This document shows positions 1 through 64,000 of a stretch of 64,000 nucleotides of DNA, piece by piece (position 1 is the first letter of the stretch; the number at the start of each line of letters is the position of its first letter). The DNA is taken from positions 186,001 to 250,000 of the forward strand of contig JACRKC010000083.1 in assembly GCA_016235555.1 (NCBI GenBank), written 5' to 3'. The notes below the pieces were generated by a model. That model saw only the letters and a program-made list of their open reading frames with translations, ran no database searches and was not told the DNA's origin. The position numbers and the translations under genes were made by a program. Source of the stretch: Verrucomicrobiota bacterium. Lineage in GTDB: Bacteria; Verrucomicrobiota; Verrucomicrobiia; Opitutales; Opitutaceae.

Positions 1-809
1 AAGAGCGTCGTCATGCGGCGCGAAAATCCCGGATGCGATCCACGGTGAGGGGATTCGCCACCCACGGGCACCAGCGACGGGCCAAACGAACCTTGACCGG
101 CTTCCGGCACCACAATGCAGCTTGAGCCGGCCAGATGGGCCGCAAGTCCGGCCATTGCGGCGAAGGCGAAAGTTCGGCTGCGATAAGTCGGCTCTGCGTG
201 GTTGGTCGTAGCGATTTTGAAGGGCAGTGAGACGCGGCGATACCTCGCGCTCTTCTCGTCGTTCACCCAATCGCGGTCTCCCGCGATTCCGCTGTTGGCC
301 GCCGTGATCCGAATGGGAGTTCCGTCGAATCCGTCGTCGGCCAGGAGCTTCGATTGCGCGAAGGAATCCAATCCGTTGCTGAACGGCACGACGACCGTGT
401 TCGTGTCCCCGAGATCCAAATCCTTTTGTTTGAGCTTCGGTAGCGCTTCGGTGCGCTGAACGAATTCGAACTTCCAGGCATCGCCCGTCAAATAGCCCAG
501 CGCATCTTGGAGGGAATTGATGACCGACGGGCGTCCCCAATGCGCGGGGTTGCCAACGGGCATGACGACGTGAATGGGGCGCCGCCATCCTTCGCTGAGG
601 TGGCGCCGGATCGTGCGGTCGGCGAAGGCCACTACGCCGGCGAGGTAAACCAGCTCTTTGTCCTCCTCGTTGCTTTCCTTAAAGCAAAAAGCCTCCAAGC
701 GCTCGGTCGATACCTCAACGTCATGGTCGATCAGGCATAGAATCTCGCCGCTGCGCACTCGGCGTGAACGCTTGCCAAAACTGGCACGGACTTGGAAGGA
801 GGCGCTCAT
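1..809 (-). CDS. QueC/QatC-like ATP-pyrophosphatase family protein (partial)
   Basis: Open frame of 269 codons running off the left edge, so the C-terminus is missing. The ATG overlaps the stop of the upstream gene as ATGA. Residues 144-149 read SNGLDS, a variant of the SGGxDS PP-loop of the 7-cyano-7-deazaguanine synthase (QueC) family, which adenylates substrates with ATP. About 140 residues precede the loop, longer than housekeeping QueC, and later there is a GQGSFGPSL...HPGFSRRM stretch that resembles the QatC proteins of the Qat anti-phage system. No QatA ATPase or QatB of the usual kind lies upstream in this window, so the assignment to Qat is by resemblance only. Role in nucleic-acid or nucleotide modification is inferred. 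Confidence 0.7.
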   Translation of the reverse strand, partial: MSASFQVRASFGKRSRRVRSGEILCLIDHDVEVSTERLEAFCFKESNEEDKELVYLAGVVAFADRTIRRHLSEGWRRPIHVVMPVGNPAHWGRPSVINSLQDALGYLTGDAWKFEFVQRTEALPKLKQKDLDLGDTNTVVVPFSNGLDSFAQSKLLADDGFDGTPIRITAANSGIAGDRDWVNDEKSARYRRVSLPFKIATTNHAEPTYRSRTFAFAAMAGLAAHLAGSSCIVVPEAGQGSFGPSLVPVGGESPHRGSHPGFSRRMTTL

Positions 810-1381
810 TTGCGGCCCAATAGATTTTCATCCAACGAAACGGGTGCGGCTCCGCGTCGTTTCATCGGGATTCGGCCTCCTCCCTTTAGTAGGTCACTCG
901 CCAAGCCGGTGGATGAGATAGCTGCTGCGCTCCGCTTGATTTCGCGCAAGCACTCGTTGGCCCCGGTTCCTCCCTCTCGTTGCACATGCCCGTGCGCAGC
1001 CCTGAGATTCGCAGAAACGTGGTCACTTAGCACACTGGCGACGACTCGTTCCAGGCCTTGAGACGAAAGTCCGTTGCCACTGTCCTCCATCCGCGCGCGC
1101 GTTAGCAGTTGCTCATCGAGCACCGAGCCGGTTCCTCCCAATTGGAAGGACGATTTGATGCCGGAGAGTTTTCCCCCGAACATATCCAATTGAGGATCCG
1201 AAGCGCGTCGCGACAGCTCGGCGATGAGCGCTGGCGAAAATTCGGCATGGCAGTCCGCAATCACGGCTCGCCGACATTGTTCTTCGGCGACTTCCCCATT
1301 TTCTGCGGGACGACTGCAGCTCCGGATCCAGCGTTTCCACGCGGATCGGACGGGGGCTGATTTGTGAAGGTCGTCGCGCAC
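806..1381 (-). CDS. Hypothetical protein coupled to the QueC-like gene
   Basis: A 191-residue frame starting at GTG (no in-frame ATG further upstream; a stop lies 11 codons before it). It ends in a 4-base ATGA overlap with the QueC-like gene, so the two are almost certainly translated together. No domain recognised. The sequence carries LDMFGG near residue 66, a long Ala/Ser-rich helical middle and a basic C-terminus. It sits where QatB would be in a Qat operon, but I do not see the features I associate with QatB. The upstream region holds a palindrome shared with the divergent toxin-antitoxin pair. The GTG start is uncertain. Confidence 0.55.
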   Translation of the reverse strand: MRDDLHKSAPVRSAWKRWIRSCSRPAENGEVAEEQCRRAVIADCHAEFSPALIAELSRRASDPQLDMFGGKLSGIKSSFQLGGTGSVLDEQLLTRARMEDSGNGLSSQGLERVVASVLSDHVSANLRAAHGHVQREGGTGANECLREIKRSAAAISSTGLASDLLKGGGRIPMKRRGAAPVSLDENLLGRK

Positions 1382-1424
1382 GGTGGAACTGAATGTCAGA
1401 AATATGTGGCTTTAATTTAGGCAA

Positions 1425-1455
1425 TGTCAAATTAGAAATCGAAATTAATCTGACA
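1425..1455. promoter_or_regulatory. Imperfect palindrome in divergent promoter region
   Basis: TGTCAAATTA (1425-1434) is matched by TAATCTGACA (1446-1455), 9 of 10 positions complementary, with an 11-base spacer. It lies in a conspicuously AT-rich stretch between the leftward gene at 1381 and the rightward antitoxin at 1557. A further TGTCAG half-site lies at 1394-1399. Position and symmetry fit an operator, perhaps for autoregulation by the antitoxin; this is inference. Confidence 0.4.
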
Positions 1456-1556
1456 ATGTCCGATTCTCGCGGGCGTGGCCAATTATCCTAACATTTATTG
1501 CGATTGTTTCGTTTATTGCATTTGCTGAATTTGTCTACGTCGCTTAACTTCCCATC

Positions 1557-2024
1557 ATGACTGCCATTGCCTCACGTTTCTCCGAACCCGTATTGCCGGA
1601 CGAAAATGACCGCGAATTGGCGAAGCAATCGAGTCGCTCGCTGAGTGGTCATCTCCGTGATCGCACGGAGGCGCATCTGAGTCTCATCGAGAAAGGCCAA
1701 GCGGTTGAACAGATCGTTTTGCCGCGAGCTGCGCTTCGTCTCCTCATCGATCTCCTCGCCGAAATGGGGCGCGGTAACGCCGTGACGTTGATTCCCATTC
1801 ACGCCGAACTCACCACCCAGCGGGCGGCCGATCTCATCAATGTGTCCCGGCCGTTCCTGATCCAGCTTCTCGATCAAGGAAGAATACCCTTCCGAAAGGT
1901 CGGAACGCATCGTCGGATCCTGTTCAAGGACCTCATGGCCTACAAGCAAGCGATCGACAGAAAGCGCTCGGAAGCATTGGACGAACTTGCGAAGCAGGCT
2001 CAGGAGCATGGCATGGGTTACTGA
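1557..2024 (+). CDS. HTH (excisionase-family) antitoxin of a type II TA pair
   Basis: A 155-residue protein. The region around residues 84-130 (ELTTQRAADLINVSRPFL, then a wing with KVGTHRRI) is a MerR/excisionase-like helix-turn-helix of the kind found in antitoxins that accompany PIN-domain toxins. The N-terminal half is charged and likely binds the toxin or dimerises. It ends 7 bases before the PIN gene, giving a two-gene operon in the usual antitoxin-first order. It would neutralise the toxin and repress its own promoter, probably through the palindrome upstream. Confidence 0.8.
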   Translation: MTAIASRFSEPVLPDENDRELAKQSSRSLSGHLRDRTEAHLSLIEKGQAVEQIVLPRAALRLLIDLLAEMGRGNAVTLIPIHAELTTQRAADLINVSRPFLIQLLDQGRIPFRKVGTHRRILFKDLMAYKQAIDRKRSEALDELAKQAQEHGMGY

Positions 2025-2031
2025 GTGACCT

Positions 2032-2598
2032 ATGGCGTTCACGGCTATCTACGACGCGTGCGTCCTGTATCCGGCCCCCCTCCGGGATTTGCTGTTACAG
2101 CTGGCCCTCACCGATCTCTTCCGCGCGAAGTGGACGGAGGCCATTCACGACGAATGGACGCGTAACCTTCTGGCCAATCGTCCTGAGCTAAAACCCGAGC
2201 TACTCGCCCGAACGCGAGAACTCATGAATGCCCACGTCCGTGACTGTCTGGTCGAGGACTATGAACCGCTCGTCGCGGGCCTCACTTTACCGGATCCCGA
2301 TGATCGGCATGTTCTCGCCGCCGCCATCCGCGCGCGGGCCGATGTCATTGTCACTTTCAATTTGAGCGATTTCCCGGCCGACGTGCTCAAAACCTATAGG
2401 CTCGAAGCCCAGCATCCCGACGAATTTATCGCTCATTTGAGCGACCTCGCACCCGAAGCCGTTGCCCTCGCCGCGCGCACCTGCCGCTCACGGCTGAAAA
2501 ATCCGCCGAAAACCGAGGACGAATATCTGGAGATATTGGCGATGCAAAAATTGCCGGAGACAGTCTCGTTTTTGCGGCGTATGGACGGCCTGATTTAG
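2032..2598 (+). CDS. PIN-domain RNase toxin
   Basis: A 188-residue protein with an N-terminal YDACVLYP, the first PIN acidic motif, then PDPDDRHVLAAAI (about 83-95) and VTFNLSDFP (about 106-114), the conserved acidic cluster that binds Mg2+ in PIN ribonucleases. The C-terminal 60 residues are an extra helical segment seen in longer PIN toxins. Its neighbour is an HTH antitoxin just upstream. Expected action is cleavage of RNA when freed from the antitoxin. It could be island maintenance or abortive-infection function; sequence cannot distinguish these. Confidence 0.85.
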   Translation: MAFTAIYDACVLYPAPLRDLLLQLALTDLFRAKWTEAIHDEWTRNLLANRPELKPELLARTRELMNAHVRDCLVEDYEPLVAGLTLPDPDDRHVLAAAIRARADVIVTFNLSDFPADVLKTYRLEAQHPDEFIAHLSDLAPEAVALAARTCRSRLKNPPKTEDEYLEILAMQKLPETVSFLRRMDGLI

Positions 2599-2619
2599 CC
2601 GAGGGCTGCAGTCGGACTG

Positions 2620-2937
2620 TTACTTGGCGCCACGGGTCAAATCCACGAGCGTGCGGAGAACGGATCGTAGTATTTGCCCGGCTTCTGGCGCCTGCGCGAG
2701 GCAACGTTCAGCCGCAGTGCAGGCAGACGCGCCGCGATAGAATGCGGTCCGTCCCACCTCCACGATGCCGCTGACGGTTGCGCCGAAGAATTCGAGCTCG
2801 CCTCCACAAATGCCGGAAATGGAACCGGCGGAGATATCGATGAGCCCTCGCTCACTGCACCAGCGCAGTTCAGATCTGAAATGCACTTTTGCATTGCTCG
2901 ATAAGTTCTGTCGCGTGAGGCCGAACACTGGTGACAC
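2620..2937 (-). CDS. Small hypothetical protein coupled to lysR-type gene
   Basis: A 105-residue frame in another phase overlapping the last 68 bases of the LysR-type gene. A GTG start at 2937 is preceded by GGAG five bases away. Codons after the overlap look genuine, with G/C-rich third positions and residues such as GELEFFGATVSGIVEVGR and a Cys-containing ACTAAERC segment. An alternative GTG start at 2886 would avoid most of the overlap. No family recognised. A competing frame (2637-2894) exists but has poorer codon use. If real, it is co-transcribed with the regulator and may belong to the ubiquitin-like locus. Confidence 0.5.
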   Translation of the reverse strand: MSPVFGLTRQNLSSNAKVHFRSELRWCSERGLIDISAGSISGICGGELEFFGATVSGIVEVGRTAFYRGASACTAAERCLAQAPEAGQILRSVLRTLVDLTRGAK

Positions 2938-3778
2938 GCGAACTCCAGATTAGGTGAATTTCGCGACTGAGCAGACCCAGCTCTTCACTCCTCAATGTGA
3001 ATACCATGTTGCTTGGTAGATCTTCAGTTGCAATTTCCGGTAAAACAGCCGCGAACCGACGGGAACGAACCGCCGCCAACACTTGTGGCAAAGACTGACA
3101 GGATAGGGCTGGCCTGAAACTGGGCGAAAGTTTTGTAGCGATGGCATTCAAGGTGGTTGTGAACTCACCATCCGAAACTTGCATCGCCATCGGAAAAGTT
3201 TTGAACAGGTCACGGATAGTAGGTGCCGTTTTTCCGGCGAGGAGCGCATGGGGGATCACGGCACAATACGTCAGGTTGCCGATCGGTGCTGATTTGAGAC
3301 CGGGCTTCATCGCGGATTTCCTCACAAGACCCAGGTCCATTCGTGATTCTAGCACTCGCTCGACTATGTCGTTCGTTCTCAGGCTCTCCGTGCCGAGGTG
3401 GATATGAGGAATTGCGTCCACGATTGATGCGATACGTGGAATAACCAGCCACTGGACTAGACTATCGCCGCCCCCAATTGTGTAGAAGACGTGCCGCTTT
3501 GCACAGCCGGCTTGGAAGTCCTCCATCATGCGGAAGAACTCGCGCGTCATATGTGCTAGGTGCTTTCCTTCTTCGGTCAGCCGGATGCGTTTCCCCTTAC
3601 GCTCCGCTAACTCGCACCCAAAATACTCTGCAAGCTCCCGAAGCTGGCGGCTATTTTGGCTATTACGCACCGGATTGCCGGGTGCGGCGCCAACAATGCT
3701 ACCTGCTTGACTAATAGCAATTAACGCATGTAATCTTTCAAGAGAAAGTCCGCGCTTCGAGAAAATGCTTTCAAACAT
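2870..3778 (-). CDS. LysR-type transcriptional regulator
   Basis: 302 residues, the normal length of the family. The N-terminus (LSLERLHALIAISQAGSI, then RQLRELAEYFGCELAERKG and RIRLTEEGKHL) is the LysR winged helix-turn-helix; the rest is the substrate-binding-like effector domain. The HTH is divergent: the loop after residue 30 (AAPGNPVRNSQNSR) is unlike the usual A..L..SQPA.S. It is divergently transcribed from the ubiquitin-like operon with 90 bases between, the classic arrangement of a LysR regulator and its target. It likely controls that operon; the effector is unknown. Confidence 0.85.
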   Translation of the reverse strand: MFESIFSKRGLSLERLHALIAISQAGSIVGAAPGNPVRNSQNSRQLRELAEYFGCELAERKGKRIRLTEEGKHLAHMTREFFRMMEDFQAGCAKRHVFYTIGGGDSLVQWLVIPRIASIVDAIPHIHLGTESLRTNDIVERVLESRMDLGLVRKSAMKPGLKSAPIGNLTYCAVIPHALLAGKTAPTIRDLFKTFPMAMQVSDGEFTTTLNAIATKLSPSFRPALSCQSLPQVLAAVRSRRFAAVLPEIATEDLPSNMVFTLRSEELGLLSREIHLIWSSRVTSVRPHATELIEQCKSAFQI

Positions 3779-3868
3779 GATTAAATAGTAATGTTTGCCT
3801 CAACCTGAGCGCTAGTCAAAAAATCGCGTTGGGTGTAATCTGCGGTCTTCACCAAAACACATACCATC
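3779..3868. promoter_or_regulatory. Divergent promoter region of regulator and ubiquitin-like operon
   Basis: 90 bases between two divergent starts, more AT-rich than the flanks. It must hold the promoters for both directions and, by family precedent, the LysR binding site. No strong Shine-Dalgarno precedes the ATG at 3869. Confidence 0.5.
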
Positions 3869-4138
3869 ATGAAAACTGAAGACGCTTCCAAAAAGCCCGA
3901 CGACAAAGTGAAGTATCAATACTTCTTGGATAACAAAAAATTCGAAACCGAGACTTCCTCGCTGAGTGGCTCGACCGTGCGGGGCCACCTGCCGCCAGAA
4001 AAGGCGGGCTATGCGATTTTCTTGGAATCGCAGGGCAACGAGCCCGATAAACAAATCAATGACGCGGACAACTTCTCCTTGGAAAAGAAGCCGCTTCGTT
4101 TTTACAGCGTGCCGCCCGCGAACTTCGGCCGTCAATGA
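3869..4138 (+). CDS. Ubiquitin-like (Multi_ubiq-type) protein, single domain
   Basis: 89 residues; after a charged 12-residue tail comes one beta-grasp-like domain of about 70 residues ending FYSVPPANFGRQ. The pattern (K..YFLDNKKFETETSSLSG, then YAIFLE, then LRFYSVPP) matches the repeats of bacterial multiubiquitin proteins, but only one repeat is present. There is no terminal diglycine. First gene of the operon; it overlaps the E2-like gene by ATGA. It should be the modifier that the downstream E1-like enzyme activates. Family assignment is from pattern and from the neighbours, which are the standard partners. Confidence 0.8.
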   Translation: MKTEDASKKPDDKVKYQYFLDNKKFETETSSLSGSTVRGHLPPEKAGYAIFLESQGNEPDKQINDADNFSLEKKPLRFYSVPPANFGRQ

Positions 4139-4521
4139 CACCCGTCCAAGAGCAGTTCGAGGAACTGAAGAATGACGAACGGTATAAGGATGCCGTTCTA
4201 GTGGCCCTGCCCGACGGGTCCTTCGTGGTGACGATTCCCAACGTCGTCACCGGACCGAAATGGTCCGTTCCGACAACCACGGTCAGATTCCATGTGCCCG
4301 TGCAATACCCGATGGCGCGGCCAGACTGCTTTTGGACGGATGCGGCCCTGCTTCTCGAAGGTGGTCGCGTGCCCCAGAATACAGGCGAGAATCCGATCCC
4401 TGGCGGAACGAATGTTGCGCTGCGGTGGTTCTCTTGGCACGTCACCCACTGGAGCCCCAACGACGATACGCTCACGACTTACCTGAACGTAATCAGAAAC
4501 AGAATCGCCGATCCTCGATGA
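4135..4521 (+). CDS. E2-like (UBC-fold, prokaryotic) conjugating protein
   Basis: 128 residues. It shows the E2 core: a central strand with VRFHVPVQYP, a YPxxRPD turn (59-64), then WHVTHWSPNDDTLTTYLNVI near the C-terminus, typical of prokaryotic E2 family E proteins. The only cysteine is C65, directly after the YP..RPD turn. Canonical E2 enzymes carry the catalytic Cys further on, after the HPN flap, and no Cys is there. So either C65 is reactive or the enzyme uses another chemistry. It overlaps the genes on both sides by ATGA. Confidence 0.8.
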   Translation: MTPVQEQFEELKNDERYKDAVLVALPDGSFVVTIPNVVTGPKWSVPTTTVRFHVPVQYPMARPDCFWTDAALLLEGGRVPQNTGENPIPGGTNVALRWFSWHVTHWSPNDDTLTTYLNVIRNRIADPR

Positions 4522-5843
4522 GCCGTCTCGTTCTCACGGTAGCGTTGCTCACTGAAGTTCGGGCGACTCTTCTTGCGTCTCCGATTGAAGCGTGCGCCGT
4601 GTTGCTGGGCACCACAGCAATTGCAGGCAACAGGATTGTTCGAATGGTTGTCCGGGAAGCGGTTTATCCCAAGGAGGATGACTACGAGGTGCGAACGGAA
4701 ATCGCCGCGCGATTGAAACCAGCGTTTGTCGCGGCGATAGCCCAACGGGCACGCCAAAGCGGAGAAACGCTGGTCTTTGCTCACTCTCACCCATTTCCGC
4801 TGAACTCATTCTCCGCGATCGATGATGCGGGCGAGCGAGCCTTGGCAGATTTCCTCGCGAATCGAATGCCGGAAACCAAACATGCCGCCATGCTGGTGAC
4901 TCCAGAAGTTACCATCGCTAGGGAAATCGGAACCGACCGGTTTCTGCGTGTATGCGGCGTTGGCGAGACATTGTCCTTTGGTGACGAACCTGCGCCCAGC
5001 AGCGACGACGCCAAGTATGACCGCCAGATCCGCATGTTCGGCCGGAAAGGTCAGCAGCGTCTCGCCAATCTGCGAATCGGCATTGTTGGCCTCGGTGGAA
5101 CGGGGTCTGTAGTGCTTGAGCAACTTATCCACCTCGGCGTTCGAAACTATTGCCTCCTCGATCCCGATACTGCTGACGAGTCGAATCTGAATCGGTTGGT
5201 CGGGGCAACCGATAGAGACGTAGGCAGGTCCAAAGTATCAATCGCCGCGGATATGGTCCGACGCTCGCATCCAAGCGCGATCATCGACGAATTGGATGGC
5301 AGTGTGCTGGTAGCGAAGACGGGAGCCAACCTGCTCGATGTTGATTTTCTATTTTGCTGCACTGACTCACAAGGTAGCCGATCGGTTCTCAATCAACTCG
5401 CTTACCAATATCTTATCCCGGGCATCGATCTTGGGGTCAGCATCGTGGCTTCTCAACAAGGGATCACGCATTTGGCGGGTCGAACCAACATGCTCGCGCC
5501 GGGTCTAGGCTGCTTTGTTTGCGGCAATTTGCTCAACCCGGAGGCCGTCCGAGTAGACCTGCTCACTGATTTCGAGCGTAACGCAGACCCCTATGTTATG
5601 GGAGCCCGGGAGCCGGCGCCGGCGGTGATCTCACTCAATTCGACCATCGCGTCGATGGCCGTCACGATGTTCATGGCAGCAGTTCTAGGCATTCCCTCGA
5701 CTGCGCGCTATATCAACTACAATGGATTAACAGGCACGTCGCGCCCCGCAGCAATCTCGCAACACCCCAAGTGCGTTATTTGTTCGCCGCGGGGCGCGCT
5801 TGCCCGCGGGAATTCGTGGCCAATGCCGGGGAGGCTGGATTGA
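4518..5843 (+). CDS. JAB/JAMM peptidase - E1 (ThiF) adenylyltransferase fusion
   Basis: 441 residues; the ATG at 4518 overlaps the E2 stop. Residues 1-150 are a JAB domain with a full JAMM set: E24, H89-x-H91, S99 and D102, which bind the catalytic zinc of deubiquitinase-like peptidases. Residues 165-441 are a ThiF/E1 domain: YDRQIRMFGRKGQ, ATP loop GLGGTGS (191-197), DPDTADESNLNR, and paired zinc-ligand motifs CFVC (332-335) and CVIC (419-422). It would mature or remove the ubiquitin-like protein and adenylate its C-terminus. JAB-E1 fusions beside E2 and ubiquitin-like genes are a known bacterial arrangement. A longer frame from 4260 exists, but the coupled ATG is clearly better. Confidence 0.9.
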   Translation: MSRLVLTVALLTEVRATLLASPIEACAVLLGTTAIAGNRIVRMVVREAVYPKEDDYEVRTEIAARLKPAFVAAIAQRARQSGETLVFAHSHPFPLNSFSAIDDAGERALADFLANRMPETKHAAMLVTPEVTIAREIGTDRFLRVCGVGETLSFGDEPAPSSDDAKYDRQIRMFGRKGQQRLANLRIGIVGLGGTGSVVLEQLIHLGVRNYCLLDPDTADESNLNRLVGATDRDVGRSKVSIAADMVRRSHPSAIIDELDGSVLVAKTGANLLDVDFLFCCTDSQGSRSVLNQLAYQYLIPGIDLGVSIVASQQGITHLAGRTNMLAPGLGCFVCGNLLNPEAVRVDLLTDFERNADPYVMGAREPAPAVISLNSTIASMAVTMFMAAVLGIPSTARYINYNGLTGTSRPAAISQHPKCVICSPRGALARGNSWPMPGRLD

Positions 5844-7414
5844 AAGCCTCCGAAAGAAACGTTGTGCTTGTTGCGGGCATAACGGACCTGAATCCGCAGC
5901 AAAAACGCCAGTTTGAGTTGCGGGGACTTAGCTACAAACTCATCAGACTCGACGCGCTCGACGCCGGTTTACTCGCCGCCGCAAAAGCCGTATTGGTCGC
6001 AGAACCACCGGGCAGATACGTTCAAACGGGTATGCTCCCACAGGACCGGGTTGAGACGTTGTTCAATTCTGGGATCATGATCGGGTTAGTCCCCTCCGAT
6101 CCTACGGGTTTCGCGCTCGCAAGAGGCGCTCGAGACAAGATTGAACGCCTAAATGGAACCAGCGAATCCCATACGGACAAAACAAGGAACGAAGCACTGC
6201 TTCCTACATGGTTTTATATTCACCAGGACCTCGAACAGGTTCTCGAAGTGATCAGAAATCACGATCCCGGGCCAAGCATCGATCTCGACACCGCGAAAGT
6301 AGAAGTTCCCGCCGGGGCTGATGAGGTTCCGACGAAGCATCAAGAGTTGATGCAACGCGCATTCCACGATGCGTCACGAATCATCGCAGAGAAGCTAGTG
6401 GGCGGTTTGATTTCAGACGGGGCCTATCGCGTATTCGTGATTCAGAAGAACTACGGTCCGCGTCCGATGCCGTTCTTCTTCAAGGTCGGAAAGGCAGACT
6501 TCGACTCCGTCAGAAAACTTTGGGACAATCCTCTAGCTAAGGAGCGCGTAAGTTACGACCTTTGGGCGGAACCGTATATTCCTTTTCACCTTAGGCCGGG
6601 ATTGATTCGCGACCGGTCAATCGCTGGCCCCTACTGGTCGGCGTTGGCTTGTCACTTCGTTGACGGTGCGGCGCCACTTGAGGTATCGCTGCACAACCGG
6701 CAAGCGTCCGGGATATTGTTCGCTCTATTCGAGACGACGCTACGCGGGTTAAGAGCGCACACACTTAGCTCGCCACCCGAAACCGGCGCCGTGGCTGATT
6801 TTATCGAAGAGCGAGTTGATGCCGCTCGTATCAAAAGCGATCCGGTAATGGCCTTACGTATTCCGGTCGCGAGAAAGCTTGGGCTGACGATGGATCCTGT
6901 GGTGCTCAGGAATGAACTCATCCGAAAGGCCAAACCGGTGAAGGCTGCACGAGGCATCTATCATGGTGACCTGCATTTCAAAAATGTTATGGTTCGTCAT
7001 CGCGATGCGATTGTAATCGATTTCGGATCAATGCGTGACCGCGGTCCTATCACGGCAGACCCCTGCGCCCTAGAGGCGAGTATCGTTTTTGGACCGATCG
7101 ACTGTGATGAGAAGGTCCACGGCGATTGGGAGGAGTTCGTCAAAAGCATCTACAAGAATCCGCTGGAGCCTCTTGCTCCTGCCGTAGATCACTTTCGATT
7201 CGCCTGGATGGCGCGTGCGGTTCGCGAATTGCGGCACGTGGCGCATTATTGTGGCGTGAGCCGTGAAGAAAATATCCTCATGCTCGCGGCGTCCCTCTTG
7301 CGGTATGCGCGGTTCCCGCGGGAAGAATTAAAGGATCGAAAAGCTCAGAAAATCTCCGAAACGCGGAAGGCTTTCGCCATGGCCATGGCCGAGAAACTTT
7401 GCAATCAGGTCTGA
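5840..7414 (+). CDS. Kinase-like (APH/choline-kinase fold) protein of ubiquitin-like operon
   Basis: 524 residues from a TTG at 5840 that overlaps the E1 stop as TTGA, with GGGGAGG ending 5 bases upstream; the nearest upstream ATG (5771) lies deep inside the E1 gene and lacks such a site. Residues 1-100 look Rossmann/receiver-like (NVVLVAGITD, AVLVAEPP, GIMIGLVPSD). Residues about 190-480 form a kinase-like domain: K215 in FFFKVGK, HGDLHFKN (375-382) and IDFGSM (393-398), so all usual catalytic and metal-binding residues are kept. It resembles aminoglycoside phosphotransferases and the TCAD9-type domains described from bacterial conflict systems. Substrate unknown; the operon suggests it acts on a component or target of the conjugation pathway. 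Confidence 0.75.
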   Translation: MKASERNVVLVAGITDLNPQQKRQFELRGLSYKLIRLDALDAGLLAAAKAVLVAEPPGRYVQTGMLPQDRVETLFNSGIMIGLVPSDPTGFALARGARDKIERLNGTSESHTDKTRNEALLPTWFYIHQDLEQVLEVIRNHDPGPSIDLDTAKVEVPAGADEVPTKHQELMQRAFHDASRIIAEKLVGGLISDGAYRVFVIQKNYGPRPMPFFFKVGKADFDSVRKLWDNPLAKERVSYDLWAEPYIPFHLRPGLIRDRSIAGPYWSALACHFVDGAAPLEVSLHNRQASGILFALFETTLRGLRAHTLSSPPETGAVADFIEERVDAARIKSDPVMALRIPVARKLGLTMDPVVLRNELIRKAKPVKAARGIYHGDLHFKNVMVRHRDAIVIDFGSMRDRGPITADPCALEASIVFGPIDCDEKVHGDWEEFVKSIYKNPLEPLAPAVDHFRFAWMARAVRELRHVAHYCGVSREENILMLAASLLRYARFPREELKDRKAQKISETRKAFAMAMAEKLCNQV

Positions 7415-7420
7415 CAGACG

Positions 7421-7942
7421 ATGAAGGCCAAACATATCACGCTGCTGCCGCATGTTACGACCCACCACGAGGGCCTTGCGCAACTCAAGACGGCTGGCGA
7501 CTCGGTTATGATCGTTCGGGGCGTCCCGCGCATGCTTTTGATGCGGTGCCCCTGTGGATGCGGAGACGACCTCAATATCAATCTCGACCGTAGGGCTGGA
7601 CCAGCGTGGCGCCACTATTTAAGGGAGGGCGCGTTGACCCTCTTCCCTTCCTATTGGCGCGACTCTCATTGTGGGTCGCACTTTATTCTGTGGAATAGTG
7701 AGATCTATTGGTGTGATTGGGACGATGATAGCTATTGGAATCACTCCACGGGAATCGAAACGCGCGTCTGGGATTCCTTGACCTACGATTGGATCAATTA
7801 CGAAGCTCTCGCCGATCAGCTCGGCGAAATCCCTTGGGATGTGCTTCAGGCATGCTACTCACTATCGCGTCAAGGGAGAGTCGAACAACGTGCAGGCCGT
7901 AGCACTGGGGCGTTTCGCAGAAAATCGCTCATAAAAGCGTGA
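7421..7942 (+). CDS. DUF6527-like zinc-cluster protein, last gene of ubiquitin-like operon
   Basis: 173 residues, starting 6 bases after the kinase-like gene. The hallmark is MRCPCGCGDDLNINL (about 40-54), a CxCxC cluster likely to bind metal, followed by Trp-rich C-terminal segments (HFILWNSEIYWCDWDD). Proteins of this type (I believe DUF6527) are regular neighbours of bacterial E2/E1/ubiquitin-like genes; their job is unknown, possibly target recognition or an E3-like role. The final 50 residues (ETRVWDSLTYDW... onward) extend beyond what I remember for the family. Confidence 0.65.
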   Translation: MKAKHITLLPHVTTHHEGLAQLKTAGDSVMIVRGVPRMLLMRCPCGCGDDLNINLDRRAGPAWRHYLREGALTLFPSYWRDSHCGSHFILWNSEIYWCDWDDDSYWNHSTGIETRVWDSLTYDWINYEALADQLGEIPWDVLQACYSLSRQGRVEQRAGRSTGAFRRKSLIKA

Positions 7943-7947
7943 CGTAG

Positions 7948-8003
7948 TTTTCATCGTAGGACGCGATGTCCTAGTGTCCTCCTTTTCGTGAACACTCATC
8001 ACA
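7948..8003 (+). pseudogene. Remnant 5' end of a zinc-ribbon gene (copy of 10640-10693)
   Basis: About 55 bases closely match 10640-10693, the promoter and first codons (GTG, reading V/M-N-T-H-H) of the zinc-ribbon gene upstream of the recombinase module. After the fifth codon the two copies diverge completely. A 77-codon frame continues from GTG 7988 here but shows no recognisable protein. It looks like the stub of a second copy of the module left in the left-hand island. Confidence 0.55.
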
Positions 8004-8103
8004 CCCCTCGCGATCTTGTATTGGCAGCGTCATCGGTCCCAGCTTTGACAGCGTTAATCCGACCCCGCGAGGTGACTCCATTGGGACGGTCGTTCCAGAA
8101 ACT

Positions 8104-8210
8104 AGGTTGCCAAAGGTTGCCAGAATTCTCGGGCTTCCCCACGGGGATGGATGCCCCGTGGGGCGGATTGAGTTCAGCCCAAAAAAGGTTGTCAGAAGGT
8201 TGCCAGAATT
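8104..8210. repeat. Paired direct repeats and 10-bp hairpin at right end of left island
   Basis: A GGTTGCC-type unit occurs twice at 8105-8126 and twice again at 8187-8209 (one copy GGTTGTC), each pair spaced 10-11 bases and ending CAGAATT. Between them CCCCACGGGG (8137-8146) and CCCCGTGGGG (8154-8163) form a perfect hairpin. The position, 115-220 bases left of the tRNA-end repeat, fits arm-type integrase sites of the left-hand element. Nothing protein-coding is convincing in 7943-8324. Confidence 0.45.
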
Positions 8211-8324
8211 TGTGTTTCTGACTTCACATCGCCGCATTTTCCTGCATATTTTTGGACGTTCTAAAACACTAACAATTAACTAAGTCCGCGATTCATTAGC
8301 GACTTAGCATCCCAAATCTTTCAC

Positions 8325-8349
8325 GGTTCGAATCCCCGTGGGGACGCCA
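8325..8349 (+). repeat. Left attachment repeat (attL), tRNA 3'-end sequence
   Basis: 25 bases identical to 40148-40172. The sequence holds GGTTCGAATCC (T-loop) and ends GGGGACGCCA, the 3' acceptor end of a tRNA including CCA. Upstream bases do not fold into the rest of a tRNA, and even the T-stem is imperfect (CACGG against CCCCG), so this is a fragment and not a gene. It marks the junction of the left island and the conjugative element. Confidence 0.85.
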
Positions 8350-8354
8350 ACTTT

Positions 8355-8390
8355 CAAAACCCTGTAACTCTAGCGAGTTACGGGGTTTTG
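8355..8390 (+). terminator. Strong hairpin just inside attL
   Basis: A 16-bp stem (one G-U pair) with TAGC loop: CAAAACCCTGTAACTC pairs with GAGTTACGGGGTTTTG. It begins 6 bases after the CCA of the tRNA-end repeat, the place of a tRNA gene terminator, and suggests the element carries the tRNA tail plus a terminator to restore the target gene. Confidence 0.75.
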
Positions 8391-8409
8391 TGTTTCAGGC
8401 ACCCGTGAA

Positions 8410-8429
8410 GTAAGAATGCCAGTAAGAAT
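8410..8429. repeat. Paired GTAAGAAT repeats, left copy (arm-type site candidate)
   Basis: GTAAGAAT occurs twice with 12-base spacing, and the 20-base unit matches 40039-40058, next to the integrase start, at 19 of 20 positions. One copy lies just inside each end of the element, as expected for arm-type binding sites of the tyrosine integrase. Confidence 0.6.
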
Positions 8430-8517
8430 AGATTCGTCAAGGTGCGTCGATGATTCGCGATGGCGTAGAGCACAACTTGCGGCTCCTTGGGGTGAGGGCG
8501 CAGCGCTCTGACTCGGC

Positions 8518-8552
8518 AAAAAAATACCGCCCCGAGGTTGCCCCCGGGGCGG
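8518..8552 (-). terminator. Rho-independent terminator of radC
   Basis: On the minus strand CCGCCCC and GGGGCGG form a stem followed by a run of seven T. It lies about 95 bases beyond the radC stop. Confidence 0.75.
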
Positions 8553-8644
8553 CTGGCCCGTGCGGCAAAACCGTTAGCTGAAATAGGTCGGAGTCAACGC
8601 GCGATCCGCCCGCGGAATCGCAGGCGTTGATCGCCCAAAGGGCA

Positions 8645-9097
8645 TCACAAGATGCCTGCGGCGCGGAAGGAATAATGGCCAACGCCGTGCGGGTCGGCTT
8701 TGGGATCGCCGATGATGACGTGGTCCATGAGGTCGATGTCGATCACCTTGGCCGCCTCACGAAGGACGCGCGTAATTTGAACGTCGGCCGCGCTGGGGGC
8801 AGGGTCGCCGCTGGGGTGGTTGTGCGCGACCACCAAAGCCGTGGCGCTGGCAAGAATCGCTCCGCGAAACACCTCTCGGGGTGCAACCAGGGTGGACGTT
8901 GCCGTGCCGAGGGTGACGAGATGACGGCCGATAGGGTGATTCTTGCGGTCCAGATAGACGCAGTAGAACGCCTCCTGCATCGGGTTTTCGTCGAACGCGG
9001 AGCGGAGGTAGTCGGCGACCTTCTCCGGTCGGTCGAGACGAACCTCTTCGCCGAGAGAAACGAGGGAGTAAACGATCTTGGCTTCGTAAACGCGCAT
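8645..9097 (-). CDS. radC: RadC-like JAB-domain protein
   Basis: 150 residues from the ATG at 9097 (MRVYEAKIVYSL), the usual start of the short, mobile-element form that lacks the HhH region. The zinc-peptidase-like motif is complete: HNHPSGDPAPSAAD fits HxHx7Sx2D. Such RadC copies are common accessory genes on ICEs and plasmids and have been linked to anti-restriction or DNA processing; their biochemical role is not settled. An upstream in-frame extension to 9289 runs into a repeated leader element and is unlikely to be protein. Confidence 0.85.
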   Translation of the reverse strand: MRVYEAKIVYSLVSLGEEVRLDRPEKVADYLRSAFDENPMQEAFYCVYLDRKNHPIGRHLVTLGTATSTLVAPREVFRGAILASATALVVAHNHPSGDPAPSAADVQITRVLREAAKVIDIDLMDHVIIGDPKADPHGVGHYSFRAAGIL

Positions 9098-9186
9098 GGT
9101 GAGCGCTCGCGCGAGCCGCGTTTCCCTTTCTCGACGTGGCGTCGAGTGATCGCGGGTGCTGCCCGGTTGAGCGCCCGCTCGGGATG

Positions 9187-9360
9187 GGCGAAAGTCAAAG
9201 CGCTGGGTGGAGCGCCGAGGAAGTGTCCCGCGCAGCGGGACCAACGAGGGGGAAGCGGACCGATTGCGCGGGGTGGAGGCCGCAGGCACAACCTTGACCG
9301 CCCATAAAATGGGGCGCTACCGGACGGGGCAGAGCTAAAAGAATTCGAGCGAAGCGAGCA
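9187..9360 (-). ncRNA. Repeated leader element, copy 1 (5' of radC)
   Basis: About 170 bases shared with 34432-34604, including AAAGTCAAAGCG at one end, the block GGACCAACGAGGGGGAAGCGGA in the middle (given here as its ends only: it spans 9229-9250) and TTCGAGCGAAGCGAGC at the other. In both places it lies on the same strand about 90 bases 5' of a leftward accessory gene. No good frame covers it throughout, though a 22-codon tail is conserved in one frame. A structured leader RNA or shared regulatory block is the likeliest reading. Confidence 0.45.
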
Positions 9361-9407
9361 TCAAAAGTTGCCGCCAGAAAGGGAGGGACGCATCTTGTCG
9401 GCTTCGG

Positions 9408-9929
9408 ATGAAGTATTTCGCATACGGTTCCAATATGCTGCGCGAACGTCTGCTGAAGCGCGTGCCAGGTGCCACCGTCATCGGGCTCGCGAGTGTCCGT
9501 GGTCGAATACTGCGTTTCCAAAAGAAGAGCAGCGACGGGTCCGCCAAATGTGATCTAGCCACGACACAGTGCTATGATGACCAAGCCTGGGGCGTGCTTT
9601 TCGAGATCCCTGACGCGCAAATTGCCGTGCTCGATGACGCGGAAGGTCTCGGTAAGGGCTATGCGAGGGAGCCGATACAAGTGCGCAGGGAAGACGGCCA
9701 AGTAGTTGAATCTACCGCCTACCTCGCCACGCCGGATGCAGTCGTTCCCAACCTTCAACCATACGAATGGTATCGTAATCTGGTGGTAACAGGCGCCCGT
9801 CAGAACAATTTGCCCGCTGCTTACATTGCAGCACTTGAGGCTACCCCCGCCATTCCGGACCCACTGCCTCGGCGGAAGACGCGGCTCGAAGCGCTAGAGG
9901 TATTGGCTGCGGCGGGGCGCCAGACCTAG
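9408..9929 (+). CDS. Gamma-glutamylcyclotransferase-like protein
   Basis: 173 residues beginning MKYFAYGSNM, the signature substrate-binding YGSN loop of the GGCT fold, followed by GVLFEIPDAQIAVLDDAEG with the catalytic acidic residue region. The family releases 5-oxoproline from gamma-glutamyl peptides or cleaves gamma-glutamylamines; the substrate of this one cannot be told. It converges with, and overlaps by 4 bases, the next gene. Common as cargo in mobile elements near restriction genes. Confidence 0.85.
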   Translation: MKYFAYGSNMLRERLLKRVPGATVIGLASVRGRILRFQKKSSDGSAKCDLATTQCYDDQAWGVLFEIPDAQIAVLDDAEGLGKGYAREPIQVRREDGQVVESTAYLATPDAVVPNLQPYEWYRNLVVTGARQNNLPAAYIAALEATPAIPDPLPRRKTRLEALEVLAAAGRQT

Positions 9930-10573
9930 CTGCGTAGCGCCGGGAGGTATTCCCCTAAATCGCGAATGCTGACGACGTGCCGTCGCGGGACATAGTAATC
10001 CCGCACAGTCTTGATTTCGGGCGGCAGCTTGATCGCGGCTTCGCCGAGCTTTCGATTGTTCTTCGCGATCTGCGCGATGCCGCGTCCCGAGTTGAAGAAA
10101 CGCGTGGGATGATCGAGGCCGGCGACGTAGAGTTCTTTTCGCTTGGGCGTGGGATGCTCGGCCAAAAAGTAGAAATCCTTGAACACCTTGTTTTGGCGGA
10201 TGGATTCGCTTCCTCCCTGCCATTGGATGAAGGTGAATTCGGCGATACGGCGATTGGTTTCGAGGTCGAAGCCTTTACCTGTATTGCCTGCCGCCAACGA
10301 TAGACTTTCGACAATCTCTCCGGGCTCTAGGATTGCCGGCAGAACGAGAAGGATTCCGACGGTATGAATGATTTCCGAAATCTGATTGGAGTGCTTCTTG
10401 ATCAGCAGAGCCGCCAGCATCAACTCCGTGCTAACACCAAGCGCGCTGATCTCACGTTCCGCAGCCGAATGACCGACCCCAACAAGCCTCGCCTCGATCC
10501 GAGAGACAGCTTTTCTCAGCGACCCTGAGCGGAAAAGACCCAGTGCTTCGGACGCTTTTGATAGGTCTGTCAT
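9926..10573 (-). CDS. Conserved hypothetical protein, possibly nuclease-associated
   Basis: 215 residues from ATG 10573 (MTDLSKASEALGL); longer frames to 10873 would run into the promoter of the divergent zinc-ribbon gene. Motifs: a helical N-terminal half with IIHTVGILLVLPAIL, then FIQWQGGSESIRQNKVFKDF and AGLDHPTRFFNSGRGI. The QWQGG(S) and K.FKDF patterns remind me of restriction-endonuclease-fold cores but I cannot assign a family. It shares its upstream region with the zinc-ribbon gene. Function unknown. Confidence 0.65.
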   Translation of the reverse strand: MTDLSKASEALGLFRSGSLRKAVSRIEARLVGVGHSAAEREISALGVSTELMLAALLIKKHSNQISEIIHTVGILLVLPAILEPGEIVESLSLAAGNTGKGFDLETNRRIAEFTFIQWQGGSESIRQNKVFKDFYFLAEHPTPKRKELYVAGLDHPTRFFNSGRGIAQIAKNNRKLGEAAIKLPPEIKTVRDYYVPRRHVVSIRDLGEYLPALRS

Positions 10574-10639
10574 GTGGGTGGCGAGGTTGTAGACTTCTCC
10601 TCTCCGAAATCCAAAAACAAAAGGCACACCGCAGCCGTG

Positions 10640-10693
10640 GTTTCCATCGTGGACCCGATGCCTAGTGTCTCGCTCCCGTGAACACTCATCACA
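10640..10693. repeat. Promoter/5'-end repeat of zinc-ribbon gene (copy of 7948-8003)
   Basis: Matches the copy in the left island over the upstream region (CATCGT..GAC..GATG..CCTAGTGTC) and the first five codons after GTG 10678. It separates the divergent genes starting at 10573 and 10678. Confidence 0.6.
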
Positions 10694-11212
10694 AAAAAAA
10701 CACCAAAACCACGGTGCGCCTCTTGCGGTGCACCTTTTATTCCTGAGCCTCGCTCGGCGGGTCGTCAGAAATTCTGTCGGCGCCCTGGCTGCCGGAAAGT
10801 AAGCCGTCAGGATAGCCAGCAACGGTGGATAAAGAAAACCGGCAACGGGGCCTATCACTCCGGTCCCGAGCACGTCGCGCGCGTCAAGGCGTGGCGGGAA
10901 GCGAACCCGGGCTACTGGCGGAAACAGGAAGGGCTCCCAGACCCATCGGCGGCACCCGGAGTCCAGCCGGCGAGTCTTCGGGAAGTGCTCCGGGACTTTG
11001 CGTTACAAGACACCTGCGTTGCGTTACAAGATTCCTGGAATCCGCAACTCGTTGCACTTCTGGGCATTTTGGCGTGGCTCCGGAGCTCTGCGTTACAAGA
11101 GACCATCGCGGCAGACCTGCGAGAAATCATGCTCACAGGATATGCCATTCTCGAAGAGCTTTACCCTCCCACCTCGCCTGATCCCTTGCGCCGGAATCAC
11201 CAACCCGACTAA
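10678..11212 (+). CDS. Zinc-ribbon protein of recombinase module, frameshifted at A8 tract
   Basis: GTG 10678 opens a short frame (N-T-H-H-K-K) that enters an A8 tract at 10693-10700 and then stops after 22 codons. A shift of +1 at the tract enters a frame open from 10682 to 11212: CASCGAPFIPEPRSAGRQKFC..PGCR, a four-Cys zinc ribbon, then RVKAWREANPGYWRK and two ALQD segments ahead of a hydrophobic helix LVALLGILAWL. This architecture is known as the usual companion of the downstream recombinase and ParB genes. Either the tract has lost or gained a base or polymerase slippage on it makes the full product of about 178 residues. Confidence 0.6.
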
Positions 11213-11234
11213 TTCCGCCCGGATTCAGTAAACG

Positions 11235-12800
11235 ATGGGCGGGCAGCATCAACTCCCGCTCGGCCCGCACGATGCCGCTGCCATTCCGGCGGCGGCATAC
11301 GTGCGCATGTCCACCGAACATCAGCAGTATTCGACCGAGAATCAGCTCGACCGGATCAAGGAGTATGCCGCGCGGCGGCAAATGACGCTGGTGCGTGTCT
11401 TCGAGGATGCGGGCAAAAGCGGTTTGAATGTGCGTGGGCGGGACAGCCTCCGCCGTATGATCGAGGAAGTCGAAACCGGGCGCGCTGACTTCAAGTGCAT
11501 CCTAGCATACGACGTGAGTCGCTGGGGCCGTTTTCAGGATGCCGACGAAAGCGGCTACTACGAATACATCTGCAAGCGCGCGGGGATCGCGGTCCACTAC
11601 TGCGCGGAGCAGTTCGAAAACGACGGCTCGCCCACCTCCAACATCATCAAGAGTGTGAAACGCTCGATGGCCGGAGAGTATAGCCGCGAGCTGTCGTCGA
11701 AGGTTTTCCAAGGGGCCTGCCGGTTGATTCAGCTCGGTTTCAAACAAGGCGGTGCGGCCGGCTACGGACTGCGCCGGATGCTTGTGGATCAATCCGGCCA
11801 GACCAAGGGCGTGCTTCGCATCGGCGAGCACAAAAGCCTCCAGACAGACCGCGTGGTTCTCGCGCTTGGCCCGGACGAGGAAGTCGAAACCGTGAAATGG
11901 ATCTACCGCACTTTCCTTGCCGAAGGGCTCACGGAGCGCGAAATCGGGGAGCGTCTCAACGCTCGCGGCCTCCGCACCGATCTTGGTCGAGCGTGGACGC
12001 GCGGGACGGTCCATCAGATTCTGACCAACGAAAAGTATGTCGGGAATAACGTCTATCACCGGACATCCTTCAAACTGAAGCGGAAGCATGTGCTGAATCC
12101 GCCCGATATGTGGATTCGCGCGAAGGGCGTCTTTCCCGCGATTGTTCCCGTAGAGGATTTCGTCCGGGTCCAGGAAATCATCATCGCCCGCGCGAAGCGA
12201 TTCAGTGACGAGGAAATGCTGGCCAAGCTCAGGGAGTTGCTGACTCAACACGGCCGTCTTTCGGGCGTCATCATCGATGAACGCGAAGACCTTCCCTCCA
12301 GCGCCGCCTTCCGTCACCGCTTTGGCAGTTTGGTGCGGGCTTATCAGTTGATCGGCTATACCCCGGAAACCGACTACGGTTTCATCGAAGTTAACCGGTT
12401 CCTTCGTCAGAAACATCCGGAGGTCGTTCAAGAGGTCATCACGAAGCTGACCACCCAAGGGGTGCGAGTTGAGCGCGATCCGGCCACGGAACTTCTCGTC
12501 TTGGACAACGAGCTGGTCGTCTCGCTGGTGCTATCACGCTGCCTCCGCACCCCGGCGGGGTCGCCGCGGTGGCTTGTGCGTTTCGAGGAACGCCATCGCC
12601 CGGACATCACGATTGTCGCGCGGATGGACGAGGCCAATCAGGTGATCAAGGACTACTACCTTTTCCCGGCGCTCGATCGCTTGGCGCTGCGCCTGCGACT
12701 CGCCGAATTCAACAGCGCGTTTCTGGATGTCTACCGTTTCGACGACCTCGGGTTCTTCTACGATCTCGCCGAGCGCGTCTCCATCGAGGAAGTTGCATGA
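11235..12800 (+). CDS. Large serine recombinase family protein
   Basis: 521 residues. Residues 20-165 are the resolvase catalytic domain: AYVRMST with catalytic S26, YDVSRWGRFQDADES, and the EYSRELSSK segment. Residues 175-350 are the recombinase domain (GYGLRRMLVD, LTEREIGERLNARGLRT, RGTVHQILTNEKYVG), followed by a C-terminal region without the usual zinc beta-ribbon Cys. It would cut and rejoin DNA through a phosphoserine intermediate. It overlaps the first ParB-like gene by ATGA, forming an operon with it. Its target site is not evident. Confidence 0.9.
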   Translation: MGGQHQLPLGPHDAAAIPAAAYVRMSTEHQQYSTENQLDRIKEYAARRQMTLVRVFEDAGKSGLNVRGRDSLRRMIEEVETGRADFKCILAYDVSRWGRFQDADESGYYEYICKRAGIAVHYCAEQFENDGSPTSNIIKSVKRSMAGEYSRELSSKVFQGACRLIQLGFKQGGAAGYGLRRMLVDQSGQTKGVLRIGEHKSLQTDRVVLALGPDEEVETVKWIYRTFLAEGLTEREIGERLNARGLRTDLGRAWTRGTVHQILTNEKYVGNNVYHRTSFKLKRKHVLNPPDMWIRAKGVFPAIVPVEDFVRVQEIIIARAKRFSDEEMLAKLRELLTQHGRLSGVIIDEREDLPSSAAFRHRFGSLVRAYQLIGYTPETDYGFIEVNRFLRQKHPEVVQEVITKLTTQGVRVERDPATELLVLDNELVVSLVLSRCLRTPAGSPRWLVRFEERHRPDITIVARMDEANQVIKDYYLFPALDRLALRLRLAEFNSAFLDVYRFDDLGFFYDLAERVSIEEVA

Positions 12801-13684
12801 AGCCCGAATCCGAGCATGAGGTGATGATGATCCCGGTTCAAGCCGTGCGGATAGCCAATCCTCGCGTGCGTGACCGCCGAAAATTCGAGCTGATTGTCCG
12901 AAGTATATCGGAGCAAGGTCTGAAACGTCCGATCACCGTCACCGAAGCCAAGGCCGACGACAAAGGTCAGCCGACGTATGATCTGGTCTGCGGTCAGGGC
13001 CGGCTGGAGGCTTTCATCTCACTGGGTCAGTCGGAAATTCCGGCCTTCGTGCGGAGGATGACGAAGACCGATGGCCTGATCGCCAGCCTCGTGGAAAACA
13101 TCGCGCGGCGGCGGGTCCGTTCGCTCGATCAGATTCGACTCATTCAGTGGATGCACGATCAGGGCAACTCGCTCGAGGAAATCGCCCGCAAAACCGGTCT
13201 CGCGGAAAAGTATCTTCAGGGAATTCTGAAACTCCTCGCCCAGGGAGAGGATCGGGTGTTGGACGCCGTTCTCCACGGTCGATTGCCCATCACCATTGCT
13301 GTCCAGATTGCCAGCACGGACGATGACGGTGCCCAACGCATGCTCCTGGAGGCCTATGAGCGCGGCGCCATGAAACAGGTGTCGCTGTCATCGTTCCGCC
13401 GTCTGCTCGAACAGCGAAAGTGCTTCGGCAAAGGCTACAACAACGCCGCCAAGTTTCGGGCTCGTCGCCGGACTAGCACCGACGGTCTCATCCTCGCCTA
13501 TAAGCAGGAGACCCAGCGCCAGAAGCTCATGGTGAAAAAAGCCCGTGCCTGCGAAACGCGCCTGCTCTCCTTGGCGGCGGCCTTCAAGGCGCTCTACGCC
13601 GATGAGAACTTCACCACGCTATTGCGGGCCGAGGATTTGGACACGCTGCCGAAGTTCCTCATGGAGCGGGTCCGCCAATCCTGA
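12797..13684 (+). CDS. ParB/RepB-like DNA-binding protein 1
   Basis: 295 residues from the ATG overlapping the recombinase stop; the in-frame extension to 12569 lies inside that gene. N-terminal ParB fold: IPVQAVRIANPRVRDRRKFE, YDLVCGQGRLEAF (GQGR in place of GERR), ENIARRRV. HTH at about 125-150: NSLEEIARKTGLAEKYL. The remainder is helical. Probably binds specific DNA together with the second ParB-like protein; used in the module for target choice or element maintenance (inferred). No ParA partner is present. Confidence 0.85.
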   Translation: MKPESEHEVMMIPVQAVRIANPRVRDRRKFELIVRSISEQGLKRPITVTEAKADDKGQPTYDLVCGQGRLEAFISLGQSEIPAFVRRMTKTDGLIASLVENIARRRVRSLDQIRLIQWMHDQGNSLEEIARKTGLAEKYLQGILKLLAQGEDRVLDAVLHGRLPITIAVQIASTDDDGAQRMLLEAYERGAMKQVSLSSFRRLLEQRKCFGKGYNNAAKFRARRRTSTDGLILAYKQETQRQKLMVKKARACETRLLSLAAAFKALYADENFTTLLRAEDLDTLPKFLMERVRQS

Positions 13685-14568
13685 TGAGTGAGACCAAAAA
13701 AGTTCGCATTGGATTTGAGCGCCGCGGATTCGAGATCCCTATCGGCTCGATCCTGCCGATCCGGCAGATAAAGCCGTCGGACGGCTGCTTCGGCAAATAC
13801 CGCGCGGTGCTCGCTTCGATCAAATCAGTGGGACTCGTGGAACCGCTCGTGGTTTTCCCCAACAAGGGGTCGAAGGGCACGTTCCTGCTTTTGGATGGCC
13901 ACATGCGCCTGAAGGCGCTGCAGGAGATCGGCAGCTCTACTGCGCTGTGCCTGATTTCCACGGATGACGACGCCTTCACCTATAACGACAAAGTTAACCG
14001 GCTGTCCCTGATTCAAGAGCACCGGATGATCATGAAGGCCCTCGATGGCGGGGTAACTGAAGAAGCCATCGCCAAGGCCTTGGACATCGACGTTAAGAAA
14101 GTCATCTTGAAGAAAGGGCTGCTGGATGACCTCCATCCGGAGGCCATTCAGATTCTCAAAGACAAGCCGATCACCGAGCGCGCGCTCAAAATTCTCAAGC
14201 GGGTCAAGGCACTGCGGCAGATCGAAATGGCGCAGCTCATGGTCAGCGGTAACAACTACACCTTTGCCTACGCCCGCGCGCTGCTCCTTGGGACAACACC
14301 GGAGCTGCTGCTGAATCCGGATCAATCCAAGAAGGTCAAGGGCATGCCGGCGGAGGACGTCGCGCGCATCGAAAAGGAAATGGAAACGATGGAACGGGAC
14401 TTCCGCATCTTTCAGGACAGCTACGGCGAAAACACGCTGCACCTCGGCGCGGCTCAGCGATATGTCCGCAAGCTCCTCGATAACGGGAAAGTGAAGCGCT
14501 TCATGGGCCAGCGCTACCCGGAGTTGTTGGAGGAGCTTCAGGAACTCGCGGCGCTGGAGGCGTTGTGA
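13684..14568 (+). CDS. ParB/RepB-like DNA-binding protein 2 (RepB C-terminal type)
   Basis: 294 residues; ATG shares its first base with the previous stop (TGATG). ParB domain with SILPIRQIK, FLLLDGHMRLKALQEIG; then HTH GVTEEAIAKALDIDVKKV and a RepB-type C-terminal domain (RALKILKRVKALRQIEMAQLMV, NNYTFAYARALLLGT). It pairs with the upstream ParB-like protein. Final gene of the recombinase module; it is followed by a short AAGCCTC/GAGGCTT stem around 14649-14690. Confidence 0.85.
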   Translation: MSETKKVRIGFERRGFEIPIGSILPIRQIKPSDGCFGKYRAVLASIKSVGLVEPLVVFPNKGSKGTFLLLDGHMRLKALQEIGSSTALCLISTDDDAFTYNDKVNRLSLIQEHRMIMKALDGGVTEEAIAKALDIDVKKVILKKGLLDDLHPEAIQILKDKPITERALKILKRVKALRQIEMAQLMVSGNNYTFAYARALLLGTTPELLLNPDQSKKVKGMPAEDVARIEKEMETMERDFRIFQDSYGENTLHLGAAQRYVRKLLDNGKVKRFMGQRYPELLEELQELAALEAL

Positions 14569-14726
14569 TGCCTCACGCCGTTCTTTTTCACCCGCACCAC
14601 GCCGCATCCAACGAGTTCAACGGGCTGGCACCCTGACGCCGAAACGACCAAAGCCTCCGGGCGAATATGGGCACGAGGCCGTGAGGCTTGGTGGAAATGC
14701 GTTCTTTTGTGGTCGGGTGACACTTC

Positions 14727-14933
14727 TTACTTCGCGGCGACTTTAAGCCGCGTGCTCAGCACCTTGATGTCGATCTCGGCGCTGACGACAGTGGCGCGGG
14801 CCTTGGCGAGGCGGACCTCGGCTTTCATCAACTCGCGCTTGAGGGTGTCGAGTTCGTCGGTGGTAGTCGAGGTTCGGGGGTTGCGGGCAAAGGCGGGAGT
14901 TTCAGCGGTTCCGTTGTTCATGGGTGATGACAT
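14727..14933 (-). CDS. Small coiled-coil hypothetical protein
   Basis: 68 residues: a Thr/Pro-rich lead, then ELDTLKRELMKAEVRLAKAR, a heptad-like amphipathic helix to the C-terminus. Good codon use. No family recognised; small coiled-coil proteins are frequent beside ICE transfer genes. The 250 bases after its start (14934-15179) hold only promoter-like sequence for the next gene. Confidence 0.6.
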   Translation of the reverse strand: MSSPMNNGTAETPAFARNPRTSTTTDELDTLKRELMKAEVRLAKARATVVSAEIDIKVLSTRLKVAAK

Positions 14934-15179
14934 TGATTGTGAAGGTGCCGGTCAACGGAGTGCTGATCGGCGCTGATGATTGAAGCGCCTTGAGTGCGCC
15001 AGGCACGCGAGCGCGCCTACCGGAAACACATGACGGGATCTGCCGTGAATTCGGTAGCTTTCAGTCGCCAGGCTGCGGCCTGTTACATCTCCACCCCTAT
15101 CCGATCACTAAAATCGCGCGTAAGGTTTCCGCGACGTGCCGAACGGCACTAATCACCACCAATAACAACAAGGAATAAG

Positions 15180-15317
15180 ATGAACGGCCCAAAAGATGAT
15201 GACGACAATCATGCGAACCAACTGAACTCGAACAACGACGCCTACTGGCAGAGTCGCGGCGAAGACGAACGCCCCGACGACTGGCAGGAGCGGACGGATG
15301 CCGACGAAGAGGATTAA
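15180..15317 (+). CDS. Very small acidic protein
   Basis: 45 codons: MNGPKDDDDNHANQLNSNN, then YWQSRGEDERPDDW and a DADEED tail. AAGGA lies 6-7 bases before the ATG and a strong hairpin follows 12 bases after the stop, so it is a self-contained gene. Extremely acidic (about one third Asp/Glu), asparagine-rich, no hydrophobic core. Could be a DNA mimic or a regulator of conjugation; this is a guess from charge alone. Confidence 0.6.
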   Translation: MNGPKDDDDNHANQLNSNNDAYWQSRGEDERPDDWQERTDADEED

Positions 15318-15329
15318 TATCAGACGCTC

Positions 15330-15361
15330 AAGGCGGCTGGCTTTTCAACGCCAGCCGCCTT
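15330..15361. terminator. 12-bp stem terminator
   Basis: AAGGCGGCTGGC, 8-base loop, GCCAGCCGCCTT, then a short T run. It ends the acidic-protein gene on the plus strand and also covers the 3' end of the leftward restriction-fragment frame. Confidence 0.75.
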
Positions 15362-15815
15362 TCGGCGCGCAGCCTTTCCAGTTCTTCGATGCCGAGGCGG
15401 ATAGCCAGATAGCAGTTTCGACGGCTTCAACCTGGCAAAAGAACGGGCGGACCCCGCTGAATTTATGGTGGCGCCAATGCTGGAGGAGGCGGGCAGTCTC
15501 CGGAGTCACCTGCCAAAGATTGGGCGCAAGCTCCCGCCACTGATCAACGTGGGAGCGGATTTCGTTGATGACCGACGTAGGATCATACTGCTGCTTCGCG
15601 GTCGAGATGCCCTGACCTTCATCGAAGATGATGTTCTCCTGAGCCGCCGATCCTCGCCGCTTTTTCGGCTTCGGAATCGGCGTGATAAACTCGGCCCGCC
15701 TGCGCTTCTCCAGAATCTGCTGGGTGGGCTGCCCTTGCTTATCCAGCTCCCAATGCCGTTGCGGGCAATCGTAAGGGCTGTTGAGGATGGGGTGCTCGAA
15801 GAAAGGATTGGCCAT
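15345..15815 (-). pseudogene. N-terminal fragment of a type III-like/BPTD_3080-type restriction endonuclease
   Basis: 156 residues from ATG 15815: MANPFFEHPILNSPYDCPQRHWELDKQGQPTQ (shown by its parts: MANPFFEHP, NSPYDCP, HWELDKQGQPTQ), EFITPIPKPKKRR, then EIRSHVDQWRELAPNLWQVTPE and RPFFCQVEAVETAIWL. These are the opening of large helicase-type restriction enzymes of about 1000 residues. The frame ends soon after IWL, before any Walker motif, within the hairpin of the neighbouring terminator. The helicase and nuclease parts are absent, so it is a remnant unless the short form has been repurposed. Confidence 0.7.
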
Positions 15816-16059
15816 TGTTACGAGAGTCGACGTCAGGCAACGAACCAATGGCCCAATGGTTCTTTCAGAACCTTATCAATATAAAGCGTTTTTGGGACAA
15901 GCATCGATTTGAGCGGCGAATTGAAAGCGGCTCATGGTAGGTGCTTCGTAAAGTCGTTGGCAACACCCATGCGCCGCAGGGTAATGCGAAAAGACTATCC
16001 TGCGCCGGTTGGTGCGCCCCGAATCGACTAAAATCAGCGCCCCGCTCGCGGCGCGGCTC

Positions 16060-16335
16060 TTACTGGCCCAGCCCCTGACGATGACTATGCGTTACCCGCG
16101 CTGTCAGGTTCTGACTCAAGTCGCGTCTCTCCCGGGAATGCTTCAGCAGTGTTTCCGCAATGGAGGTATCGCCGGACTCCACAAACGCCTTCACCTCGTG
16201 CTTGGTGCGGATGTGGTCGGCCGGTCCCATTTCCTTCACCCGAAGTCGCTCGGTGATTAACCGGACGGCGTCATCCTCCTTGCGGAGGGCGAGCAGGGTT
16301 TGGACGGTGAGTTCTGGGCTCTTTTCGGGGTTCAT
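16060..16335 (-). CDS. Small hypothetical protein downstream of traD
   Basis: 91 residues, starting 25 bases after the coupling-protein stop in the same direction, so probably co-transcribed. Highly charged and helical (TLLALRKEDDAVRLITERL, then HIRTKHEVKAFVESGD). No family recognised. The 244 bases beyond (15816-16059) show no gene. Confidence 0.6.
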   Translation of the reverse strand: MNPEKSPELTVQTLLALRKEDDAVRLITERLRVKEMGPADHIRTKHEVKAFVESGDTSIAETLLKHSRERRDLSQNLTARVTHSHRQGLGQ

Positions 16336-16359
16336 CGAACGAAATTCAATTATAGGGGA

Positions 16360-17988
16360 TTAGCGCGGACGGAGGGAGACTTTTTTGAAACCGTTTGTGC
16401 AATGACGCACCACGGCGGTGTGGTCGGACAGGCTCCGGAATTCGTGCGGCTTGATCCGATACTCCTCCACCCGCTGATACGTGTGGGCCGTATGGTCCAA
16501 ATGCACGGTCCGGGTGGCACGCTCAACCCAGTGTTTACCCAGCGCATTCGCACACCGGAGAGCGTCGGTCTCGGACGCGGCCCGATACATCACGAGGTTC
16601 TTAAGATTGAGGGCTAGAACCTCGGCTTGTTCCTTGGTTTGAGGCGGAATCAACGACTCGAACGCCTGGGCAGACACCACCAGCATGAGCATGCAATCCC
16701 GGAGCCTATCGATGACGTTAAAATCACTGGTGCCGTCGTGGCTGGCCGTGATGGCGTTCTGAAACTCGTCCCCCACGTAAACGAGCTGGTTCAGGGCATA
16801 CTTCTGCCACGGGGGTAGCGCGTAGCGCCGGAGGGCGTGCCGGTAGAGTAGAAGTTTGATGACGGTGAACACATACTGCCGCTCCGTGGTGTAGTCCTGG
16901 GGCACGTCGATGCAGAAAATCTTGCCCTTATCCACGTCGGCCATCGTGCAGGTGTCGGGCTCGTTGGAACTGAAAATTTCAGCGATTTCGGCCGTCCCGA
17001 GGTATTCGAGGTAGTTTTGGGAGGTGCCGATCTCGCCGGCCCGCTGTTCTTTCGCCTCATGCTTCAGGTAGGTCTGCTCCAACGTCTCGGCGAGACGAAT
17101 ACGTCGCTCGGTCGGCTCCAATTCCGTGAGTTTCTCCAGCGCGGCTTTCAACTCCCGTTCCGAAGTCAGCAAGTCGTAAGCGTTGGTCGCGGTTACGGGC
17201 CGTCCGATGTCGGCCAGCAACTCGAACGCGCGGCCGATGTGGGCGGCACCCTTCACCTTGAAGAAGCCTTTTTCGTCCCGCGGATTCAATGCGGCGGCCG
17301 TATCGACCAGAATTCGCGCCCGGGTCGTGAACGGCAACCGGGCATCGCCCGTGACGTTCAGACGATGCGACACCTTGCCTGGCTCTCCAACCAGACGTGG
17401 ACGGAGGCGGATGATGTCATGCTCTCGGCCATACTTTTTCGCGAGCCATTCGAGGTAAAACCACTCGTCTCCCTTGTTCGCCATGACCACGCCGCCGAGC
17501 GTGGGATTGCGCCGAACCAAATCGGCAAGGAGCGCGTTCATACCGGAGGTCTTGCCGGAACCGGTGTCGCCGGAGAAGAAGAAGTGCCGGTTGGCCTTGT
17601 CCCGCGTCCATCTGAATCCGGCGAAAGCGAGCACGATCTGCCACCGGTCCGCGACTACTTTGCCGGCCGGGTCGCGCACGTAGCGCCGATGGTCGCCGTA
17701 GTAGAACAGTCCGCCTGCCAACGCGCACAAAGAGGCGCCAACAGCGTATCCCCAAGGTAAGGGCAACCGGCTCGCTCCGAATAGACCGGAGGCGGAGATC
17801 GCGAGGGCGAAAGGCAGCGCCAAGGGAAGGCGCAACCCGGGCTCATTGTGGCGAAGATTCCGCAGAATCAGCCACCCGGCGAAGGCGAGAAACAGGCCTG
17901 AAATGGCGAACGCCACCACCGTGATGGCCTGCGGATCGTGCAGCCATTGACGCATCAAGACGTAAGGTGCCGGGAGCGTTTTCATCAT
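16360..17988 (-). CDS. traD: Type IV coupling protein (VirD4/TraD family)
   Basis: 542 residues from the ATGATG at 17988; an upstream frame to 18186 crosses the promoter hairpin and is unlikely. Three membrane segments lie in residues about 20-97 (ITVVAFAISGLFLAFAGWLI, the next two before FYYGDHRR). Then the TraD ATPase domain: Walker A GDTGSGKT (about 137-144), VMANKGDEWF, and Walker B LVYVGDEFQN. It recruits the relaxase-DNA complex to the secretion channel and energises transfer at the inner membrane. Divergent from the relaxase, with a possible oriT between. Confidence 0.9.
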   Translation of the reverse strand: MMKTLPAPYVLMRQWLHDPQAITVVAFAISGLFLAFAGWLILRNLRHNEPGLRLPLALPFALAISASGLFGASRLPLPWGYAVGASLCALAGGLFYYGDHRRYVRDPAGKVVADRWQIVLAFAGFRWTRDKANRHFFFSGDTGSGKTSGMNALLADLVRRNPTLGGVVMANKGDEWFYLEWLAKKYGREHDIIRLRPRLVGEPGKVSHRLNVTGDARLPFTTRARILVDTAAALNPRDEKGFFKVKGAAHIGRAFELLADIGRPVTATNAYDLLTSERELKAALEKLTELEPTERRIRLAETLEQTYLKHEAKEQRAGEIGTSQNYLEYLGTAEIAEIFSSNEPDTCTMADVDKGKIFCIDVPQDYTTERQYVFTVIKLLLYRHALRRYALPPWQKYALNQLVYVGDEFQNAITASHDGTSDFNVIDRLRDCMLMLVVSAQAFESLIPPQTKEQAEVLALNLKNLVMYRAASETDALRCANALGKHWVERATRTVHLDHTAHTYQRVEEYRIKPHEFRSLSDHTAVVRHCTNGFKKVSLRPR

Positions 17989-18306
17989 CGATCGTGCGGA
18001 AAACGAAGCGCGCATCTCGCGAATCCGCGAGGATGCGACCCTACCGAAAAAAGGGTAGTTCGGTCGGCTCCGCGCGCTCCTGGCCGACTCACGGCGGCTC
18101 GGTGCCCCGAACCCAACGAACTCGTTAGGGCCTTGCGTCTGTGGCCAGAAAAGCGCGGGGGATTTACGCCCACCCTCCCGGCTCATCGTAGCGGCTGACG
18201 TTCGCCAACGAAGCCGAGGACTACCGTGCGACCGGTAGGCTTGCTACCCCGGACTCGGGAGGGCCGCTCCGTTGAGGACCGGAAGGTAAACCGACGTGAT
18301 GATGGC
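17989..18306. other. Divergent intergenic region, candidate oriT
   Basis: 318 bases between the coupling protein and the relaxase. It holds the 18-base stem (18041-18058) repeated before the secretion operon and several short inverted repeats near 18188-18250. MobF systems usually carry oriT beside the relaxase gene, so this is the most likely nick region; no nic consensus was identified. Confidence 0.4.
18041..18058 (-). promoter_or_regulatory. CTACC hairpin element upstream of traD
   Basis: Reads CTACCCTTTTTTCGGTAG on the minus strand, exactly the sequence found on the plus strand at 21499-21516 before virB2. Same orientation to the gene in both places and a further GGG or GG in common downstream, so a shared operator or leader for the two transfer operons is likely. 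Confidence 0.55.
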
Positions 18307-21030
18307 ATGATCACGGTTGGAATCATTCGGAATGGAGCCACCTACCTTTCGCATCACCTGCGGAAAAACGACTACTGGACGGAAGGCGAGAAGGCCGTCC
18401 AAGGCGAGTGGATCGGCGAAGGGTCGAAAGCGCTTGGGCTTGCCGGAGCCGTGACGGATGCGCCGTTCGAAGCCTTGCGCGAGAACCGGCATCCACTCAC
18501 AGGTGACCCGCTCACGGCTCGCGATCACGCCAACCGCGTGGCGTTCTTCGATGTGCAGTTATCCGCGCCTAAGGACGTGAGTGTGCTCGCGATGGTCGGC
18601 GGCGATGGGCGGGTGCGCGAGGCGTTCCACGAATCGGTCAAGATCGCCTTGGCCGAAATGGAGCGCTTCGCTGCGGTTCGCGAGCGTCGGGGCGATGCCG
18701 CCGGAACCGAGCAGATTCGGCTGACGGGGAATTTCGTTGGGGCGATGTTCATGCACGACACCAGCCGTGACCTCGATCCGCAGCTCCATGTGCATGCCGT
18801 GCTCGCAAACGCGACCTGGGATCACACGCGAAACGAGTGGCTCGCGCTTAAACAAAACGAGATGTTGCGGGCGTCTCCGTATCTCCGGCAGGTGATGTAT
18901 CGCGAGCTGGCCGCGCGACTGCGGGCGCTCGGCTACGAGCCGCACGAGATGAATTCGAAGGGATTTTCCGTGCGCGGTGTCGAGCACCTGCGCGAGCGTT
19001 TCTCGAAACGCACCCGGGAGGTGCAGCGATTGGCGGAGGAGTTTGCCGCGGCGAAGGGCCGCAGGCCGACGAAGCGGGAGGTCGAGATACTCGTCCGCGA
19101 ATCGCGTGAGGATAAACTGACGCAGATTTCCACGCCAGAGGTGCGGTCGAGGCAGCGTGCTGAACTGAGTCCGGCTGAGTCGCGCTCGTTAGACGACTTG
19201 GTGCAGACAGCGCGAGTGCAGGCCCCGCGCCAGCAATGGTCGCATGGCAACGTCCAGTCCGTCCTCGAGGCCGCGTTGCGCCACGTTTACGAGCGCAACA
19301 GCGTTGTGCGTGAGGGACAGGTCTTGAGCGCAGCGCTTGAACTGCATCCCGATTTCTATCGGTGGCGGGAGTTACGCTCGGCCTTGGAGGCGCACCCCGA
19401 CGCAATACGCAAGGACGGCGAGATGAGCCTTCGCCCGATCCGGCAGGAAGAGGACGCGGCGGTCGCGCGCGTCCGCGCCGGCAGGAATCAACGCTTCCCC
19501 CTCGGGGAGCCCGTGCATCTCCCGCCGGAACTCACCGCCGGGCAACGTGCGGCCGCGACCGCTCTGCTCGAAAGCCGGGACTTTCTAAGCGTCCTGATCG
19601 GCGACGCCGGCACGGGCAAGACGACGGTGTTGACGGCCATCGAACGCGCGCACCTCGCAGCGGGCGGAAGCCGCTTCCTGCCGCTCGCGCCGACGACCCG
19701 GGCACGGGACGCCATGCTGGCCAGTGGGCTGGAACAAGCCGACACTGTGCAGCGCTTCCTCGTCAGCGAAGCCATGCAGGCGCAAGCCGCTGGCCGGATC
19801 GTGTTGATTGATGAGGCAGGCCTGCTTTCGACCCAGCAACTAGATCAGTTGACCCGGATCGCAACCGCCGTCGGGGCGCGGCTGCTCCTCGTGGGCGACA
19901 CCAAGCAGCACTACAGCGTGCAGCGGGGCGACGCGCTGCGGAATGTCATCCGGCACTCCGGGACCCCACTGGTGCGACTTGCCGAGGTGCTGCGGCAGCG
20001 CAACGAGGCAGACCGGCGCTTCAGCCGGTTGCTCGCCACGGGAGCGGTCGCCGAGGCGTTCGGATTCGCAGAACGGCGCGGTCTCATTCGCGAGGCACCG
20101 GACGACCATGCGCTTTTTGCCCGGGCGGCGGAACACTATGTGGGCAATCGCGTGCGCGGGGTCGAAACCCTCGTGGTGATTCCGTTTTGGGACGAGATCG
20201 AACGGTTCAACGCCGCGGTCCGGCCTGCCTTGCGCCAAGCCGGGCTGCTTGGTGCCGCTGAAGTCGTCCGGGAGGCGGTGAAGCCGCTGACCTGGACTGA
20301 GGAACAGAAGATCCATTGGGACCAATACCAACTCGGTGACCGGCTGCTGTTCGCCCGTGACACCCGCTTTTTCAAGCGCGGGGTCGCGGCCGAAGTCATC
20401 GCCGTGCTGCCCGATGGACTGCGAGTGCGTGGTCCCAAGGGCCGCGAAGCGAAGATCACCCGCAAGCAACGCGCGGCCTTCGATGTGGGCCGGGCGCAAA
20501 CGCTCGCCGTCGCCGCGGGCGACCGGTTGCTGATCCGCGGACGGGAAGATGACGCCGGCTTTTCGAACGGCGACTTCAAGGACGTGGCGCAAGTCGATCC
20601 GCTAGCGGATCGCATCGTATTCAGTGATGGGAAGGAGTTGCCACGCACTTTTGCCGCGTGGACCTACGGGCACGCGCTCACGTCCTACCGTTCGCAGGGC
20701 AGCACGTCGGAGGAGTCCCTGCTGGTTCTCGGTGAGGTGGCCGGGCGGGCATTGGCGCGTCGCCAATTCTACGTCGGCAACACCCGGTATCGTGGTGCGC
20801 ACGCCATCTATGTTTCGAACAAGGCCGAAATCCTGAACCAGCTGGCGCGACCTGATCCCGGTCGTGAACTCGCAACGGAGTTCCTGGCGCGGCACCGGCT
20901 CACGCTCGGCGAGCAACTGACGCCGCGCGCGACGCGAGGTCTGCGCGCCGGGATGCGGGAGGCGTGGCAGGGCGCGGTCAGGAAGCTCCGCGGTCTCGCC
21001 ACAACGCAGGGTGAAGGGAGGAGCGTATGA
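18307..21030 (+). CDS. MobF-family relaxase with RecD-like helicase
   Basis: 907 residues from ATG 18307 (MITVGIIRNGATYLSHHLRK), where the conserved relaxase N-terminus begins; the frame to 18226 adds unconserved sequence. Relaxase domain: early tyrosines Y13 and Y23, and DPQLHVHAV near 156-164 supplying metal-binding His, with MHDTSRD before it. Helicase domain: Walker A GDAGTGKTT at about residue 431, LIDEAGLLS (Walker B), and the late motif TYGHALTSYRSQGST. It nicks oriT, stays bound to the 5' end and unwinds the strand. It overlaps the next gene by four bases (ATGA). Confidence 0.92.
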   Translation: MITVGIIRNGATYLSHHLRKNDYWTEGEKAVQGEWIGEGSKALGLAGAVTDAPFEALRENRHPLTGDPLTARDHANRVAFFDVQLSAPKDVSVLAMVGGDGRVREAFHESVKIALAEMERFAAVRERRGDAAGTEQIRLTGNFVGAMFMHDTSRDLDPQLHVHAVLANATWDHTRNEWLALKQNEMLRASPYLRQVMYRELAARLRALGYEPHEMNSKGFSVRGVEHLRERFSKRTREVQRLAEEFAAAKGRRPTKREVEILVRESREDKLTQISTPEVRSRQRAELSPAESRSLDDLVQTARVQAPRQQWSHGNVQSVLEAALRHVYERNSVVREGQVLSAALELHPDFYRWRELRSALEAHPDAIRKDGEMSLRPIRQEEDAAVARVRAGRNQRFPLGEPVHLPPELTAGQRAAATALLESRDFLSVLIGDAGTGKTTVLTAIERAHLAAGGSRFLPLAPTTRARDAMLASGLEQADTVQRFLVSEAMQAQAAGRIVLIDEAGLLSTQQLDQLTRIATAVGARLLLVGDTKQHYSVQRGDALRNVIRHSGTPLVRLAEVLRQRNEADRRFSRLLATGAVAEAFGFAERRGLIREAPDDHALFARAAEHYVGNRVRGVETLVVIPFWDEIERFNAAVRPALRQAGLLGAAEVVREAVKPLTWTEEQKIHWDQYQLGDRLLFARDTRFFKRGVAAEVIAVLPDGLRVRGPKGREAKITRKQRAAFDVGRAQTLAVAAGDRLLIRGREDDAGFSNGDFKDVAQVDPLADRIVFSDGKELPRTFAAWTYGHALTSYRSQGSTSEESLLVLGEVAGRALARRQFYVGNTRYRGAHAIYVSNKAEILNQLARPDPGRELATEFLARHRLTLGEQLTPRATRGLRAGMREAWQGAVRKLRGLATTQGEGRSV

Positions 21031-21413
21031 TGGAACGCGCACCACTCCGGAAGCCGAAGCTCTATTTCGACGCGGGTGCGAGTCCCAGTCACGTCACGTT
21101 CGACGATGGCAAGGACCAACGCCGCAACCTTCCGTGGATGCACTACGTCGAGGCCCGCTGGGACTATGCTGAACCGGACACGATCAAGATCGAGATCGGC
21201 GATTGGCTGGTGGTCGTGCGCGGGCACAACCTCGCGCCGCTTTTTCTCGCGATAGAGGAACATTCGCTGGCACGCGTGCGCGCGCAGCCGGAACTGCAGG
21301 CGGACCGTGAGCACGAAGCGGACACGTTCGCCGTGGAGATTCGGTTCATGAAGCCGGCCGCGAACCCGTTCGGAAAGAAGCCCCCCGGGCAGCTCGAATT
21401 GGAAACGGGTTAG
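21027..21413 (+). CDS. Hypothetical protein coupled to relaxase
   Basis: 128 residues; start overlaps the relaxase stop. Beta-rich sequence (HVTFDDGKDQRRNLPW, IKIEIGDWLVVVRGHNL) followed by a charged tail. No family recognised. Tight coupling suggests a relaxosome or transfer accessory role. The 236 bases after it (21414-21649) hold the promoter element of the secretion operon and no gene. Confidence 0.65.
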   Translation: MMERAPLRKPKLYFDAGASPSHVTFDDGKDQRRNLPWMHYVEARWDYAEPDTIKIEIGDWLVVVRGHNLAPLFLAIEEHSLARVRAQPELQADREHEADTFAVEIRFMKPAANPFGKKPPGQLELETG

Positions 21414-21498
21414 TCATCAACTACGTCTCATCTTACGGTAGCGCGGACCGGTCTCACTATATCCGGACGTGGTCTACGTCTCGGTTCCAAAACTTGTC

Positions 21499-21516
21499 CT
21501 ACCCTTTTTTCGGTAG
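21499..21516 (+). promoter_or_regulatory. CTACC hairpin element upstream of secretion operon
   Basis: CTACCCTTTTTTCGGTAG, identical to the element before traD on the other strand. It lies 134 bases before virB2. Confidence 0.55.
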
Positions 21517-21649
21517 GGCCGGTTCCTTGCGACAGCGCCGGGGTTGTCCCTTTTGGAAACCAGCACGGATTTCCCGTTGCCCAGCAACAGTCGAAACCAC
21601 CGCGCGGGAGTCGGCCCCCATAAGTGCCGGCATCAACAGGAGAGATAAC

Positions 21650-22063
21650 ATGACAACCTTGGTTCATCTGACGCCTTATGTGGCGTTCGCTCTCGGTGTG
21701 GCGATGATGATGCGGGCGCTGCACCTGAATTCGCAATATCGTCCGGCAGCGTCCGCTAATCCGTGGCCGCGCGCCGCGATCTGGTTCGCCGCCGTGCTTT
21801 CGTGGCCGACGCTCGCCCACGCCCAGGCGGTCGATCTGCGCACGGCGACGGAAGCGGGCAACGCGATCATCATGTATCTGAGCGGCACGTTTGCGGCGGT
21901 CGGCATCGTGGCGGCCGGTGTCGCCATGATGATGGGCCGACAGTCCATCGCGAAGTGGGCTTTTGCCGGAGCCATGGTGAGCGGACTCGCCTTCGCCATC
22001 GTGCGGACGATGTGGAGCAACATGGGCATCGAAGCCTCCAACGTCGGCACCTTCTCGCCCTGA
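21650..22063 (+). CDS. virB2: VirB2/TrbC-like pilin
   Basis: 137 residues from ATG 21650, preceded by CAGGAGAG. An N-terminal hydrophobic leader ends near AWFAAVLSWPTLAHAQA, a likely cleavage site, giving a short mature peptide with two membrane helices (IIMYLSGTFAAVGIVAAG and WAFAGAMVSGLAFAIV) separated by MMMGRQSIAK, the VirB2/TrbC plan. It would form the conjugative pilus. First gene of the secretion operon. Confidence 0.85.
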   Translation: MTTLVHLTPYVAFALGVAMMMRALHLNSQYRPAASANPWPRAAIWFAAVLSWPTLAHAQAVDLRTATEAGNAIIMYLSGTFAAVGIVAAGVAMMMGRQSIAKWAFAGAMVSGLAFAIVRTMWSNMGIEASNVGTFSP

Positions 22064-22084
22064 TCCGATTCCCACGCGCGTCCC

Positions 22085-22687
22085 ATGCACTCGACGCATC
22101 TCAACGAGCACGACGCCAATCAGGGCGCGCAGTCTTCCGGGGAGTTCCTGGGGATGACCGGGAACTCGGGCTGGTATCTGCTGGGCTCCGGGGGCGCGAC
22201 GATCCTGATGGTGATTTTCCTGTGGGGCATCTTCGGGGTCTCGCTGCTGCTGTGCCTACTGGTGGGCGTGGTGCTCTGCACGCTCTCGGTGGCGTATGTG
22301 TTCACCCTGAAAAACAACAAGCCGGAGCACTACGACACCGATTTCTTTGAATCCGCCTTGGTCGAGTCGGGACTGCTCTCCTTCCAATTCGGCCCGCGTG
22401 CCCGGCGTCCGGCGAATCCCTTCGCCGGCGCCGGTTCCGCGCTTGCACCTGAGTTGACGGCGCGGGAGTCGGTTCCGTCCCGGCCCGCCGTCGGGTTGGG
22501 TCGCCAGTCCGCAACGACGGTCGGTCGGTCTGGCTTGGAGTCGCCCGAGCGGAAAGAAGCCTCACCAAACAAGCGGGAGCAACCCGTGGTGGCGCGCGCC
22601 GACTATGAGCGATTGCAGGAACAGCTCACGGTCACGGAAGACATGCTGGAAGAGGCGCTCGCGGAGCGCGGGGAGGAAGTCGCATGA
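22085..22687 (+). CDS. virB3: VirB3/TrbD-like membrane protein with long tail
   Basis: 200 residues. Residues about 30-80 hold two close membrane helices (LMVIFLWGIFGVSLLL and LLVGVVLCTLSVAYVFTL) as in VirB3. The remaining 120 residues are a disordered, Pro/Ser/Arg-rich tail ending in a short coiled coil (YERLQEQLTVTEDMLEEALA), longer than the usual VirB3. It overlaps VirB4 by ATGA, consistent with the known VirB3-VirB4 partnership. Confidence 0.75.
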   Translation: MHSTHLNEHDANQGAQSSGEFLGMTGNSGWYLLGSGGATILMVIFLWGIFGVSLLLCLLVGVVLCTLSVAYVFTLKNNKPEHYDTDFFESALVESGLLSFQFGPRARRPANPFAGAGSALAPELTARESVPSRPAVGLGRQSATTVGRSGLESPERKEASPNKREQPVVARADYERLQEQLTVTEDMLEEALAERGEEVA

Positions 22688-25386
22688 GAACAGAACCTGC
22701 AGACGGCTTCTTCGGTGAAGACATGATTGTCTTCGAAGGCCTGCACCGTGGCGGCTTCGTCGCACGTGGCTTTGAGGTGATCGCTCCTGACCTGGAACAC
22801 GCCGACCCCGTGCATCACAACGCATTCGAGTCCGACCTGGTTGCCCTGCTGTCGGTGCTGAAACCGGGCTGGCGGATGCAGGTGCAATGGACGAATGATT
22901 CCGACTTCCGAAAACCGCTTCAACGCTACCGGGAGGACACGGCCAACCTCGCGGCGAACAAATGGAGCAAGCGTCAGCGCAACGAGCGATTCGTGCGTTA
23001 CTGGCGCATGGCCGAATCCGGAGCGCTGCGGCGGGAGCGTCTGCGACTGTATTTCACGACGCCGGTCGATGCGGCCGTGCTCGGGAAGAACGCCGGCCGG
23101 CTGACGCATGAAGCGTTGCTCGGCACCTACGCCGAACAATTCAACCAGATTGGCCAGTTCCTGCAGGCCTTGTTCGGCGGGAGCGGCGGACAGGTGCGGC
23201 CGATGACCGATGCCGACCATTTCCTGCACTACCTTGAATTTCTCAACCCGTCGCTGCCGGAACAGAAGATCGCCGATCCTCTGGAGTTCTTCGATCCTCA
23301 GAAGTCCATTCAGGAAAACTGCTGGCTCGGCGAAGGCCGGCCGCTGGAGAAACCCGACACCGGCTTTTACCTCGATGGCTGCTACCACGGTATGCTCGTG
23401 CTCAAGTCGCTGCCGAAGCGCACCCGGCCGAGCCTCGCCTACCTGCTGACGAAGCTGGGATTCCGCGACTACGCCATCACGGTCAACATCGAGTCGGTCG
23501 ATGTTGAGGAGCTGATCGAGAAGGAGCAGAAGGAGCTGAACCGCGTCGAGGGAGACTACGAGAGCCTGAAGAAGGTGAAACTCCTCGCGGCCATGCGCAC
23601 GAAGGCTGCCAAGATCGCTCGTTACAGTAACGGCGACAGCTCGCCCTACCGCATCCAGTATATCATCCGAGCGTGGGACCGGAATCGGGAGGATCTCCGC
23701 GCGAAGCTGACCGCGCTGAAGGCTGCGGTCGGCAGCATGGAGCGGGCGCAGGCCTACGAGCCGGCCTTGGAGCCGTCAGCTCGAAACTTTTTCTACTGCA
23801 CCTGGCCCGGCTGGTCGTTCAGCCGTTACGATTCGCTCTGGCACGACTACGACGATGCCCTCGTCGCGAACATCCTGCCATTCTCCTCCACACCGGTCGG
23901 ACACCTCGATCAGGCTGAGTTCATATTCGAGGGGCCGAACGGGAACCTTGTCGGCGGGCGAACGTTTGTCGGTGAAGGTAACAACCAGACGCCTCAAAAC
24001 GCGGTCGTCATCGGCACGACGGGTTCTGGCAAGAGCGTCAATGTCATCGATATTCTCACGCAGACAGAGCCGTTCTATGCCTACACGATGATCGTGGAGG
24101 AAGGTGAGTCCTATACGACCTACGCCAAAACGGTCGATCCGACGGCGGAGCCGATTATCGTGCAGGCGAACGGCAAGCTCACCATGAACTACCTCGATAC
24201 GCGCGGCCTGCCGCTGTCGGGGCTGCACCTGAGCGCGGCGGCGGCGCTGCCGATGCTCATGGTCGGGCAGTCGAAAGACGAGGATCGCAACAAACTCCGG
24301 CAGGCGCTCCTAGCGAATGCCATTGGCCGACTCTACGAGGATTTTGCGCGGTGGTATTTCAACCGGCATCCCGAGGAGACGGTCGCACTCTCCCGACGAG
24401 CCTTCGCTCTCGACGTGTATCGCCGCAACCGAATGGGGCCGCAGGCGACGGCCCTGGATGCGTTTCTCGAGTTCGCGGAATGGGAACAGCAACGCAGCGA
24501 TGAGGCGGCGGCGTTCGTCGCTGCTTCCGACGAGGGCGATGTGGTCCGTTTCGCCAAGGACGGCGCTGGCGCGCAACAGGTCCGGGACTTGGTGTTCGCA
24601 CGCCTCACTCCCGGCGAGATGCCGCAGCACGGCCAGTTGCAGGAATTGCTCGCGGCGGAGGCATCCGGTCCGCACGCCGAGGAAATGCGCTACCTCGCCA
24701 CGCTCCTGGAGCCGTGGTCGGCGGGCGGCAGCTACGGGGAGCTTTTCGACGGCGTCTCGAATGTCTCGCTGACCGGCAAGATTGCACACTTCGAACTCGG
24801 CTACATTCCCGAGTCCGCGGAAGAGTTGAAAGCGGCGGCGGCCTTCCTGATCGCGAACTATACTCGTTCGCACATGATGCGCCTGCCGCGCGCGCTGCGA
24901 AAGCGAAACATCTTTGAGGAAGTCGCGCGCTTCTCACTCGTGCCTTCGGGCAAGAAGGTGCTGCGGGAGTCCTACCAGCAGCTCCGGAAATACAACGTCT
25001 GGAATGTCGCGACCGTGCAGAACTATGAACAGTTCAAGGCCTCCGATATTCGCGGGGCCGTCCTGGGCAACAGCCGCATCCTGTTCCTGCTCCGTCAGAG
25101 CGACCGTTCCGACATCGAGGACTTGAGTCGGGACTTCCCGATTCCTGACGCGGCGAAGGACGCCGTTATGAGTCATCCCGAGCCGGAGAAGCTGGTCGGG
25201 ACGAAGTATTCGCAGTTCACCTATTACCACACGGACGAACGCCGTCCGTTGATCGTGACGATGCGCAACGTTGCTTCGCGCGAGATGCTCTACTGCGCGT
25301 CGAGCTCCGGCGCGCATTTCGATCAGCGCGAGAAGGCGCTGCGCGGAAACACCAACGTGGTGGACGCCATCATCGCGAATGCGTGA
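22684..25386 (+). CDS. virB4: VirB4/TrbE secretion ATPase
   Basis: 900 residues. The N-terminal 400 residues are the CagE/TrbE/VirB domain; Walker A GTTGSGKS begins near residue 445, followed by MIVEEGESY and the late arginine and glutamine motifs of the ATPase domain (LFLLRQSDRSDIEDLSRD). It powers pilus assembly and substrate passage at the inner membrane. Full length for the family. Confidence 0.92.
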   Translation: MRTEPADGFFGEDMIVFEGLHRGGFVARGFEVIAPDLEHADPVHHNAFESDLVALLSVLKPGWRMQVQWTNDSDFRKPLQRYREDTANLAANKWSKRQRNERFVRYWRMAESGALRRERLRLYFTTPVDAAVLGKNAGRLTHEALLGTYAEQFNQIGQFLQALFGGSGGQVRPMTDADHFLHYLEFLNPSLPEQKIADPLEFFDPQKSIQENCWLGEGRPLEKPDTGFYLDGCYHGMLVLKSLPKRTRPSLAYLLTKLGFRDYAITVNIESVDVEELIEKEQKELNRVEGDYESLKKVKLLAAMRTKAAKIARYSNGDSSPYRIQYIIRAWDRNREDLRAKLTALKAAVGSMERAQAYEPALEPSARNFFYCTWPGWSFSRYDSLWHDYDDALVANILPFSSTPVGHLDQAEFIFEGPNGNLVGGRTFVGEGNNQTPQNAVVIGTTGSGKSVNVIDILTQTEPFYAYTMIVEEGESYTTYAKTVDPTAEPIIVQANGKLTMNYLDTRGLPLSGLHLSAAAALPMLMVGQSKDEDRNKLRQALLANAIGRLYEDFARWYFNRHPEETVALSRRAFALDVYRRNRMGPQATALDAFLEFAEWEQQRSDEAAAFVAASDEGDVVRFAKDGAGAQQVRDLVFARLTPGEMPQHGQLQELLAAEASGPHAEEMRYLATLLEPWSAGGSYGELFDGVSNVSLTGKIAHFELGYIPESAEELKAAAAFLIANYTRSHMMRLPRALRKRNIFEEVARFSLVPSGKKVLRESYQQLRKYNVWNVATVQNYEQFKASDIRGAVLGNSRILFLLRQSDRSDIEDLSRDFPIPDAAKDAVMSHPEPEKLVGTKYSQFTYYHTDERRPLIVTMRNVASREMLYCASSSGAHFDQREKALRGNTNVVDAIIANA

Positions 25387-25390
25387 TGCC

Positions 25391-26050
25391 ATGAAAACCA
25401 ACGAAGAAATCCAACGCGAAGCCCAGCGCATGGTGGTCGCGGGCCGCAGCTACCGGGAAGAGCATCGGGGCGTCGTAAGCGGAGTTGTGCCGCTACCTCG
25501 GGTGCTGGTGCAGCTCCCGGATGTTCAGGTCACGCGCAAGGCGGACCTGGCGGGGCCGGGTTCCGAGACCCGCCTCGTGAATCGTCACCGACATATCGAG
25601 GCAGCGATTGATGACGATGCTTTGATCTTCCGGCTCATGGAGCGGGAGACGGAGGCGATTGGCTCAACCGCCGCGACGCGGACGAGCGATCCCGTGGAAG
25701 TCATGGTCAGCCGGTCGGGGGTCGATCTGCTCCATGCCGGATACGAAATGGTCGAGGAGGACCGACTATTTGAGCGCCTCGCCCCCTATGCGGAGCGGTG
25801 CGAGGACCGGGATGATCGCGACCCGGTGGACGAACGGGAGGTCGCCGAAGTCGAGGCCGTCCTCGAAACTCACCTGCTGCCGCCATCAGACCGCCTCCGC
25901 ATGAAGGCGGACATTGTCGAGTTTCTCGAAGGGCGATTGGAGACGGGAGTCTTCATTGCCCACACCATCGATCGGCAGTGTGCCCGCGAGGGACAGCGCG
26001 AACGGCACACCCATCGCCACGAGCACAAGCTTACGATCAACGAATCCTGA
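25391..26050 (+). CDS. Hypothetical protein of secretion operon
   Basis: 219 residues from ATG 25391, five bases after the VirB4 stop. Soluble, charged; ERLAPYAERCEDRDDRDPVDEREV and a His/Arg-rich C-terminus (REGQRERHTHRHEHK). No domain recognised. Position between virB4 and a lipoprotein suggests a lineage-specific transfer factor. Confidence 0.65.
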   Translation: MKTNEEIQREAQRMVVAGRSYREEHRGVVSGVVPLPRVLVQLPDVQVTRKADLAGPGSETRLVNRHRHIEAAIDDDALIFRLMERETEAIGSTAATRTSDPVEVMVSRSGVDLLHAGYEMVEEDRLFERLAPYAERCEDRDDRDPVDEREVAEVEAVLETHLLPPSDRLRMKADIVEFLEGRLETGVFIAHTIDRQCAREGQRERHTHRHEHKLTINES

Positions 26051-26069
26051 ACGTCAACCAAGGCAACCC

Positions 26070-26564
26070 ATGCAACGATTCCTGGATAGTATCGCCTTCT
26101 CGCAGCCGTATCTGGTCGGCCTGCTTTTCATGGTAATGGTCATGCTCTTCATGCCGGGCTGCGCGACGGCGGGGGCGGATTCGGCCGGTCGCACGCGCAA
26201 TTTTGCCACGACGGCCGCGACCACCGCCGGTGGCGCCTACATCGGTGCCCGGGAGGGCGACGGCAAAGCGAAGAACGCTGCGGTCGGTGCGGCGGCGGGG
26301 TTCGTGGTCGGCGAGACCATCAACTATTTCAACAACAAGGCCCAGCGGGAGGCGTTCCTCGCCGGCTACGAAAAGGGCCAATCGAACGCCGTGAAACAGC
26401 AATACTGGATCGCTCGCGACAACCAGCGGCCCTCTGTCGAAGACGGCTACGAGGAAACTTACTACGAAATCGACGTGCCGCAGACAGATCGCGATGGCGT
26501 GCGGCGCGAACCGACCAAGCGGGTCATCCGTGTGGTCATGCCCAAGGAGGAAACCGGATCATGA
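26070..26564 (+). CDS. Lipoprotein, glycine-zipper type
   Basis: 164 residues from ATG 26070. A hydrophobic leader ends at the lipobox FMPGC, followed by a glycine/alanine-rich segment (TTAGGAYIGAREGD, AVGAAAGFVVGETI) typical of glycine-zipper lipoproteins, then a charged C-terminus. It occupies the place of a VirB7-like lipoprotein but is longer. Probably outer-membrane anchored and part of the channel or of exclusion. Confidence 0.7.
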   Translation: MQRFLDSIAFSQPYLVGLLFMVMVMLFMPGCATAGADSAGRTRNFATTAATTAGGAYIGAREGDGKAKNAAVGAAAGFVVGETINYFNNKAQREAFLAGYEKGQSNAVKQQYWIARDNQRPSVEDGYEETYYEIDVPQTDRDGVRREPTKRVIRVVMPKEETGS

Positions 26565-27367
26565 AGGCCCTCGTTTCAACAATCCTGTTTGTTGTGGTCT
26601 CGTTGCCGGCAACCGCGCAGTGGGCGGTGATCGATGCGGCCAATCTCCAGCAAAGCGCCGTGAATTACGCGGCGCTCGTGGAGCAGTTGTCGAATCAGGC
26701 CACGCAAATCACCAATCAGGTTCGGCAGATTCAGCAGTTCGAAACGCAGCTCAAGCGCATGGGGGACATGGCGAACGTGAAGGACCTGGTTGGCTTCCCA
26801 GAATTTCGGGCCGATCTCAACCTCCCGACCCAAATCAAGACCTGGGCGCAGGGCGTCGCTCGCGTCGATGGCCGCGGGCTTTTCGGCGACACCCGGGGCG
26901 GTATCTTCCGCGAGGTCAGCCCTGATTTCCGGGACTTCGACGGAGCCGTAGTCGAGCGCGATCCTGCCGTTTACAAGGACGCGCACGACATGGCGGTCAC
27001 GGTCGATGAGTTCAAGGTCGTGCAGAGCGACGTTTACAAGCGCCGTGAGGATCTGAAGCGCGCCATCACTCGCACCAGCGAAGCGTTGCAGGCCGCTGAA
27101 ACCGAGGCGGAGCAAAAGAAGTTGGAGGCGGTGTTGAACGCGCAATACGGCCAGCTCACGGCGGTCGATGCCGAGGTGGCTTTGAGCGCCGCACAGGTGC
27201 AGGTGAAAGCCGCCGAATCAGCCGCCATGAGCACCGCTCAAACGGAGGCCGATGCCGAAGCGCGGCGGCGGCTGGCGCAGCAGGAAGCTCGGAAGCTCTC
27301 GGCCACGTTCAAACCCCAATACGAGTCGATGCTCCGGTATGTGTTTGAAAAACGTTTCACACCCTAA
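26561..27367 (+). CDS. trbJ: VirB5/TrbJ-like protein
   Basis: 268 residues with a signal peptide (MKALVSTILFVVVSLPATAQ) and the TrbJ-type helical start AANLQQSAVNYAALVEQLSN then QITNQVRQIQQFETQL. The second half is a long coiled coil with many Ala/Glu/Gln. Minor pilus-tip or periplasmic component. Overlaps the lipoprotein gene by ATGA. Confidence 0.85.
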   Translation: MKALVSTILFVVVSLPATAQWAVIDAANLQQSAVNYAALVEQLSNQATQITNQVRQIQQFETQLKRMGDMANVKDLVGFPEFRADLNLPTQIKTWAQGVARVDGRGLFGDTRGGIFREVSPDFRDFDGAVVERDPAVYKDAHDMAVTVDEFKVVQSDVYKRREDLKRAITRTSEALQAAETEAEQKKLEAVLNAQYGQLTAVDAEVALSAAQVQVKAAESAAMSTAQTEADAEARRRLAQQEARKLSATFKPQYESMLRYVFEKRFTP

Positions 27368-27406
27368 CTCCGAACACCCTCGGAAAAAATCGGTCAAAAC
27401 GGTCAT

Positions 27407-27640
27407 ATGAAAGCACCTACGTTCACCGGAGTATTGCTGATGGCTGTGTTGGTGGCCGGCGGATGCGTGGACCGAGAGGCAGAGGCTCGACGTGCCCGCG
27501 AAGAGGCGGAAGCCAAGGCGCGTGCCGAGGCTGCCCGTAAGGAGATGGAGGCATTGCCGAAGGCATTTAAGAACCGGGACTATCTCAAAAAAGTTGACGA
27601 CACGGCGACGCCGAGTGCGCCCGAGACTTCGAAGAAATAG
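27407..27640 (+). CDS. Small TrbK-like lipoprotein
   Basis: 77 residues: leader MKAPTFTGVLLMAVLVAGGC with lipobox VAGGC, then a highly charged Ala/Glu/Arg helix and RDYLKKVDD. Between TrbJ and TrbL homologues, the place of TrbK entry-exclusion lipoproteins in Trb operons; function inferred from position and form. Confidence 0.7.
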   Translation: MKAPTFTGVLLMAVLVAGGCVDREAEARRAREEAEAKARAEAARKEMEALPKAFKNRDYLKKVDDTATPSAPETSKK

Positions 27641-27654
27641 TCGCCAGAAATCCC

Positions 27655-28836
27655 ATGGCCGCACCGATAGGCAGCATTCTTCCCTCTTCCTACTTCGACG
27701 GGCTTTCGTCGCTGTGGGGTGGATGCGCCTACATTGGTAGCGCGATTGTGGCCGCAGGGATGGCATTCCATGCTATCCGGACTCGGCCCGAGGCTGGCGC
27801 CTATACTTGGCTAATCGCGAAGGTGTTCTTGATCGGAATCTCCACGCTTTTCCTCCGCGAATGGCTGATGCGCCTCAACGACATCGTTAGCGCGTTTGGG
27901 AGCATGATGGGTGTCGATCCGACTGCAGTTGACGAACAGTTCGTGCAGTTCATCGCCGGCAAGGCCGCAACGGAGCCTGACGCCAGTATGTGGGACATTA
28001 TTTGGGGCACCAAATCGATTGGGACGGCGATCTGCTACGCGCTCCTCTGGTTGTTCGGCTGGCTTTCGTGGGGCGTGCAATACGTGGTCAAACTTGTCGG
28101 TGATATTCTCCTCACGGCTGGTTGGGCCATCAGCCCGATCTTCCTTTCTTTTTTCATGCTTCGGCCGATGACAGGCGTCGCGCAGAAGTTTGTTATCGGT
28201 CTGGCCGCCTTGGTTTGCTGGCCGTTCGGATGGATCATTGCGGCAGTGGTAACGAAGGCGATGTTGGATGCTGCCGCTACGGCCAGTCTCGTGCCTCTGT
28301 TTGTTGTCGGCGCGCCGATCGCTGCTCCTGCTCTCACGGTCTTGCTCATCGGTGCTTGGATGTTGGTCAGCTCCGTGTTGGCCCCGTATGTCACGACGAA
28401 GGTTTTACTCATGGGAGCAAACCCTGCCGCCGAATTCGCACGTGGTGTCGGAGGTGTCGCGCAGTCGGTCTTTGCCGGCGGGGTAGGCGCTGGCGTCGCC
28501 GCAGCCACCGGCGGCGTTGGTGCGGCCGGCGTCATTGCCGCCGCGGCCACGGGGGCGATGGCGAGTGGCGTCGAATCTGCGGCGCGTGGTGGAGGGTCTG
28601 CGCGAACGACTGGGACGGCTATTGGTGGCGTTTCTGGATTGTATGCCGGGCGGCTGATGCGGAGCCAGGTGGCTGCTACTCAGGAAATGGCGTCAGCTCA
28701 GGCGCGACGGGCCGGTGCTGCGGAAACGATGGCCGCCGAGTTTCGAGAGCATTCTAAGCAAAAACGGCAAAGCCGCAGCGGCTTTGATAAACAACCCCAC
28801 GAGGACAATCCCAACCAAGCAGCCATCGATATATGA
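27655..28836 (+). CDS. trbL: VirB6/TrbL-like polytopic membrane protein
   Basis: 393 residues with about six membrane segments between residues 20 and 250 (for example IGSAIVAAGMAFHAIR, AICYALLWLFGWLSWG, LLIGAWMLVSSVLAPY), then a Gly/Ala-rich, low-complexity segment (about 265-330) and a charged tail, the TrbL plan. Inner-membrane channel component. Overlaps the following small gene by ATGA. Confidence 0.85.
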   Translation: MAAPIGSILPSSYFDGLSSLWGGCAYIGSAIVAAGMAFHAIRTRPEAGAYTWLIAKVFLIGISTLFLREWLMRLNDIVSAFGSMMGVDPTAVDEQFVQFIAGKAATEPDASMWDIIWGTKSIGTAICYALLWLFGWLSWGVQYVVKLVGDILLTAGWAISPIFLSFFMLRPMTGVAQKFVIGLAALVCWPFGWIIAAVVTKAMLDAAATASLVPLFVVGAPIAAPALTVLLIGAWMLVSSVLAPYVTTKVLLMGANPAAEFARGVGGVAQSVFAGGVGAGVAAATGGVGAAGVIAAAATGAMASGVESAARGGGSARTTGTAIGGVSGLYAGRLMRSQVAATQEMASAQARRAGAAETMAAEFREHSKQKRQSRSGFDKQPHEDNPNQAAIDI

Positions 28837-29039
28837 GCCCGATTTTCAATTTTCATCGGAAGTATCCCAAGGTGCTCAAGGATCTGGCCCGTGAGACTGA
28901 CCGCCTAGCCAAAGCTGAGGACGACATGGCGAAAGCGATGCTTGAAACAATGAGGCAAGACGACGCCGAGAATCATGTTAGGCCACCGACGGAAGCGCGT
29001 GTCCCTGCCCAACCGAATCACGACAAAAAACGGAGGTAA
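28833..29039 (+). CDS. Small hypothetical protein of secretion operon
   Basis: 68 residues, coupled to the TrbL stop. Basic N-terminus (FNFHRKYPKVLKDLAR), a helical charged middle and a Pro-rich basic tail. No family recognised; likely cytoplasmic. Confidence 0.6.
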   Translation: MSPIFNFHRKYPKVLKDLARETDRLAKAEDDMAKAMLETMRQDDAENHVRPPTEARVPAQPNHDKKRR

Positions 29040-29044
29040 TCACC

Positions 29045-29710
29045 ATGGTCGCCAACGCCGAAACCGCTCCCGCGTCCGCCGCTCGCGTTGCCCCGCAGTT
29101 CGGAAAACCGAAATCCTCGCTGCTGGCCATTTTCGACCGGCAGCGCCGTCAGTCGCTGATCTGGTTTCTGGTCGCGGTGGCCGCGTGGGTGTGGGCCGCG
29201 TGGGACCGTCATAACCTGGTCGAACAACTGACGCGCAAGCGCGAGGTCGTGGTGATCGACAGCCTCGGCACCTATTACGTGTCACCCGTGGTGGACATCC
29301 AGGAGGCGAAGGACCTGCACGCGATGCAGACCAAACTCGCCTGCAAGGCGCTCTTCGAACGCAACCCGGCCGGCTTGGACAACCCGGAACTATTCAAGCA
29401 GCTCTTCCTGCGCGAGGCGGCGCAGACGGCGCAGGCCTCGCTCAATCGGACGAAGGCTGAATTCGAGGCCAAGGGTCTCCACCAGAAAGTCGAAGTCGGG
29501 GTGCCCGAGATTTTGAGCACGCGTGACAACGCCTTCTACACCTCGACCGACGTGCAGTTGATCCGCGTCGGCTCCTATCAGGGAGCACCGATCACGGAGG
29601 TGCTCCGCTACCGCGTGAAATTCAAGTTCCTGATCAACCCGGACCTCACCCGCAACGGCCGGTTTCCGACCGCGGTCGCGGCGTTTCAGGTGGAGCCCAT
29701 CAAAACGTGA
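29045..29710 (+). CDS. trbF: VirB8/TrbF-like protein
   Basis: 221 residues: basic cytoplasmic lead, one membrane helix (SLIWFLVAVAAWVWAAW, about 37-53), and a periplasmic VirB8-like domain with TYYVSPVVDIQEAKDL and a C-terminal beta strand region RYRVKFKFLINPD. Inner-membrane scaffold of the channel. GGAGG lies upstream near 29031. Confidence 0.85.
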   Translation: MVANAETAPASAARVAPQFGKPKSSLLAIFDRQRRQSLIWFLVAVAAWVWAAWDRHNLVEQLTRKREVVVIDSLGTYYVSPVVDIQEAKDLHAMQTKLACKALFERNPAGLDNPELFKQLFLREAAQTAQASLNRTKAEFEAKGLHQKVEVGVPEILSTRDNAFYTSTDVQLIRVGSYQGAPITEVLRYRVKFKFLINPDLTRNGRFPTAVAAFQVEPIKT

Positions 29711-29719
29711 GGACACGCC

Positions 29720-30628
29720 ATGTTGAAAGCCCTGCCACTCTTCATCGGACTCGCCTCGGCGCTTGCGGCGCAAACGATTCGCGAGGCAAAGCTTGATCCA
29801 AGGCAGACGGTGGACCTGCCGGTGTCCCGCGAGGTCACCACCGTCATGTTCCCGGGACCAATCACCGCCGTGGCGGGAGCGGACATGCTGATCGAGAGTG
29901 GCAAGGCGGCGGTCGAAATCGAGGAAGGGACCCCGTTACGCTTCCATGTCTCCCACGCTCCTGGCTCGAATTTCATTCTCGTGCGCAGTCTTCAACCTGA
30001 AGCCACAGCGAGGCTGACGGCGATCTATGAGGGCTCGGCATACGTTCTCAACCTTCGAACGGTCGCGGCGGATTCGGTCGCCAGCGTGATTTTCCAACCC
30101 GCGACCCAAGCGACGGCTATCCGGGTGGAGGCGCCGCCGGAGCCCGTCAAATTTTCGCCGCGCATCGGGCTCAGCCTGCTGGATCGGGCGCGGGCTTATC
30201 CCGTCCTGGCCAAGTCGCTGCCGAAGGCCGTCGAGGGCGTGACGCTCCGTGCTCAGAATCGCACCGTTACGCTGCCTGACGTGGAGGTGACGGTGCAGGA
30301 GGTTTACCGCTTCTCCAAGGAAGACGCCGTGGTGTTCCTGCTCAGGCTCAAGAACACTACGGACAGAATCGTCGATCTCGCGCCGAGCACGTTCGCGGCC
30401 CGGGTCGCGAATGAGAAATTCGAGCAATCCATCGCCAATGGCCCGCGCAGCCTCGCCCCGGGCGAGAGCGCGGAGGCGGAGTTCGCGGTCGTCGGAATGC
30501 CGGACGGCACCCGCAACGATCTCAGTGCCGACAACGCCTTCACCGTTCTGGTCAACACTTCGCGGCGGGAGGCCGTCGCAGTAGCGGCGCCCACGCCATC
30601 ACCGACCACGGAGGCCCCGAAGTCATGA
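29720..30628 (+). CDS. trbG: VirB9/TrbG-like protein
   Basis: 302 residues with a signal peptide (LPLFIGLASALAAQ), an N-terminal domain starting REVTTVMFPGPITAV, typical of VirB9 (strand-rich), and a C-terminal domain with EVYRFSKEDAVVFLLRLKN. Less conserved than classic TrbG. Outer-membrane core component. Overlaps the VirB10 gene by ATGA. Confidence 0.75.
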   Translation: MLKALPLFIGLASALAAQTIREAKLDPRQTVDLPVSREVTTVMFPGPITAVAGADMLIESGKAAVEIEEGTPLRFHVSHAPGSNFILVRSLQPEATARLTAIYEGSAYVLNLRTVAADSVASVIFQPATQATAIRVEAPPEPVKFSPRIGLSLLDRARAYPVLAKSLPKAVEGVTLRAQNRTVTLPDVEVTVQEVYRFSKEDAVVFLLRLKNTTDRIVDLAPSTFAARVANEKFEQSIANGPRSLAPGESAEAEFAVVGMPDGTRNDLSADNAFTVLVNTSRREAVAVAAPTPSPTTEAPKS

Positions 30629-31734
30629 ACCCCCGCAATCTCGGCAATTTCTTCAAGAGCAAGTTCGGTTTGTTCGTCGTGTTCGTGGTCGTGCTATTCT
30701 CGGGGCTGGCGATCTACGGCCGCCAGCAAGCGCAGGAACGCGAGGCGGCGAAGCTCGCCGCGCAGAACGCGAAGAAGGTCGAACTCGGTCAGGTGCGAGT
30801 GCCCTTGGATCAAGGCCTCGAAAGTGGCCTGCCGCAACAGGCCCGGCCGCCGGCGGCAGTCCAAGCGGGGGAACCCGCAACCGCGAACGGCATCGTGCCC
30901 TTTCGTCCGGCGTCAGCAACGGCGGCAAACGGGACGGGACAGAAAGCACACGGAGCTGCGCCAACCGCGGAGCCGAAGCCGCGCAAGGTGCGATACACCT
31001 CGTTGCTGGCCTCCTATGAGGCACCTCCGGTGCGGTCGGAACGCACGGCTCCTCCTCCGCCGGAGAAATTCATGCCCTTCGGGACGCTCCTGAAATGCAA
31101 ACTCGTAAACACGATCGACAGCGCGAACCTGGAGACGCCCGTCATCGCGGTGCTGCTCGAAGACGTGTGGCAGAACGGCAAGAAGGTGATTCCGGCGAAC
31201 ACGCTCGTGCATGGCACGGCGCGCGCCGGCCGGCTGCGCGACCGCGTGACCGCAACCGGCACCTGGCGTTTCGTTTGGCAGGACGGGCGTGAACTCGCGT
31301 TCAACGGCGTGGCCTTGGATCGTGAATACGAACACGACATCGATGGCTACGGCATCACCGACGGATCGGGCGGGATCAAAGGCCGCCTCATGGCGACGGA
31401 TGATTTGCAGGAATTGAAGTTGCTGGCCTCGGCCGCGCTGAGCGGTTTCGCGCGGGGCACACAGGACCGGACGCAGACCGCCTTGGGCACGACAATCACC
31501 GGCTCGGTGTCCAACGGCGTGCGCGAAGGTGTCGGCGACGTGTTCGATCTCTACGCGAAGCGCACCCTCAAGGACATTGAGGAAAACGGCTACTTCGTCC
31601 GCGTGGCCGCCGGTAAGGAATTTTACGTCTACGTCCTCGAGTCGGTCGATCCGCAGAAGGCGAGCCTAGCTGGCATGAAGCTGCCACCGCCCGAGGCCAG
31701 TCCCGTTCCTCCTCCACCCGCAAACAAAGGCTAA
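30625..31734 (+). CDS. trbI: VirB10/TrbI-like protein
   Basis: 369 residues: one membrane helix (FGLFVVFVVVLFSGLAIYG), a Pro/Ala-rich periplasmic linker, then the TrbI domain with PFGTLLKCKLVNTIDSANLE, VIPANTLVHGTA, and GSGGIKGRL. Spans from inner to outer membrane and opens the channel. Full domain, no break. Confidence 0.88.
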   Translation: MNPRNLGNFFKSKFGLFVVFVVVLFSGLAIYGRQQAQEREAAKLAAQNAKKVELGQVRVPLDQGLESGLPQQARPPAAVQAGEPATANGIVPFRPASATAANGTGQKAHGAAPTAEPKPRKVRYTSLLASYEAPPVRSERTAPPPPEKFMPFGTLLKCKLVNTIDSANLETPVIAVLLEDVWQNGKKVIPANTLVHGTARAGRLRDRVTATGTWRFVWQDGRELAFNGVALDREYEHDIDGYGITDGSGGIKGRLMATDDLQELKLLASAALSGFARGTQDRTQTALGTTITGSVSNGVREGVGDVFDLYAKRTLKDIEENGYFVRVAAGKEFYVYVLESVDPQKASLAGMKLPPPEASPVPPPPANKG

Positions 31735-31736
31735 TC

Positions 31737-32282
31737 ATGAGACACATCCTGCTGACCTTTCCGCTTCTCGCCCTGGTGGGCTGTGCCACGCACCGTCCTG
31801 TGGCCGTGGTGGCGCCTCCTCCGCCGGCCCTGGCCGCAGCAATGCCAACGAAAGTCGTGGAGACGCGCTACGAAGTGCGCGGCTATCGCGAGGCGGCGAA
31901 TCCGTCGATCCGCCACGAAGCCCATGCGATTTACCGACAGACTCACGTGCCCCTGAACGCGAACGAATCGGGCGAAACCGTGCCGCGCACGGCCTTCGCA
32001 CCGGCGAGCTACGCCCCCTTGCCCGCGGCGGCTGAACTCAACGCCGAGTTGACGAACCAGAAAGCGATCACCGGTGAGTTGCGCGGGATGAAGGTTGCAA
32101 TGGCAGAAACCCAGCAACGCATGGAAACACAATATGCGCAGCTCGTCCGCCAGAGCGCCGAGGCAGCGAAACTTCGCGAACAACTGGAAGCCGAACGCAA
32201 CCGCCTCCGCAACGGTGGGCCGACGCCTCCGGCGGAGTCCGTCGTCTCCAACACTACGGCTTCCACGGAAGCGAAATGGTGA
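31737..32282 (+). CDS. Lipoprotein with coiled coil
   Basis: 181 residues; leader with lipobox ALVGC, Pro-rich stalk, then YEVRGYREAANPSIRHEAHA and a C-terminal coiled coil (MAETQQRMETQYAQLVRQSA). Starts 2 bases after trbI. Likely an outer-membrane factor specific to this secretion-system lineage. Confidence 0.7.
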   Translation: MRHILLTFPLLALVGCATHRPVAVVAPPPPALAAAMPTKVVETRYEVRGYREAANPSIRHEAHAIYRQTHVPLNANESGETVPRTAFAPASYAPLPAAAELNAELTNQKAITGELRGMKVAMAETQQRMETQYAQLVRQSAEAAKLREQLEAERNRLRNGGPTPPAESVVSNTTASTEAKW

Positions 32283-32291
32283 GAGCACGTC

Positions 32292-33206
32292 ATGACCATC
32301 GCCGCCGAACACCTCGAAAAGCTGCGGACGCTCCCGGACCGCCTCAAGGCGCAGCTCACCGGGCAGGATGCGGCCATCGAGTTGGTCGCGGAGCGGCTGC
32401 AGCATGGTGAACTTGGCCTGACCGTTCCCGGTCGGCCGAAGGCTAGCTTTTTGTTTCTCGGGCCGACCGGCGTGGGTAAGACGGAGCTAACGCTGCGCTT
32501 CACCGAAGACCTGCTCGGCCTAGACCGCGTCGTCCGTCTCGACATGTCGGAATACCAGACGGCAGACCGACTCGGGTTGCTGCTCGGGACCGCTGATGAA
32601 CCCGGCCGGATCGCGGAGGGGTTCGATGCGTGCGGCGGTTGCGGCACGCTGCTTTTCGATGAGATCGAAAAGGCGCACCCGCGCGTTCTGGACGTGCTGC
32701 TGCAACTGCTCGATGCCGCGCGCCTAACGACGGGGCGCAATCGCGTGCTGGATTTCTCGGGATGGTATGTCGTGCTCACGAGCAACATCGGGGCGCAGCG
32801 CATCATGACGCTTCGCAAGTCGAAGTATGAGACGATGGAGCGGCTCGTGCGGCAGGATGCGCAGCGGGAATTGCGGCCGGAAATCTTTGCCCGCATCACG
32901 CTGACGGTGGTTTTCAACCGCCTAGACTACGAGGCGCAGCGCGTTATCGCTGCGGGTCTGGTAGAGAAGGAGTGCCGGACGTTGGCCGGACTCGGGTATC
33001 GGGTTTCCCCGGAACCATCCGTGCAAGGAATTGTCGTTAGTCGCGGGTATCACGAACGGCTTGGGGCCAGGCCGATGCGGGATGCCGCCGAGCTTTTGGT
33101 TCGGAACGCGCTCGCGCGCGAACTTTTGCGCGGGGGCGACGGCTCAGGCCGTCTGCTGCCGCATTCGGATGGAATGAAACTGCAACTGAACCCTGCCGCT
33201 TCGTAG
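32292..33206 (+). CDS. ClpA/B-type AAA+ ATPase, single domain
   Basis: 304 residues equal to the D2 module of ClpB: Walker A GPTGVGKTE, LDMSEYQ, Walker B TLLFDEIEKAHP, sensor-1 LTSNIGA, a RPEIFARI motif and sensor-2 YHERLGARPMRDA. There is no N-domain, D1 or middle domain. Free-standing ClpB-D2-like ATPases in conjugation operons are uncommon; as no VirB11 hexameric ATPase is found here, it may supply an energy step, or it may remodel transfer proteins. Confidence 0.8.
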   Translation: MTIAAEHLEKLRTLPDRLKAQLTGQDAAIELVAERLQHGELGLTVPGRPKASFLFLGPTGVGKTELTLRFTEDLLGLDRVVRLDMSEYQTADRLGLLLGTADEPGRIAEGFDACGGCGTLLFDEIEKAHPRVLDVLLQLLDAARLTTGRNRVLDFSGWYVVLTSNIGAQRIMTLRKSKYETMERLVRQDAQRELRPEIFARITLTVVFNRLDYEAQRVIAAGLVEKECRTLAGLGYRVSPEPSVQGIVVSRGYHERLGARPMRDAAELLVRNALARELLRGGDGSGRLLPHSDGMKLQLNPAAS

Positions 33207-33208
33207 CC

Positions 33209-33937
33209 ATGCTGCCCAAGAATGCCACGCCACGCATCGTGGTGCTGAAAGGCGATAGACTTTACGGGGATTTGATCAGCCGCCACATCAAGGATCTCTG
33301 GCGCAATGCTGACGTGCAGGTGTTTCAGCTTGGGTTCGACGCGCTCGACTCCATCCAGGCGCGGGTGCCGGACCTGTTTATCACCGGCGTAAAGATCGAC
33401 GACATGGACGGGCTCGAACATTTGGAGCCGTTCATCGAAACCGCGCTGCCGATTCTCGTGCTCACGTCGCGCAAGGATGCCCGCACTTTCGATCTGTTGC
33501 GCAGTATCCGTTACGACGGGCTTTACGATGGCCACGCAGAAGGCATGGAAAACTTGCCGACCGCGCTCCAACAGGTGATCCAGCGCCGGCTCTACGTGAG
33601 CGCGACGATGCTGCCGAATCTGAAGCGTCCGAAGAATATCACGCTCGATACGCTCACGGAAAAAGAGCAGATGGTCCTCTCGGTCATCGGTGACGGGTCG
33701 GACGATCAACAGGCCGCAGAGCGTCTAGGCCTTTCGCCCTACACGGTGAACACGCACCGGAAGGCGATCATGGCGAAGATGAAGTTGCACCACAAAGGGC
33801 AGCTCATGCTGTATGCGCTCCAGAACGGATACATCTGGGTGTCTCCGCAGCAGATTCACTATCCCGGATTTCAGCGCCGGCTCTTGGCGGCCGTAAGCGC
33901 GGCGAAGGCGACTCCCCCGGAGCGCGCCACAGCTTGA
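33209..33937 (+). CDS. LuxR-type regulator with pseudo-receiver domain
   Basis: 242 residues. Residues 8-125 have the receiver fold, but the phospho-acceptor Asp is replaced: PDLFITGVKIDDMDG puts Gly60 where the Asp of PDLVLLDIxMPxMDG sits. The T/S and K of the later strands (LTSRKDA) remain. Residues 145-205 are a LuxR HTH (LTEKEQMVLSVIGDG, RLGLSPYTVNTHRKAI). It is coupled to the AAA+ gene (3-base gap) at the operon end and probably controls transfer without phosphorylation. Confidence 0.85.
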   Translation: MLPKNATPRIVVLKGDRLYGDLISRHIKDLWRNADVQVFQLGFDALDSIQARVPDLFITGVKIDDMDGLEHLEPFIETALPILVLTSRKDARTFDLLRSIRYDGLYDGHAEGMENLPTALQQVIQRRLYVSATMLPNLKRPKNITLDTLTEKEQMVLSVIGDGSDDQQAAERLGLSPYTVNTHRKAIMAKMKLHHKGQLMLYALQNGYIWVSPQQIHYPGFQRRLLAAVSAAKATPPERATA

Positions 33938-33950
33938 AGTAGGGCAGACG

Positions 33951-33971
33951 AAAAAGGGGGCCGAAGCCCCC
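33951..33971 (-). terminator. Rho-independent terminator
   Basis: Minus strand GGGGGC, TTCG loop, GCCCCC and five T, directly after the leftward DUF6573-like gene. It may also stop read-through from the rightward operon. Confidence 0.8.
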
Positions 33972-33975
33972 TCGT

Positions 33976-34344
33976 TCAGTCCTCATAGGGAAGCATAAGG
34001 GTGAGGACCGGGGCCGCGGTGTCGCCCGGGCCGATGTGCAGTTTCAGGGCCTGCGTCCGTCCGGTGATAATGACGCTGAACCGAACCAACTCCGGGTCCG
34101 TTGCGCTGCGGATTGCGAGCTTGGCCATGGTGGAGATGTCGTGGCAGATGCCGGAGACATCCTGGCCGGGCTGTTGCAGCGCCTCCTCGATGATGGCCCA
34201 CACCGCCGAGGTGCAGGCGAAGGGGTATTTCCAGTGTTGGCGGATGGAGTCGGCCTGGCTCAGGTCAACGAGGACGCCGTCCTCGATGGCTTGGGCGCGG
34301 GAGTAGGAGTAGATCGTTTCCCCGAACGGATTTTCACAGGACAT
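33976..34344 (-). CDS. DUF6573-like accessory protein
   Basis: 122 residues from ATG 34344 (MSCENPFGETIYSYSRAQAI); the frame continues to 34380 but the conserved-looking start is here. IEDGVLVDLSQADSIRQHWKYP and the later FACTSAVWAIIEEAL fit a family often found with ICE and plasmid accessory genes. Function unknown. Its leader holds the 170-base element also found before radC, suggesting common control. Confidence 0.65.
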   Translation of the reverse strand: MSCENPFGETIYSYSRAQAIEDGVLVDLSQADSIRQHWKYPFACTSAVWAIIEEALQQPGQDVSGICHDISTMAKLAIRSATDPELVRFSVIITGRTQALKLHIGPGDTAAPVLTLMLPYED

Positions 34345-34431
34345 GTTTTGATGCCGTTCGGCCCGTGGGGCGTGCGTCACATCTCGTGACCTTATCGCCT
34401 ACTGCCGATTGGCGATTTTCGCCCCACACCC

Positions 34432-34604
34432 GAAAGTCAAAGCGGTGGACGGAGCGCCGAGGCCGTGTCCTGCGCAGCAGGACCAACGAGGGGGAAGCGG
34501 AGTGATTCGCGAGGTGGAGATCGCGTAGCGATACTACCTTGACCGGGTGTAGAATGGCGAAACCAGCGGCTGGCAGTCGCTAGAAGATTCGAGCGAAGCG
34601 AGCG
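34432..34604 (-). ncRNA. Repeated leader element, copy 2 (5' of DUF6573-like gene)
   Basis: Counterpart of 9187-9360 with the same order of conserved blocks and about the same distance (roughly 88 bases) to the start of the leftward gene. The TTCGAGCGAAGCGAGC block forms a small hairpin. Confidence 0.45.
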
Positions 34605-34639
34605 TCGGTTCGGTGGTTGGGAGCGGCGCCGAAGGACAC

Positions 34640-34668
34640 AAAAAAGGCGGCCGGGGTTACCGGCCGCC
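34640..34668 (-). terminator. Rho-independent terminator
   Basis: Minus strand GGCGGCCGG, 5-base loop, CCGGCCGCC then six T, just downstream of the gene ending at 34682. Confidence 0.85.
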
Positions 34669-34681
34669 GTGGTGGCGAGGG

Positions 34682-34978
34682 TCACTCGCTCTGTTCGGAC
34701 TTCAGTTCCGCGAGGCGGTCGAAGATGAACGTGTGGGCCTGGTCGGTCAGCTTGGCGACGAGCGGGAGGTCATCACGGCCGAAGCTGTCGGTGTCGTGAT
34801 AGTTTTTGGCGTCGTCCACGTAGGTCCGGGCGAAGGTCACGTTGTAGAATTTCTTCTGATCGGCCTCGTTCTCCCACACGGCGGCTTTGATGCGGCCGAG
34901 GCGGAAGGTTTTCACCGGCAGCTTGGCGCTGGTGGTGGTCTTGGCAGGCGAGGCGGGTTGAGCGGTCTTGGAGGGCAT
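34682..34978 (-). CDS. Hypothetical ICE accessory protein
   Basis: 98 residues from ATG 34978 with AAGGA five bases upstream; a longer frame to 35296 is unlikely. After a Ser/Thr/Ala-rich lead comes VKTFRLGRIKAAVWENEADQ and FYNVTFARTY, then FGRDDLPLVAKLTDQAH. This pattern of a small domain that opens with R.G.I.A.VW.N is familiar from many mobile elements, function unknown. Confidence 0.75.
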   Translation of the reverse strand: MPSKTAQPASPAKTTTSAKLPVKTFRLGRIKAAVWENEADQKKFYNVTFARTYVDDAKNYHDTDSFGRDDLPLVAKLTDQAHTFIFDRLAELKSEQSE

Positions 34979-35610
34979 ATAGTTCCTTTTTTGATTTGTG
35001 AGGAGCGGGATTGCTCTCTCGTCGAAGGGCGGGGGTGCCGGCGGGGACGAGGGGACGGTTGGGGGGATTCCTTTCAAGGAGGACCCGAACGCTCCCTGTC
35101 CGCGCAGCGGCGGCGCGGCTGGAGGGGCCGCCAGAGAGAGCGAAAACGATCCCGGAAAAAAGGACGTGCCGCCGTGGCGGCGTTGCCCGGAAGAACGCGG
35201 ACCGCTCGCAGCCACGACCGCATGCAGCGTTGTCGGTGTGCGCCGCGCCACCGCCGGGTCGAAGCGTGGGAGAGCGATGCCGGAGAAATTCCGCAACGGT
35301 TTCGCTCGGCCTCCGACGTCGTCAGGTCACGCCACCGCCGGCCGGGATGACTTCCGCCGACGCGGACGAACCACACGTTCACCGCGCTTCGTGCGATGGA
35401 AGTTCGCCAGAGCGTCCTCGCGATAAGGGTGGCCGGTCCCGGCCGCCTTGGGTCCGCAAGCGTCGCGTAGTTGTGTGGGAGTCGCATGACTCCACGGTGA
35501 TGGATCGGCAGGTCTCGCCCGATGCTCTGAGCCTACCGAATCCGGTGTAGGAATCGTCCCGCGATTTCGGCAGGGCGGCTGCGTTGAGGAAGACGCCAAC
35601 CGGCGCAGAG
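34979..35610. other. 632-base GC-rich region with no convincing gene
   Basis: Several overlapping open frames exist but none has a recognisable protein or ribosome site. The DNA is very GC-rich and full of short inverted repeats (for example GCTCTCTC near 35012 against GAGAGAGC near 35128). It may be a long structured leader of the leftward gene, a non-coding RNA, or decayed sequence. Confidence 0.4.
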
Positions 35611-36021
35611 ATGGATGCAGCAAAATTTACCGCATCCATGAAAACCAACCACGAAACATCAGCCATCACCGGCCCCGACGCGGAAGCGTCGGTGGCGCGT
35701 TATCAAATCCACCGGCAGAACCGCACAGGGCTTTTCCTTCCTGGCTTTCGCACCGACTCGGCGCCGGAGGCGGTCGAGGCGTTCCTCAATCAGGCTCCCG
35801 CTTTCGATGGCGCCGGCGTGCGTCTTCTCGATCACCGCGAGCAGCGCATGGTCGCCTCGGTGGAGTGGAGCACGGTGAAAACCGATTTCGGCTTTTACGT
35901 GCATCACCGTGTGAACCGCTTTCACGATGCGATGATCGAGCAACTGGCGAACACGGTGCAGGCCCGCAAGGTCCTGCGCGAAGAGCTGCGCCACGAGGCG
36001 ACTTTGACCGTGAACGTCTGA
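35611..36021 (+). CDS. Hypothetical protein
   Basis: 136 residues (start at 35611 or 35638; neither has a clear ribosome site). TGLFLPGFRTDSAPEAVEAF, RLLDHREQRMVASVEW and a long C-terminal helix with LRHEAT. Codon use is typical for the element. No family recognised. It precedes the excisionase-like gene by 31 bases, probably as an operon. Confidence 0.6.
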   Translation: MDAAKFTASMKTNHETSAITGPDAEASVARYQIHRQNRTGLFLPGFRTDSAPEAVEAFLNQAPAFDGAGVRLLDHREQRMVASVEWSTVKTDFGFYVHHRVNRFHDAMIEQLANTVQARKVLREELRHEATLTVNV

Positions 36022-36052
36022 ACCCGAACCACCTCAACCGAAACGAAACATC

Positions 36053-36325
36053 ATGAACGCGACCCTTCCTTCTCCTCCCGCTGCCGTGACCGGTGAAACC
36101 TCGAAACCGGAATGGCTGCGCTTGCCGGCACCTGGTTCCCGGTGCCGGTTCACGGGTCTGTCCCGGAGCACGCTCAACGAACTCACGATCCCCGGCCCGG
36201 CCAACGATGGCACGCCGCCCGTCAAAAGCGTGGTCCTCCGCAAGCGGGGCGCGCTGCGCGGGATTCGGCTCATCAGCTACGATAGCTTGATGAACCATCT
36301 CGAACGTTTAGCTAACGCTACATAG
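36053..36325 (+). CDS. Excisionase-like small DNA-binding protein
   Basis: 90 residues. WLRLPAPGSRCRFTGLSRST then LNELTIPG and a basic strand LRGIRLISYDSLMNHLERL follows the short winged-helix plan of excisionase/AlpA-type proteins, with the HTH at SRCRFTGLSRSTL. It overlaps the convergent gene by 8 bases. As the only Xis-like protein near the integrase it is the candidate directionality factor. Confidence 0.6.
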   Translation: MNATLPSPPAAVTGETSKPEWLRLPAPGSRCRFTGLSRSTLNELTIPGPANDGTPPVKSVVLRKRGALRGIRLISYDSLMNHLERLANAT

Positions 36326-37202
36326 CATCTTTCGCGATATCCAGTGGGCTAACTTGGCTACCCTCACGTTTAATGCGTTTCTCCAGTCGCTGAAGCCTTC
36401 CGATAAATCCACTCTTCGTGGTGTCGCGAAGGCCATGCGCAATTGCGGTGCGGCAAATCATTGCGGCACCTTCCAGATCGCCCTGCCTCACGAGGAAAAG
36501 CGCAGCTTCCTTGAACAGAAAAGGATTGTCGGGAAAGCGAGTGCTCGCCGCATCTAGTATACCTCGGAGTTCCGGTAGCGATGGCTTCTTCCAAAATCTC
36601 CGGCTTTCAGCGAAGCGCAGGTATTCCCAGTAGGGACGTTCAAAACGTGCGAGAAAGCGAATGCCTGGACCAATATCCGGAAACGAGTGAAATAGACGAA
36701 TAGCCGATTCCGTGACGAACTGGAAAAACCAGTCTCTCACCTCTTTGAATTCACAGGTTTGGCGCGCGAGCCCACGGTCAGCGAGAATTGATTCCGCTCG
36801 AGTGAAGTCTCCGGCCGCGATTGCTTCGTGAAACTGGCCGGCACGAAATTCATCCTCGGTGCGAAATAACAGCAGTTCAATGCGACGCTGCTCATCCTGC
36901 TCCTGCTTCAGCTCAGCCAGCTCTTGCTTTCTCGCTTCCCATAATTCCCACCCGAGAGCGGTTCGGTATGTGACGAAGAAATGGGTGCCGAAGCCAACGC
37001 ACCAAGCATAGCCTTCGTGAAAGGCGACCATCTTATCAAATAGAGCGAGTGAGATGGAAAGCCCCTGAACAGACAGATGACTCTGCGCGAATTCCGGATC
37101 ATCCCGCACGACCTCGTAGAACTCTAGCAATGCTTCGTCGGACAGGTTTGTGTCCCATGTGTAAGCGGTGCCCGCCAACGGGACGTTTTTCCGCCAGTCC
37201 AT
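36318..37202 (-). CDS. Uncharacterised helical protein, partner of AlbA_2 gene
   Basis: 294 residues from ATG 37202 (MDWRKNVPLAGTAYTW), one base after the stop of the AlbA_2 gene, so the two form an operon. Mostly helical; the last third (FPDNPFLFKEAALFLVRQGD then LEGAAMICRTAIAHGL) reads like TPR units. Middle has RRIELLLFRTEDEFRAGQFHE. No family recognised. Cargo next to the integrase. Confidence 0.6.
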   Translation of the reverse strand: MDWRKNVPLAGTAYTWDTNLSDEALLEFYEVVRDDPEFAQSHLSVQGLSISLALFDKMVAFHEGYAWCVGFGTHFFVTYRTALGWELWEARKQELAELKQEQDEQRRIELLLFRTEDEFRAGQFHEAIAAGDFTRAESILADRGLARQTCEFKEVRDWFFQFVTESAIRLFHSFPDIGPGIRFLARFERPYWEYLRFAESRRFWKKPSLPELRGILDAASTRFPDNPFLFKEAALFLVRQGDLEGAAMICRTAIAHGLRDTTKSGFIGRLQRLEKRIKREGSQVSPLDIAKDAM

Positions 37203-37203
37203 G

Positions 37204-38799
37204 CTACTTGGCTGATTTTGCGTGCGCTGCCAGCCATACCTTACCGGCATCGGTAACAGCATAGCGCTGCGTGGGGCTATTGGGCGAAAGTGGTTGCGTG
37301 CGAGTCAGCCACTTTTGCTCAATCAACGGAGTCAGGTAGCCGTAGAGCAGAACCATCCGGTCCTTCACGCCGAGGATTTGGTGTAGCTCGCTAGGGCGTT
37401 TGGCCTCCAGGCAAGCGGTTAGGATGGTGCTCACGGTGGAAGCAGTGAGACGCCCGACTACCTTAGGTTCTACTTTAGGAGCTACTTTCTCTGCCCCGAG
37501 AGTAGCGCCTGTGCTCGTTGATGCTGAATTACTTACCGTAGGCTCTACTTTAGGGGCAAGGCGCAGTGGAAGTCGCACCAAGAAAGATGTCCTGTGCTCA
37601 TCTGTTTCAAATTGGGGTTCGGGAGACCCATTGGCCCGCATCGATTCCAAGATTTTCGGAATCCCGGTGCCCCGGCCCTCGCTGAGTTCGAGTTCCTTGA
37701 GAAATTCGCCAATCCGGCGATTCCGATAACGCCGTGCGACTCCGCGACCCGCTCGCAAGTCATCCATGCTCACGGTCCTGTCGGGACCGGGAAAGCTGAG
37801 AATCGTCACCTCTTCTGGTGTGATCTGAACCTCGATCGGTTCGCGTTCCTCATAGCTACGGTGGTAGACCGCGTTCACCAGTGCCTCCTCCAACGCCGAG
37901 TATGGCACATTCCAATAACGCTCGGCTTCGGCCTGTTCCGGCACCTTGCGGGTGAACTGCGTTACCACTTGGTTGCGCAGGTAACCCAATGCGTCTCGCA
38001 GCATCGCACCGATAGGCCCCTTGAACACCTTTTCGACGATCTGATCTCCGCCACGCCCCTGCGGGAGATGAACCACGTCGATTTGAGTCTGCGGGAACCA
38101 ACGGGTTGGGTCTGACGTGAAGAACAACAAGCCGACGTTGAGCGGGCGCGGGGCCTCGTTCGGACCGCGGACAATTTGCATCCGTCTGCCCACCTCATCA
38201 ATCGGCAAGCGTCCTGCATCGGCGGCCAGGTCGCTTTTCACCTCAGAAAGGAAGTTCTGGATTAAGGTCGGTTGCAGGTCTGCGGTGGACGCTGCGGTGT
38301 TTTGACGATCATCGAACGGGATGCGATTGGCCAGACTTTGAAGCTCGTTCTTAAGGTCGCCCTTGGCTTCAACCGTGTTGGCGTGAAGTCGGATGTAGGG
38401 GACCCACCGTTTTTCATCCTTCGCTAAACTCGCCGGCGCTTCGTATGGCCGCATTTCCCCGGCGGGAATCCATACCACCAATACGAGTTTGCCGCTCACC
38501 GTCGCGACTTCTGTCACAGGGTGGTAGTTCGGGCGAAGCTTGTGGCCGAGTTCGAGAAGTTTTCGTTGCCAGGCATCGGCCTGCTCCGGCTGCAACCCTT
38601 CCGGTGGAAGAACCGGCTTCCCGTCCTGGGTCTTCACTCCAAGGACAAGATAGCCACCGCCCCAATTATGGAAATCGTTGGCAAACGCCGACAGGGCCTG
38701 CACGACCTCCTCCGGATTCCATCCCTCTTTGAACTCAACGCGTTCCCATTCGACGGCGGTGCCGTTGAGAAGTGCGTCGATGTTGATCGGGAGTGCCAT
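37204..38799 (-). CDS. AlbA_2 (Schlafen-like) / HATPase_c_4 protein
   Basis: 531 residues from ATG 38799. N-terminal AlbA_2 domain: VEWERVEFKEGWNPEEVVQA then FHNWGGGYLVLGV, the nucleotide-binding WGG.lv.GV motif. The middle matches the ATP-binding C-terminal HATPase part (YSALEEALVNAVYHRSYEE, SEGRGTGIPKI). The last 90 residues are a winged-helix-like region (RPSELHQILGV). Proteins of this class act as regulators and appear in defence islands. A Val/Glu-Pro repeat KVEP occurs twice in the linker. Confidence 0.8.
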   Translation of the reverse strand: MALPINIDALLNGTAVEWERVEFKEGWNPEEVVQALSAFANDFHNWGGGYLVLGVKTQDGKPVLPPEGLQPEQADAWQRKLLELGHKLRPNYHPVTEVATVSGKLVLVVWIPAGEMRPYEAPASLAKDEKRWVPYIRLHANTVEAKGDLKNELQSLANRIPFDDRQNTAASTADLQPTLIQNFLSEVKSDLAADAGRLPIDEVGRRMQIVRGPNEAPRPLNVGLLFFTSDPTRWFPQTQIDVVHLPQGRGGDQIVEKVFKGPIGAMLRDALGYLRNQVVTQFTRKVPEQAEAERYWNVPYSALEEALVNAVYHRSYEEREPIEVQITPEEVTILSFPGPDRTVSMDDLRAGRGVARRYRNRRIGEFLKELELSEGRGTGIPKILESMRANGSPEPQFETDEHRTSFLVRLPLRLAPKVEPTVSNSASTSTGATLGAEKVAPKVEPKVVGRLTASTVSTILTACLEAKRPSELHQILGVKDRMVLLYGYLTPLIEQKWLTRTQPLSPNSPTQRYAVTDAGKVWLAAHAKSAK

Positions 38800-38881
38800 C
38801 AAGGAAAACTCTGAATGGAATTCTAGTCGAGGCGACGCCAAATGTAAGACCCAGTGCGGCTAGACGGCGGGCATGGTTAAC

Positions 38882-40036
38882 CTATTTCACCAACACCGGC
38901 AGGTTGCGGATCGCCTTTCGTTTGGTGTCGTCATCGACGTGGGTGTAATTGCGGCTGACGAGTTCCGACTCGTGGCCGATGATGTCACGCACCACCGACT
39001 CCGGCACGCCCGCCTTCTTAAGCCACGACGTGGTGTTGTGGCGTAGGCTGTGGAACGAAAGCTCGCTGACGGTGCGCTTCACCGAATGTCCCCGGCCACT
39101 ATTTTTGTCCTTGGGTCGGGCATCGACGAGCTTGGCCTTCGCGAGGAGTGCGTGAAATTGCGCTGAAAGCCGGCGCGATTCACCATCGGCTTCCTTTCGT
39201 TCTTCGTGGGCTTTCGGAAAGAGAGGGGCATCGGGGTCACGCGGCATATTCTTTTTCAGGTAAGCCAAGAACGGGGCCGCAATGGGAATGACCATGTCAC
39301 GTCCCGTCTTCTGCGAACGGAACGTGAGCAACTCTTCTCCGAGATCGATCCGGCGTCCGGTCAACGACGCCAGGTCCCCCAAGCGCTGGCCGGTGTAGAG
39401 ACCGCCGAGGAGGAGGCCTTCCCATTCGCCCTCGGCCACGGCGAACAGCGTCTTCAGTTCCTTCTCGGTAAACGGGCGACGCTCGGGGGCGTCGGAGGAC
39501 TTGCGTTCCTCGAGCGTGCGCACCGACGCACCGGGATTATCGAGCCGCAGGCCGTCGATCACGGCTTGGTGAAACGCTACCCGCAGAATCTTCAAGTCCG
39601 TGTTGGCCGTCGAAACCGACAGCTCGGCGGCGGTCTTGTCCCGCAGCGCCGCGAGGTCACGCTTGTGGACGTAGGCGATGTCCCGATCCGCGCGGTCCCC
39701 GAGAAAATCGAGGAGCTTGTCGACGGCGTTCTGGTAACGCTTGTGCGTGCCCGGACTGGTTTCGCTTTTCTTATTGGTCATCCAATCCGTGAGAAATTTC
39801 CGGACCGTGGCATGGTAGAGTTGCTCACCGTGGATCTGCTCGAAGATGTCGGAGACGACCTTGCGCGCCTGGGCCTCGGTGAGTTTCATGCGATAGGCCG
39901 CCTCGAATTTCTGGGCCATCAGCGTGGCCTTGTTGCGGTCGGTAAGTTTCGTGGAGCGCTTGAGCTGACGCCCGTTGTCGTCAGTGAAGCACGCGGTCCA
40001 GAACTGGCTTTTCGGGTGTTTCCAAAGAGAGGCCAT
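38882..40036 (-). CDS. int: Tyrosine-family integrase of the conjugative element
   Basis: 384 residues with the complete catalytic set: R218 (YTGQRLGD), K243, H329 and R332 (HSLRH), H355 (GHES) and Y364 (RNYTHVD). Residues 1-60 are an arm-binding domain and 75-175 the core SAM-like domain. It lies 111 bases from the right attachment repeat and reads away from it, the normal position. It should catalyse recombination at the 25-bp tRNA-end repeat. Confidence 0.93.
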   Translation of the reverse strand: MASLWKHPKSQFWTACFTDDNGRQLKRSTKLTDRNKATLMAQKFEAAYRMKLTEAQARKVVSDIFEQIHGEQLYHATVRKFLTDWMTNKKSETSPGTHKRYQNAVDKLLDFLGDRADRDIAYVHKRDLAALRDKTAAELSVSTANTDLKILRVAFHQAVIDGLRLDNPGASVRTLEERKSSDAPERRPFTEKELKTLFAVAEGEWEGLLLGGLYTGQRLGDLASLTGRRIDLGEELLTFRSQKTGRDMVIPIAAPFLAYLKKNMPRDPDAPLFPKAHEERKEADGESRRLSAQFHALLAKAKLVDARPKDKNSGRGHSVKRTVSELSFHSLRHNTTSWLKKAGVPESVVRDIIGHESELVSRNYTHVDDDTKRKAIRNLPVLVK

Positions 40037-40038
40037 AG

Positions 40039-40058
40039 GTAAGAATGACAGTAAGAAT
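40039..40058. repeat. Paired GTAAGAAT repeats, right copy (arm-type site candidate)
   Basis: Nearly identical to 8410-8429. Immediately upstream of the integrase start, so it may also serve in control of int. Another pair, TAAGTCATTxCC, follows at about 40090-40123. Confidence 0.6.
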
Positions 40059-40147
40059 GACGCCGAGTTTTGTGAGTGACGCCGATTTCATAAGTCATTT
40101 CCTACTAACGTAAGTCATTACCTGAAAGCGGCATCGGTGGAGACCGG

Positions 40148-40172
40148 GGTTCGAATCCCCGTGGGGACGCCA
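40148..40172 (+). repeat. Right attachment repeat (attR), tRNA 3'-end sequence
   Basis: Same 25 bases as 8325-8349. Here the T-stem is complete (CGGGG with CCCCG around the TTCGAAT loop), yet no 5' acceptor half (a GTCCCC(A/G) match to TGGGGAC) is present upstream, so this too is a fragment. Confidence 0.85.
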
Positions 40173-40200
40173 GCGAACGCTCAAGAAGTTACAAAAGAGC

Positions 40201-40218
40201 GTAGCTGGAACGTAGCTG
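40201..40218. repeat. Paired GTAGCTG repeats just outside attR
   Basis: GTAGCTGGAAC and GTAGCTG at 11-base spacing, 29 bases beyond the right att repeat. Resembles paired integrase arm sites and may be left from another element. The stretch to 40358 has no gene. Confidence 0.4.
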
Positions 40219-40358
40219 AAAATGCGATTCAGGCCGGCGGTTTGTCGGCGGGTGCGCCGCGAGATGAGGGGGGTATCCGCCAGACTCGGGACCCCTTCTC
40301 CCTGCCGCGCCACCCAGGTCGATCCGATGTCCGCGCTCCGGTCGAGTAAAGCGCAGCG

Positions 40359-42833
40359 CTACGGCAATTCGTAGATTTCCACGAGCGCCACCCCCGTGCC
40401 CCCGTCGGCCCCGCGCACGACCGCCGTGTAGCTGTTGCCGCCCGCGAGGGTCGCGGTCAGCGCCGCGTCTTTCCCACCCGCCGCCAGGCCGAAGGCGCCG
40501 ACCGAGGCAAACGTCGGCGACAGGCCTGCGTCCCAAGTGTCGTTTTCGCCGATCAGCAGGCCGCTCGCGTTGCGGAGTTCCAATTTCGGATCGGCCAGCA
40601 CCCCGGGCACGTTGAACGGCACCCCGCCGATCGTCGGCCCGACGGCCCGCATCAGCACCCGCATCGTGCCCGAGCCGGCCACCGAAAAACCGACGATGAG
40701 CACATCGTCGCCCGTGCCCACTTGATTGCGGGCCGAGAGATTCGCCAGGCGCGGCCCTTCGGCGGTGCCCGTGTCGTAGGCCTCCACCAACACGACGCCC
40801 GGCCCGCTGCCGCCCGCGACGATGCTGTGGGCGCCGCCCAAGGATTGCAGCAAGGCGGCATCGCGGCTGTTCGGCACGAAGGCAAATGCCCCCACGCGGG
40901 AGAACACGGTCGCCAGGACCGGCGACCAGTCGTCGTTTTCCAGCAGTTTGTTCGATTCGCGATAGAGTTCCAGCCGCGGGTCGGCCATCGCGGTCGTGAG
41001 GCCGAACTGCTGGAGCGTCGGGCCGACCGCCCGCACCAACATCTCCGTCGCCCCGCCGGCCACCACGAATCCCACCACGACATTCTCGCCGCGCGCCAGC
41101 GTGGTCCGCACCGACAGGTTCCCCAGGCGCGCCCGCGCGACCACGGTGAGTTCCGCCGCTGCGGTCGTGACCGAGCCGATCGCGTTGGTGACGACGCAGT
41201 CGTAGCGGCCGGCATCGGTCGTCTTCGCCGCGGCGAGGGTGAACTGCGCTGAGGTCGCCCCCGCCATCGCGACGCCCTCGCGCCGCCATTGGTAGGCCGG
41301 CGCCGGCGTCCCCGCGGCGATCACCGCAAGCGCCGCGGGCTGGCCCGAGACCACCGAGAGCGCCGCCGGCTGGGTCGTGATGACCGGTGCGAAATTCACC
41401 GTCAGTATCGCCGCACTGCTCGTCGCCGTGCCCGCGCTGTTGGTCACGACCACGTCGAAGCGCCCGGCATCCTGCGGCCGGACGGCGCTCACCGTCAGCG
41501 ACGCATTGGTGGCTCCGGCGAGCGCGACGCCGTCCTTGCGCCACTGGTAGGTCGGCGGCTGGCCGAGCACCACCGCGGTGAAGGTCGTGTTCGCGCCCGC
41601 CGTGACGGTGACGTTCGCCGGGTGGGATGCGAAGCTGGGTTCGGGGGGCACGATTCGCGCCAGACCTTTGCGCGCGACGCCACCAAAATTCGCAAACGAT
41701 CCACCGAACAAGATTTGCCCTCCTCCGGCATGCACCAGCGACAGCCCGGTGGTGATGACACCGATGGATCCCTTGATCTCGAAATTGAAGGTTTCATCCA
41801 CGCTGCCATCCTTGCGCAGTCGAACCATGCCGCTGCGCGACGATCCGGCGATACTGGTGAAACCTCCCATCACGAAAATTCCACTATCATCGAGATCAGG
41901 CCTCACCCCCGCCGGGCCGTTTGGCGCCGGGGCGAACGAAGCGTCGAGCGAACCGTCCGACCTGCACCGGAGCAGGTTGGAGTGGCTGAAGTCACCCGGC
42001 AGCGTAAACGCCCCGCCAAACACAATCATCCCATCGCGCTGAATGACCACCGAACCGATGCTCACCGATCCTTGGATGTCGGCAAACGGCGGCCGGAAGC
42101 TGGAATCCAATTCCCCCTTTTCCGAGACGCGGACCGCCCCATTCTGGGCGCGTTCATTCACCTTGGTGAACGAACCCCCGAAGATCAGCATCCCGTCCGG
42201 TTGCCGCGCGATACAGGAGACCGCGCCAAGGGACTGCGGAACACTGGTCGCCACATCCGCCTGGAACGTGGTGTCGAGTCTTCCATCGCTCAACAGCCGG
42301 GCGATGCCGCGTCTGGTTTGCCCCCCGACCGTGTCGAAACGACCGCCCATGAGCAGTCGTCCGTCGGACTGCAGCAGCAAGGCATACAACGACCCTTCCC
42401 CCATGCTGGCCTTGTAATCCACGTCCAGCGAGCCGTTGGGATTCAGCCGGGCCAGCCGATGCTGGATCGTGCCATTGATGACGGAAAAACTGCCGCCGAT
42501 GATGATCTTCCCGTCGGCCTGCAACGCCATCACCTGCACCGGAGCGTTGAGCTGAGGCGCAAAGGTCGGATCGATGCTCCCGTTGGCGTTCAACCGCGCC
42601 AGGTAGGACTGGTTCTTGGCGCCGGCGATCTCGTAGAACATGCCGCAGACGAGAATCTTTCCATCCGGTTGCACCGCCACCGCCCACACCCCGGCGTCCG
42701 TCCCGGGATCGAACGTCGTATCGACGACATAACCCTGCAACCGGCCGGAGGAGAGGGCCGAACCGAGCACCAGGCAGGTGAACGATTGCCAGCAGCGACG
42801 CGTGAGGAATCCAGACAAGGCACGAAGCGACAT
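40359..42833 (-). CDS. Delta-60 repeat and Ig-like domain surface protein
   Basis: 824 residues from ATG 42833; frames to 43508 add only antisense-like sequence. A signal peptide (SFTCLVLGSALSSGRLQG) is followed by at least five delta-60 repeats with the AVQPDGKILV..GxF...NGxxxxxxARLNxNGSxD pattern (residues about 45-400), then two Ig-like domains marked by YQWRKDGVALAGAT and YQWRREGVAMAGAT, then two copies of an L.NLS.R...G....VGF.V.G..T...L.RAVGPT unit ending EIYELP. This layout is very common in Opitutaceae; probably exported and adhesive or carbohydrate-linked. Confidence 0.88.
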   Translation of the reverse strand: MSLRALSGFLTRRCWQSFTCLVLGSALSSGRLQGYVVDTTFDPGTDAGVWAVAVQPDGKILVCGMFYEIAGAKNQSYLARLNANGSIDPTFAPQLNAPVQVMALQADGKIIIGGSFSVINGTIQHRLARLNPNGSLDVDYKASMGEGSLYALLLQSDGRLLMGGRFDTVGGQTRRGIARLLSDGRLDTTFQADVATSVPQSLGAVSCIARQPDGMLIFGGSFTKVNERAQNGAVRVSEKGELDSSFRPPFADIQGSVSIGSVVIQRDGMIVFGGAFTLPGDFSHSNLLRCRSDGSLDASFAPAPNGPAGVRPDLDDSGIFVMGGFTSIAGSSRSGMVRLRKDGSVDETFNFEIKGSIGVITTGLSLVHAGGGQILFGGSFANFGGVARKGLARIVPPEPSFASHPANVTVTAGANTTFTAVVLGQPPTYQWRKDGVALAGATNASLTVSAVRPQDAGRFDVVVTNSAGTATSSAAILTVNFAPVITTQPAALSVVSGQPAALAVIAAGTPAPAYQWRREGVAMAGATSAQFTLAAAKTTDAGRYDCVVTNAIGSVTTAAAELTVVARARLGNLSVRTTLARGENVVVGFVVAGGATEMLVRAVGPTLQQFGLTTAMADPRLELYRESNKLLENDDWSPVLATVFSRVGAFAFVPNSRDAALLQSLGGAHSIVAGGSGPGVVLVEAYDTGTAEGPRLANLSARNQVGTGDDVLIVGFSVAGSGTMRVLMRAVGPTIGGVPFNVPGVLADPKLELRNASGLLIGENDTWDAGLSPTFASVGAFGLAAGGKDAALTATLAGGNSYTAVVRGADGGTGVALVEIYELP

Positions 42834-43097
42834 GAGGGATGAACGGACTTCGCCGGAGGTTCCGGCAAACCCGGGAACGCCCACGCTGGATCGATGGCAC
42901 CCCGTCTCAACGTCAAAGCCGGCCACCGGGAAATTTTCCCGATCGCTCGGACCATTCATGGCAGAAAGCAAACGAGACCCCGCCCACCGTGCCGTCGCCA
43001 CGCCCGCCTGCACTGTCCCCGCTCTCCTGCACCACCACGGGCGCTCCCCTGACGATCGCGCGGCGGACGGAGTAAAGATCCTCGGGGCAGCTGGCAG

Positions 43098-43367
43098 TTG
43101 GCCCGATCCCGCGAAGCCGTGGATCGACTCTACGGATTGGTCGATGCCGGAGCCCTGCGCATAGTCGATTTGCTGCCGGAACACATGCCACACTTGCACG
43201 CGCTGTCCGCGAAATATCCGCAGATGGATTTTTGCGACGCGGCTGTGGTCCGGCTGGCGGAGATGTTCCCGCACGCGACGGTCATTACGACGGACTCGGC
43301 GCACTTCACGGTCTACCGTCGCTTTCGCGACAAGCCGCTCGCCTTGATCCAGCCGCGCCGGCGCTGA
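43098..43367 (+). pseudogene. PIN-domain toxin, N-terminally truncated
   Basis: 90 codons from a TTG without ribosome site. The frame is open upstream (..GSWQLARS) but has no start and lacks the first PIN acidic motif. Remaining parts: MDFCDAAVVRLAEMFP and VITTDSAHFTVYRR, the last acidic motifs. It looks like the 3' half of a PIN toxin gene without its antitoxin. Confidence 0.65.
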
Positions 43368-43371
43368 TCGT

Positions 43372-44457
43372 TCACCGCGCCGCCACGAACGGCTCGATCG
43401 GGCGGCAATTCTTCCGCACGCACGCCGCGTCGCGCTGCGCCGGCTCCGCGAACAGATACACCGCGTAGCCGCCGAAGCCGCCGCCGCAGTATTTCCACGC
43501 GAGCGCACCGGGCACGTCCGCGGGCAGCGGCGGGTTGCCTTCGCCCAGCTGCATCTGCCACGACACGCGCACGGCCTCGGCGAGTTTCTTCAAGTCCCCC
43601 TGCCACACGGCGTCGCGCGCGATCGCGCCGGCACGCTCGATGAGATCGAAGTCGCGCGGGCGATTCGCGAGGTCGGGCGTGTCGTGCTCGTGGCCGGTCC
43701 AGAAGAGCGCCATCCGGCCGCGGAGAAATTCGCCGCCGGTTTTGATTTCAAGTTCGGGGCGCTTGCCGCTGCGCCACACACAGAGGCCCGTCTCCGCGAT
43801 GATCGCCGGGTCCTGCCAGCCGACGCCGAGGTCGAGCTCGCTCGCGATGCCATCCTTGCCGTTGAGCAGCGCCCACGCGCCGCTGCCGCCGAGGCCCGCG
43901 TTGCGTTCGTAGGGCCACTCGCGCAGCGAGACCGTGGGCGAGATCGCGCAGTTGACCACGTAGGCGCCCGCGCGCGCGAAGCGCGGCACGTCGAGCCAGC
44001 CGCCCGCGAAGTCCACCCGCAGCGGCGCCACCTCGGGCGCGCGGATGAACTTCACGATCTGCGTCGTCGAGACGGGCGAGAATTGCGGCGGCGTCTTCGG
44101 CAGCACCACGTAGCGCGCGCCGACCTCCGCGCAGAGGTCGCGTTTGAGTTGCGCGTATTTGTCGTCCTCGGTGACGGCGAGGATGTTCGGCCTCAGCCGC
44201 AGGAAGTGATCGCGAAAATCGATCCCGGGCTCGAGCCCTGTGCCCACCACGACGTCGTCGACCATGTCCAAGGCCGCGATCACGCCGCGCTTGTGATCGT
44301 CGGGCAGCGAGCTGCGGCGCTGCTTGTGCAACCACAGCACGTCGGCCGACGCGAAGCACACCGTGAGGTGATCGCCGAGCGCGCGGGCCTCGCGGAAAAA
44401 CTGGATGTGCCCCGCGTGGACGATGTCGTAGCAGCCGGAGACGAAGACGCGAATCAT
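43372..44457 (-). CDS. Nucleotidyltransferase - GHMP kinase-like fusion
   Basis: 361 residues from ATG 44457. Residues 1-135 are a cytidylyltransferase-like domain: MIRVFVSGCYDIVHAGHIQF with the HAGH nucleotide site, and later VSTTQIVKF (the STT/S-T-x-I site). Residues 140-361 resemble GHMP-type kinases: PLRVDFAGGWLDVP, AGLGGSGAWALL (glycine loop) and KYCGGGFGGYAVYLF. The paired activities suggest synthesis of an activated sugar or heptose (phosphorylation then NDP transfer) for surface polysaccharides. The substrate is not known. Confidence 0.8.
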   Translation of the reverse strand: MIRVFVSGCYDIVHAGHIQFFREARALGDHLTVCFASADVLWLHKQRRSSLPDDHKRGVIAALDMVDDVVVGTGLEPGIDFRDHFLRLRPNILAVTEDDKYAQLKRDLCAEVGARYVVLPKTPPQFSPVSTTQIVKFIRAPEVAPLRVDFAGGWLDVPRFARAGAYVVNCAISPTVSLREWPYERNAGLGGSGAWALLNGKDGIASELDLGVGWQDPAIIAETGLCVWRSGKRPELEIKTGGEFLRGRMALFWTGHEHDTPDLANRPRDFDLIERAGAIARDAVWQGDLKKLAEAVRVSWQMQLGEGNPPLPADVPGALAWKYCGGGFGGYAVYLFAEPAQRDAACVRKNCRPIEPFVAAR

Positions 44458-44674
44458 GAGAGAGCGGCCAAGCTCGCCGCCACGTCCGCCGCGCGTCAAC
44501 CCGCGATTACGCTTTCCCATTTTCGGGAAGCGCGGATTCCGCAAACGGAAAGTCGTCCCTCCCGGCCGCCGACCCGCATAATTTCTAAGCGTTGGGCCGC
44601 CGCGGGTTAGGTGCGGTGCCATCCGGCGGCACAGCCGTTGCTAAACACCGGTCGCGCTCCACACCCAACCCGCC

Positions 44675-44908
44675 ATGAAAACTCCGCTGCTCGTCCTGCT
44701 CTTGCTCGCGCCACTCTCACCCGTGGCGCTCGGTGGCGACAAATCCGCTTGCCCGGCCGCCGCCTCCCTCACCGCCAAAGCCACCGAGCCGCGCCTCGCC
44801 GCGAAGCCCGCGGACAAACCCGCGCCGCACGCGCCCGCCATCGCCGCGCCCGCCGAAAAACCGCGCCGCACGCCCGCCTCGCGCCCGCCCGCCCACCTGT
44901 TCATGTAG
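44675..44908 (+). CDS. Small exported Ala/Pro-rich protein
   Basis: 77 residues with a clear signal peptide (MKTPLLVLLLLAPLSPVALG) and a mature part almost only of Ala, Pro, Lys and Arg. It ends 20 bases before the ABC ATPase start, so it is likely co-transcribed. No family recognised. Low complexity leaves some doubt. Confidence 0.5.
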   Translation: MKTPLLVLLLLAPLSPVALGGDKSACPAAASLTAKATEPRLAAKPADKPAPHAPAIAAPAEKPRRTPASRPPAHLFM

Positions 44909-44928
44909 GCGGCCGCACTCCTACCCGC

Positions 44929-45594
44929 ATGATCACGCTCCGCCACATCGACCGCATCTATCCGCTCAAGGGCGGCCCGTTCTACGCCCTGCGCAACATC
45001 AACCTCGCGGTCCAGGCCGGCGATTTTCTTTCGATCATGGGGCCGTCCGGCTCCGGCAAATCCACGCTCCTCCACCTCCTCGGGCTGCACGACGCGGCGT
45101 GGACCGGCGAGTTCGAGCTGTGCGGCGAACCCGTGCATCAGCTCGACAAGAAAAAGCGCTTCGCGCTCCAGAAGCGCACCATCGGCTTCGTGTTTCAGAG
45201 CTACCACCTGCTCGACGACCTCACCGTCTACGAAAACCTCGAGATTCCGCTCAGCTATCGCGACACGCCGAAGAAGGACCGCGAGAGCATCGTGTGCGAC
45301 GCGCTCGACCGCTTTCACATCGTCGGCAAGAAGGATCTCTACCCGAGCCAGCTCTCCGGCGGCCAGCAGCAGCTCGTCGGCATCGCCCGCGCGCTCGTCG
45401 CCAAGCCCGCTCTCATCCTCGCCGACGAACCCACGGGCAATCTTCACTCCGACCAGGGCCGCGAAATCATGGAGCTGTTCAAGAAACTCAACCGCGAGGA
45501 CGGCGTGACCATCGTGCAGGTCACCCACTCCAACGAAAACGCCGCCTACGGCACCCGCATCGTGCGCCTCGCCGACGGGATGGTGGTGAAGTGA
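44929..45594 (+). CDS. ABC transporter ATP-binding protein (MacB/LolD type)
   Basis: 221 residues from ATG 44929. Walker [11 protein letters not shown]-loop [19 protein letters not shown], signature LSGGQQQ, Walker [13 protein letters not shown]-loop VTHSNENA: the MacB/LolD/FtsE subfamily that energises macrolide, lipoprotein or peptide export. The partner permease and membrane-fusion protein that normally sit beside it are not in the window, whereas a TolC protein follows. Confidence 0.9.
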
Positions 45595-45667
45595 ACGAAC
45601 CGTGCCGAGTAAACCAAGCTCCGGGGCATTTGACCAAGCCCACCATGCAACCTCCGACCACTCATCG

Positions 45668-45740
45668 TAGCGGCGAGCGCCAGCGAGCCGACGCTCTTCG
45701 ACTCGCTGACGCTCTTCGACTCGCTGACGCTCGTCGCTAC
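45668..45740. repeat. Intergenic palindromic repeat (CGAGCG type)
   Basis: GTAGCGGCGAGCG near the left end and CGCTCGTCGCTAC at the right, with a duplicated GACGCTCTTCGACTCGCT unit between. Related to 48628-48680 and 53627-53687. Confidence 0.6.
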
Positions 45741-45784
45741 CCAACCAAGGCGAAGCCAGCTTTGCGGTATCGGACCCAACGAGA

Positions 45785-47380
45785 ATGAAGAAGCCCACGA
45801 AAAAAACGCCGCCGCCCGCCGCTGATAACTCGGCATTTGGTTCACCCGCCTCTGGCGGGCGAGTTCGGCATTCTCCATTCCGCCACTGCCCGCGCCGCCG
45901 CACCGCGCGCCGCATCGGCCTCTTCGTCGGCGCCTTTGCCCTCGCCTTCGCCGGCCGCGCCGCCGCTGAAACGCCCGCGGTGAGCTTGTCGAATCCGGTC
46001 TCGCTCGACGCCGCCATCCGCCTCGCGCTCCAGCGCAACCAGGATCTCAAGGTCAGCTCGTTTGCCCCGGACATCGCGCGCGCCAACGTCCTCGCCGAAT
46101 CCGGCCGCTTCGACCCCGCGCTCACGTTCCGCCGCACCTACGCCGAATCCGAATCGGCAGTCACGCGCAGCCCGCTCGTCACCTCGCTGATCAAGGAGGA
46201 CGACTATTCCCTCTCGCTCGGCGGCCTCGCCCCGTGGGGCCTCACTTACAGCCTCACCGCCACCGCCAACAACCAGCGCGGCACCGCCAATCGCTTCACC
46301 GACAACTTCGTCACCTTCGGCGGCGTCTCGGTCACGCAGCCGCTGCTGCGCGGCTTCGGCCTCGGCGCCAACCTCGCCAGCCTCCGCATCGCCAAGGCCG
46401 ATCGCTCCATCTCCGACTGGCAGCACAAGGCGACCGTCATCAACGTCGTCACCAACGTCGTCGTCGTCTACAACAACCTCGTCCAGGCCCGCGAAAACGT
46501 CCGCATCGCCCGGCTCTCGCGCGACCTCACCGCGCAGCTCGTCGATCAAAACGAAAAGCGCAACCGCATCGGCCAGATCTCCGACGCCGACGTCCTGCAA
46601 GCCCGCGCCCGCCTCGCCTCGCGCGAGGAGACCGTGCTCTTCGCCCTCCGCGCCGCCGAGGACACGCAGAACCAGCTCCGCCAGCTCATCGGCGACATCG
46701 CGTTCGCCAACCCCGGCGCCGCCCTCGACCTCACTGAATTGCCCGCGCCTGCCGCCGTCACCGTCAACCTCGCCGACGATCTCAAGCGCGCCTACGACCA
46801 GCGGCCCGACTACCAGGCCGCGCGCCTCGGCGTGACCAAGCACCGCGCGAGCAGCGCGTTCGCCCAAAATCAACTGCTGCCCCGCGTCGATCTCACCGGC
46901 AGCTACGGCTACAGCGGCCTGGATCGCGATTTCGCGACCGCGCGCCGCCAGGTGGTCGACTCCAACGTCCGCGCCTACTCCACCGGCCTCGTCGTCTCCG
47001 TGCCGCTCACGTTCGCCGAGGGCCGCGGCCGCGCCCGTGCCGCCAAGCTCGGCCTGCGCCAGTCCGAGGCCGACCTCGTGCGCCTCGAGCAGGACATCGC
47101 CGTCGATGTGACCGCCGCCGCCGGTCAGGTGGAGACAACGCGCCAGCGTGTCGCCGTCGCCAGGACCGCCCTCGACCTCGCCGAGCAGTCGCTCGCCGCC
47201 GAGCAAAAGAAATTCACCGCGGGCACGAGCAGCACCTTCCTCGTCCTCCAGTCGCAGGACCAGCTCACCCAGGTGCAGAGCAGCCACGCCCGCGCCCTCG
47301 CCGACCAGCGTCGCGCCCTCGCCAACTACGACCGCGAACTCGGCCGCACCCTCGCCACCTGGCAGATCACGCTGCCGTAG
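45785..47380 (+). CDS. TolC-family outer-membrane efflux protein
   Basis: 531 residues. Signal segment at about 43-61 (RIGLFVGAFALAFAGRAAA) after an unusually long basic Pro-rich lead, so the real start may be later. Two OEP repeats follow, each a long helical pair with beta-barrel strands (DAAIRLALQRNQDLKV; QLLPRVDLTGSYGYS). It would be the outer channel for the ABC exporter. ATG 45785 is chosen for lack of a better in-frame start with a ribosome site. Confidence 0.85.
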   Translation: MKKPTKKTPPPAADNSAFGSPASGGRVRHSPFRHCPRRRTARRIGLFVGAFALAFAGRAAAETPAVSLSNPVSLDAAIRLALQRNQDLKVSSFAPDIARANVLAESGRFDPALTFRRTYAESESAVTRSPLVTSLIKEDDYSLSLGGLAPWGLTYSLTATANNQRGTANRFTDNFVTFGGVSVTQPLLRGFGLGANLASLRIAKADRSISDWQHKATVINVVTNVVVVYNNLVQARENVRIARLSRDLTAQLVDQNEKRNRIGQISDADVLQARARLASREETVLFALRAAEDTQNQLRQLIGDIAFANPGAALDLTELPAPAAVTVNLADDLKRAYDQRPDYQAARLGVTKHRASSAFAQNQLLPRVDLTGSYGYSGLDRDFATARRQVVDSNVRAYSTGLVVSVPLTFAEGRGRARAAKLGLRQSEADLVRLEQDIAVDVTAAAGQVETTRQRVAVARTALDLAEQSLAAEQKKFTAGTSSTFLVLQSQDQLTQVQSSHARALADQRRALANYDRELGRTLATWQITLP

Positions 47381-47485
47381 CTCGCGGCGGTGGGCGGGCA
47401 CGTCCCCGTGCCCGCATTCGTCCCATCGGTCCCATTCGTCCTCTTTATCCCCTGCGGGCGCCGGGACGCGCCCGCCCACCGCTGG

Positions 47486-47622
47486 GTTTAACTCAAACTG
47501 ATGTCAGTTCTCGAACGCCTCGGTTGTAGCGGCGGTCTATGACCGCCGAACGAATCCCCTTGGCGCAACGACGGCGGTCATAGACCGCCGCTACAAATCA
47601 CTCACCTCAGTTTGCGTCACAC
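47486..47622. repeat. Palindromic MITE-like element, copy 1
   Basis: About 137 bases with inverted ends (ACTCAAACTGA.. and ..TCAGTTTGCGT) and an inner long hairpin GCGGCGGTCTATGACCGCC / GGCGGTCATAGACCGCCGC. A second copy in opposite orientation is at 56786-56922. No coding capacity. Confidence 0.75.
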
Positions 47623-47689
47623 CCCCACCCCTCGCCCGCGGTCTTTGTATTTGCCATTCCCCCGCCCGGCGCGGCACGAATGACGCCGC

Positions 47690-48601
47690 TTGACCCCACT
47701 CTTCGACATTCAAGTCAACGGCTTCGGTGGCGTCGATTTCCAAGGCGCCCCCACCCGCGCCGAAGTCCGCCACGCCTGCGAGAAACTTCACGCGCACGGC
47801 ATGAAGCGCATCCTGGCGACCTTCATCACCGACACCCCCGACGCCCTGCTGCGCAAATTCGCCGCCTTCGAGGCCCACCGCGAGGCCGACCCGCTCATCG
47901 CCTCCACCATCGTCGGCTACCACCTCGAAGGCCCCTACATGAGCAGCGAGCCCGGCTATCGCGGCGCGCATTCCGGCGAGTTGATGAAGGATCCCGACTC
48001 CCGCGAATTCGCCCGCTGGCAGGATGCCGCCGGCGGCGCCATCCGCCTCGTCACCCTCGCACCCGAGCGCGCCGGGGCGATCGACTTCATCGCCGAGATC
48101 ACCCAGCGCTCCGTGCGCGTCTCGCTCGGCCACACCAACGCCGACGAACGCACCATCGACGAGGCCATCCGCGCCGGCGCCACGCTGTGCACCCACCTCG
48201 GCAACGGCTGCCCCGCGGAATTGCCCCGCCACGACAACATCATCCAGCGCCTGCTCGTGCGCGACGAGTTGATCGCCTGCTTCATCCCCGACGGCATCCA
48301 CCTGCCATGGTTCGTGCTGCGCAATCTCATCCGCGCGAAACCCGCCGGCAAAGTCCTCCTCACCACCGATGCGATGGCCGCCGCCGGCGCGCCCACCGGC
48401 CGCTACCGCCTCGGCCCCCACGAAGTCGAGGTCGGCCCCGATCGCGTCGTGCGTCTGCCTGGCGCCAAGAACCTCGCCGGCAGCGCGCTCGCCCTCGACA
48501 CCGGCGTCGCCAATGTCGCGAAATGGCTCGGCCTCCCGCCGGCCGCCGCCGCCGAACTCGCCTCCACCATCCCCGCCCGCGCCGTCGGGTTCTCGGCATG
48601 A
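47690..48601 (+). CDS. nagA: N-acetylglucosamine-6-phosphate deacetylase, short form
   Basis: 303 residues from TTG 47690 (TPLFDIQVNGFGG); an ATG 10 bases earlier is in another frame. Motifs of NagA: HLEGPYMS (metal-binding Glu), GHTNADE, HLGNGCP, and TDAMAAAG with the catalytic Asp. About 80 residues shorter than usual because the N-terminal beta-sandwich half is lacking. It removes acetate from GlcNAc-6-P in peptidoglycan or chitin sugar recycling; NagB lies two genes on. Confidence 0.85.
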   Translation: MTPLFDIQVNGFGGVDFQGAPTRAEVRHACEKLHAHGMKRILATFITDTPDALLRKFAAFEAHREADPLIASTIVGYHLEGPYMSSEPGYRGAHSGELMKDPDSREFARWQDAAGGAIRLVTLAPERAGAIDFIAEITQRSVRVSLGHTNADERTIDEAIRAGATLCTHLGNGCPAELPRHDNIIQRLLVRDELIACFIPDGIHLPWFVLRNLIRAKPAGKVLLTTDAMAAAGAPTGRYRLGPHEVEVGPDRVVRLPGAKNLAGSALALDTGVANVAKWLGLPPAAAAELASTIPARAVGFSA

Positions 48602-48627
48602 CTTCTTCCGCCCATTCGCCCGCCCCG

Positions 48628-48680
48628 TAGCCGCGAGCGTAAGCGAGTGGAGCACGTCCACTCGCTCACGCTCGCGGCCA
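48628..48680. repeat. Intergenic palindromic repeat (CGAGCG type)
   Basis: TAGCCGCGAGCGTAAGCGAGTGG and CCACTCGCTCACGCTCGCGGCCA (each in two halves of under 20 bases) form an almost perfect hairpin. Confidence 0.75.
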
Positions 48681-48708
48681 CCAGTTCAACTTCGTCCGCA
48701 TCCTCCCC

Positions 48709-49698
48709 ATGAAGAAACCCTCGCTCCTCCTCGCCGCGTTCGCTGTGTTGCTCGGCATGACTGCCCGCGCCGCAGACGACGTCCTCCGCATCGGCATGAT
48801 CGGCCTCGACACGTCGCACGTGCCCGCCTTCACCGGCATGCTCAACGACACCGCGCACAAAAAGCACCTCGCCGGCGCCCGCGTCGTCGTCGCGTTTCCC
48901 GGCGGCAGCCCCGACATCGAGTCGAGCTGGAACCGCGTGAAAGGCTACACCGAGGAAATCAAAACCAAATGGGGCGTCCGCATCGTCGATTCCGTCGCCG
49001 AGGTCGTCGCCAACTGCGACGCGATCATGATCGAGAGCGTCGACGGACGCGCGCACCTGCCGTTCGCCAAGGAGGTCTTCGGCAAGGGCAAGCCCGTCTA
49101 CATCGACAAGCCCCTCGGCGGGAATCTGCGCGAAGTCCTCGCCATCGCCGCGCTCGCCGAAAAGACCAACACCCCACTCTTCAGCTCCTCCTCGCTCCGC
49201 TACGGCCCCGGCCTCATCGAATTGAAGGAGGCCAGGATCGGCCGGATGCTCGGCGCGATCTCCTACGGCCCGTGCGCCCTCGAGCCGCACCACACCGACC
49301 TCTACTGGTATGGCGTCCACGCGACCGAGTCGCTCTACACCGTGATGGGCACCGGCTGCGAGAAAGTCAGCCGCGTCACCACCGCCGACACCGATGTCGT
49401 CACCGGCGTCTGGAAAGACGGCCGCACCGGCGTCGTCTACGGCGTGCGCAACGGCAAGGCCGCGTATCGCGTGACCGCGTTCGGCACGACCGCCGTGCGC
49501 GACAGCAAGGAGGGCTACGACTACGCCTACCTGATGAAGGAAATCCTCGCGTTCTTCAAAACGCGCAAGGCCCCGGTCCCGCTCGCCGAGACCGTCGAGC
49601 TCATGGCCTACATGGAAGCCGCCGACGAAAGCAAACGCGCCGGCGGCGCCCTCGTCTCGATCGCCGACGTCATCGCCAAAAACTCCCCGAAACGCTGA
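48709..49698 (+). CDS. Gfo/Idh/MocA-family oxidoreductase, exported
   Basis: 329 residues with a signal peptide (LLLAAFAVLLGMTARAAD) then a Rossmann domain (RIGMIGLDTSHV; ESVDGRAHLPFAKEV; KPVYIDKPLGG with the conserved EKP-like DKP) and the C-terminal alpha/beta domain. NAD(P)-dependent sugar oxidoreductases of this family in Verrucomicrobia are often secreted to the periplasm. The gene lies between nagA and nagB, so an amino-sugar substrate is plausible. Confidence 0.85.
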   Translation: MKKPSLLLAAFAVLLGMTARAADDVLRIGMIGLDTSHVPAFTGMLNDTAHKKHLAGARVVVAFPGGSPDIESSWNRVKGYTEEIKTKWGVRIVDSVAEVVANCDAIMIESVDGRAHLPFAKEVFGKGKPVYIDKPLGGNLREVLAIAALAEKTNTPLFSSSSLRYGPGLIELKEARIGRMLGAISYGPCALEPHHTDLYWYGVHATESLYTVMGTGCEKVSRVTTADTDVVTGVWKDGRTGVVYGVRNGKAAYRVTAFGTTAVRDSKEGYDYAYLMKEILAFFKTRKAPVPLAETVELMAYMEAADESKRAGGALVSIADVIAKNSPKR

Positions 49699-49711
49699 CA
49701 CCGTTTTGTTT

Positions 49712-49797
49712 GAACCACGAAATACGCCAAACACACGAAACCAAACCGTCGGTTTTTGATCGTCCCATTTTCGTGTTTTTCGTGTGTTTCGTGGTTC
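49712..49797. repeat. Intergenic inverted repeat (TTTCGTGGTTC type)
   Basis: GAACCACGAAATACGCC..ACACACGAAA on the left pairs with TTTCGTG..CGTGTGTTTCGTGGTTC on the right. A form frequent between genes of related genomes. Confidence 0.65.
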
Positions 49798-49807
49798 CTC
49801 CCTCTTC

Positions 49808-50557
49808 ATGAGCTCGCTCCAAGTCATCACCTCCCCCGACCGCCCGACCATGGGCCGCGCCGCGGCCGCGCACGCCTGCGGCCTCCTGGAGAAAATTCTC
49901 GCCGCGCAGCCGCGCGCCCGCGTGATCTTCGCCTGCGCTCCGTCGCAGGACGAGTTCCTCGCAAACTTCGTCCCCCTCTCGCGCCAGAAGATCGATTGGT
50001 CGCGCGTCACGGTCTTCCACATGGACGAATACGTCGGCCTCGCCGCCACGCATCCCGCGAGTTTCCGCAACTATCTCCGCGCGCATCTGCTCCAGCACAT
50101 CACGCCGGGCGAGTTCAACCCGATCGGCGGCGACGCCCCCGACGCCGCGGCCGAGTGCCGCCGCTACGCCGCGCTGCTCGACGCCGCCCCCATCGACCTC
50201 ATCTGCCTCGGCATCGGTGAAAACGGCCACATCGCCTTCAACGACCCCCCCGTCGCCAACTTCGACGACCCCGTTTCCGCCAAGATCGTCGAGCTCGACC
50301 TCACCTGCCGCCAGCAGCAGGTGAACGACGGCTGTTACCCGAATCTCGACGCCGTCCCCCGGCACGCGATCTCGCTCACGATCCCGGTCTTCCGCCGCGC
50401 GAAAAACCTGAGCGTTGTCGTCCCCGGTCCGCGCAAAGCCGCCGCCGTGCGCGCCACGCTGCGCGATCCACGCTCGACCGCGTGCCCCGCCACGATCCTG
50501 CGCGAACACCCGAGCGCCACGCTGTTCCTCGACCAAGCGTCCGCCGCGCAACTGTAG
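49808..50557 (+). CDS. nagB: Glucosamine-6-phosphate deaminase-like protein
   Basis: 249 residues from ATG 49808 (an ATG at 49784 is possible). NagB motifs: VTVFHMDEYVGL with the catalytic Asp, LICLGIGENGHIAFNDPP, and the C-terminal VPGPRKAAAV. Converts GlcN-6-P to fructose-6-P and ammonia; together with NagA it feeds amino sugars into glycolysis. Confidence 0.9.
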   Translation: MSSLQVITSPDRPTMGRAAAAHACGLLEKILAAQPRARVIFACAPSQDEFLANFVPLSRQKIDWSRVTVFHMDEYVGLAATHPASFRNYLRAHLLQHITPGEFNPIGGDAPDAAAECRRYAALLDAAPIDLICLGIGENGHIAFNDPPVANFDDPVSAKIVELDLTCRQQQVNDGCYPNLDAVPRHAISLTIPVFRRAKNLSVVVPGPRKAAAVRATLRDPRSTACPATILREHPSATLFLDQASAAQL

Positions 50558-50629
50558 GGCGGGGTCGCCGAACCCCGCCCCTTCGCGGTTTGATCTCCGG
50601 GGCGGGTCAAAGACCCGCCCTACTTTTTT
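50554..50629. terminator. Bidirectional hairpin terminator between convergent genes
   Basis: GTAGGGCGGG (50554-50563) pairs with CCCGCCCTAC (50613-50622), with inner hairpins of GGGGCGG type, then six T on the plus strand. It serves nagB and the convergent membrane-TPR gene. Confidence 0.65.
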
Positions 50630-52569
50630 CCCCGCGCCCGCTCCAACTGCGCCCGCGCCGGCGCCAGCTTCGGATCCAGCGCCAGCGCCCGCTCATACTC
50701 CGCCGCGGCCTCCGCCATCCGGCCACCGAGGAAAAACACATTCCCGAGCCCGAAATGCGCCGTCGCGCTCGCCGGCTGCGCCCGCACCACCGCCTCGAAT
50801 TCGGCCCGCGCCTCATCCAGCCGCCCGAGTTCCATCAGCACATTCGCCAGGTTCTCCCGCGCTTCGCTCATCGCCGGCGCCTGTCTGACCGCGGCTGCGA
50901 ATTCCGCCGCCGCCGCCGCCTTCTGGCCAAGCTGCACGAGCGCGTTGCCGAGATTGTAGTGTGCCCGCGCGTAATCCGCCTGCACCCGCAACGCCGCCCG
51001 AAACGCCTCGGCCGCCTCCGCGTGCCGCCCGAGTTCACCCAGCGCATTGCCGAGATTGTAGTGCGCCACCGCATAATCCGGTTTCAGCCGGATCGCCGCC
51101 CGGTATTCCGCGACGGCCTCGGCGGGCGCGCCGGACTCCGCCAGCACTTTTCCCAGATTGTAGCGCGCAAACGCATTGCCCGGCCGCTTCGCCGCCGTGT
51201 CGCGATACAGCGCGAGCACCGAGCGATAGTCCTCGTTGCGCCGCACCGTCGCCCATCCGAGCCCCACCGCGATCGCCGCGAACAAAACCAAACTCCGCGG
51301 CCACCCGCCCGCATTTCTCTTTCCATCGATCAGCCAGAAAAGCCCCAGCACCACCGGCACGACCACCGCCGCGAGCGACAGATACATCCGGTGCTCCGCG
51401 ATCGTCTGCCGGTTGCCCGGGATGAGACTCGTCGGCGCGAGCATCGCAAAAAACCACACGCCCAGGAAGCCCCACGCCGCCCCGCCCCGGGCGCCGCCGA
51501 CGGGCCGCCGCACCACCGCGACGATCGTGCCCACCACCAACGCCACCACGAGCAGCCCCTGCGGCGCCACGTCGAACCACGACGCTTTCCACTCCACCCC
51601 GTAATCGAAAATCAGCGGACTCGGCCACACCGCCAGCCGCAGGTAGTGCACGATCGCCTCGACCTGCGTGAGCGCGTAATCGCTCCACGCCACGTTTGAG
51701 CCGAAGCCCACCGTTCCGCCGCGATTCCCCGTCGTCACCACCAATCCCGCGATCACGAGCCACGACGCAAACAGCCCGAGATACACCCCCCGCCGCGCCC
51801 GCCACGCCGCCCGAAAACTCCCCGCCACAAACGTCCGATCCCACAGCAGCGCCAGCACCGGCGCCGCCGCCGTCACCTCTTTCGTCCCCGCCCCGAGCCC
51901 CGCCGCCACCCCCGCCACCCCAAACCACCCCACGCTCCGCCAGCCGGACCGATTGTCATCCATTAGATGACAATCCTTTTCTGTCATCCCAGAGGTAAAA
52001 TCGGGCCGTTTGTCATCTAATGGATGACAATCGATTCCGCGCGCGAAGCAGTAGAGCGTGAGTAAGAAAAACAGCCCCATCTGCGATTCCGCGCGTTGCA
52101 CGAGGTAGGTGACCGACTCCGTTTGCAGTGGATGCACGACCCAGAGCAACGCGACCGCAAACGCCACCGCCGTCGCGCTCCCGGCGATCGCTTCGTTTCC
52201 GCACCTCATCACCGTGCGGCGCACCAAGCCCAACAGCGCCAGCCCCGCCCCAAGGTGGATCGCGAGATTCATCGCGTGGTAGCCCGCGACGGCCTGGCCC
52301 GTGAGGGCATGGCTGAGCGCGAACGAGAAATTCAAGAGCGGCCGGCCTTCAACCGTGAGCCCGCCACCACGCGGTGGGACCAACGCCGTCCCCAGCAATT
52401 GGATCGTCGGGTTGAAGGCGATCGAGAGCTGGTCATCGAAGACGAACGGCCCGCCGAAGCTGTTGTGATAGGCCGCCAGCCCCGCGAGCACGATGAGCGC
52501 CGCCGCGAGGATGACCGCGCGGCGCGGGAAGGACGTCGTGGCGGGGGACGACACGGCGGCGAATCTCAC
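50620..52569 (-). CDS. Multi-pass membrane protein with C-terminal TPR repeats
   Basis: 649 residues. About ten membrane helices in residues 15-430 (for example VILAAALIVLAGLAAY; LFASWLVIAGLVVTTG) with the FGGPFVFDDQ..I..NP loop of the O-mannosyl/GT-C type DUF1736/TMTC proteins; residues 445-640 hold five to six TPR units (NAFARYNLGKVLAESGAPAEA and its repeats). Possibly a glycosyltransferase or envelope scaffold. A palindromic repeat has entered the frame at residues 180-208. Confidence 0.8.
   Translation of the reverse strand: MRFAAVSSPATTSFPRRAVILAAALIVLAGLAAYHNSFGGPFVFDDQLSIAFNPTIQLLGTALVPPRGGGLTVEGRPLLNFSFALSHALTGQAVAGYHAMNLAIHLGAGLALLGLVRRTVMRCGNEAIAGSATAVAFAVALLWVVHPLQTESVTYLVQRAESQMGLFFLLTLYCFARGIDCHPLDDKRPDFTSGMTEKDCHLMDDNRSGWRSVGWFGVAGVAAGLGAGTKEVTAAAPVLALLWDRTFVAGSFRAAWRARRGVYLGLFASWLVIAGLVVTTGNRGGTVGFGSNVAWSDYALTQVEAIVHYLRLAVWPSPLIFDYGVEWKASWFDVAPQGLLVVALVVGTIVAVVRRPVGGARGGAAWGFLGVWFFAMLAPTSLIPGNRQTIAEHRMYLSLAAVVVPVVLGLFWLIDGKRNAGGWPRSLVLFAAIAVGLGWATVRRNEDYRSVLALYRDTAAKRPGNAFARYNLGKVLAESGAPAEAVAEYRAAIRLKPDYAVAHYNLGNALGELGRHAEAAEAFRAALRVQADYARAHYNLGNALVQLGQKAAAAAEFAAAVRQAPAMSEARENLANVLMELGRLDEARAEFEAVVRAQPASATAHFGLGNVFFLGGRMAEAAAEYERALALDPKLAPARAQLERARGKK
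51951..52032. repeat. Palindromic repeat inserted in frame in the TPR gene
   Basis: GATTGTCATC/GATGACAATC (51951-51975) is a hairpin and TTTGTCATC..GATGACAA at 52010-52031 a second copy. It encodes the HPLDD..CHLMDDNR stretch, unlike the rest of the protein, in a loop between helices. Confidence 0.6.
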
Positions 52570-52774
52570 GCCTCGCCCGCACCCGCGCGATCCTGAAGTT
52601 CTCGCCGACCAGCCGAAGAGTGCAGCTCAGCTTCTGGCGGGAAATCCCTAGGTGGGCCGGCCACTCCGTGGGCGGCATCGGGCGCATTGGGACCGCGGCG
52701 CGCTGGCCGTGCGCGGAGCGCTCGGCCCACCTCTGCGGTCACGTTGCAAGAAACTGAGGTGCGCGCTGGCCGCG

Positions 52775-53578
52775 CTACTTCGCCGCCGCCGGCAGCGGCC
52801 GCACGCTCACTTCCTTGAACCACACGATGTCGCCCGGATCGTGGTTTTGCAGCCCGAGGTAGCCCCGCACGGGGCGCGCCGGTTCGCGCTTCGGCTCGGT
52901 CCAGGTCTTCCGCGGCGGCACCGCGGGACCACGCGGATCGAAGTCCGTGGCCTTCTCGCCGTCGAGTTCGACGGTGATGCGTTCGCCCGCCAGCGTGATG
53001 ATCATCGTGCGCCACGCGCCGGTCCGGCCCGGTTTCGCGGTCGAGGCGGCCAGCGAGTAAATCGCGCCGGTGCGGTGCCAGGCATCACCCGTGTCCATGA
53101 TCTGCACCTCGTAGCCGTGGTGCACGGCGAACCACGCGCCCTCTTCGCGTTCGGCGGATACCTTCATCGCCTCCATCGACGGTTTCGAAATTTTTCCGGC
53201 CGCATTGCGGTCGAACGCCGCGCCGGGGCGGCCGGCTTGATCGAAAACTCCGTCGGTGAGCCGCACGTAGACACCGGCGTTCGACTTCGCCTCCTGCGTC
53301 TTGAACACGACGCGGATCTGGCAATCCCCCAACCGCTCCCGCCGGTAAACCAGCAGTCCCAGCCCCCGCGGATCGGGCTTCGTGCGCAGCGCCCCGTCCT
53401 CGATCACGAAACCGCCCCAACCGATCTGGACCCAATTGGCGTCGATCGTTTCGCCGGCGCCCAGCGGGAGCGCACGCCACGCGGCCGCCTCCGCTCCCGC
53501 GCCGCGCAGCGCCGTCCCCTGACCGATCCCGAGGACGGCAAGCGCAGTGAACAGAGCGCGGCACGAGCGCAGACGCAT
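52775..53578 (-). CDS. DUF1080 / 3-keto-disaccharide hydrolase-type protein
   Basis: 267 residues from ATG 53578 with a signal peptide (ALFTALAVLGIGQGTALRG). LamG/concanavalin-like fold motifs of the family: WVQIGWGGFVIEDGALRT, LVYRRERLGDCQIRVVFKTQ, EVQIMDTG, YLGLQNHDPGDIVWFKEV. The family includes secreted glucoside 3-keto hydrolases; the substrate here is unknown. Abundant in Verrucomicrobia and Planctomycetes. Confidence 0.85.
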   Translation of the reverse strand: MRLRSCRALFTALAVLGIGQGTALRGAGAEAAAWRALPLGAGETIDANWVQIGWGGFVIEDGALRTKPDPRGLGLLVYRRERLGDCQIRVVFKTQEAKSNAGVYVRLTDGVFDQAGRPGAAFDRNAAGKISKPSMEAMKVSAEREEGAWFAVHHGYEVQIMDTGDAWHRTGAIYSLAASTAKPGRTGAWRTMIITLAGERITVELDGEKATDFDPRGPAVPPRKTWTEPKREPARPVRGYLGLQNHDPGDIVWFKEVSVRPLPAAAK

Positions 53579-53595
53579 GCGGGCAGCACTCGCGA

Positions 53596-53728
53596 CTAGT
53601 GCAGCGACACCGAGATTTCGTGGGGTGTAGCCACGAGCGTGAACGAGTGGTTTCCGGGCGAGCCACTCGCTCACGCTCGCAGCTACCCGGCGTTGCGCTG
53701 TCACGTTTCTTCCGGGGCGCTGCACTAG
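53596..53728. repeat. Inverted-repeat element between DUF1080 and TonB genes
   Basis: CTAGTGCAGCG (53596-53606) is exactly inverted as CGCTGCACTAG (53718-53728). The inner part is a CGAGCG-type hairpin (53627-53687). The right end overlaps the last codons of the TonB receptor. Looks like a small non-autonomous mobile element. Confidence 0.6.
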
Positions 53729-56670
53729 AACCGGAACTTCACGCCGCCGGTGTAGACCGCGCCGGTGTAACTGTAGTCCTCGGGCCGGCTCTTCGTGGTC
53801 GCATACCACGAGTTGACTTCGTTGGTCAGGTTGCGGCCCTCGACGTAAATCGTGAACCGCCGGTTGAGGCGGTAACCGAGCGACGCGTCCCAGCGCGTGG
53901 CGCGATCATTGACGGAAAACGATGTGAGGCCGCCCGAGGTGCGCACGAATTCGTCGATGAAGTTCACCGCCACGCGCGCGGTGAGCCCGAATTTTTCCCA
54001 CCAGAGCTGCGCGTTGTAGACCTTCTTCGGCTGCTCCGGGAGGAAGTCCACGTTGAACGGCCGGTAGGTCGCCGTGGAGCCGGGCACGAGTTCCTCGAGC
54101 ACCGAGGAGCCGTGGAGGAACGTGGCGTTGACGTTCACGCCGAAGCCGTCGAGCGGCTTCGGCAGGAAGGTGAGCGCCTGCTGCCACGAGAGTTCGAGGC
54201 CGGTCGCCTTGCCGGAGGAGCCGTTGCGCTCCTGGAAATAGATCGTCGTCGGCTGCGCCGGGTTTTTCCACTGGCTGCGGAAGATGACGTCGGTGAGTTC
54301 CTTCCGGAACACCGCGGCGGAGAGCACGCCGCTCTGCGGGAGATAATATTCGAGCGAGAGGTCGAAGTTTTCCGACTGCTGCGCCTTGAGCTTGGCGTTG
54401 CCGAGGAAGACCTTGTTGGTCTCGGGGTAGTCGCCGGGCTCGAGGCTGCCGGTGCCGGTCTCGGCCTGGGTGTCGGCCACGGCGCGGTAGGGGATGAGGT
54501 CGCCATAGCTGGGCCGCGACAGCGTGCGGGTGTAGGCGGCGCGCGCGACGACGTTGCGGTTGAAGCGGTAATTCAGAATCACGCTCGGATAGAGGTTGTC
54601 GTAGCGCTGCGAACCGCGCGAGGCGCCGAGCGGATCGGCGATCCAGTTGTAGCCGGTCTTGGTCTGCTCCCAGCGCAGGCCGGCGATGACTTCGAGCCGG
54701 TCGAACTTCGTCGTCGCCATGCCGTAGGCGGCGAACACGTCCTCGTTCACGTCGTATTTGCGGGCTTCGAGGGCGTTGGTCTCGTCGCCCGTGGTGCCGG
54801 CGAACGCGGCGCGGTTGGCATTGAAGTAGTTGATCACGTCGCGCAGGCCGACGTAGGGCCCCATCGAGGCTTGCGTGCCCCGCAGCAGGTCGCGCGGCTC
54901 GGTGAAGACCGGGAACTGCGCAAAGGTCGGCACGGCCGCGGTCGGCGGCGTGAAGTCCTGGATCTGCGGGCGCGAACGGCGGTCCTTGCCGCGCGCCTTC
55001 ACGCCCGCCTTCCACTCGACGTCGCGCCCGGCGACCGGCTGGTGGAACGCGTAGTCGAGATTCGCGGTGAGATCGCGCTCGTCATCCGTGCCGCGCACGA
55101 AGCGGACGGAGGCGAGCTTGCGGTCGGTGAGGAGGCCGGTGAGGCCGTTCTGGCCGGTGGCGATGTGCGTGAACGAAACGGTGGGCAGCAGCGCGTTGCG
55201 CCGGTCGATGGCCCAGGAGTAGGCGCGGCGCTCGGTGTTGCTCGGGAAGTCGAAGATGTAGCGGTCGATTTTCGCGGAGGAGTCGGAGTCGCCGTAGCGC
55301 ACGCCGTATTTGAGCGTGCCGCCCGCCGCGAGCCGCGTCTTGCCCTCGAAGCCGAGGCGCAGCGACTGCTGCTCGCGGTCGCCGTTTTCGTGGTAGTTTT
55401 GGAACCGCACCTGCGCACCGCTCTGCTGCGTGGCCGTGGAGGCGGCGCTCCAGCGCGAGAGCGCGCGCACGCGATTGCGGAACCGCCCGCCGTCGTTTTC
55501 GGAGTCCTCGTAGAACGTGCGGAAGTGCAGTTCGGTCGCGTCCGAGGCTTTCCAATCGAAGTTCAGCGTGGCGCCGAGCTTCGTGACGGTGCGGAAATTC
55601 AGGCGTGTGTCGTAGGCCTCCATGCCCTGGTCGCCGACCGCGGCGATCCGGCCGGCCGTGCCGCTCCCCGAGGTGCCGACGGGGATCGCGCCGGCATCGT
55701 AGTAGGAGAACTCGTAGGAGTTCGTCATCCGGTCCTCACGGCGGTAGGTGAGCGTGGCGCTCACCCCGAGCGTGCGCGCCTTGTCGAGGATGTCCATGTA
55801 GGTGAGCGTCGCCGTGCGGCCCGGCTGTTTGCGGAAGGTGTTGTGGAGATACTCCACCTTGCCGTTGAGGCTGCGCTCCTTGAGGTCGAAGGCGCTGCGC
55901 GAAACGAGGTTGATCGTCGCACCGAAGGCATCGGCGTCCATGTCGGGCGTGAGCGTCTTGATGACTTCGATGCCGCCGACCATCTCGGCGGGGATCAGCG
56001 AGAGATCCACGGAGCGGTTGTCGGTCTGCACCTGGGTGGACTCGACGCTGCTGCCCGAGGTCGTGAACCGGTCGCCATCGAGCGTGACCGCGTTGTGCTC
56101 GGCGGAGGTGCCGCGGATGTTGGCGAAGCGATCGTCGACGACGTTGACGCCGGGGAGGCGGGCCAGTGCCTCGCCCACGGTGCGGTCGGGGAGGTTGCCG
56201 ATGGCATCGGACGAGATGATGTTCGAGATCGTGCTGGCGGTCCGCTGCTGGTTGATCGCCCGCGACTGGCCCTCGCGAAACGACTCCACCGTAAACGCGC
56301 CCATCGTGATCGTCTCGCCCTTCAGACCAACGTCGCGCGCGGCGCGCTGGCCCGCCGCGACACTGACCGGGGCCGTGCCGGGATCGAGTCCGAGATAGCT
56401 GACGGACAGCGTGTAGTTGCCCGCGGGCAGCGCCGGAAAAAGGTAGGCGCCCGTGCGATCGGTGGTGGTCTCGAAGGCCGTGCCGTCGAGCCGCACCGCG
56501 GCCCCGGCGAGGAGCGAGTTCGTGCGCGAGTCCGTCACGACGCCGCCAAGACTGCCCGGGCTCTGGGCCAGGGCCGGCGGCAGCAAACAGGCGCACAAGA
56601 GGGAAAACGAAAACGCGGCGAACCGCGGCCAGGAGCGAAGCAGAGAAAACGGAGCCGGAGTGAGGTTCAT
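53725..56670 (-). CDS. TonB-dependent outer-membrane receptor
   Basis: 981 residues: signal peptide (FSFSLLCACLLPPALAQ), a carboxypeptidase-regulatory-like domain (GSLGGVVTDSRTNSLLAGA, about 38-115), plug domain (LPDRTVGEALARLPGVNV; GTSAEHNAVTLDG) and a long barrel ending GVKFRF with the terminal Phe of outer-membrane proteins. It resembles the sugar- or siderophore-type receptors of Bacteroidetes/Verrucomicrobia. Substrate unknown; no SusD-like neighbour is present. Confidence 0.92.
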   Translation of the reverse strand: MNLTPAPFSLLRSWPRFAAFSFSLLCACLLPPALAQSPGSLGGVVTDSRTNSLLAGAAVRLDGTAFETTTDRTGAYLFPALPAGNYTLSVSYLGLDPGTAPVSVAAGQRAARDVGLKGETITMGAFTVESFREGQSRAINQQRTASTISNIISSDAIGNLPDRTVGEALARLPGVNVVDDRFANIRGTSAEHNAVTLDGDRFTTSGSSVESTQVQTDNRSVDLSLIPAEMVGGIEVIKTLTPDMDADAFGATINLVSRSAFDLKERSLNGKVEYLHNTFRKQPGRTATLTYMDILDKARTLGVSATLTYRREDRMTNSYEFSYYDAGAIPVGTSGSGTAGRIAAVGDQGMEAYDTRLNFRTVTKLGATLNFDWKASDATELHFRTFYEDSENDGGRFRNRVRALSRWSAASTATQQSGAQVRFQNYHENGDREQQSLRLGFEGKTRLAAGGTLKYGVRYGDSDSSAKIDRYIFDFPSNTERRAYSWAIDRRNALLPTVSFTHIATGQNGLTGLLTDRKLASVRFVRGTDDERDLTANLDYAFHQPVAGRDVEWKAGVKARGKDRRSRPQIQDFTPPTAAVPTFAQFPVFTEPRDLLRGTQASMGPYVGLRDVINYFNANRAAFAGTTGDETNALEARKYDVNEDVFAAYGMATTKFDRLEVIAGLRWEQTKTGYNWIADPLGASRGSQRYDNLYPSVILNYRFNRNVVARAAYTRTLSRPSYGDLIPYRAVADTQAETGTGSLEPGDYPETNKVFLGNAKLKAQQSENFDLSLEYYLPQSGVLSAAVFRKELTDVIFRSQWKNPAQPTTIYFQERNGSSGKATGLELSWQQALTFLPKPLDGFGVNVNATFLHGSSVLEELVPGSTATYRPFNVDFLPEQPKKVYNAQLWWEKFGLTARVAVNFIDEFVRTSGGLTSFSVNDRATRWDASLGYRLNRRFTIYVEGRNLTNEVNSWYATTKSRPEDYSYTGAVYTGGVKFRF

Positions 56671-56785
56671 GGTCGATCGGGGTTAAGCGACCGTTGTTGA
56701 AACGAGATCGGTCGCCGAGGTCGGCGCCATTTTCGACCAACGCGGGGACAAGTCAACCTGCGGCAACCGCCCGGGGCGGGTGCGG

Positions 56786-56922
56786 GTGTGACTCAAACTG
56801 ATGTCCGTGATTTGGAGCGGCGGTCCATGACCGCCGTCGTTGCGCCAAGGGTATTCGTTCGGCGGTCATAGACCGCCGCTACAACCGAGGCATTCAAGAA
56901 CTGACCTCAGATTGAGTTACAC
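56786..56922. repeat. Palindromic MITE-like element, copy 2 (inverted)
   Basis: Inverted copy of 47486-47622: the same ends (GTGTGACTCAAACTGATG.. and ..GATTGAGTTACAC) and the same core in reverse orientation, with few differences. Confidence 0.75.
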
Positions 56923-56965
56923 CCGCCGAGGGTCCATCTCCGACAAAAAGGTTGACGGCCGTCTT

Positions 56966-56988
56966 GATAGTGTATTTTTAACACTATC
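56966..56988. promoter_or_regulatory. Perfect palindromic operator touching the pncB start
   Basis: GATAGTGT (56966-56973), 7-base spacer, ACACTATC (56981-56988), immediately followed by the ATG. A repressor bound here would cover the ribosome site. NAD-pathway regulators such as NrtR use palindromes of similar size; which protein binds is not known. Confidence 0.6.
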
Positions 56989-58464
56989 ATGCAAACTCCC
57001 CCGCCTCCCACCCGCTACCGCGGCTCGGCCCTGCTCACCGATCTCTACCAGCTCACGATGGCTTACGGTTATTGGAAGACCGGCACGCACGAGAAGGAGG
57101 CGGTGTTTCACCTCTTCTTCCGGAAAGCCCCCTTCCACAGCGGCTACACCATCGCCGCCGGGCTGAGCGACGCGATCGCCTGGCTGCGCGAACTGCGTTT
57201 CACCGCGGCGGACCTCACCTACCTCGCGTCGCTCACCGGCAACGACGACGCGCCGCTCTTCGACGCCGGCTTCCTCGCCTATCTGCGCGACTTCGCGTTC
57301 GCCTGCGAGGTCGACGCCGTGCCCGAGGGCACGGTCGTGTTTCCCCACGAGCCGCTGCTCCGCATCCGCGGGCCGATCCTCCAGGGGCAGATCGTCGAGA
57401 CCGCGCTCCTCAACTTCATCAATTTCCAGACGCTCATCGCCACGAAGGCCGCGCGCATCTGCCTCGCGGCGCAGGGCGAGCCGGTGCTCGAGTTCGGCCT
57501 GCGGCGCGCACAGGGCGTCGATGGCGCGCTGGCCGCGAGCCGTGCGGCGTTCATCGGCGGTTGCGCCGCCACCTCGAATGTCCTCGCCGGGCAGATCTTC
57601 GGCATCCCGGTGAAGGGCACGCACGCGCACAGTTGGGTGATGTCGTTCGACGACGAGCCCGAGGCGTTCCGCGCCTACGCCGAGGCGATGCCCAACAACT
57701 GCGTGTTTCTCGTCGACACCTACGACACCCTCGAGGGCGTCGCGCGCGCGATCGAAGCCGGGCGTTGGCTGCGCACGCGTGGACACGAGATGGTCGGCAT
57801 CCGCCTCGACTCGGGCGACCTCGCCTACCTGAGCGTCGAAGCGCGGCGCATGCTCGACGCCGCGGGATTCCCGCGCGCCGTGATCGTCGCCAGCAACGAC
57901 CTCGACGAGCACATCATCGCCAGCCTGAAACAGCAGGGCGCGCGCATCGGGCTCTGGGGCGTGGGCACCAAGCTCGTCACCGCCTACGATCAGCCCGCAC
58001 TGGGGGGCGTCTACAAACTCGCCGCGGTGCGCGACGCCCACGGCGCGTGGGACTACAAGGTCAAGGTCTCGGAGCAGGCCCTCAAGACCTCGAACCCCGG
58101 CATCCAGCAGGTCGCCCGTTTCACGCGCCACGGCGAATTCGTCGGCGACATGATCTACAACGAAGCCGCCCCGCCCGCCGGCGCGCGCGTGATCGTCGAC
58201 CCGACCAACACCACGCGCCGCAAGGCGATCCCGGCCGACGCGGCGCGCGAAGAGCTGCTCGTGCCGGTCTTCCGCGGCGGGCAGTGCGTCTACCAGGAGC
58301 CCACGCTCGCGGCCATCCGCGACCGCGCGCGCGATCAGCTCGGCCACCTCTACGCCGGCACGAAACGCCTGCTCAACCCGCACGAATATCCCGTCGGCCT
58401 CGAGCCCGGCCTCTTCGAGTTGAAAATGGCTCTCGTGTTCAAGAACCGCCCCGTGGCCGCGTAG
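56989..58464 (+). CDS. pncB: Nicotinate phosphoribosyltransferase
   Basis: 491 residues, normal for the PncB family. Motifs: [40 protein letters not shown] with the His that is phosphorylated, [11 protein letters not shown], and [21 protein letters not shown]. Converts nicotinate and PRPP to NaMN with ATP, in NAD salvage. A single gene with a palindrome at its start. Confidence 0.93.
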
Positions 58465-58879
58465 CACGCCGCCATGCACCTGCCCAAAAGTCCCCCGCCA
58501 GCCAGGCCGCCCGCGGCCTGCGCTCCTGCGCCAGCGCGTCGAACTGGTTCCGGCCCACCTCGTGCCCAAGGGCGCATCCCACTTTGATGCCGCGGAGGGG
58601 CGCTTTTCCAGGCGCCCAGCCCGGCGGTTGAAAACCGCCGCTCCGTCTCGCTCACCGGACGGCAAGAAACTGAGCCGCGCCCCTTTTCGCCACGGCTTTC
58701 CGGTCTGGTTTCGCAGCCGTCCCGCAGCCGAAAGGCAAAAGCGACCCGGCTGTGGGATAAACCCCGACCGACCCTCGCAACCGTAAAATCCAAAAACTCC
58801 CGTGACGTTGGTATCATACCCTCAGCGCGCTCTCTTGTTCAGGCAGCCGCGAGCGGCGGGGTATCGGACCCATCGCGAA
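58465..58879. other. 415-base intergenic region, structured, no gene
   Basis: No convincing frame. The plus strand has the interrupted stem blocks CGCAGCCGTCCCGCAGCCG, GGCAAAAGCGACCCGGCTGTG and GGATAAACCCC around 58700-58760, loosely like part of a cobalamin riboswitch, but no gene follows on that strand. Purely repeat-like sequence is also possible. Confidence 0.3.
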
Positions 58880-59674
58880 TCAATACCGCCGCGACAAACC
58901 GACGAAGAGCCCGAGATCCGGCGCCGCCCGCGAGATGCCGAGGTTCACGCCCGCATCGAACTGCGTGTTGGCATCCGTCTTGTAGGTGACGCCCAGGTTG
59001 AAGGTCGCGGCGTGCGGCCCGTCCCCGGTGTCCGACGTCAGCTCCAGAAACCCGCCGGACTTCTCCGTCAGGTCGTGCGCAAAGGTGATCGTGTTGACCC
59101 ACGCCGCGCGGTAGCGACCGCTCGCGACGAACCGGCGCTCGACGCGGGTCATCGCAGCGCCTTCCCAGCCGCCGCCGACGTCATAGGCCACCGGGAAGAC
59201 GATCGCCGCCTCCCATTTGTCGTTACCCAGCCCCGCGGCGGCCGTCGGAATCTTCACATCCACAAAGACGCCGCCAGCCGTCGGCCCGCCGTCGTTGCCC
59301 CAGAAATTTTTCTTCAACCGCAGCACGGTGTCGCCGATCCCGCGCAGCGTGGTGGCGGGGCCGGTGCGCGGTTTTTCCTCCGTCCGGAGGTGCGGGGAGA
59401 AAAACACCCCGGCCTCCAGGTCCGGCGTCAGGCCGAAGCGCAGGTTGAACGGCGCCACATCCCATTCGGTCGTGGTCACGCCATCCGCCTTGTCGCGCGT
59501 GAAACCGAGGCCGTGCATCTCCAACTGCACGTGGCCCGCGTCGACCGTGAAGGGACTTTCCGTCGCATCCGGCCGGTCCGTGGACAGTTCGCGGAGTTTG
59601 GCCCCGCTACCCTGCGCGCAGAGCGCAACCGGGGTCAGAAGGAGCGTGGTGCTGAAGATAAGGGTGTGTCGCAT
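58880..59674 (-). CDS. Outer-membrane transporter-like protein (MetA_phenol_deg type)
   Basis: 264 residues with a signal peptide (LIFSTTLLLTPVALCAQ) and the opening LSTDRPDATESPFTVDAGHVQLEM, the signature of the PF13557-type beta-barrel family, ending in GLFVGLSRRY with a terminal aromatic residue. Such proteins are found in aromatic or heavy-metal resistance loci; function is unknown. Confidence 0.8.
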   Translation of the reverse strand: MRHTLIFSTTLLLTPVALCAQGSGAKLRELSTDRPDATESPFTVDAGHVQLEMHGLGFTRDKADGVTTTEWDVAPFNLRFGLTPDLEAGVFFSPHLRTEEKPRTGPATTLRGIGDTVLRLKKNFWGNDGGPTAGGVFVDVKIPTAAAGLGNDKWEAAIVFPVAYDVGGGWEGAAMTRVERRFVASGRYRAAWVNTITFAHDLTEKSGGFLELTSDTGDGPHAATFNLGVTYKTDANTQFDAGVNLGISRAAPDLGLFVGLSRRY

Positions 59675-59747
59675 GGTTTGGAGTATCGGAGCATCGCTCC
59701 ATTTTCTTGATCAATTGTGAGGCACGACCACGAAGCCGTTCCGGGAT

Positions 59748-60296
59748 TCACTCCTCCGTCGGCCGCGTCAGCATGGCCCGCACGAGGAGCACGGCCACCG
59801 CGAGCGTGGCGAGCGCCACGGCGGCGGACGCCGGCATGGCCAGCCACTTGAGCGACTCCTTTGCGGGGCCGGTGCCACCCAACCCCGGGGCGCGAAACCC
59901 CGCCCACATCCAATAGATCGAGTAACCCAAGCCACCCGCCCCGAGCGCGATCCCGATGACGCGGGTCATCAGCGGCGACGCACCGAGCAGTGCGACCAGT
60001 AGTGTCAGCACCACCGCGGTGGCGCCCAAGCCGCCGGCGTGCAGGTGGGCACGCTTCATATAGGTCCACGCCCGCTCGAGCACGAGTTTCACGGCCGCGT
60101 CGTCGCCCTTGTAGGTGGTCGCCCGCACCGCCTCGGCCGAGGCCTTGAGCCGCGCCTTGATCGCATCCTCGTTCACGCCAAACCCCACCCCCAGGCCGAA
60201 ACCGTAAAGCAGGGTGAGCACGCCAAGCAGCAAACCGGACAACGCCGGTCGCAGCCGCGCGGAAAAAAGATCCGAAGTCGAGGGGGCCGGGGTCAT
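59748..60296 (-). CDS. Hypothetical integral membrane protein
   Basis: 182 residues from ATG 60296 with four to five membrane helices (LSGLLLGVLTLLYGFGLGVG; GGLGATAVVLTLLVALLG; IGIALGAGGLGYSIYWMW; AAVALATLAVAVLLVRAML) and a long periplasmic loop rich in Lys/Asp that has MKRAHLHAGGLG. No family recognised; membrane-bound. Confidence 0.7.
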   Translation of the reverse strand: MTPAPSTSDLFSARLRPALSGLLLGVLTLLYGFGLGVGFGVNEDAIKARLKASAEAVRATTYKGDDAAVKLVLERAWTYMKRAHLHAGGLGATAVVLTLLVALLGASPLMTRVIGIALGAGGLGYSIYWMWAGFRAPGLGGTGPAKESLKWLAMPASAAVALATLAVAVLLVRAMLTRPTEE

Positions 60297-60524
60297 GGGT
60301 GGGACCGAGCAAAGGTCACGACGCGCAGCGCGCAAGCGGGATCACGCCCGCGGGCGGAATTATCCCGGACGCGAGGGGGGAAAGTGAGGCGCATTCAACC
60401 CGGGGACTTCCACCACCGCAGCGAAAGCCATGATCCACGCTTTCGGCCAGCCAGCGTCGGGCGACCCGACCGGCCGTTTTCGGCCTTCCGCTCCGCGGCG
60501 ACTTCGTTTGCACTGGCCGTCCCC

Positions 60525-63239
60525 ATGACCTTCGCGTGTCTCGCTCGCTCGTGGTGCCCCGCTGCGTGGTGGTTCGCAACCGCCGCGTCCGCCCTCGTGC
60601 TCACCGCTGCCGAACCCACCCCGAAAAAGCAACGCGCCCGCCCCGCGCCCTCGCCGGCCGAAACGCCGGCGGATTCTCCGCGCGCCGCCTGGGTCGAGCC
60701 GGACTTTCCGTTTTTCTCCAGCGTGCTCGACGCGCGCAAGGCCGGCGCCAACCTGCCGCCGAACAACCTCACGCCGCGCGGCCTCATCCTCAACCTCGGC
60801 CGCGGCTGCTGGGCCTGTTTCGATCCGGATCTGCTGCGCGTCGCCGCCGTGTGGCGCGGCGCCGGCGTCACGCCCACCGCGCTCGCGCCCGGTTCGTATC
60901 ACGACGTCTCGCGCAAGACCCCCGGCGGCCAGACCGGCCTGCCCACACCCAGCGGCACCGTGTGGCTCGCCTCCGGGATTTATCCCGGCTGGCAGGCCGG
61001 CGACGTGCTCTCGCTCGACGATCCGCGCGAGCCCGCGCCGAGCCCGGAGGAAGTCGGCCGCGGGCCGCTGCCCGAGGCCATGGGACGCTTCAACGCCCTG
61101 CGTTTCGTGCGCGACGGCGTCGTGCTCGAATACACGGTGGCCGGCGCGGCGATTCGCGAGTGGTGGACCGTTTCGACCAGCAACGACCAGCCCGTGATCG
61201 AGCGCCACCTCGAGATCGGCGCCTCGCGCGCACCGTTGCGCCTCGTGCTCGGCGGGAAAAATTCCGCGACCACCATCATGCTCGGCGAAAAACCCGGCGC
61301 GCCCCGCCTCGTCTCGCTCACCGAGGAAAAATCCGCCTGGACCATCCGCATCGCCCCGCACGACTCGCCGCTCGCCCTCGCGGTGGCGTTTTCGATGGCC
61401 GGCACCCTCGCCGCCCCGGTTCCGCGCGCGATCCCGGCCGCGCTGCCCGCTCCGCGCTGGCCGCAGGAGGTCACCACGACCGCGAAACTCTCCACCGCCG
61501 CCGACGCCTACGTCGTCGATCATTTCACGCTGCCCGAGCCGAATCCGTGGCGCCGCGGCATGCGCCCGGCCGACATCCAGTTCCTCGCCGACGGCACCGG
61601 CGTCGTCACCACGCTCGACGGCGACATCTGGCTCGTGCGCGGACTCGACGATTCCGCGGGTCGCCCGCGTTGGCGGCGTTTCGCCTCGGGCCTGCACGAG
61701 CCGATGACCGTCGCCATCCGCGACAACGAGATCTTCGCCTTCGACAAGAACGGCATCTGGCGCCTCCGCGACACCGATGGCAACGGCGAGGCCGACGTCC
61801 ACGAGTTGTTCGCCAATTGCTTCGCGCAGACGGCCGACATGCGCGAATTTCCCTCGCAGATCCGTCTCGCGCCGCGCGGCGAATTCGTGATCGCGAAGGG
61901 CGGCCAGCAGGCCACCACGCTCGGCAAACACAACGGCTCCGTGCTCCGCATCTCCGCCGACGGGCGCCGCTCCGAGGTGCTCGGCTGGGGCTTCCGCCAG
62001 CCCAACCTCGGCGTCAACCTCCGCACCGGCCTCGTCACGGCCAGCGACCAGCAGGGCCAATACATCCCGTCCACGCCGCTGCACATCGTGCGCGACCGCC
62101 AGTTCTACGGTTTCCTCGCGCCGTTTCAGGAAAAGGAAAAATACCCCGCGCCGCCCGCCGAGCCGCTCACGTGGATTCCGCATCCGGTCAACACCTCCGC
62201 CCTCTCGCAAACGTGGCTCTTCGACGCGAAGATGGGCCCGCTCAACGACGCGCTCGTCCACATCGGTTTCAACCAGCCCGAGGTCTTCCGCGTGATCTTC
62301 AACGATCGCACGCCGCGGCCGCAGGCGTCGGTCGTGAGCATCACGCACGCCTTCGAATTCACGCCGCTCAACGGCGGCGTGCACCCGCGCGACGGCCAGC
62401 TCTACATCGCCGGTTTCCAGGTGCTCGGCTGGGGCAACGTGCTGAGCGTCCCCGCCGGCCTCGGCCGCGTGCGCTACACCGGCGCGCCCGTCACGCTCCC
62501 GCGCGAAATCGTGCCGACCGACCGCGGCGTGTTGCTCAAGTTCGACGTCGCGCTCGACACGAAAAAAGCCGGCGACCCCGCGAGCTACTCCGCGCAGACG
62601 TGGGCCTACCAGCGCACCTACAAATACGGTTCGCCGCAGTTCAAGGCCGACGGCACGCCCGGCCAGGATTCGCTCGTGCCCAGCGCCGCCTACGTCTCGC
62701 GCGACCGCCGCGCCGTGTTCGTCGCCATCCCGGGCATGAAACCCGTGATGCAGTTGCGCATCGGCTGGTCGCTCGCGACCGCCGCCGGCCGCGCGTTCGC
62801 CGACAACGCCTACACCACGCCCCACGCGCTCGCGAAATTCGATCCGCACGCCGAGGGCTTCGGCGACATCGCCGTCGATCTCACACCGCGCACCGCCGCG
62901 CCGATCGCGGCCGCCGCACCCCCGAGCGCCGAGGAAGGTCAGCGGCTCGCGCAGATGTTCGCGTGCGTCGCGTGCCACTTCCCCGCTGCCAACGCCATCG
63001 CCGACCGCGCCGGCCCGACGTGGAAAGGTCTCGCCGGCACCCAGCGCAAAGTCTTCGTCGACGGCCAGCCCACCACCGTCACCGCCGACGCCGCCTACCT
63101 CCGCGAATCGATCCTCAACGCCTCCGCGAAAATCGCCGCCGGCTACGAAAAGGGCGAATTCGCGATGCCGAGCTTCGCCGGCGTGCTCAACGAATCGCAG
63201 GTCGAGTCGCTCGTGCTCTATCTTCAGACCCTGAGGTAG
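60525..63239 (+). CDS. Exported cytochrome c protein, DUF6797-like with beta-propeller
   Basis: 904 residues from ATG 60525; the frame continues upstream to 60039 but a signal peptide starts here (AWWFATAASALVLTAA). Residues 45-300 resemble DUF6797, 300-720 a PQQ/NHL-like beta-propeller region (DIQFLADGTGVVTTLDGDIW; IRLAPRGEFVIAKGG), and the C-terminus a cytochrome c domain with ACVACHF and an axial Met near FAMPSF. Periplasmic redox enzyme of unknown substrate, a Verrucomicrobia/Planctomycetes speciality. Confidence 0.85.
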   Translation: MTFACLARSWCPAAWWFATAASALVLTAAEPTPKKQRARPAPSPAETPADSPRAAWVEPDFPFFSSVLDARKAGANLPPNNLTPRGLILNLGRGCWACFDPDLLRVAAVWRGAGVTPTALAPGSYHDVSRKTPGGQTGLPTPSGTVWLASGIYPGWQAGDVLSLDDPREPAPSPEEVGRGPLPEAMGRFNALRFVRDGVVLEYTVAGAAIREWWTVSTSNDQPVIERHLEIGASRAPLRLVLGGKNSATTIMLGEKPGAPRLVSLTEEKSAWTIRIAPHDSPLALAVAFSMAGTLAAPVPRAIPAALPAPRWPQEVTTTAKLSTAADAYVVDHFTLPEPNPWRRGMRPADIQFLADGTGVVTTLDGDIWLVRGLDDSAGRPRWRRFASGLHEPMTVAIRDNEIFAFDKNGIWRLRDTDGNGEADVHELFANCFAQTADMREFPSQIRLAPRGEFVIAKGGQQATTLGKHNGSVLRISADGRRSEVLGWGFRQPNLGVNLRTGLVTASDQQGQYIPSTPLHIVRDRQFYGFLAPFQEKEKYPAPPAEPLTWIPHPVNTSALSQTWLFDAKMGPLNDALVHIGFNQPEVFRVIFNDRTPRPQASVVSITHAFEFTPLNGGVHPRDGQLYIAGFQVLGWGNVLSVPAGLGRVRYTGAPVTLPREIVPTDRGVLLKFDVALDTKKAGDPASYSAQTWAYQRTYKYGSPQFKADGTPGQDSLVPSAAYVSRDRRAVFVAIPGMKPVMQLRIGWSLATAAGRAFADNAYTTPHALAKFDPHAEGFGDIAVDLTPRTAAPIAAAAPPSAEEGQRLAQMFACVACHFPAANAIADRAGPTWKGLAGTQRKVFVDGQPTTVTADAAYLRESILNASAKIAAGYEKGEFAMPSFAGVLNESQVESLVLYLQTLR

Positions 63240-63273
63240 GCCGGCCTTCAGGGGGGCGCGTCCCCGGTTTTCA

Positions 63274-64000
63274 TCACTCCGCCATCGCCTCGCCGGCGAG
63301 GTGGCCGGTGGTCCACGCCGCCTGGAAATTGAAGCCGCCGGTCACCCCGTCGAGGTCCAGCACCTCGCCCGCAAAATACAGGCCGGGACACATCCGGCTC
63401 TCCATCGTGCGAAAGTCCACCTCGCTCAACCGCACGCCGCCGCACGTGACGAACTCGTCCTTGAACAGGCTCTTCCCCACGACTTTGAACTCCGCCGCCG
63501 TGAACTGGGTCGCGAGCGTGTTGAGCGCGGCGTTGCCGACTTGCGCCCAGGGTGTCGTGGCCGCGACGCCCGCCGCCGTCACGAGCCGCTCCCACAACCG
63601 CTGCGGCAGCGGCAGCGGGCTCCACGTCGTGATCTGCTTCTTCGGATTTTTTTCCCGCACCGTCGTGAGTTCGCGCACCAGCGAGTCGCGCGTGTGCCCG
63701 CCCGTCCAGTTCACCAGCAGCGGAAACTCATAGTTCGCCGCCGCCAGCTCGCGCGCGCCCCAGGCCGAGAGCTTCAGGACCGCGGGCCCGCTCAGGCCCC
63801 AGTGCGTGATCAGCAACGGGCCGCCCTCCCTGAGCTTCGTGCCCCGCACGTTCACCGCGGCGTTTTCGACGGCCACGCCGGAAAGTCCGATCAGCCGTGC
63901 ATCGTCGATGTGAAAGGTGAAGAGCGACGGCACCAGCGGCTCGATCGTGTGGCCGAGCTTCTCCGCGATCGCGAAGCCGGCGCTCGCGCGATTGCCGCCG
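63274..64000 (-). CDS. HI0933-like flavoprotein (partial)
   Basis: The frame runs through the right edge, so the N-terminus is missing (about 242 residues visible, beginning GNRASAGFAIAEKLG). Motifs of the NAD(P)/FAD-dependent HI0933/YhiN/BaiN family: EPLVPSLFTFH, LLITHWGLSGPAVLKLS, the EFVTCGGVRLSEVD stretch and PGLYFAGEVLDLDGVTGGFN, an FAD site near the end. Oxidoreductase of unknown substrate. Confidence 0.9.
   Translation of the reverse strand, partial: GGNRASAGFAIAEKLGHTIEPLVPSLFTFHIDDARLIGLSGVAVENAAVNVRGTKLREGGPLLITHWGLSGPAVLKLSAWGARELAAANYEFPLLVNWTGGHTRDSLVRELTTVREKNPKKQITTWSPLPLPQRLWERLVTAAGVAATTPWAQVGNAALNTLATQFTAAEFKVVGKSLFKDEFVTCGGVRLSEVDFRTMESRMCPGLYFAGEVLDLDGVTGGFNFQAAWTTGHLAGEAMAE

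Follow-up and report, generated by a model that had tools for sequence, protein, structure and literature searches.

Introduction

Bil and CBASS Cap2/Cap3 follow a logic of E1, E2 and JAB-type enzymes, which is also that of the locus described here. In the Bub system, the E2 reportedly carries a serine at its active position and works through oxyester chemistry. Type 6e polyUbl operons, as described by Iyer, Burroughs and Aravind in 2006, combine a ubiquitin-like protein (Ubl), an E2/RWD-like protein, a JAB-E1 protein and a metal-binding protein Y, and are noted for their mobility; a solo Ubl is recorded there for one species (PMC1779556). Many Bub operons reportedly adjoin a damage-responsive controller, which can be CapW, CapH+CapP or CapK+CapS. 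CapW and CapH+CapP have moreover been reported next to Bub operons (PMC13373217).

Here, we analyzed a window of 64,000 nucleotides (the whole stretch of DNA that was studied) containing an operon whose conjugation core is, judging from sequence comparison and gene content, of this known kind (Bub/type 6e). We tentatively read it as a Bub-type conjugation operon of a distinct branch with a dedicated kinase that would act inside the pathway, and we give this reading a rough probability of 45%.

Results

Five chained genes encode a conjugation core and a predicted kinase

Positions 3869-7942 of the window hold five co-directional genes, encoding a Ubl, an E2, a JAB-E1 fusion, an APH-fold kinase and a DUF6527 protein, which are joined by three 4-base overlaps and one 6-base gap. 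A preliminary description made from the sequence alone had reported this chain, and its coordinates proved exact in the window sequence. The operon and its surroundings are as follows:

2870..3778, minus strand: divergent LysR-type regulator, candidate operon controller (LysR_substrate 1.1e-19, HTH_1 4e-10)
3869..4138, plus strand: Ubl, single beta-grasp domain, 89 aa; C-terminus ...PPANFG-RQ; Multi_ubiq below cut-off
4135..4521, plus strand: E2-like protein, 128 aa; ATGA overlap with the Ubl gene; Prok-E2_E 1.8e-9; Ser100 in WFSWH
4518..5843, plus strand: JAB-E1 fusion, 441 aa; ATGA overlap with the E2 gene; full JAMM and ATP-site residues; four Zn-type Cys
5840..7414, plus strand: predicted kinase, with a flavodoxin/receiver-like N-domain (~1-145) and a kinase domain of APH/choline-kinase fold (~160-524); TTGA overlap with the JAB-E1 gene
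7421..7942, plus strand: DUF6527 protein with CPCGC and CxSH motifs; DUF6527 2.3e-16; 6-base gap after the kinase gene
8325..8349, plus strand: 25-base copy of a tRNA-Glu 3' end, found by pattern

The kinase gene starts with TTG, with GGGGAGG immediately upstream. The 25-base tRNA-Glu copy is likely the right edge of the region holding the operon, and ARAGORN found no tRNA genes in the window. On the other side, a LysR homologue (7.9e-94) holds the equivalent place beside the sister operon in locus L053. Relatives carry WYL or HTH-M78 genes upstream (Pfam on one or two examples each), where the window has LysR instead.

Across 54 kinase-bearing loci, counted with near-copies kept in and with L018 (a wreck without E1) excluded, the order was Ubl-E2-E1-kinase-DUF6527 in 44 and Ubl-E2-E1-DUF6527-U2-kinase in seven, the contig end cutting the other three. 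Such a gene order across loci shows that this gene set is far beyond chance.

The core resembles Bub more closely than sulfur-carrier pathways

Besides the Prok-E2_E and DUF6527 matches listed above, Pfam matches over cut-off were ThiF (1.4e-35), Prok-JAB (2.7e-9), TCAD9 (1.6e-11) and APH (1.9e-5). The identities first proposed for the Ubl, E2, E1-JAB and DUF6527 proteins are supported, and the complete JAMM (E24/H89/H91/S99/D102) and the E1 ATP loop (GLGGTGS) were indeed found in the JAB-E1 fusion. The Ubl matches Multi_ubiq weakly (14.7 bits, cut-off 24.5), and its relatives at the equivalent operon position carry a multiubiquitin annotation. In 54/54 kinase-bearing loci the first Ubl ends with P(P/K)(A/T)xFG plus zero to four residues, and in the window the conserved C-terminal Gly is followed by two (RQ).

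Searches against PDB chains matched the E2 with Citrobacter BubB (6.9e-18) and the JAB-E1 fusion with Citrobacter BubCD (7.1e-55, profile positions 3-391). Position 100 of the E2, which aligns with a Ser of BubB, is a Ser in all 52 kinase-bearing loci examined and a Cys in 5/27 outside. The Cys of the E2 "PDCFW" motif was set aside as active residue: it is probably not the active one, since Ser100 occupies a site that is Cys in five related E2s, making Ser100 the better candidate.

The NCBIfam models nearest to the E1 half are those of ThiF/MoeB, and the E1 of the window has four Zn-type Cys that we take to be equivalent to those of MoeB, two features that would suit a ThiS/MoaD-like pathway for a sulfur carrier or cofactor. 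Such a pathway is nevertheless very improbable, considering that the operon includes an E2 and a JAB domain, that the solved structures closest to its E1 and E2 are those of Bub, that all listed ThiF/MoeB models fall far under cut-off and that the Ubl terminus is FG, not GG. The Zn-type Cys were also considered as a mark of the clade described below, and were dropped because 23-28 of the 35 rows outside it have them too.

The C-terminal extension of the DUF6527 protein looks clade-specific: its tail after CxSH has a median of 87 residues in kinase-bearing loci (42/51 parsed) versus 11 outside the clade (6/14 parsed). Nothing with DUF6527 as its topic was found in the literature searched.

The fourth protein is predicted to be a catalytically complete kinase

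The preliminary description had called the fourth product kinase-like on account of K215, HGDLHFKN (H375, D377, N382) and IDFG (D394), and the fold search gave a clear kinase similarity. The predicted structure (pLDDT 88.5) superimposed on 3dxq_B with Z 17.6 over 263 residues and on 9dk1_A, a chain of the lexapeptide dehydratase LxmKY, with Z 17.0, and its top Foldseek match was APH(3'). K215, E235, H375, D377, N382 and D394 are present in 51/51 full-length kinases from several phyla (55 kinases in all, L018, L029, L038 and L045 being short). All three motifs are in the window protein; "IDFG" did not hold as a family motif, its G being found in 3/51 and its Asp alone being conserved. From this model, the protein is of APH/choline-kinase fold with complete catalytic residues, and phosphotransfer is its predicted activity.

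Alternatively, the kinase may be non-catalytic, a scaffold or a Ubl/target-binding adaptor using the APH fold as a platform, as most protein-kinase domains of vWA conflict systems are described with disrupted catalytic residues (PMC7159879). With all six core catalytic residues intact in every full-length kinase, we find this quite improbable. The N-domain was best matched by Foldseek at 1.1e-3 and, with Z 8.8, by a methionine synthase chain among many near-equal matches. Its 39 rows hold no invariant column, only R6 and R28 reaching 90%, and a receiver phospho-acceptor Asp in this domain was rejected.

The kinase gene travels with one branch of these operons

An E1 tree was built with 94 rows, 91 of them different (L015 and L021, with short E1s, were excluded, and L018 has no E1), and the kinase was scored as present at E 1e-15 in stretches of up to 7 kb per side, less on small contigs. 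The kinase was present in 53/59 rows of one clade and in 0/35 rows outside it, the outside E1s being under-sampled since the scan took the best 80 of 145. Kinase presence required five label changes on the tree, compared to 30.6 in shuffles, and none of 500 shuffles was as low. A weak match (2e-8) lying ~2 kb upstream in L078, outside the clade, was excluded from the count.

In the 34 genomes of clade loci, 31/31 strong kinase matches were inside such operons. Among 384 genomes of the class and 387 of the phylum (partly overlapping, at most four candidates scored each), the only full-length match was the window's own, the runner-up (1.3e-10) covering only profile positions 253-379. DUF6527 adjoined the kinase in 13/13 plasmid records with the kinase (seven of which are near-copies of one locus), and at least 12 of these 13 had an E1 of at least 41% identity, looking at 40 of 56 records of the E1 search. 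In these data, kinase homologues are not mainly away from ubiquitin-like operons. The preliminary description had named homologues mainly elsewhere, or a fold search without kinase similarity, as refuting its reading, and neither was observed. A tblastn search of 50,697 phage records gave no phage copy of the kinase, and pattern scans gave no viral contig with both kinase and E1.

An aminoglycoside-resistance or metabolic gene that is merely co-transcribed would fit the APH Pfam match and the APH(3') hit at the top of Foldseek. That origin is exceedingly improbable, as the match to the curated APH(6) model reached 12.1 bits where the cut-off is 325, and as the 31/31 linkage, the clade restriction and the plasmid and genome scans rule out both a chance association and an unrelated resistance gene.

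Kinase distances correlated with those of the other four proteins with Spearman coefficients of 0.60-0.68, compared to 0.57-0.65 among the four (48 loci, without L015, L018, L020, L021, L028, L029, L032, L038 and L045), which suggests that the coupling between the kinase sequence and the core is no weaker than that within the core. No kinase-partner gene fusion was seen among the fetched loci, the sole fusion being Ubl-E2 in L064.

Kinase-less relatives and the case for an effector

Six rows of the clade are without the kinase, and the genomes L049, L053, L060 and L061 are without any kinase match, so that the kinase is not a requirement of conjugation. The window's own genome also has a second Bub operon, without the kinase, and both observations count against a kinase acting inside the pathway. 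The core is retained in at least four of these six rows. The E1-DUF6527 spacing is 20-30 bases in L020, L060, L061 and L064 and 289 bases in L049, and this gap holds no replacement gene in any of the five. L053 (short E1, no DUF6527) and L020 (short E1 between IS genes) may be decayed, as their shortened E1s, the DUF6527 loss and the IS neighbours suggest.

The retention of the core in kinase-less rows favours a reading in which the kinase is an effector: it would phosphorylate a host component or small molecule, and attachment of the Ubl, either to the kinase or to its inhibitor, would turn the kinase on or off or direct it to a place. Its fold neighbours include choline, methylthioribose, maltose and aminoglycoside kinases, most listed enzymes modifying small molecules. 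Furthermore, 42/42 kinases scanned match TCAD9 at E <= 0.01 (51 without six annotated-plasmid loci, the near-copies L028 and L032, and the short L067), a family linked to vWA-MoxR-VMAP conflict systems (PMC10910872); the window kinase reaches 44.5 bits (cut-off 40), but over profile positions 289-347 of 429, that is ~60 residues around the catalytic loop. APH-type kinases are also listed as conflict-system effectors, perhaps phosphorylating small molecules (PMC7159879). Conversely, the lack of a substitute gene in the kinase slot and a kinase-core coupling as tight as that within the core argue against an effector. Altogether, an effector role is a real possibility, ranking nearly as likely as the phosphorylation of a pathway protein.

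Discussion

A putative pathway with its own kinase

Since the kinase accompanies a single branch of these gene sets in several phyla, tagging and phosphorylation probably belong to the same system. In the pathway that we infer, from the reaction steps to the protein substrate and any role in defence or stress, the JAB domain would trim the Ubl to ...PPANFG, and the E1 domain would adenylate its terminal Gly. The Ubl would then pass to the E2, probably on Ser100 as an ester rather than a thioester, and from there to a target, from which the JAB domain may also remove it. The DUF6527 protein may serve in target choice or binding. The APH-fold kinase would most likely phosphorylate a protein, be it the Ubl, the E2, some other component or the target once conjugated, and we propose that it would thereby determine when conjugation, or the output of conjugation, is active.

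Since the E2 appears to use Ser100 instead of a cysteine, the kinase could cap this active serine reversibly, or it could phosphorylate the Ubl as PINK1 phosphorylates ubiquitin; that the conjugation machinery itself is modified is unlikely. In the other four proteins (without L018, L021, L028 and L032), none of the Ser/Thr residues shared by 90% or more of the kinase-bearing loci was lost in kinase-less clade members, and a phosphosite that tracks kinase presence was rejected among residues of this conservation. If the machinery was phosphorylated, a ubiquitin-like pathway of bacteria would contain a phospho-switch of its own, and a kinase acting on the Ubl or the E2 would mean that bacteria, too, have cross-talk between ubiquitin-like tagging and phosphorylation. 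A kinase confined to one branch offers a handle: kinase-dead mutants, the kinase-less operon of the same genome and natural kinase-less members make its role directly testable.

Comparison with known systems

Bil and CBASS differ from the window operon, which does not match their system-specific E1, E2 and Ubl models; among PADLOC models, the E1-E2 ones match the ThiF part only, and none was found for the Ubl, E2, kinase or DUF6527 protein at E <= 1. The kinase shares with the APH/choline-kinase superfamily and TCAD9 the fold, the G-loop Gly, the Lys, the Glu, HxDxxxxN and the Asp, and differs from them by its N-terminal alpha/beta domain and its operon context. The class V lanthipeptide kinases LxmK and CaoK have the same APH-like fold (taking the LxmKY chain 9dk1_A as LxmK), and CaoK is described as phosphorylating peptide Ser/Thr (PMC9486802). 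Unlike the window kinase, these enzymes work with a lyase in peptide maturation and have no ubiquitin-like partner.

The type 6e set has the same Ubl, E2-like, JAB-E1 and Y proteins, Y corresponding to DUF6527 by position and description, not by sequence. However, its table row lists no kinase, its operons usually have two to three Ubl domains and its E2 is called inactive (PMC1779556). With Bub (Corbett laboratory; Citrobacter structures 9eae, 9eav and 9ea4), the operon has in common a homologous E2 (7e-18) with an aligned Ser and a homologous JAB-E1 (7e-55). Relatives carry upstream WYL or HTH-M78 genes that resemble CapW and CapH+CapP. The Ubl may be of the BubA type: it shows the FG terminus throughout and a weak beta-grasp profile match. 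In contrast to Bub, two of the E1 Zn-type Cys are absent from BubCD (the alignment does not reach the other two), and the long DUF6527 extension, the E2 DCFW motif and the presence of a kinase also set the operon apart.

The preliminary description knew of no system of this composition, which was too strong for a core of the Bub/type 6e kind and stood for the five-gene set with the kinase: no description of that set was found in the literature searched, and nothing on point for an APH kinase with a ubiquitin-like system. Depending on what the two main Bub papers contain, the kinase would be a new part of an otherwise known core.

A five-gene operon with a predicted kinase

The operon studied here lies in the window G000:C49:186001-250000 of a Verrucomicrobiota genome of 8.03 Mb in 140 contigs and is the five-gene chain that the preliminary description had reported, and its short overlaps (ATGA, ATGA and TTGA) and single 6-base gap were recovered as described:

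Window 3869-7942, forward strand: genes for a ubiquitin-like protein (Ubl, U), an E2, a JAB-E1 (E1), a kinase (K) and a DUF6527 protein (D)

Pfam searches assigned Prok-E2_E to the E2, Prok-JAB and ThiF to the JAB-E1, both TCAD9 and APH (each above cut-off) to the kinase and DUF6527 to the fifth product, with a Multi_ubiq match below cut-off for the Ubl. For four of the five proteins there was no PADLOC model.

The fourth protein had been proposed to be catalytically complete, and K215, E235, H375, D377, N382 and D394, together with G189 of the G-loop, were indeed identical in 51/51 full-length members. The fold search also returned clear kinase similarity: a model made with 42 sequences (pLDDT 88.5, pTM 0.87) matched APH(3')-Ia in Foldseek (2.3e-7) and choline/ethanolamine kinase 3dxq_B with a Z of 17.6 (rmsd 3.6, 263 residues). 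By modelled fold and residues, the protein is a predicted kinase. Another match was 9dk1_A of the lexapeptide dehydratase LxmKY (Z 17.0, rmsd 4.0, 284 residues), which we take to be LxmK, the kinase of LxmKY. Given this match, and given that CaoK, which is related to LxmK, phosphorylates Ser/Thr of a precursor peptide (as reported in PMC9486802), the fold permits, without proving, a protein substrate. The N-domain, modelled alone (pLDDT 82.4), appeared as a flavodoxin- or receiver-like alpha/beta fold, although its matches were weak (1.1e-3 at best in Foldseek and a highest Z of 8.8), and no receiver-type acceptor Asp was conserved in it. All 42 of 42 kinases matched Pfam TCAD9, a domain that has been linked to vWA-MoxR-VMAP conflict systems (PMC10910872).

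The kinase gene is part of the system

The preliminary description had considered that kinase homologues might occur mainly away from Ubl operons, and this was found not to be the case: when a profile of 42 kinases was run on 34 genomes of loci from the kinase-bearing clade of the E1 tree, all 31 matches below 1e-130 were at operons, with nothing between these and 5.6e-6. A wider scan of 384 class and 387 phylum genomes (partly the same) found only the window's own full-length kinase among the up to four candidates scored per genome; other genomes, 129 of the class and 136 of the phylum, matched over part of the profile, chiefly in the region of the catalytic loop, the best at 1.3e-10.

On plasmids, tblastn with the kinase gave 13 records, of which H7-H13 are seven near-copies of a single Bradyrhizobium locus, and a DUF6527 match directly adjoined the kinase in 13/13. 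Seven of the 13 were inspected, one per distinct locus, and all five genes were in order in 6/7 (loci are numbered L; the E1 of L015 is broken), L018 being a wreck; the E2 was present in L014 and L016 although unannotated. The E1 query gave 56 plasmid records: among the 40 listed, 13 had at least 41% identity and 12 of these carried the kinase, and none of the remaining 27 was among the kinase records.

Profiles of the five proteins were then run on these plasmid loci and on the best 80 of 145 loci from an E1 scan of one genome per species (84,980 species), and this set held 54 kinase-bearing loci. The order was U-E2-E1-K-D in 44 and U-E2-E1-D-U2-K in seven, and three were cut by a contig end. 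The seven have a second Ubl (U2) that follows DUF6527 and directly precedes the kinase, and that ends in PPTAFG plus 7-8 residues in five of them:

L062, L065, L068, L072, L091: second Ubl with this ending
L047, L066: second Ubl, exceptions to this ending

Two tandem DUF6527 genes follow the kinase in L035 (10027-11043) and L074 (9949-10991). Across 48 loci, pairwise distances of the kinase correlated with those of the other proteins (Spearman 0.60-0.68) as the others did among themselves (0.57-0.65). The kinase belongs to this system.

One clade of the E1 tree carries the kinase

The E1 tree (94 rows, 91 different) placed the kinase in 53/59 rows of one clade (support 100/98) and in 0/35 rows outside. 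The kinase label changes at least 5 times on this tree, compared with 30.6 on average in shuffles, 0/500 of which were as low. Outside the clade, L078 has a weak kinase-profile match (3791-4762, 2e-8) about 2 kb upstream of its E2/E1 pair, which is under the threshold for kinase presence and was not counted. Going by the names of its records, the clade includes members of Pseudomonadota, Verrucomicrobiota, Gemmatimonadota, Acidobacteriota, Deinococcota and candidate division FCPU426, and Limisphaerales are among the rows nearest to the window's E1.

DUF6527 has a C-terminal extension. The median number of residues past CxSH is 87 where the kinase is present (42 of 51 proteins parsed; 46 residues in L017), 85 in clade loci without it (5 of 6 parsed) and 11 outside the clade (6 of 14 parsed). 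Four zinc-type Cys of the E1 were considered as a clade mark and dropped, since most rows outside have them too.

Residues for the predicted conjugation steps are conserved

The first Ubl ends in P(P/K)(A/T)xFG plus 0-4 residues in 54/54 kinase-bearing loci, an ending that would agree with trimming to the C-terminal Gly by the JAB domain. JAMM residues H89, H91, S99 and D102 were conserved in 59/59 clade rows and E24 in 58/59, and the tested ATP-site residues of the E1 in 58 or 59/59. Position 100 of the E2 was Ser in 52/52 kinase-bearing loci examined and in 5/5 kinase-less clade members; outside (n=27) it was Ser in 18, Cys in five (L078, L084, L087, L098 and L101) and a gap in four. Ser and Cys thus alternate at this position in the E2 family, and because Cys forms occur there, the sequences support position 100 as the putative active position, at which clade E2s would use Ser. 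According to Ye et al., Bub (bacterial ubiquitination-like) pathways reportedly use oxyesters.

Genomic setting and adjoining regulators

The following features, of which the tRNA-Glu and both 3'-end copies share one orientation, describe the setting:

G000:C49:20847-20924 (L157 8848-8925): intact tRNA-Glu, just ahead of a gene that gave a sequence impression of an integrase
Window 8325-8349: copy of the tRNA-Glu 3' end, about 380 bases past the operon end
Window 11235-30628: genes of a conjugative element (serine recombinase, RepB, TrwC relaxase, TraG-like ATPase; also a weak TraK_C match below cut-off)
Window 40148-40172: third copy, tRNA-Glu 3' end

The tRNA-Glu and its copies bound two neighbouring and probably mobile regions, one of about 173 kb and the other of 31.8 kb, and from their positions the operon therefore lies at one edge of the former, which adjoins the 31.8-kb element with its relaxase, TraG-like, RepB and recombinase genes. 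Such mobility fits a defence or stress cargo, without showing such a role. The 31.8-kb element also holds a Schlafen AlbA_2 domain protein (window 37204-38841), and window 40359-43508 encodes a protein of 1049 aa that has both DUF5122 beta-propeller repeats and immunoglobulin domains.

The regulators next to the operons vary by sub-branch, their domains being assigned by Pfam on one example per type plus the Deinococcus locus. WYL-type proteins adjoin 17/57 loci (of 16 shown, 14 directly upstream on the same strand and two divergent), UvrD helicases with an M78 domain 11/57 (10 directly upstream, L035 downstream) and HTH-M78 proteins 6/57 (upstream, opposite strand). The protein of about 1150 aa at L055 2255-5722, with relatives directly upstream of ten operons in all, combines an M78 metallopeptidase, a UvrD helicase and a PD-(D/E)XK nuclease, a make-up checked in L055 only. 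LysR lies beside the operon in the window and in L053, and in the window its gene adjoins an HTH_17 and PIN_3 pair (1557-2598) that is possibly a toxin-antitoxin pair.

The kinase as an accessory to conjugation

Six clade rows lack the kinase; four of their genomes have none anywhere, and two of the rows, L053 and L020, appear to be decayed. Among the Ser/Thr of Ubl, E2, E1 and DUF6527 that are conserved in at least 90% of kinase-bearing loci, none was tied to kinase presence. A further Bub operon, this one lacking the kinase, is present in the window's genome:

L159 4517-7056 (G000:C111): E1 and short DUF6527 (124 aa) by profile (L008); Ubl, E2 and, upstream on the opposite strand, M78-like peptidase and sigma-factor-like genes by sequence impression

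Because of these three observations, we consider the kinase accessory to conjugation, and a regulator and an effector fit about equally well.

Comparison with known systems

The best solved relatives of the E2 and E1 profiles were Citrobacter BubB (6.9e-18) and BubCD (7.1e-55), and on this sequence evidence we assign the operon core to the Bub pathway. BubCD differs in lacking two of the four zinc-type Cys of the E1, the other two lying beyond the aligned stretch. The kinase branch of Bub operons is real, recurrent and so far unexplained; central Bub literature, outside that covered here, may already list it. A report of 544 Bub operons places damage-responsive controllers next to many of them and, as far as that source describes them, phage protection has not been demonstrated (PMC13373217). 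The gene content of the window's operon agrees with that of the type 6e operons described from genomes in 2006, which comprise a polyUbl, an inactive E2-like protein, a JAB-E1 and a metal-binding protein Y (as described in PMC1779556).
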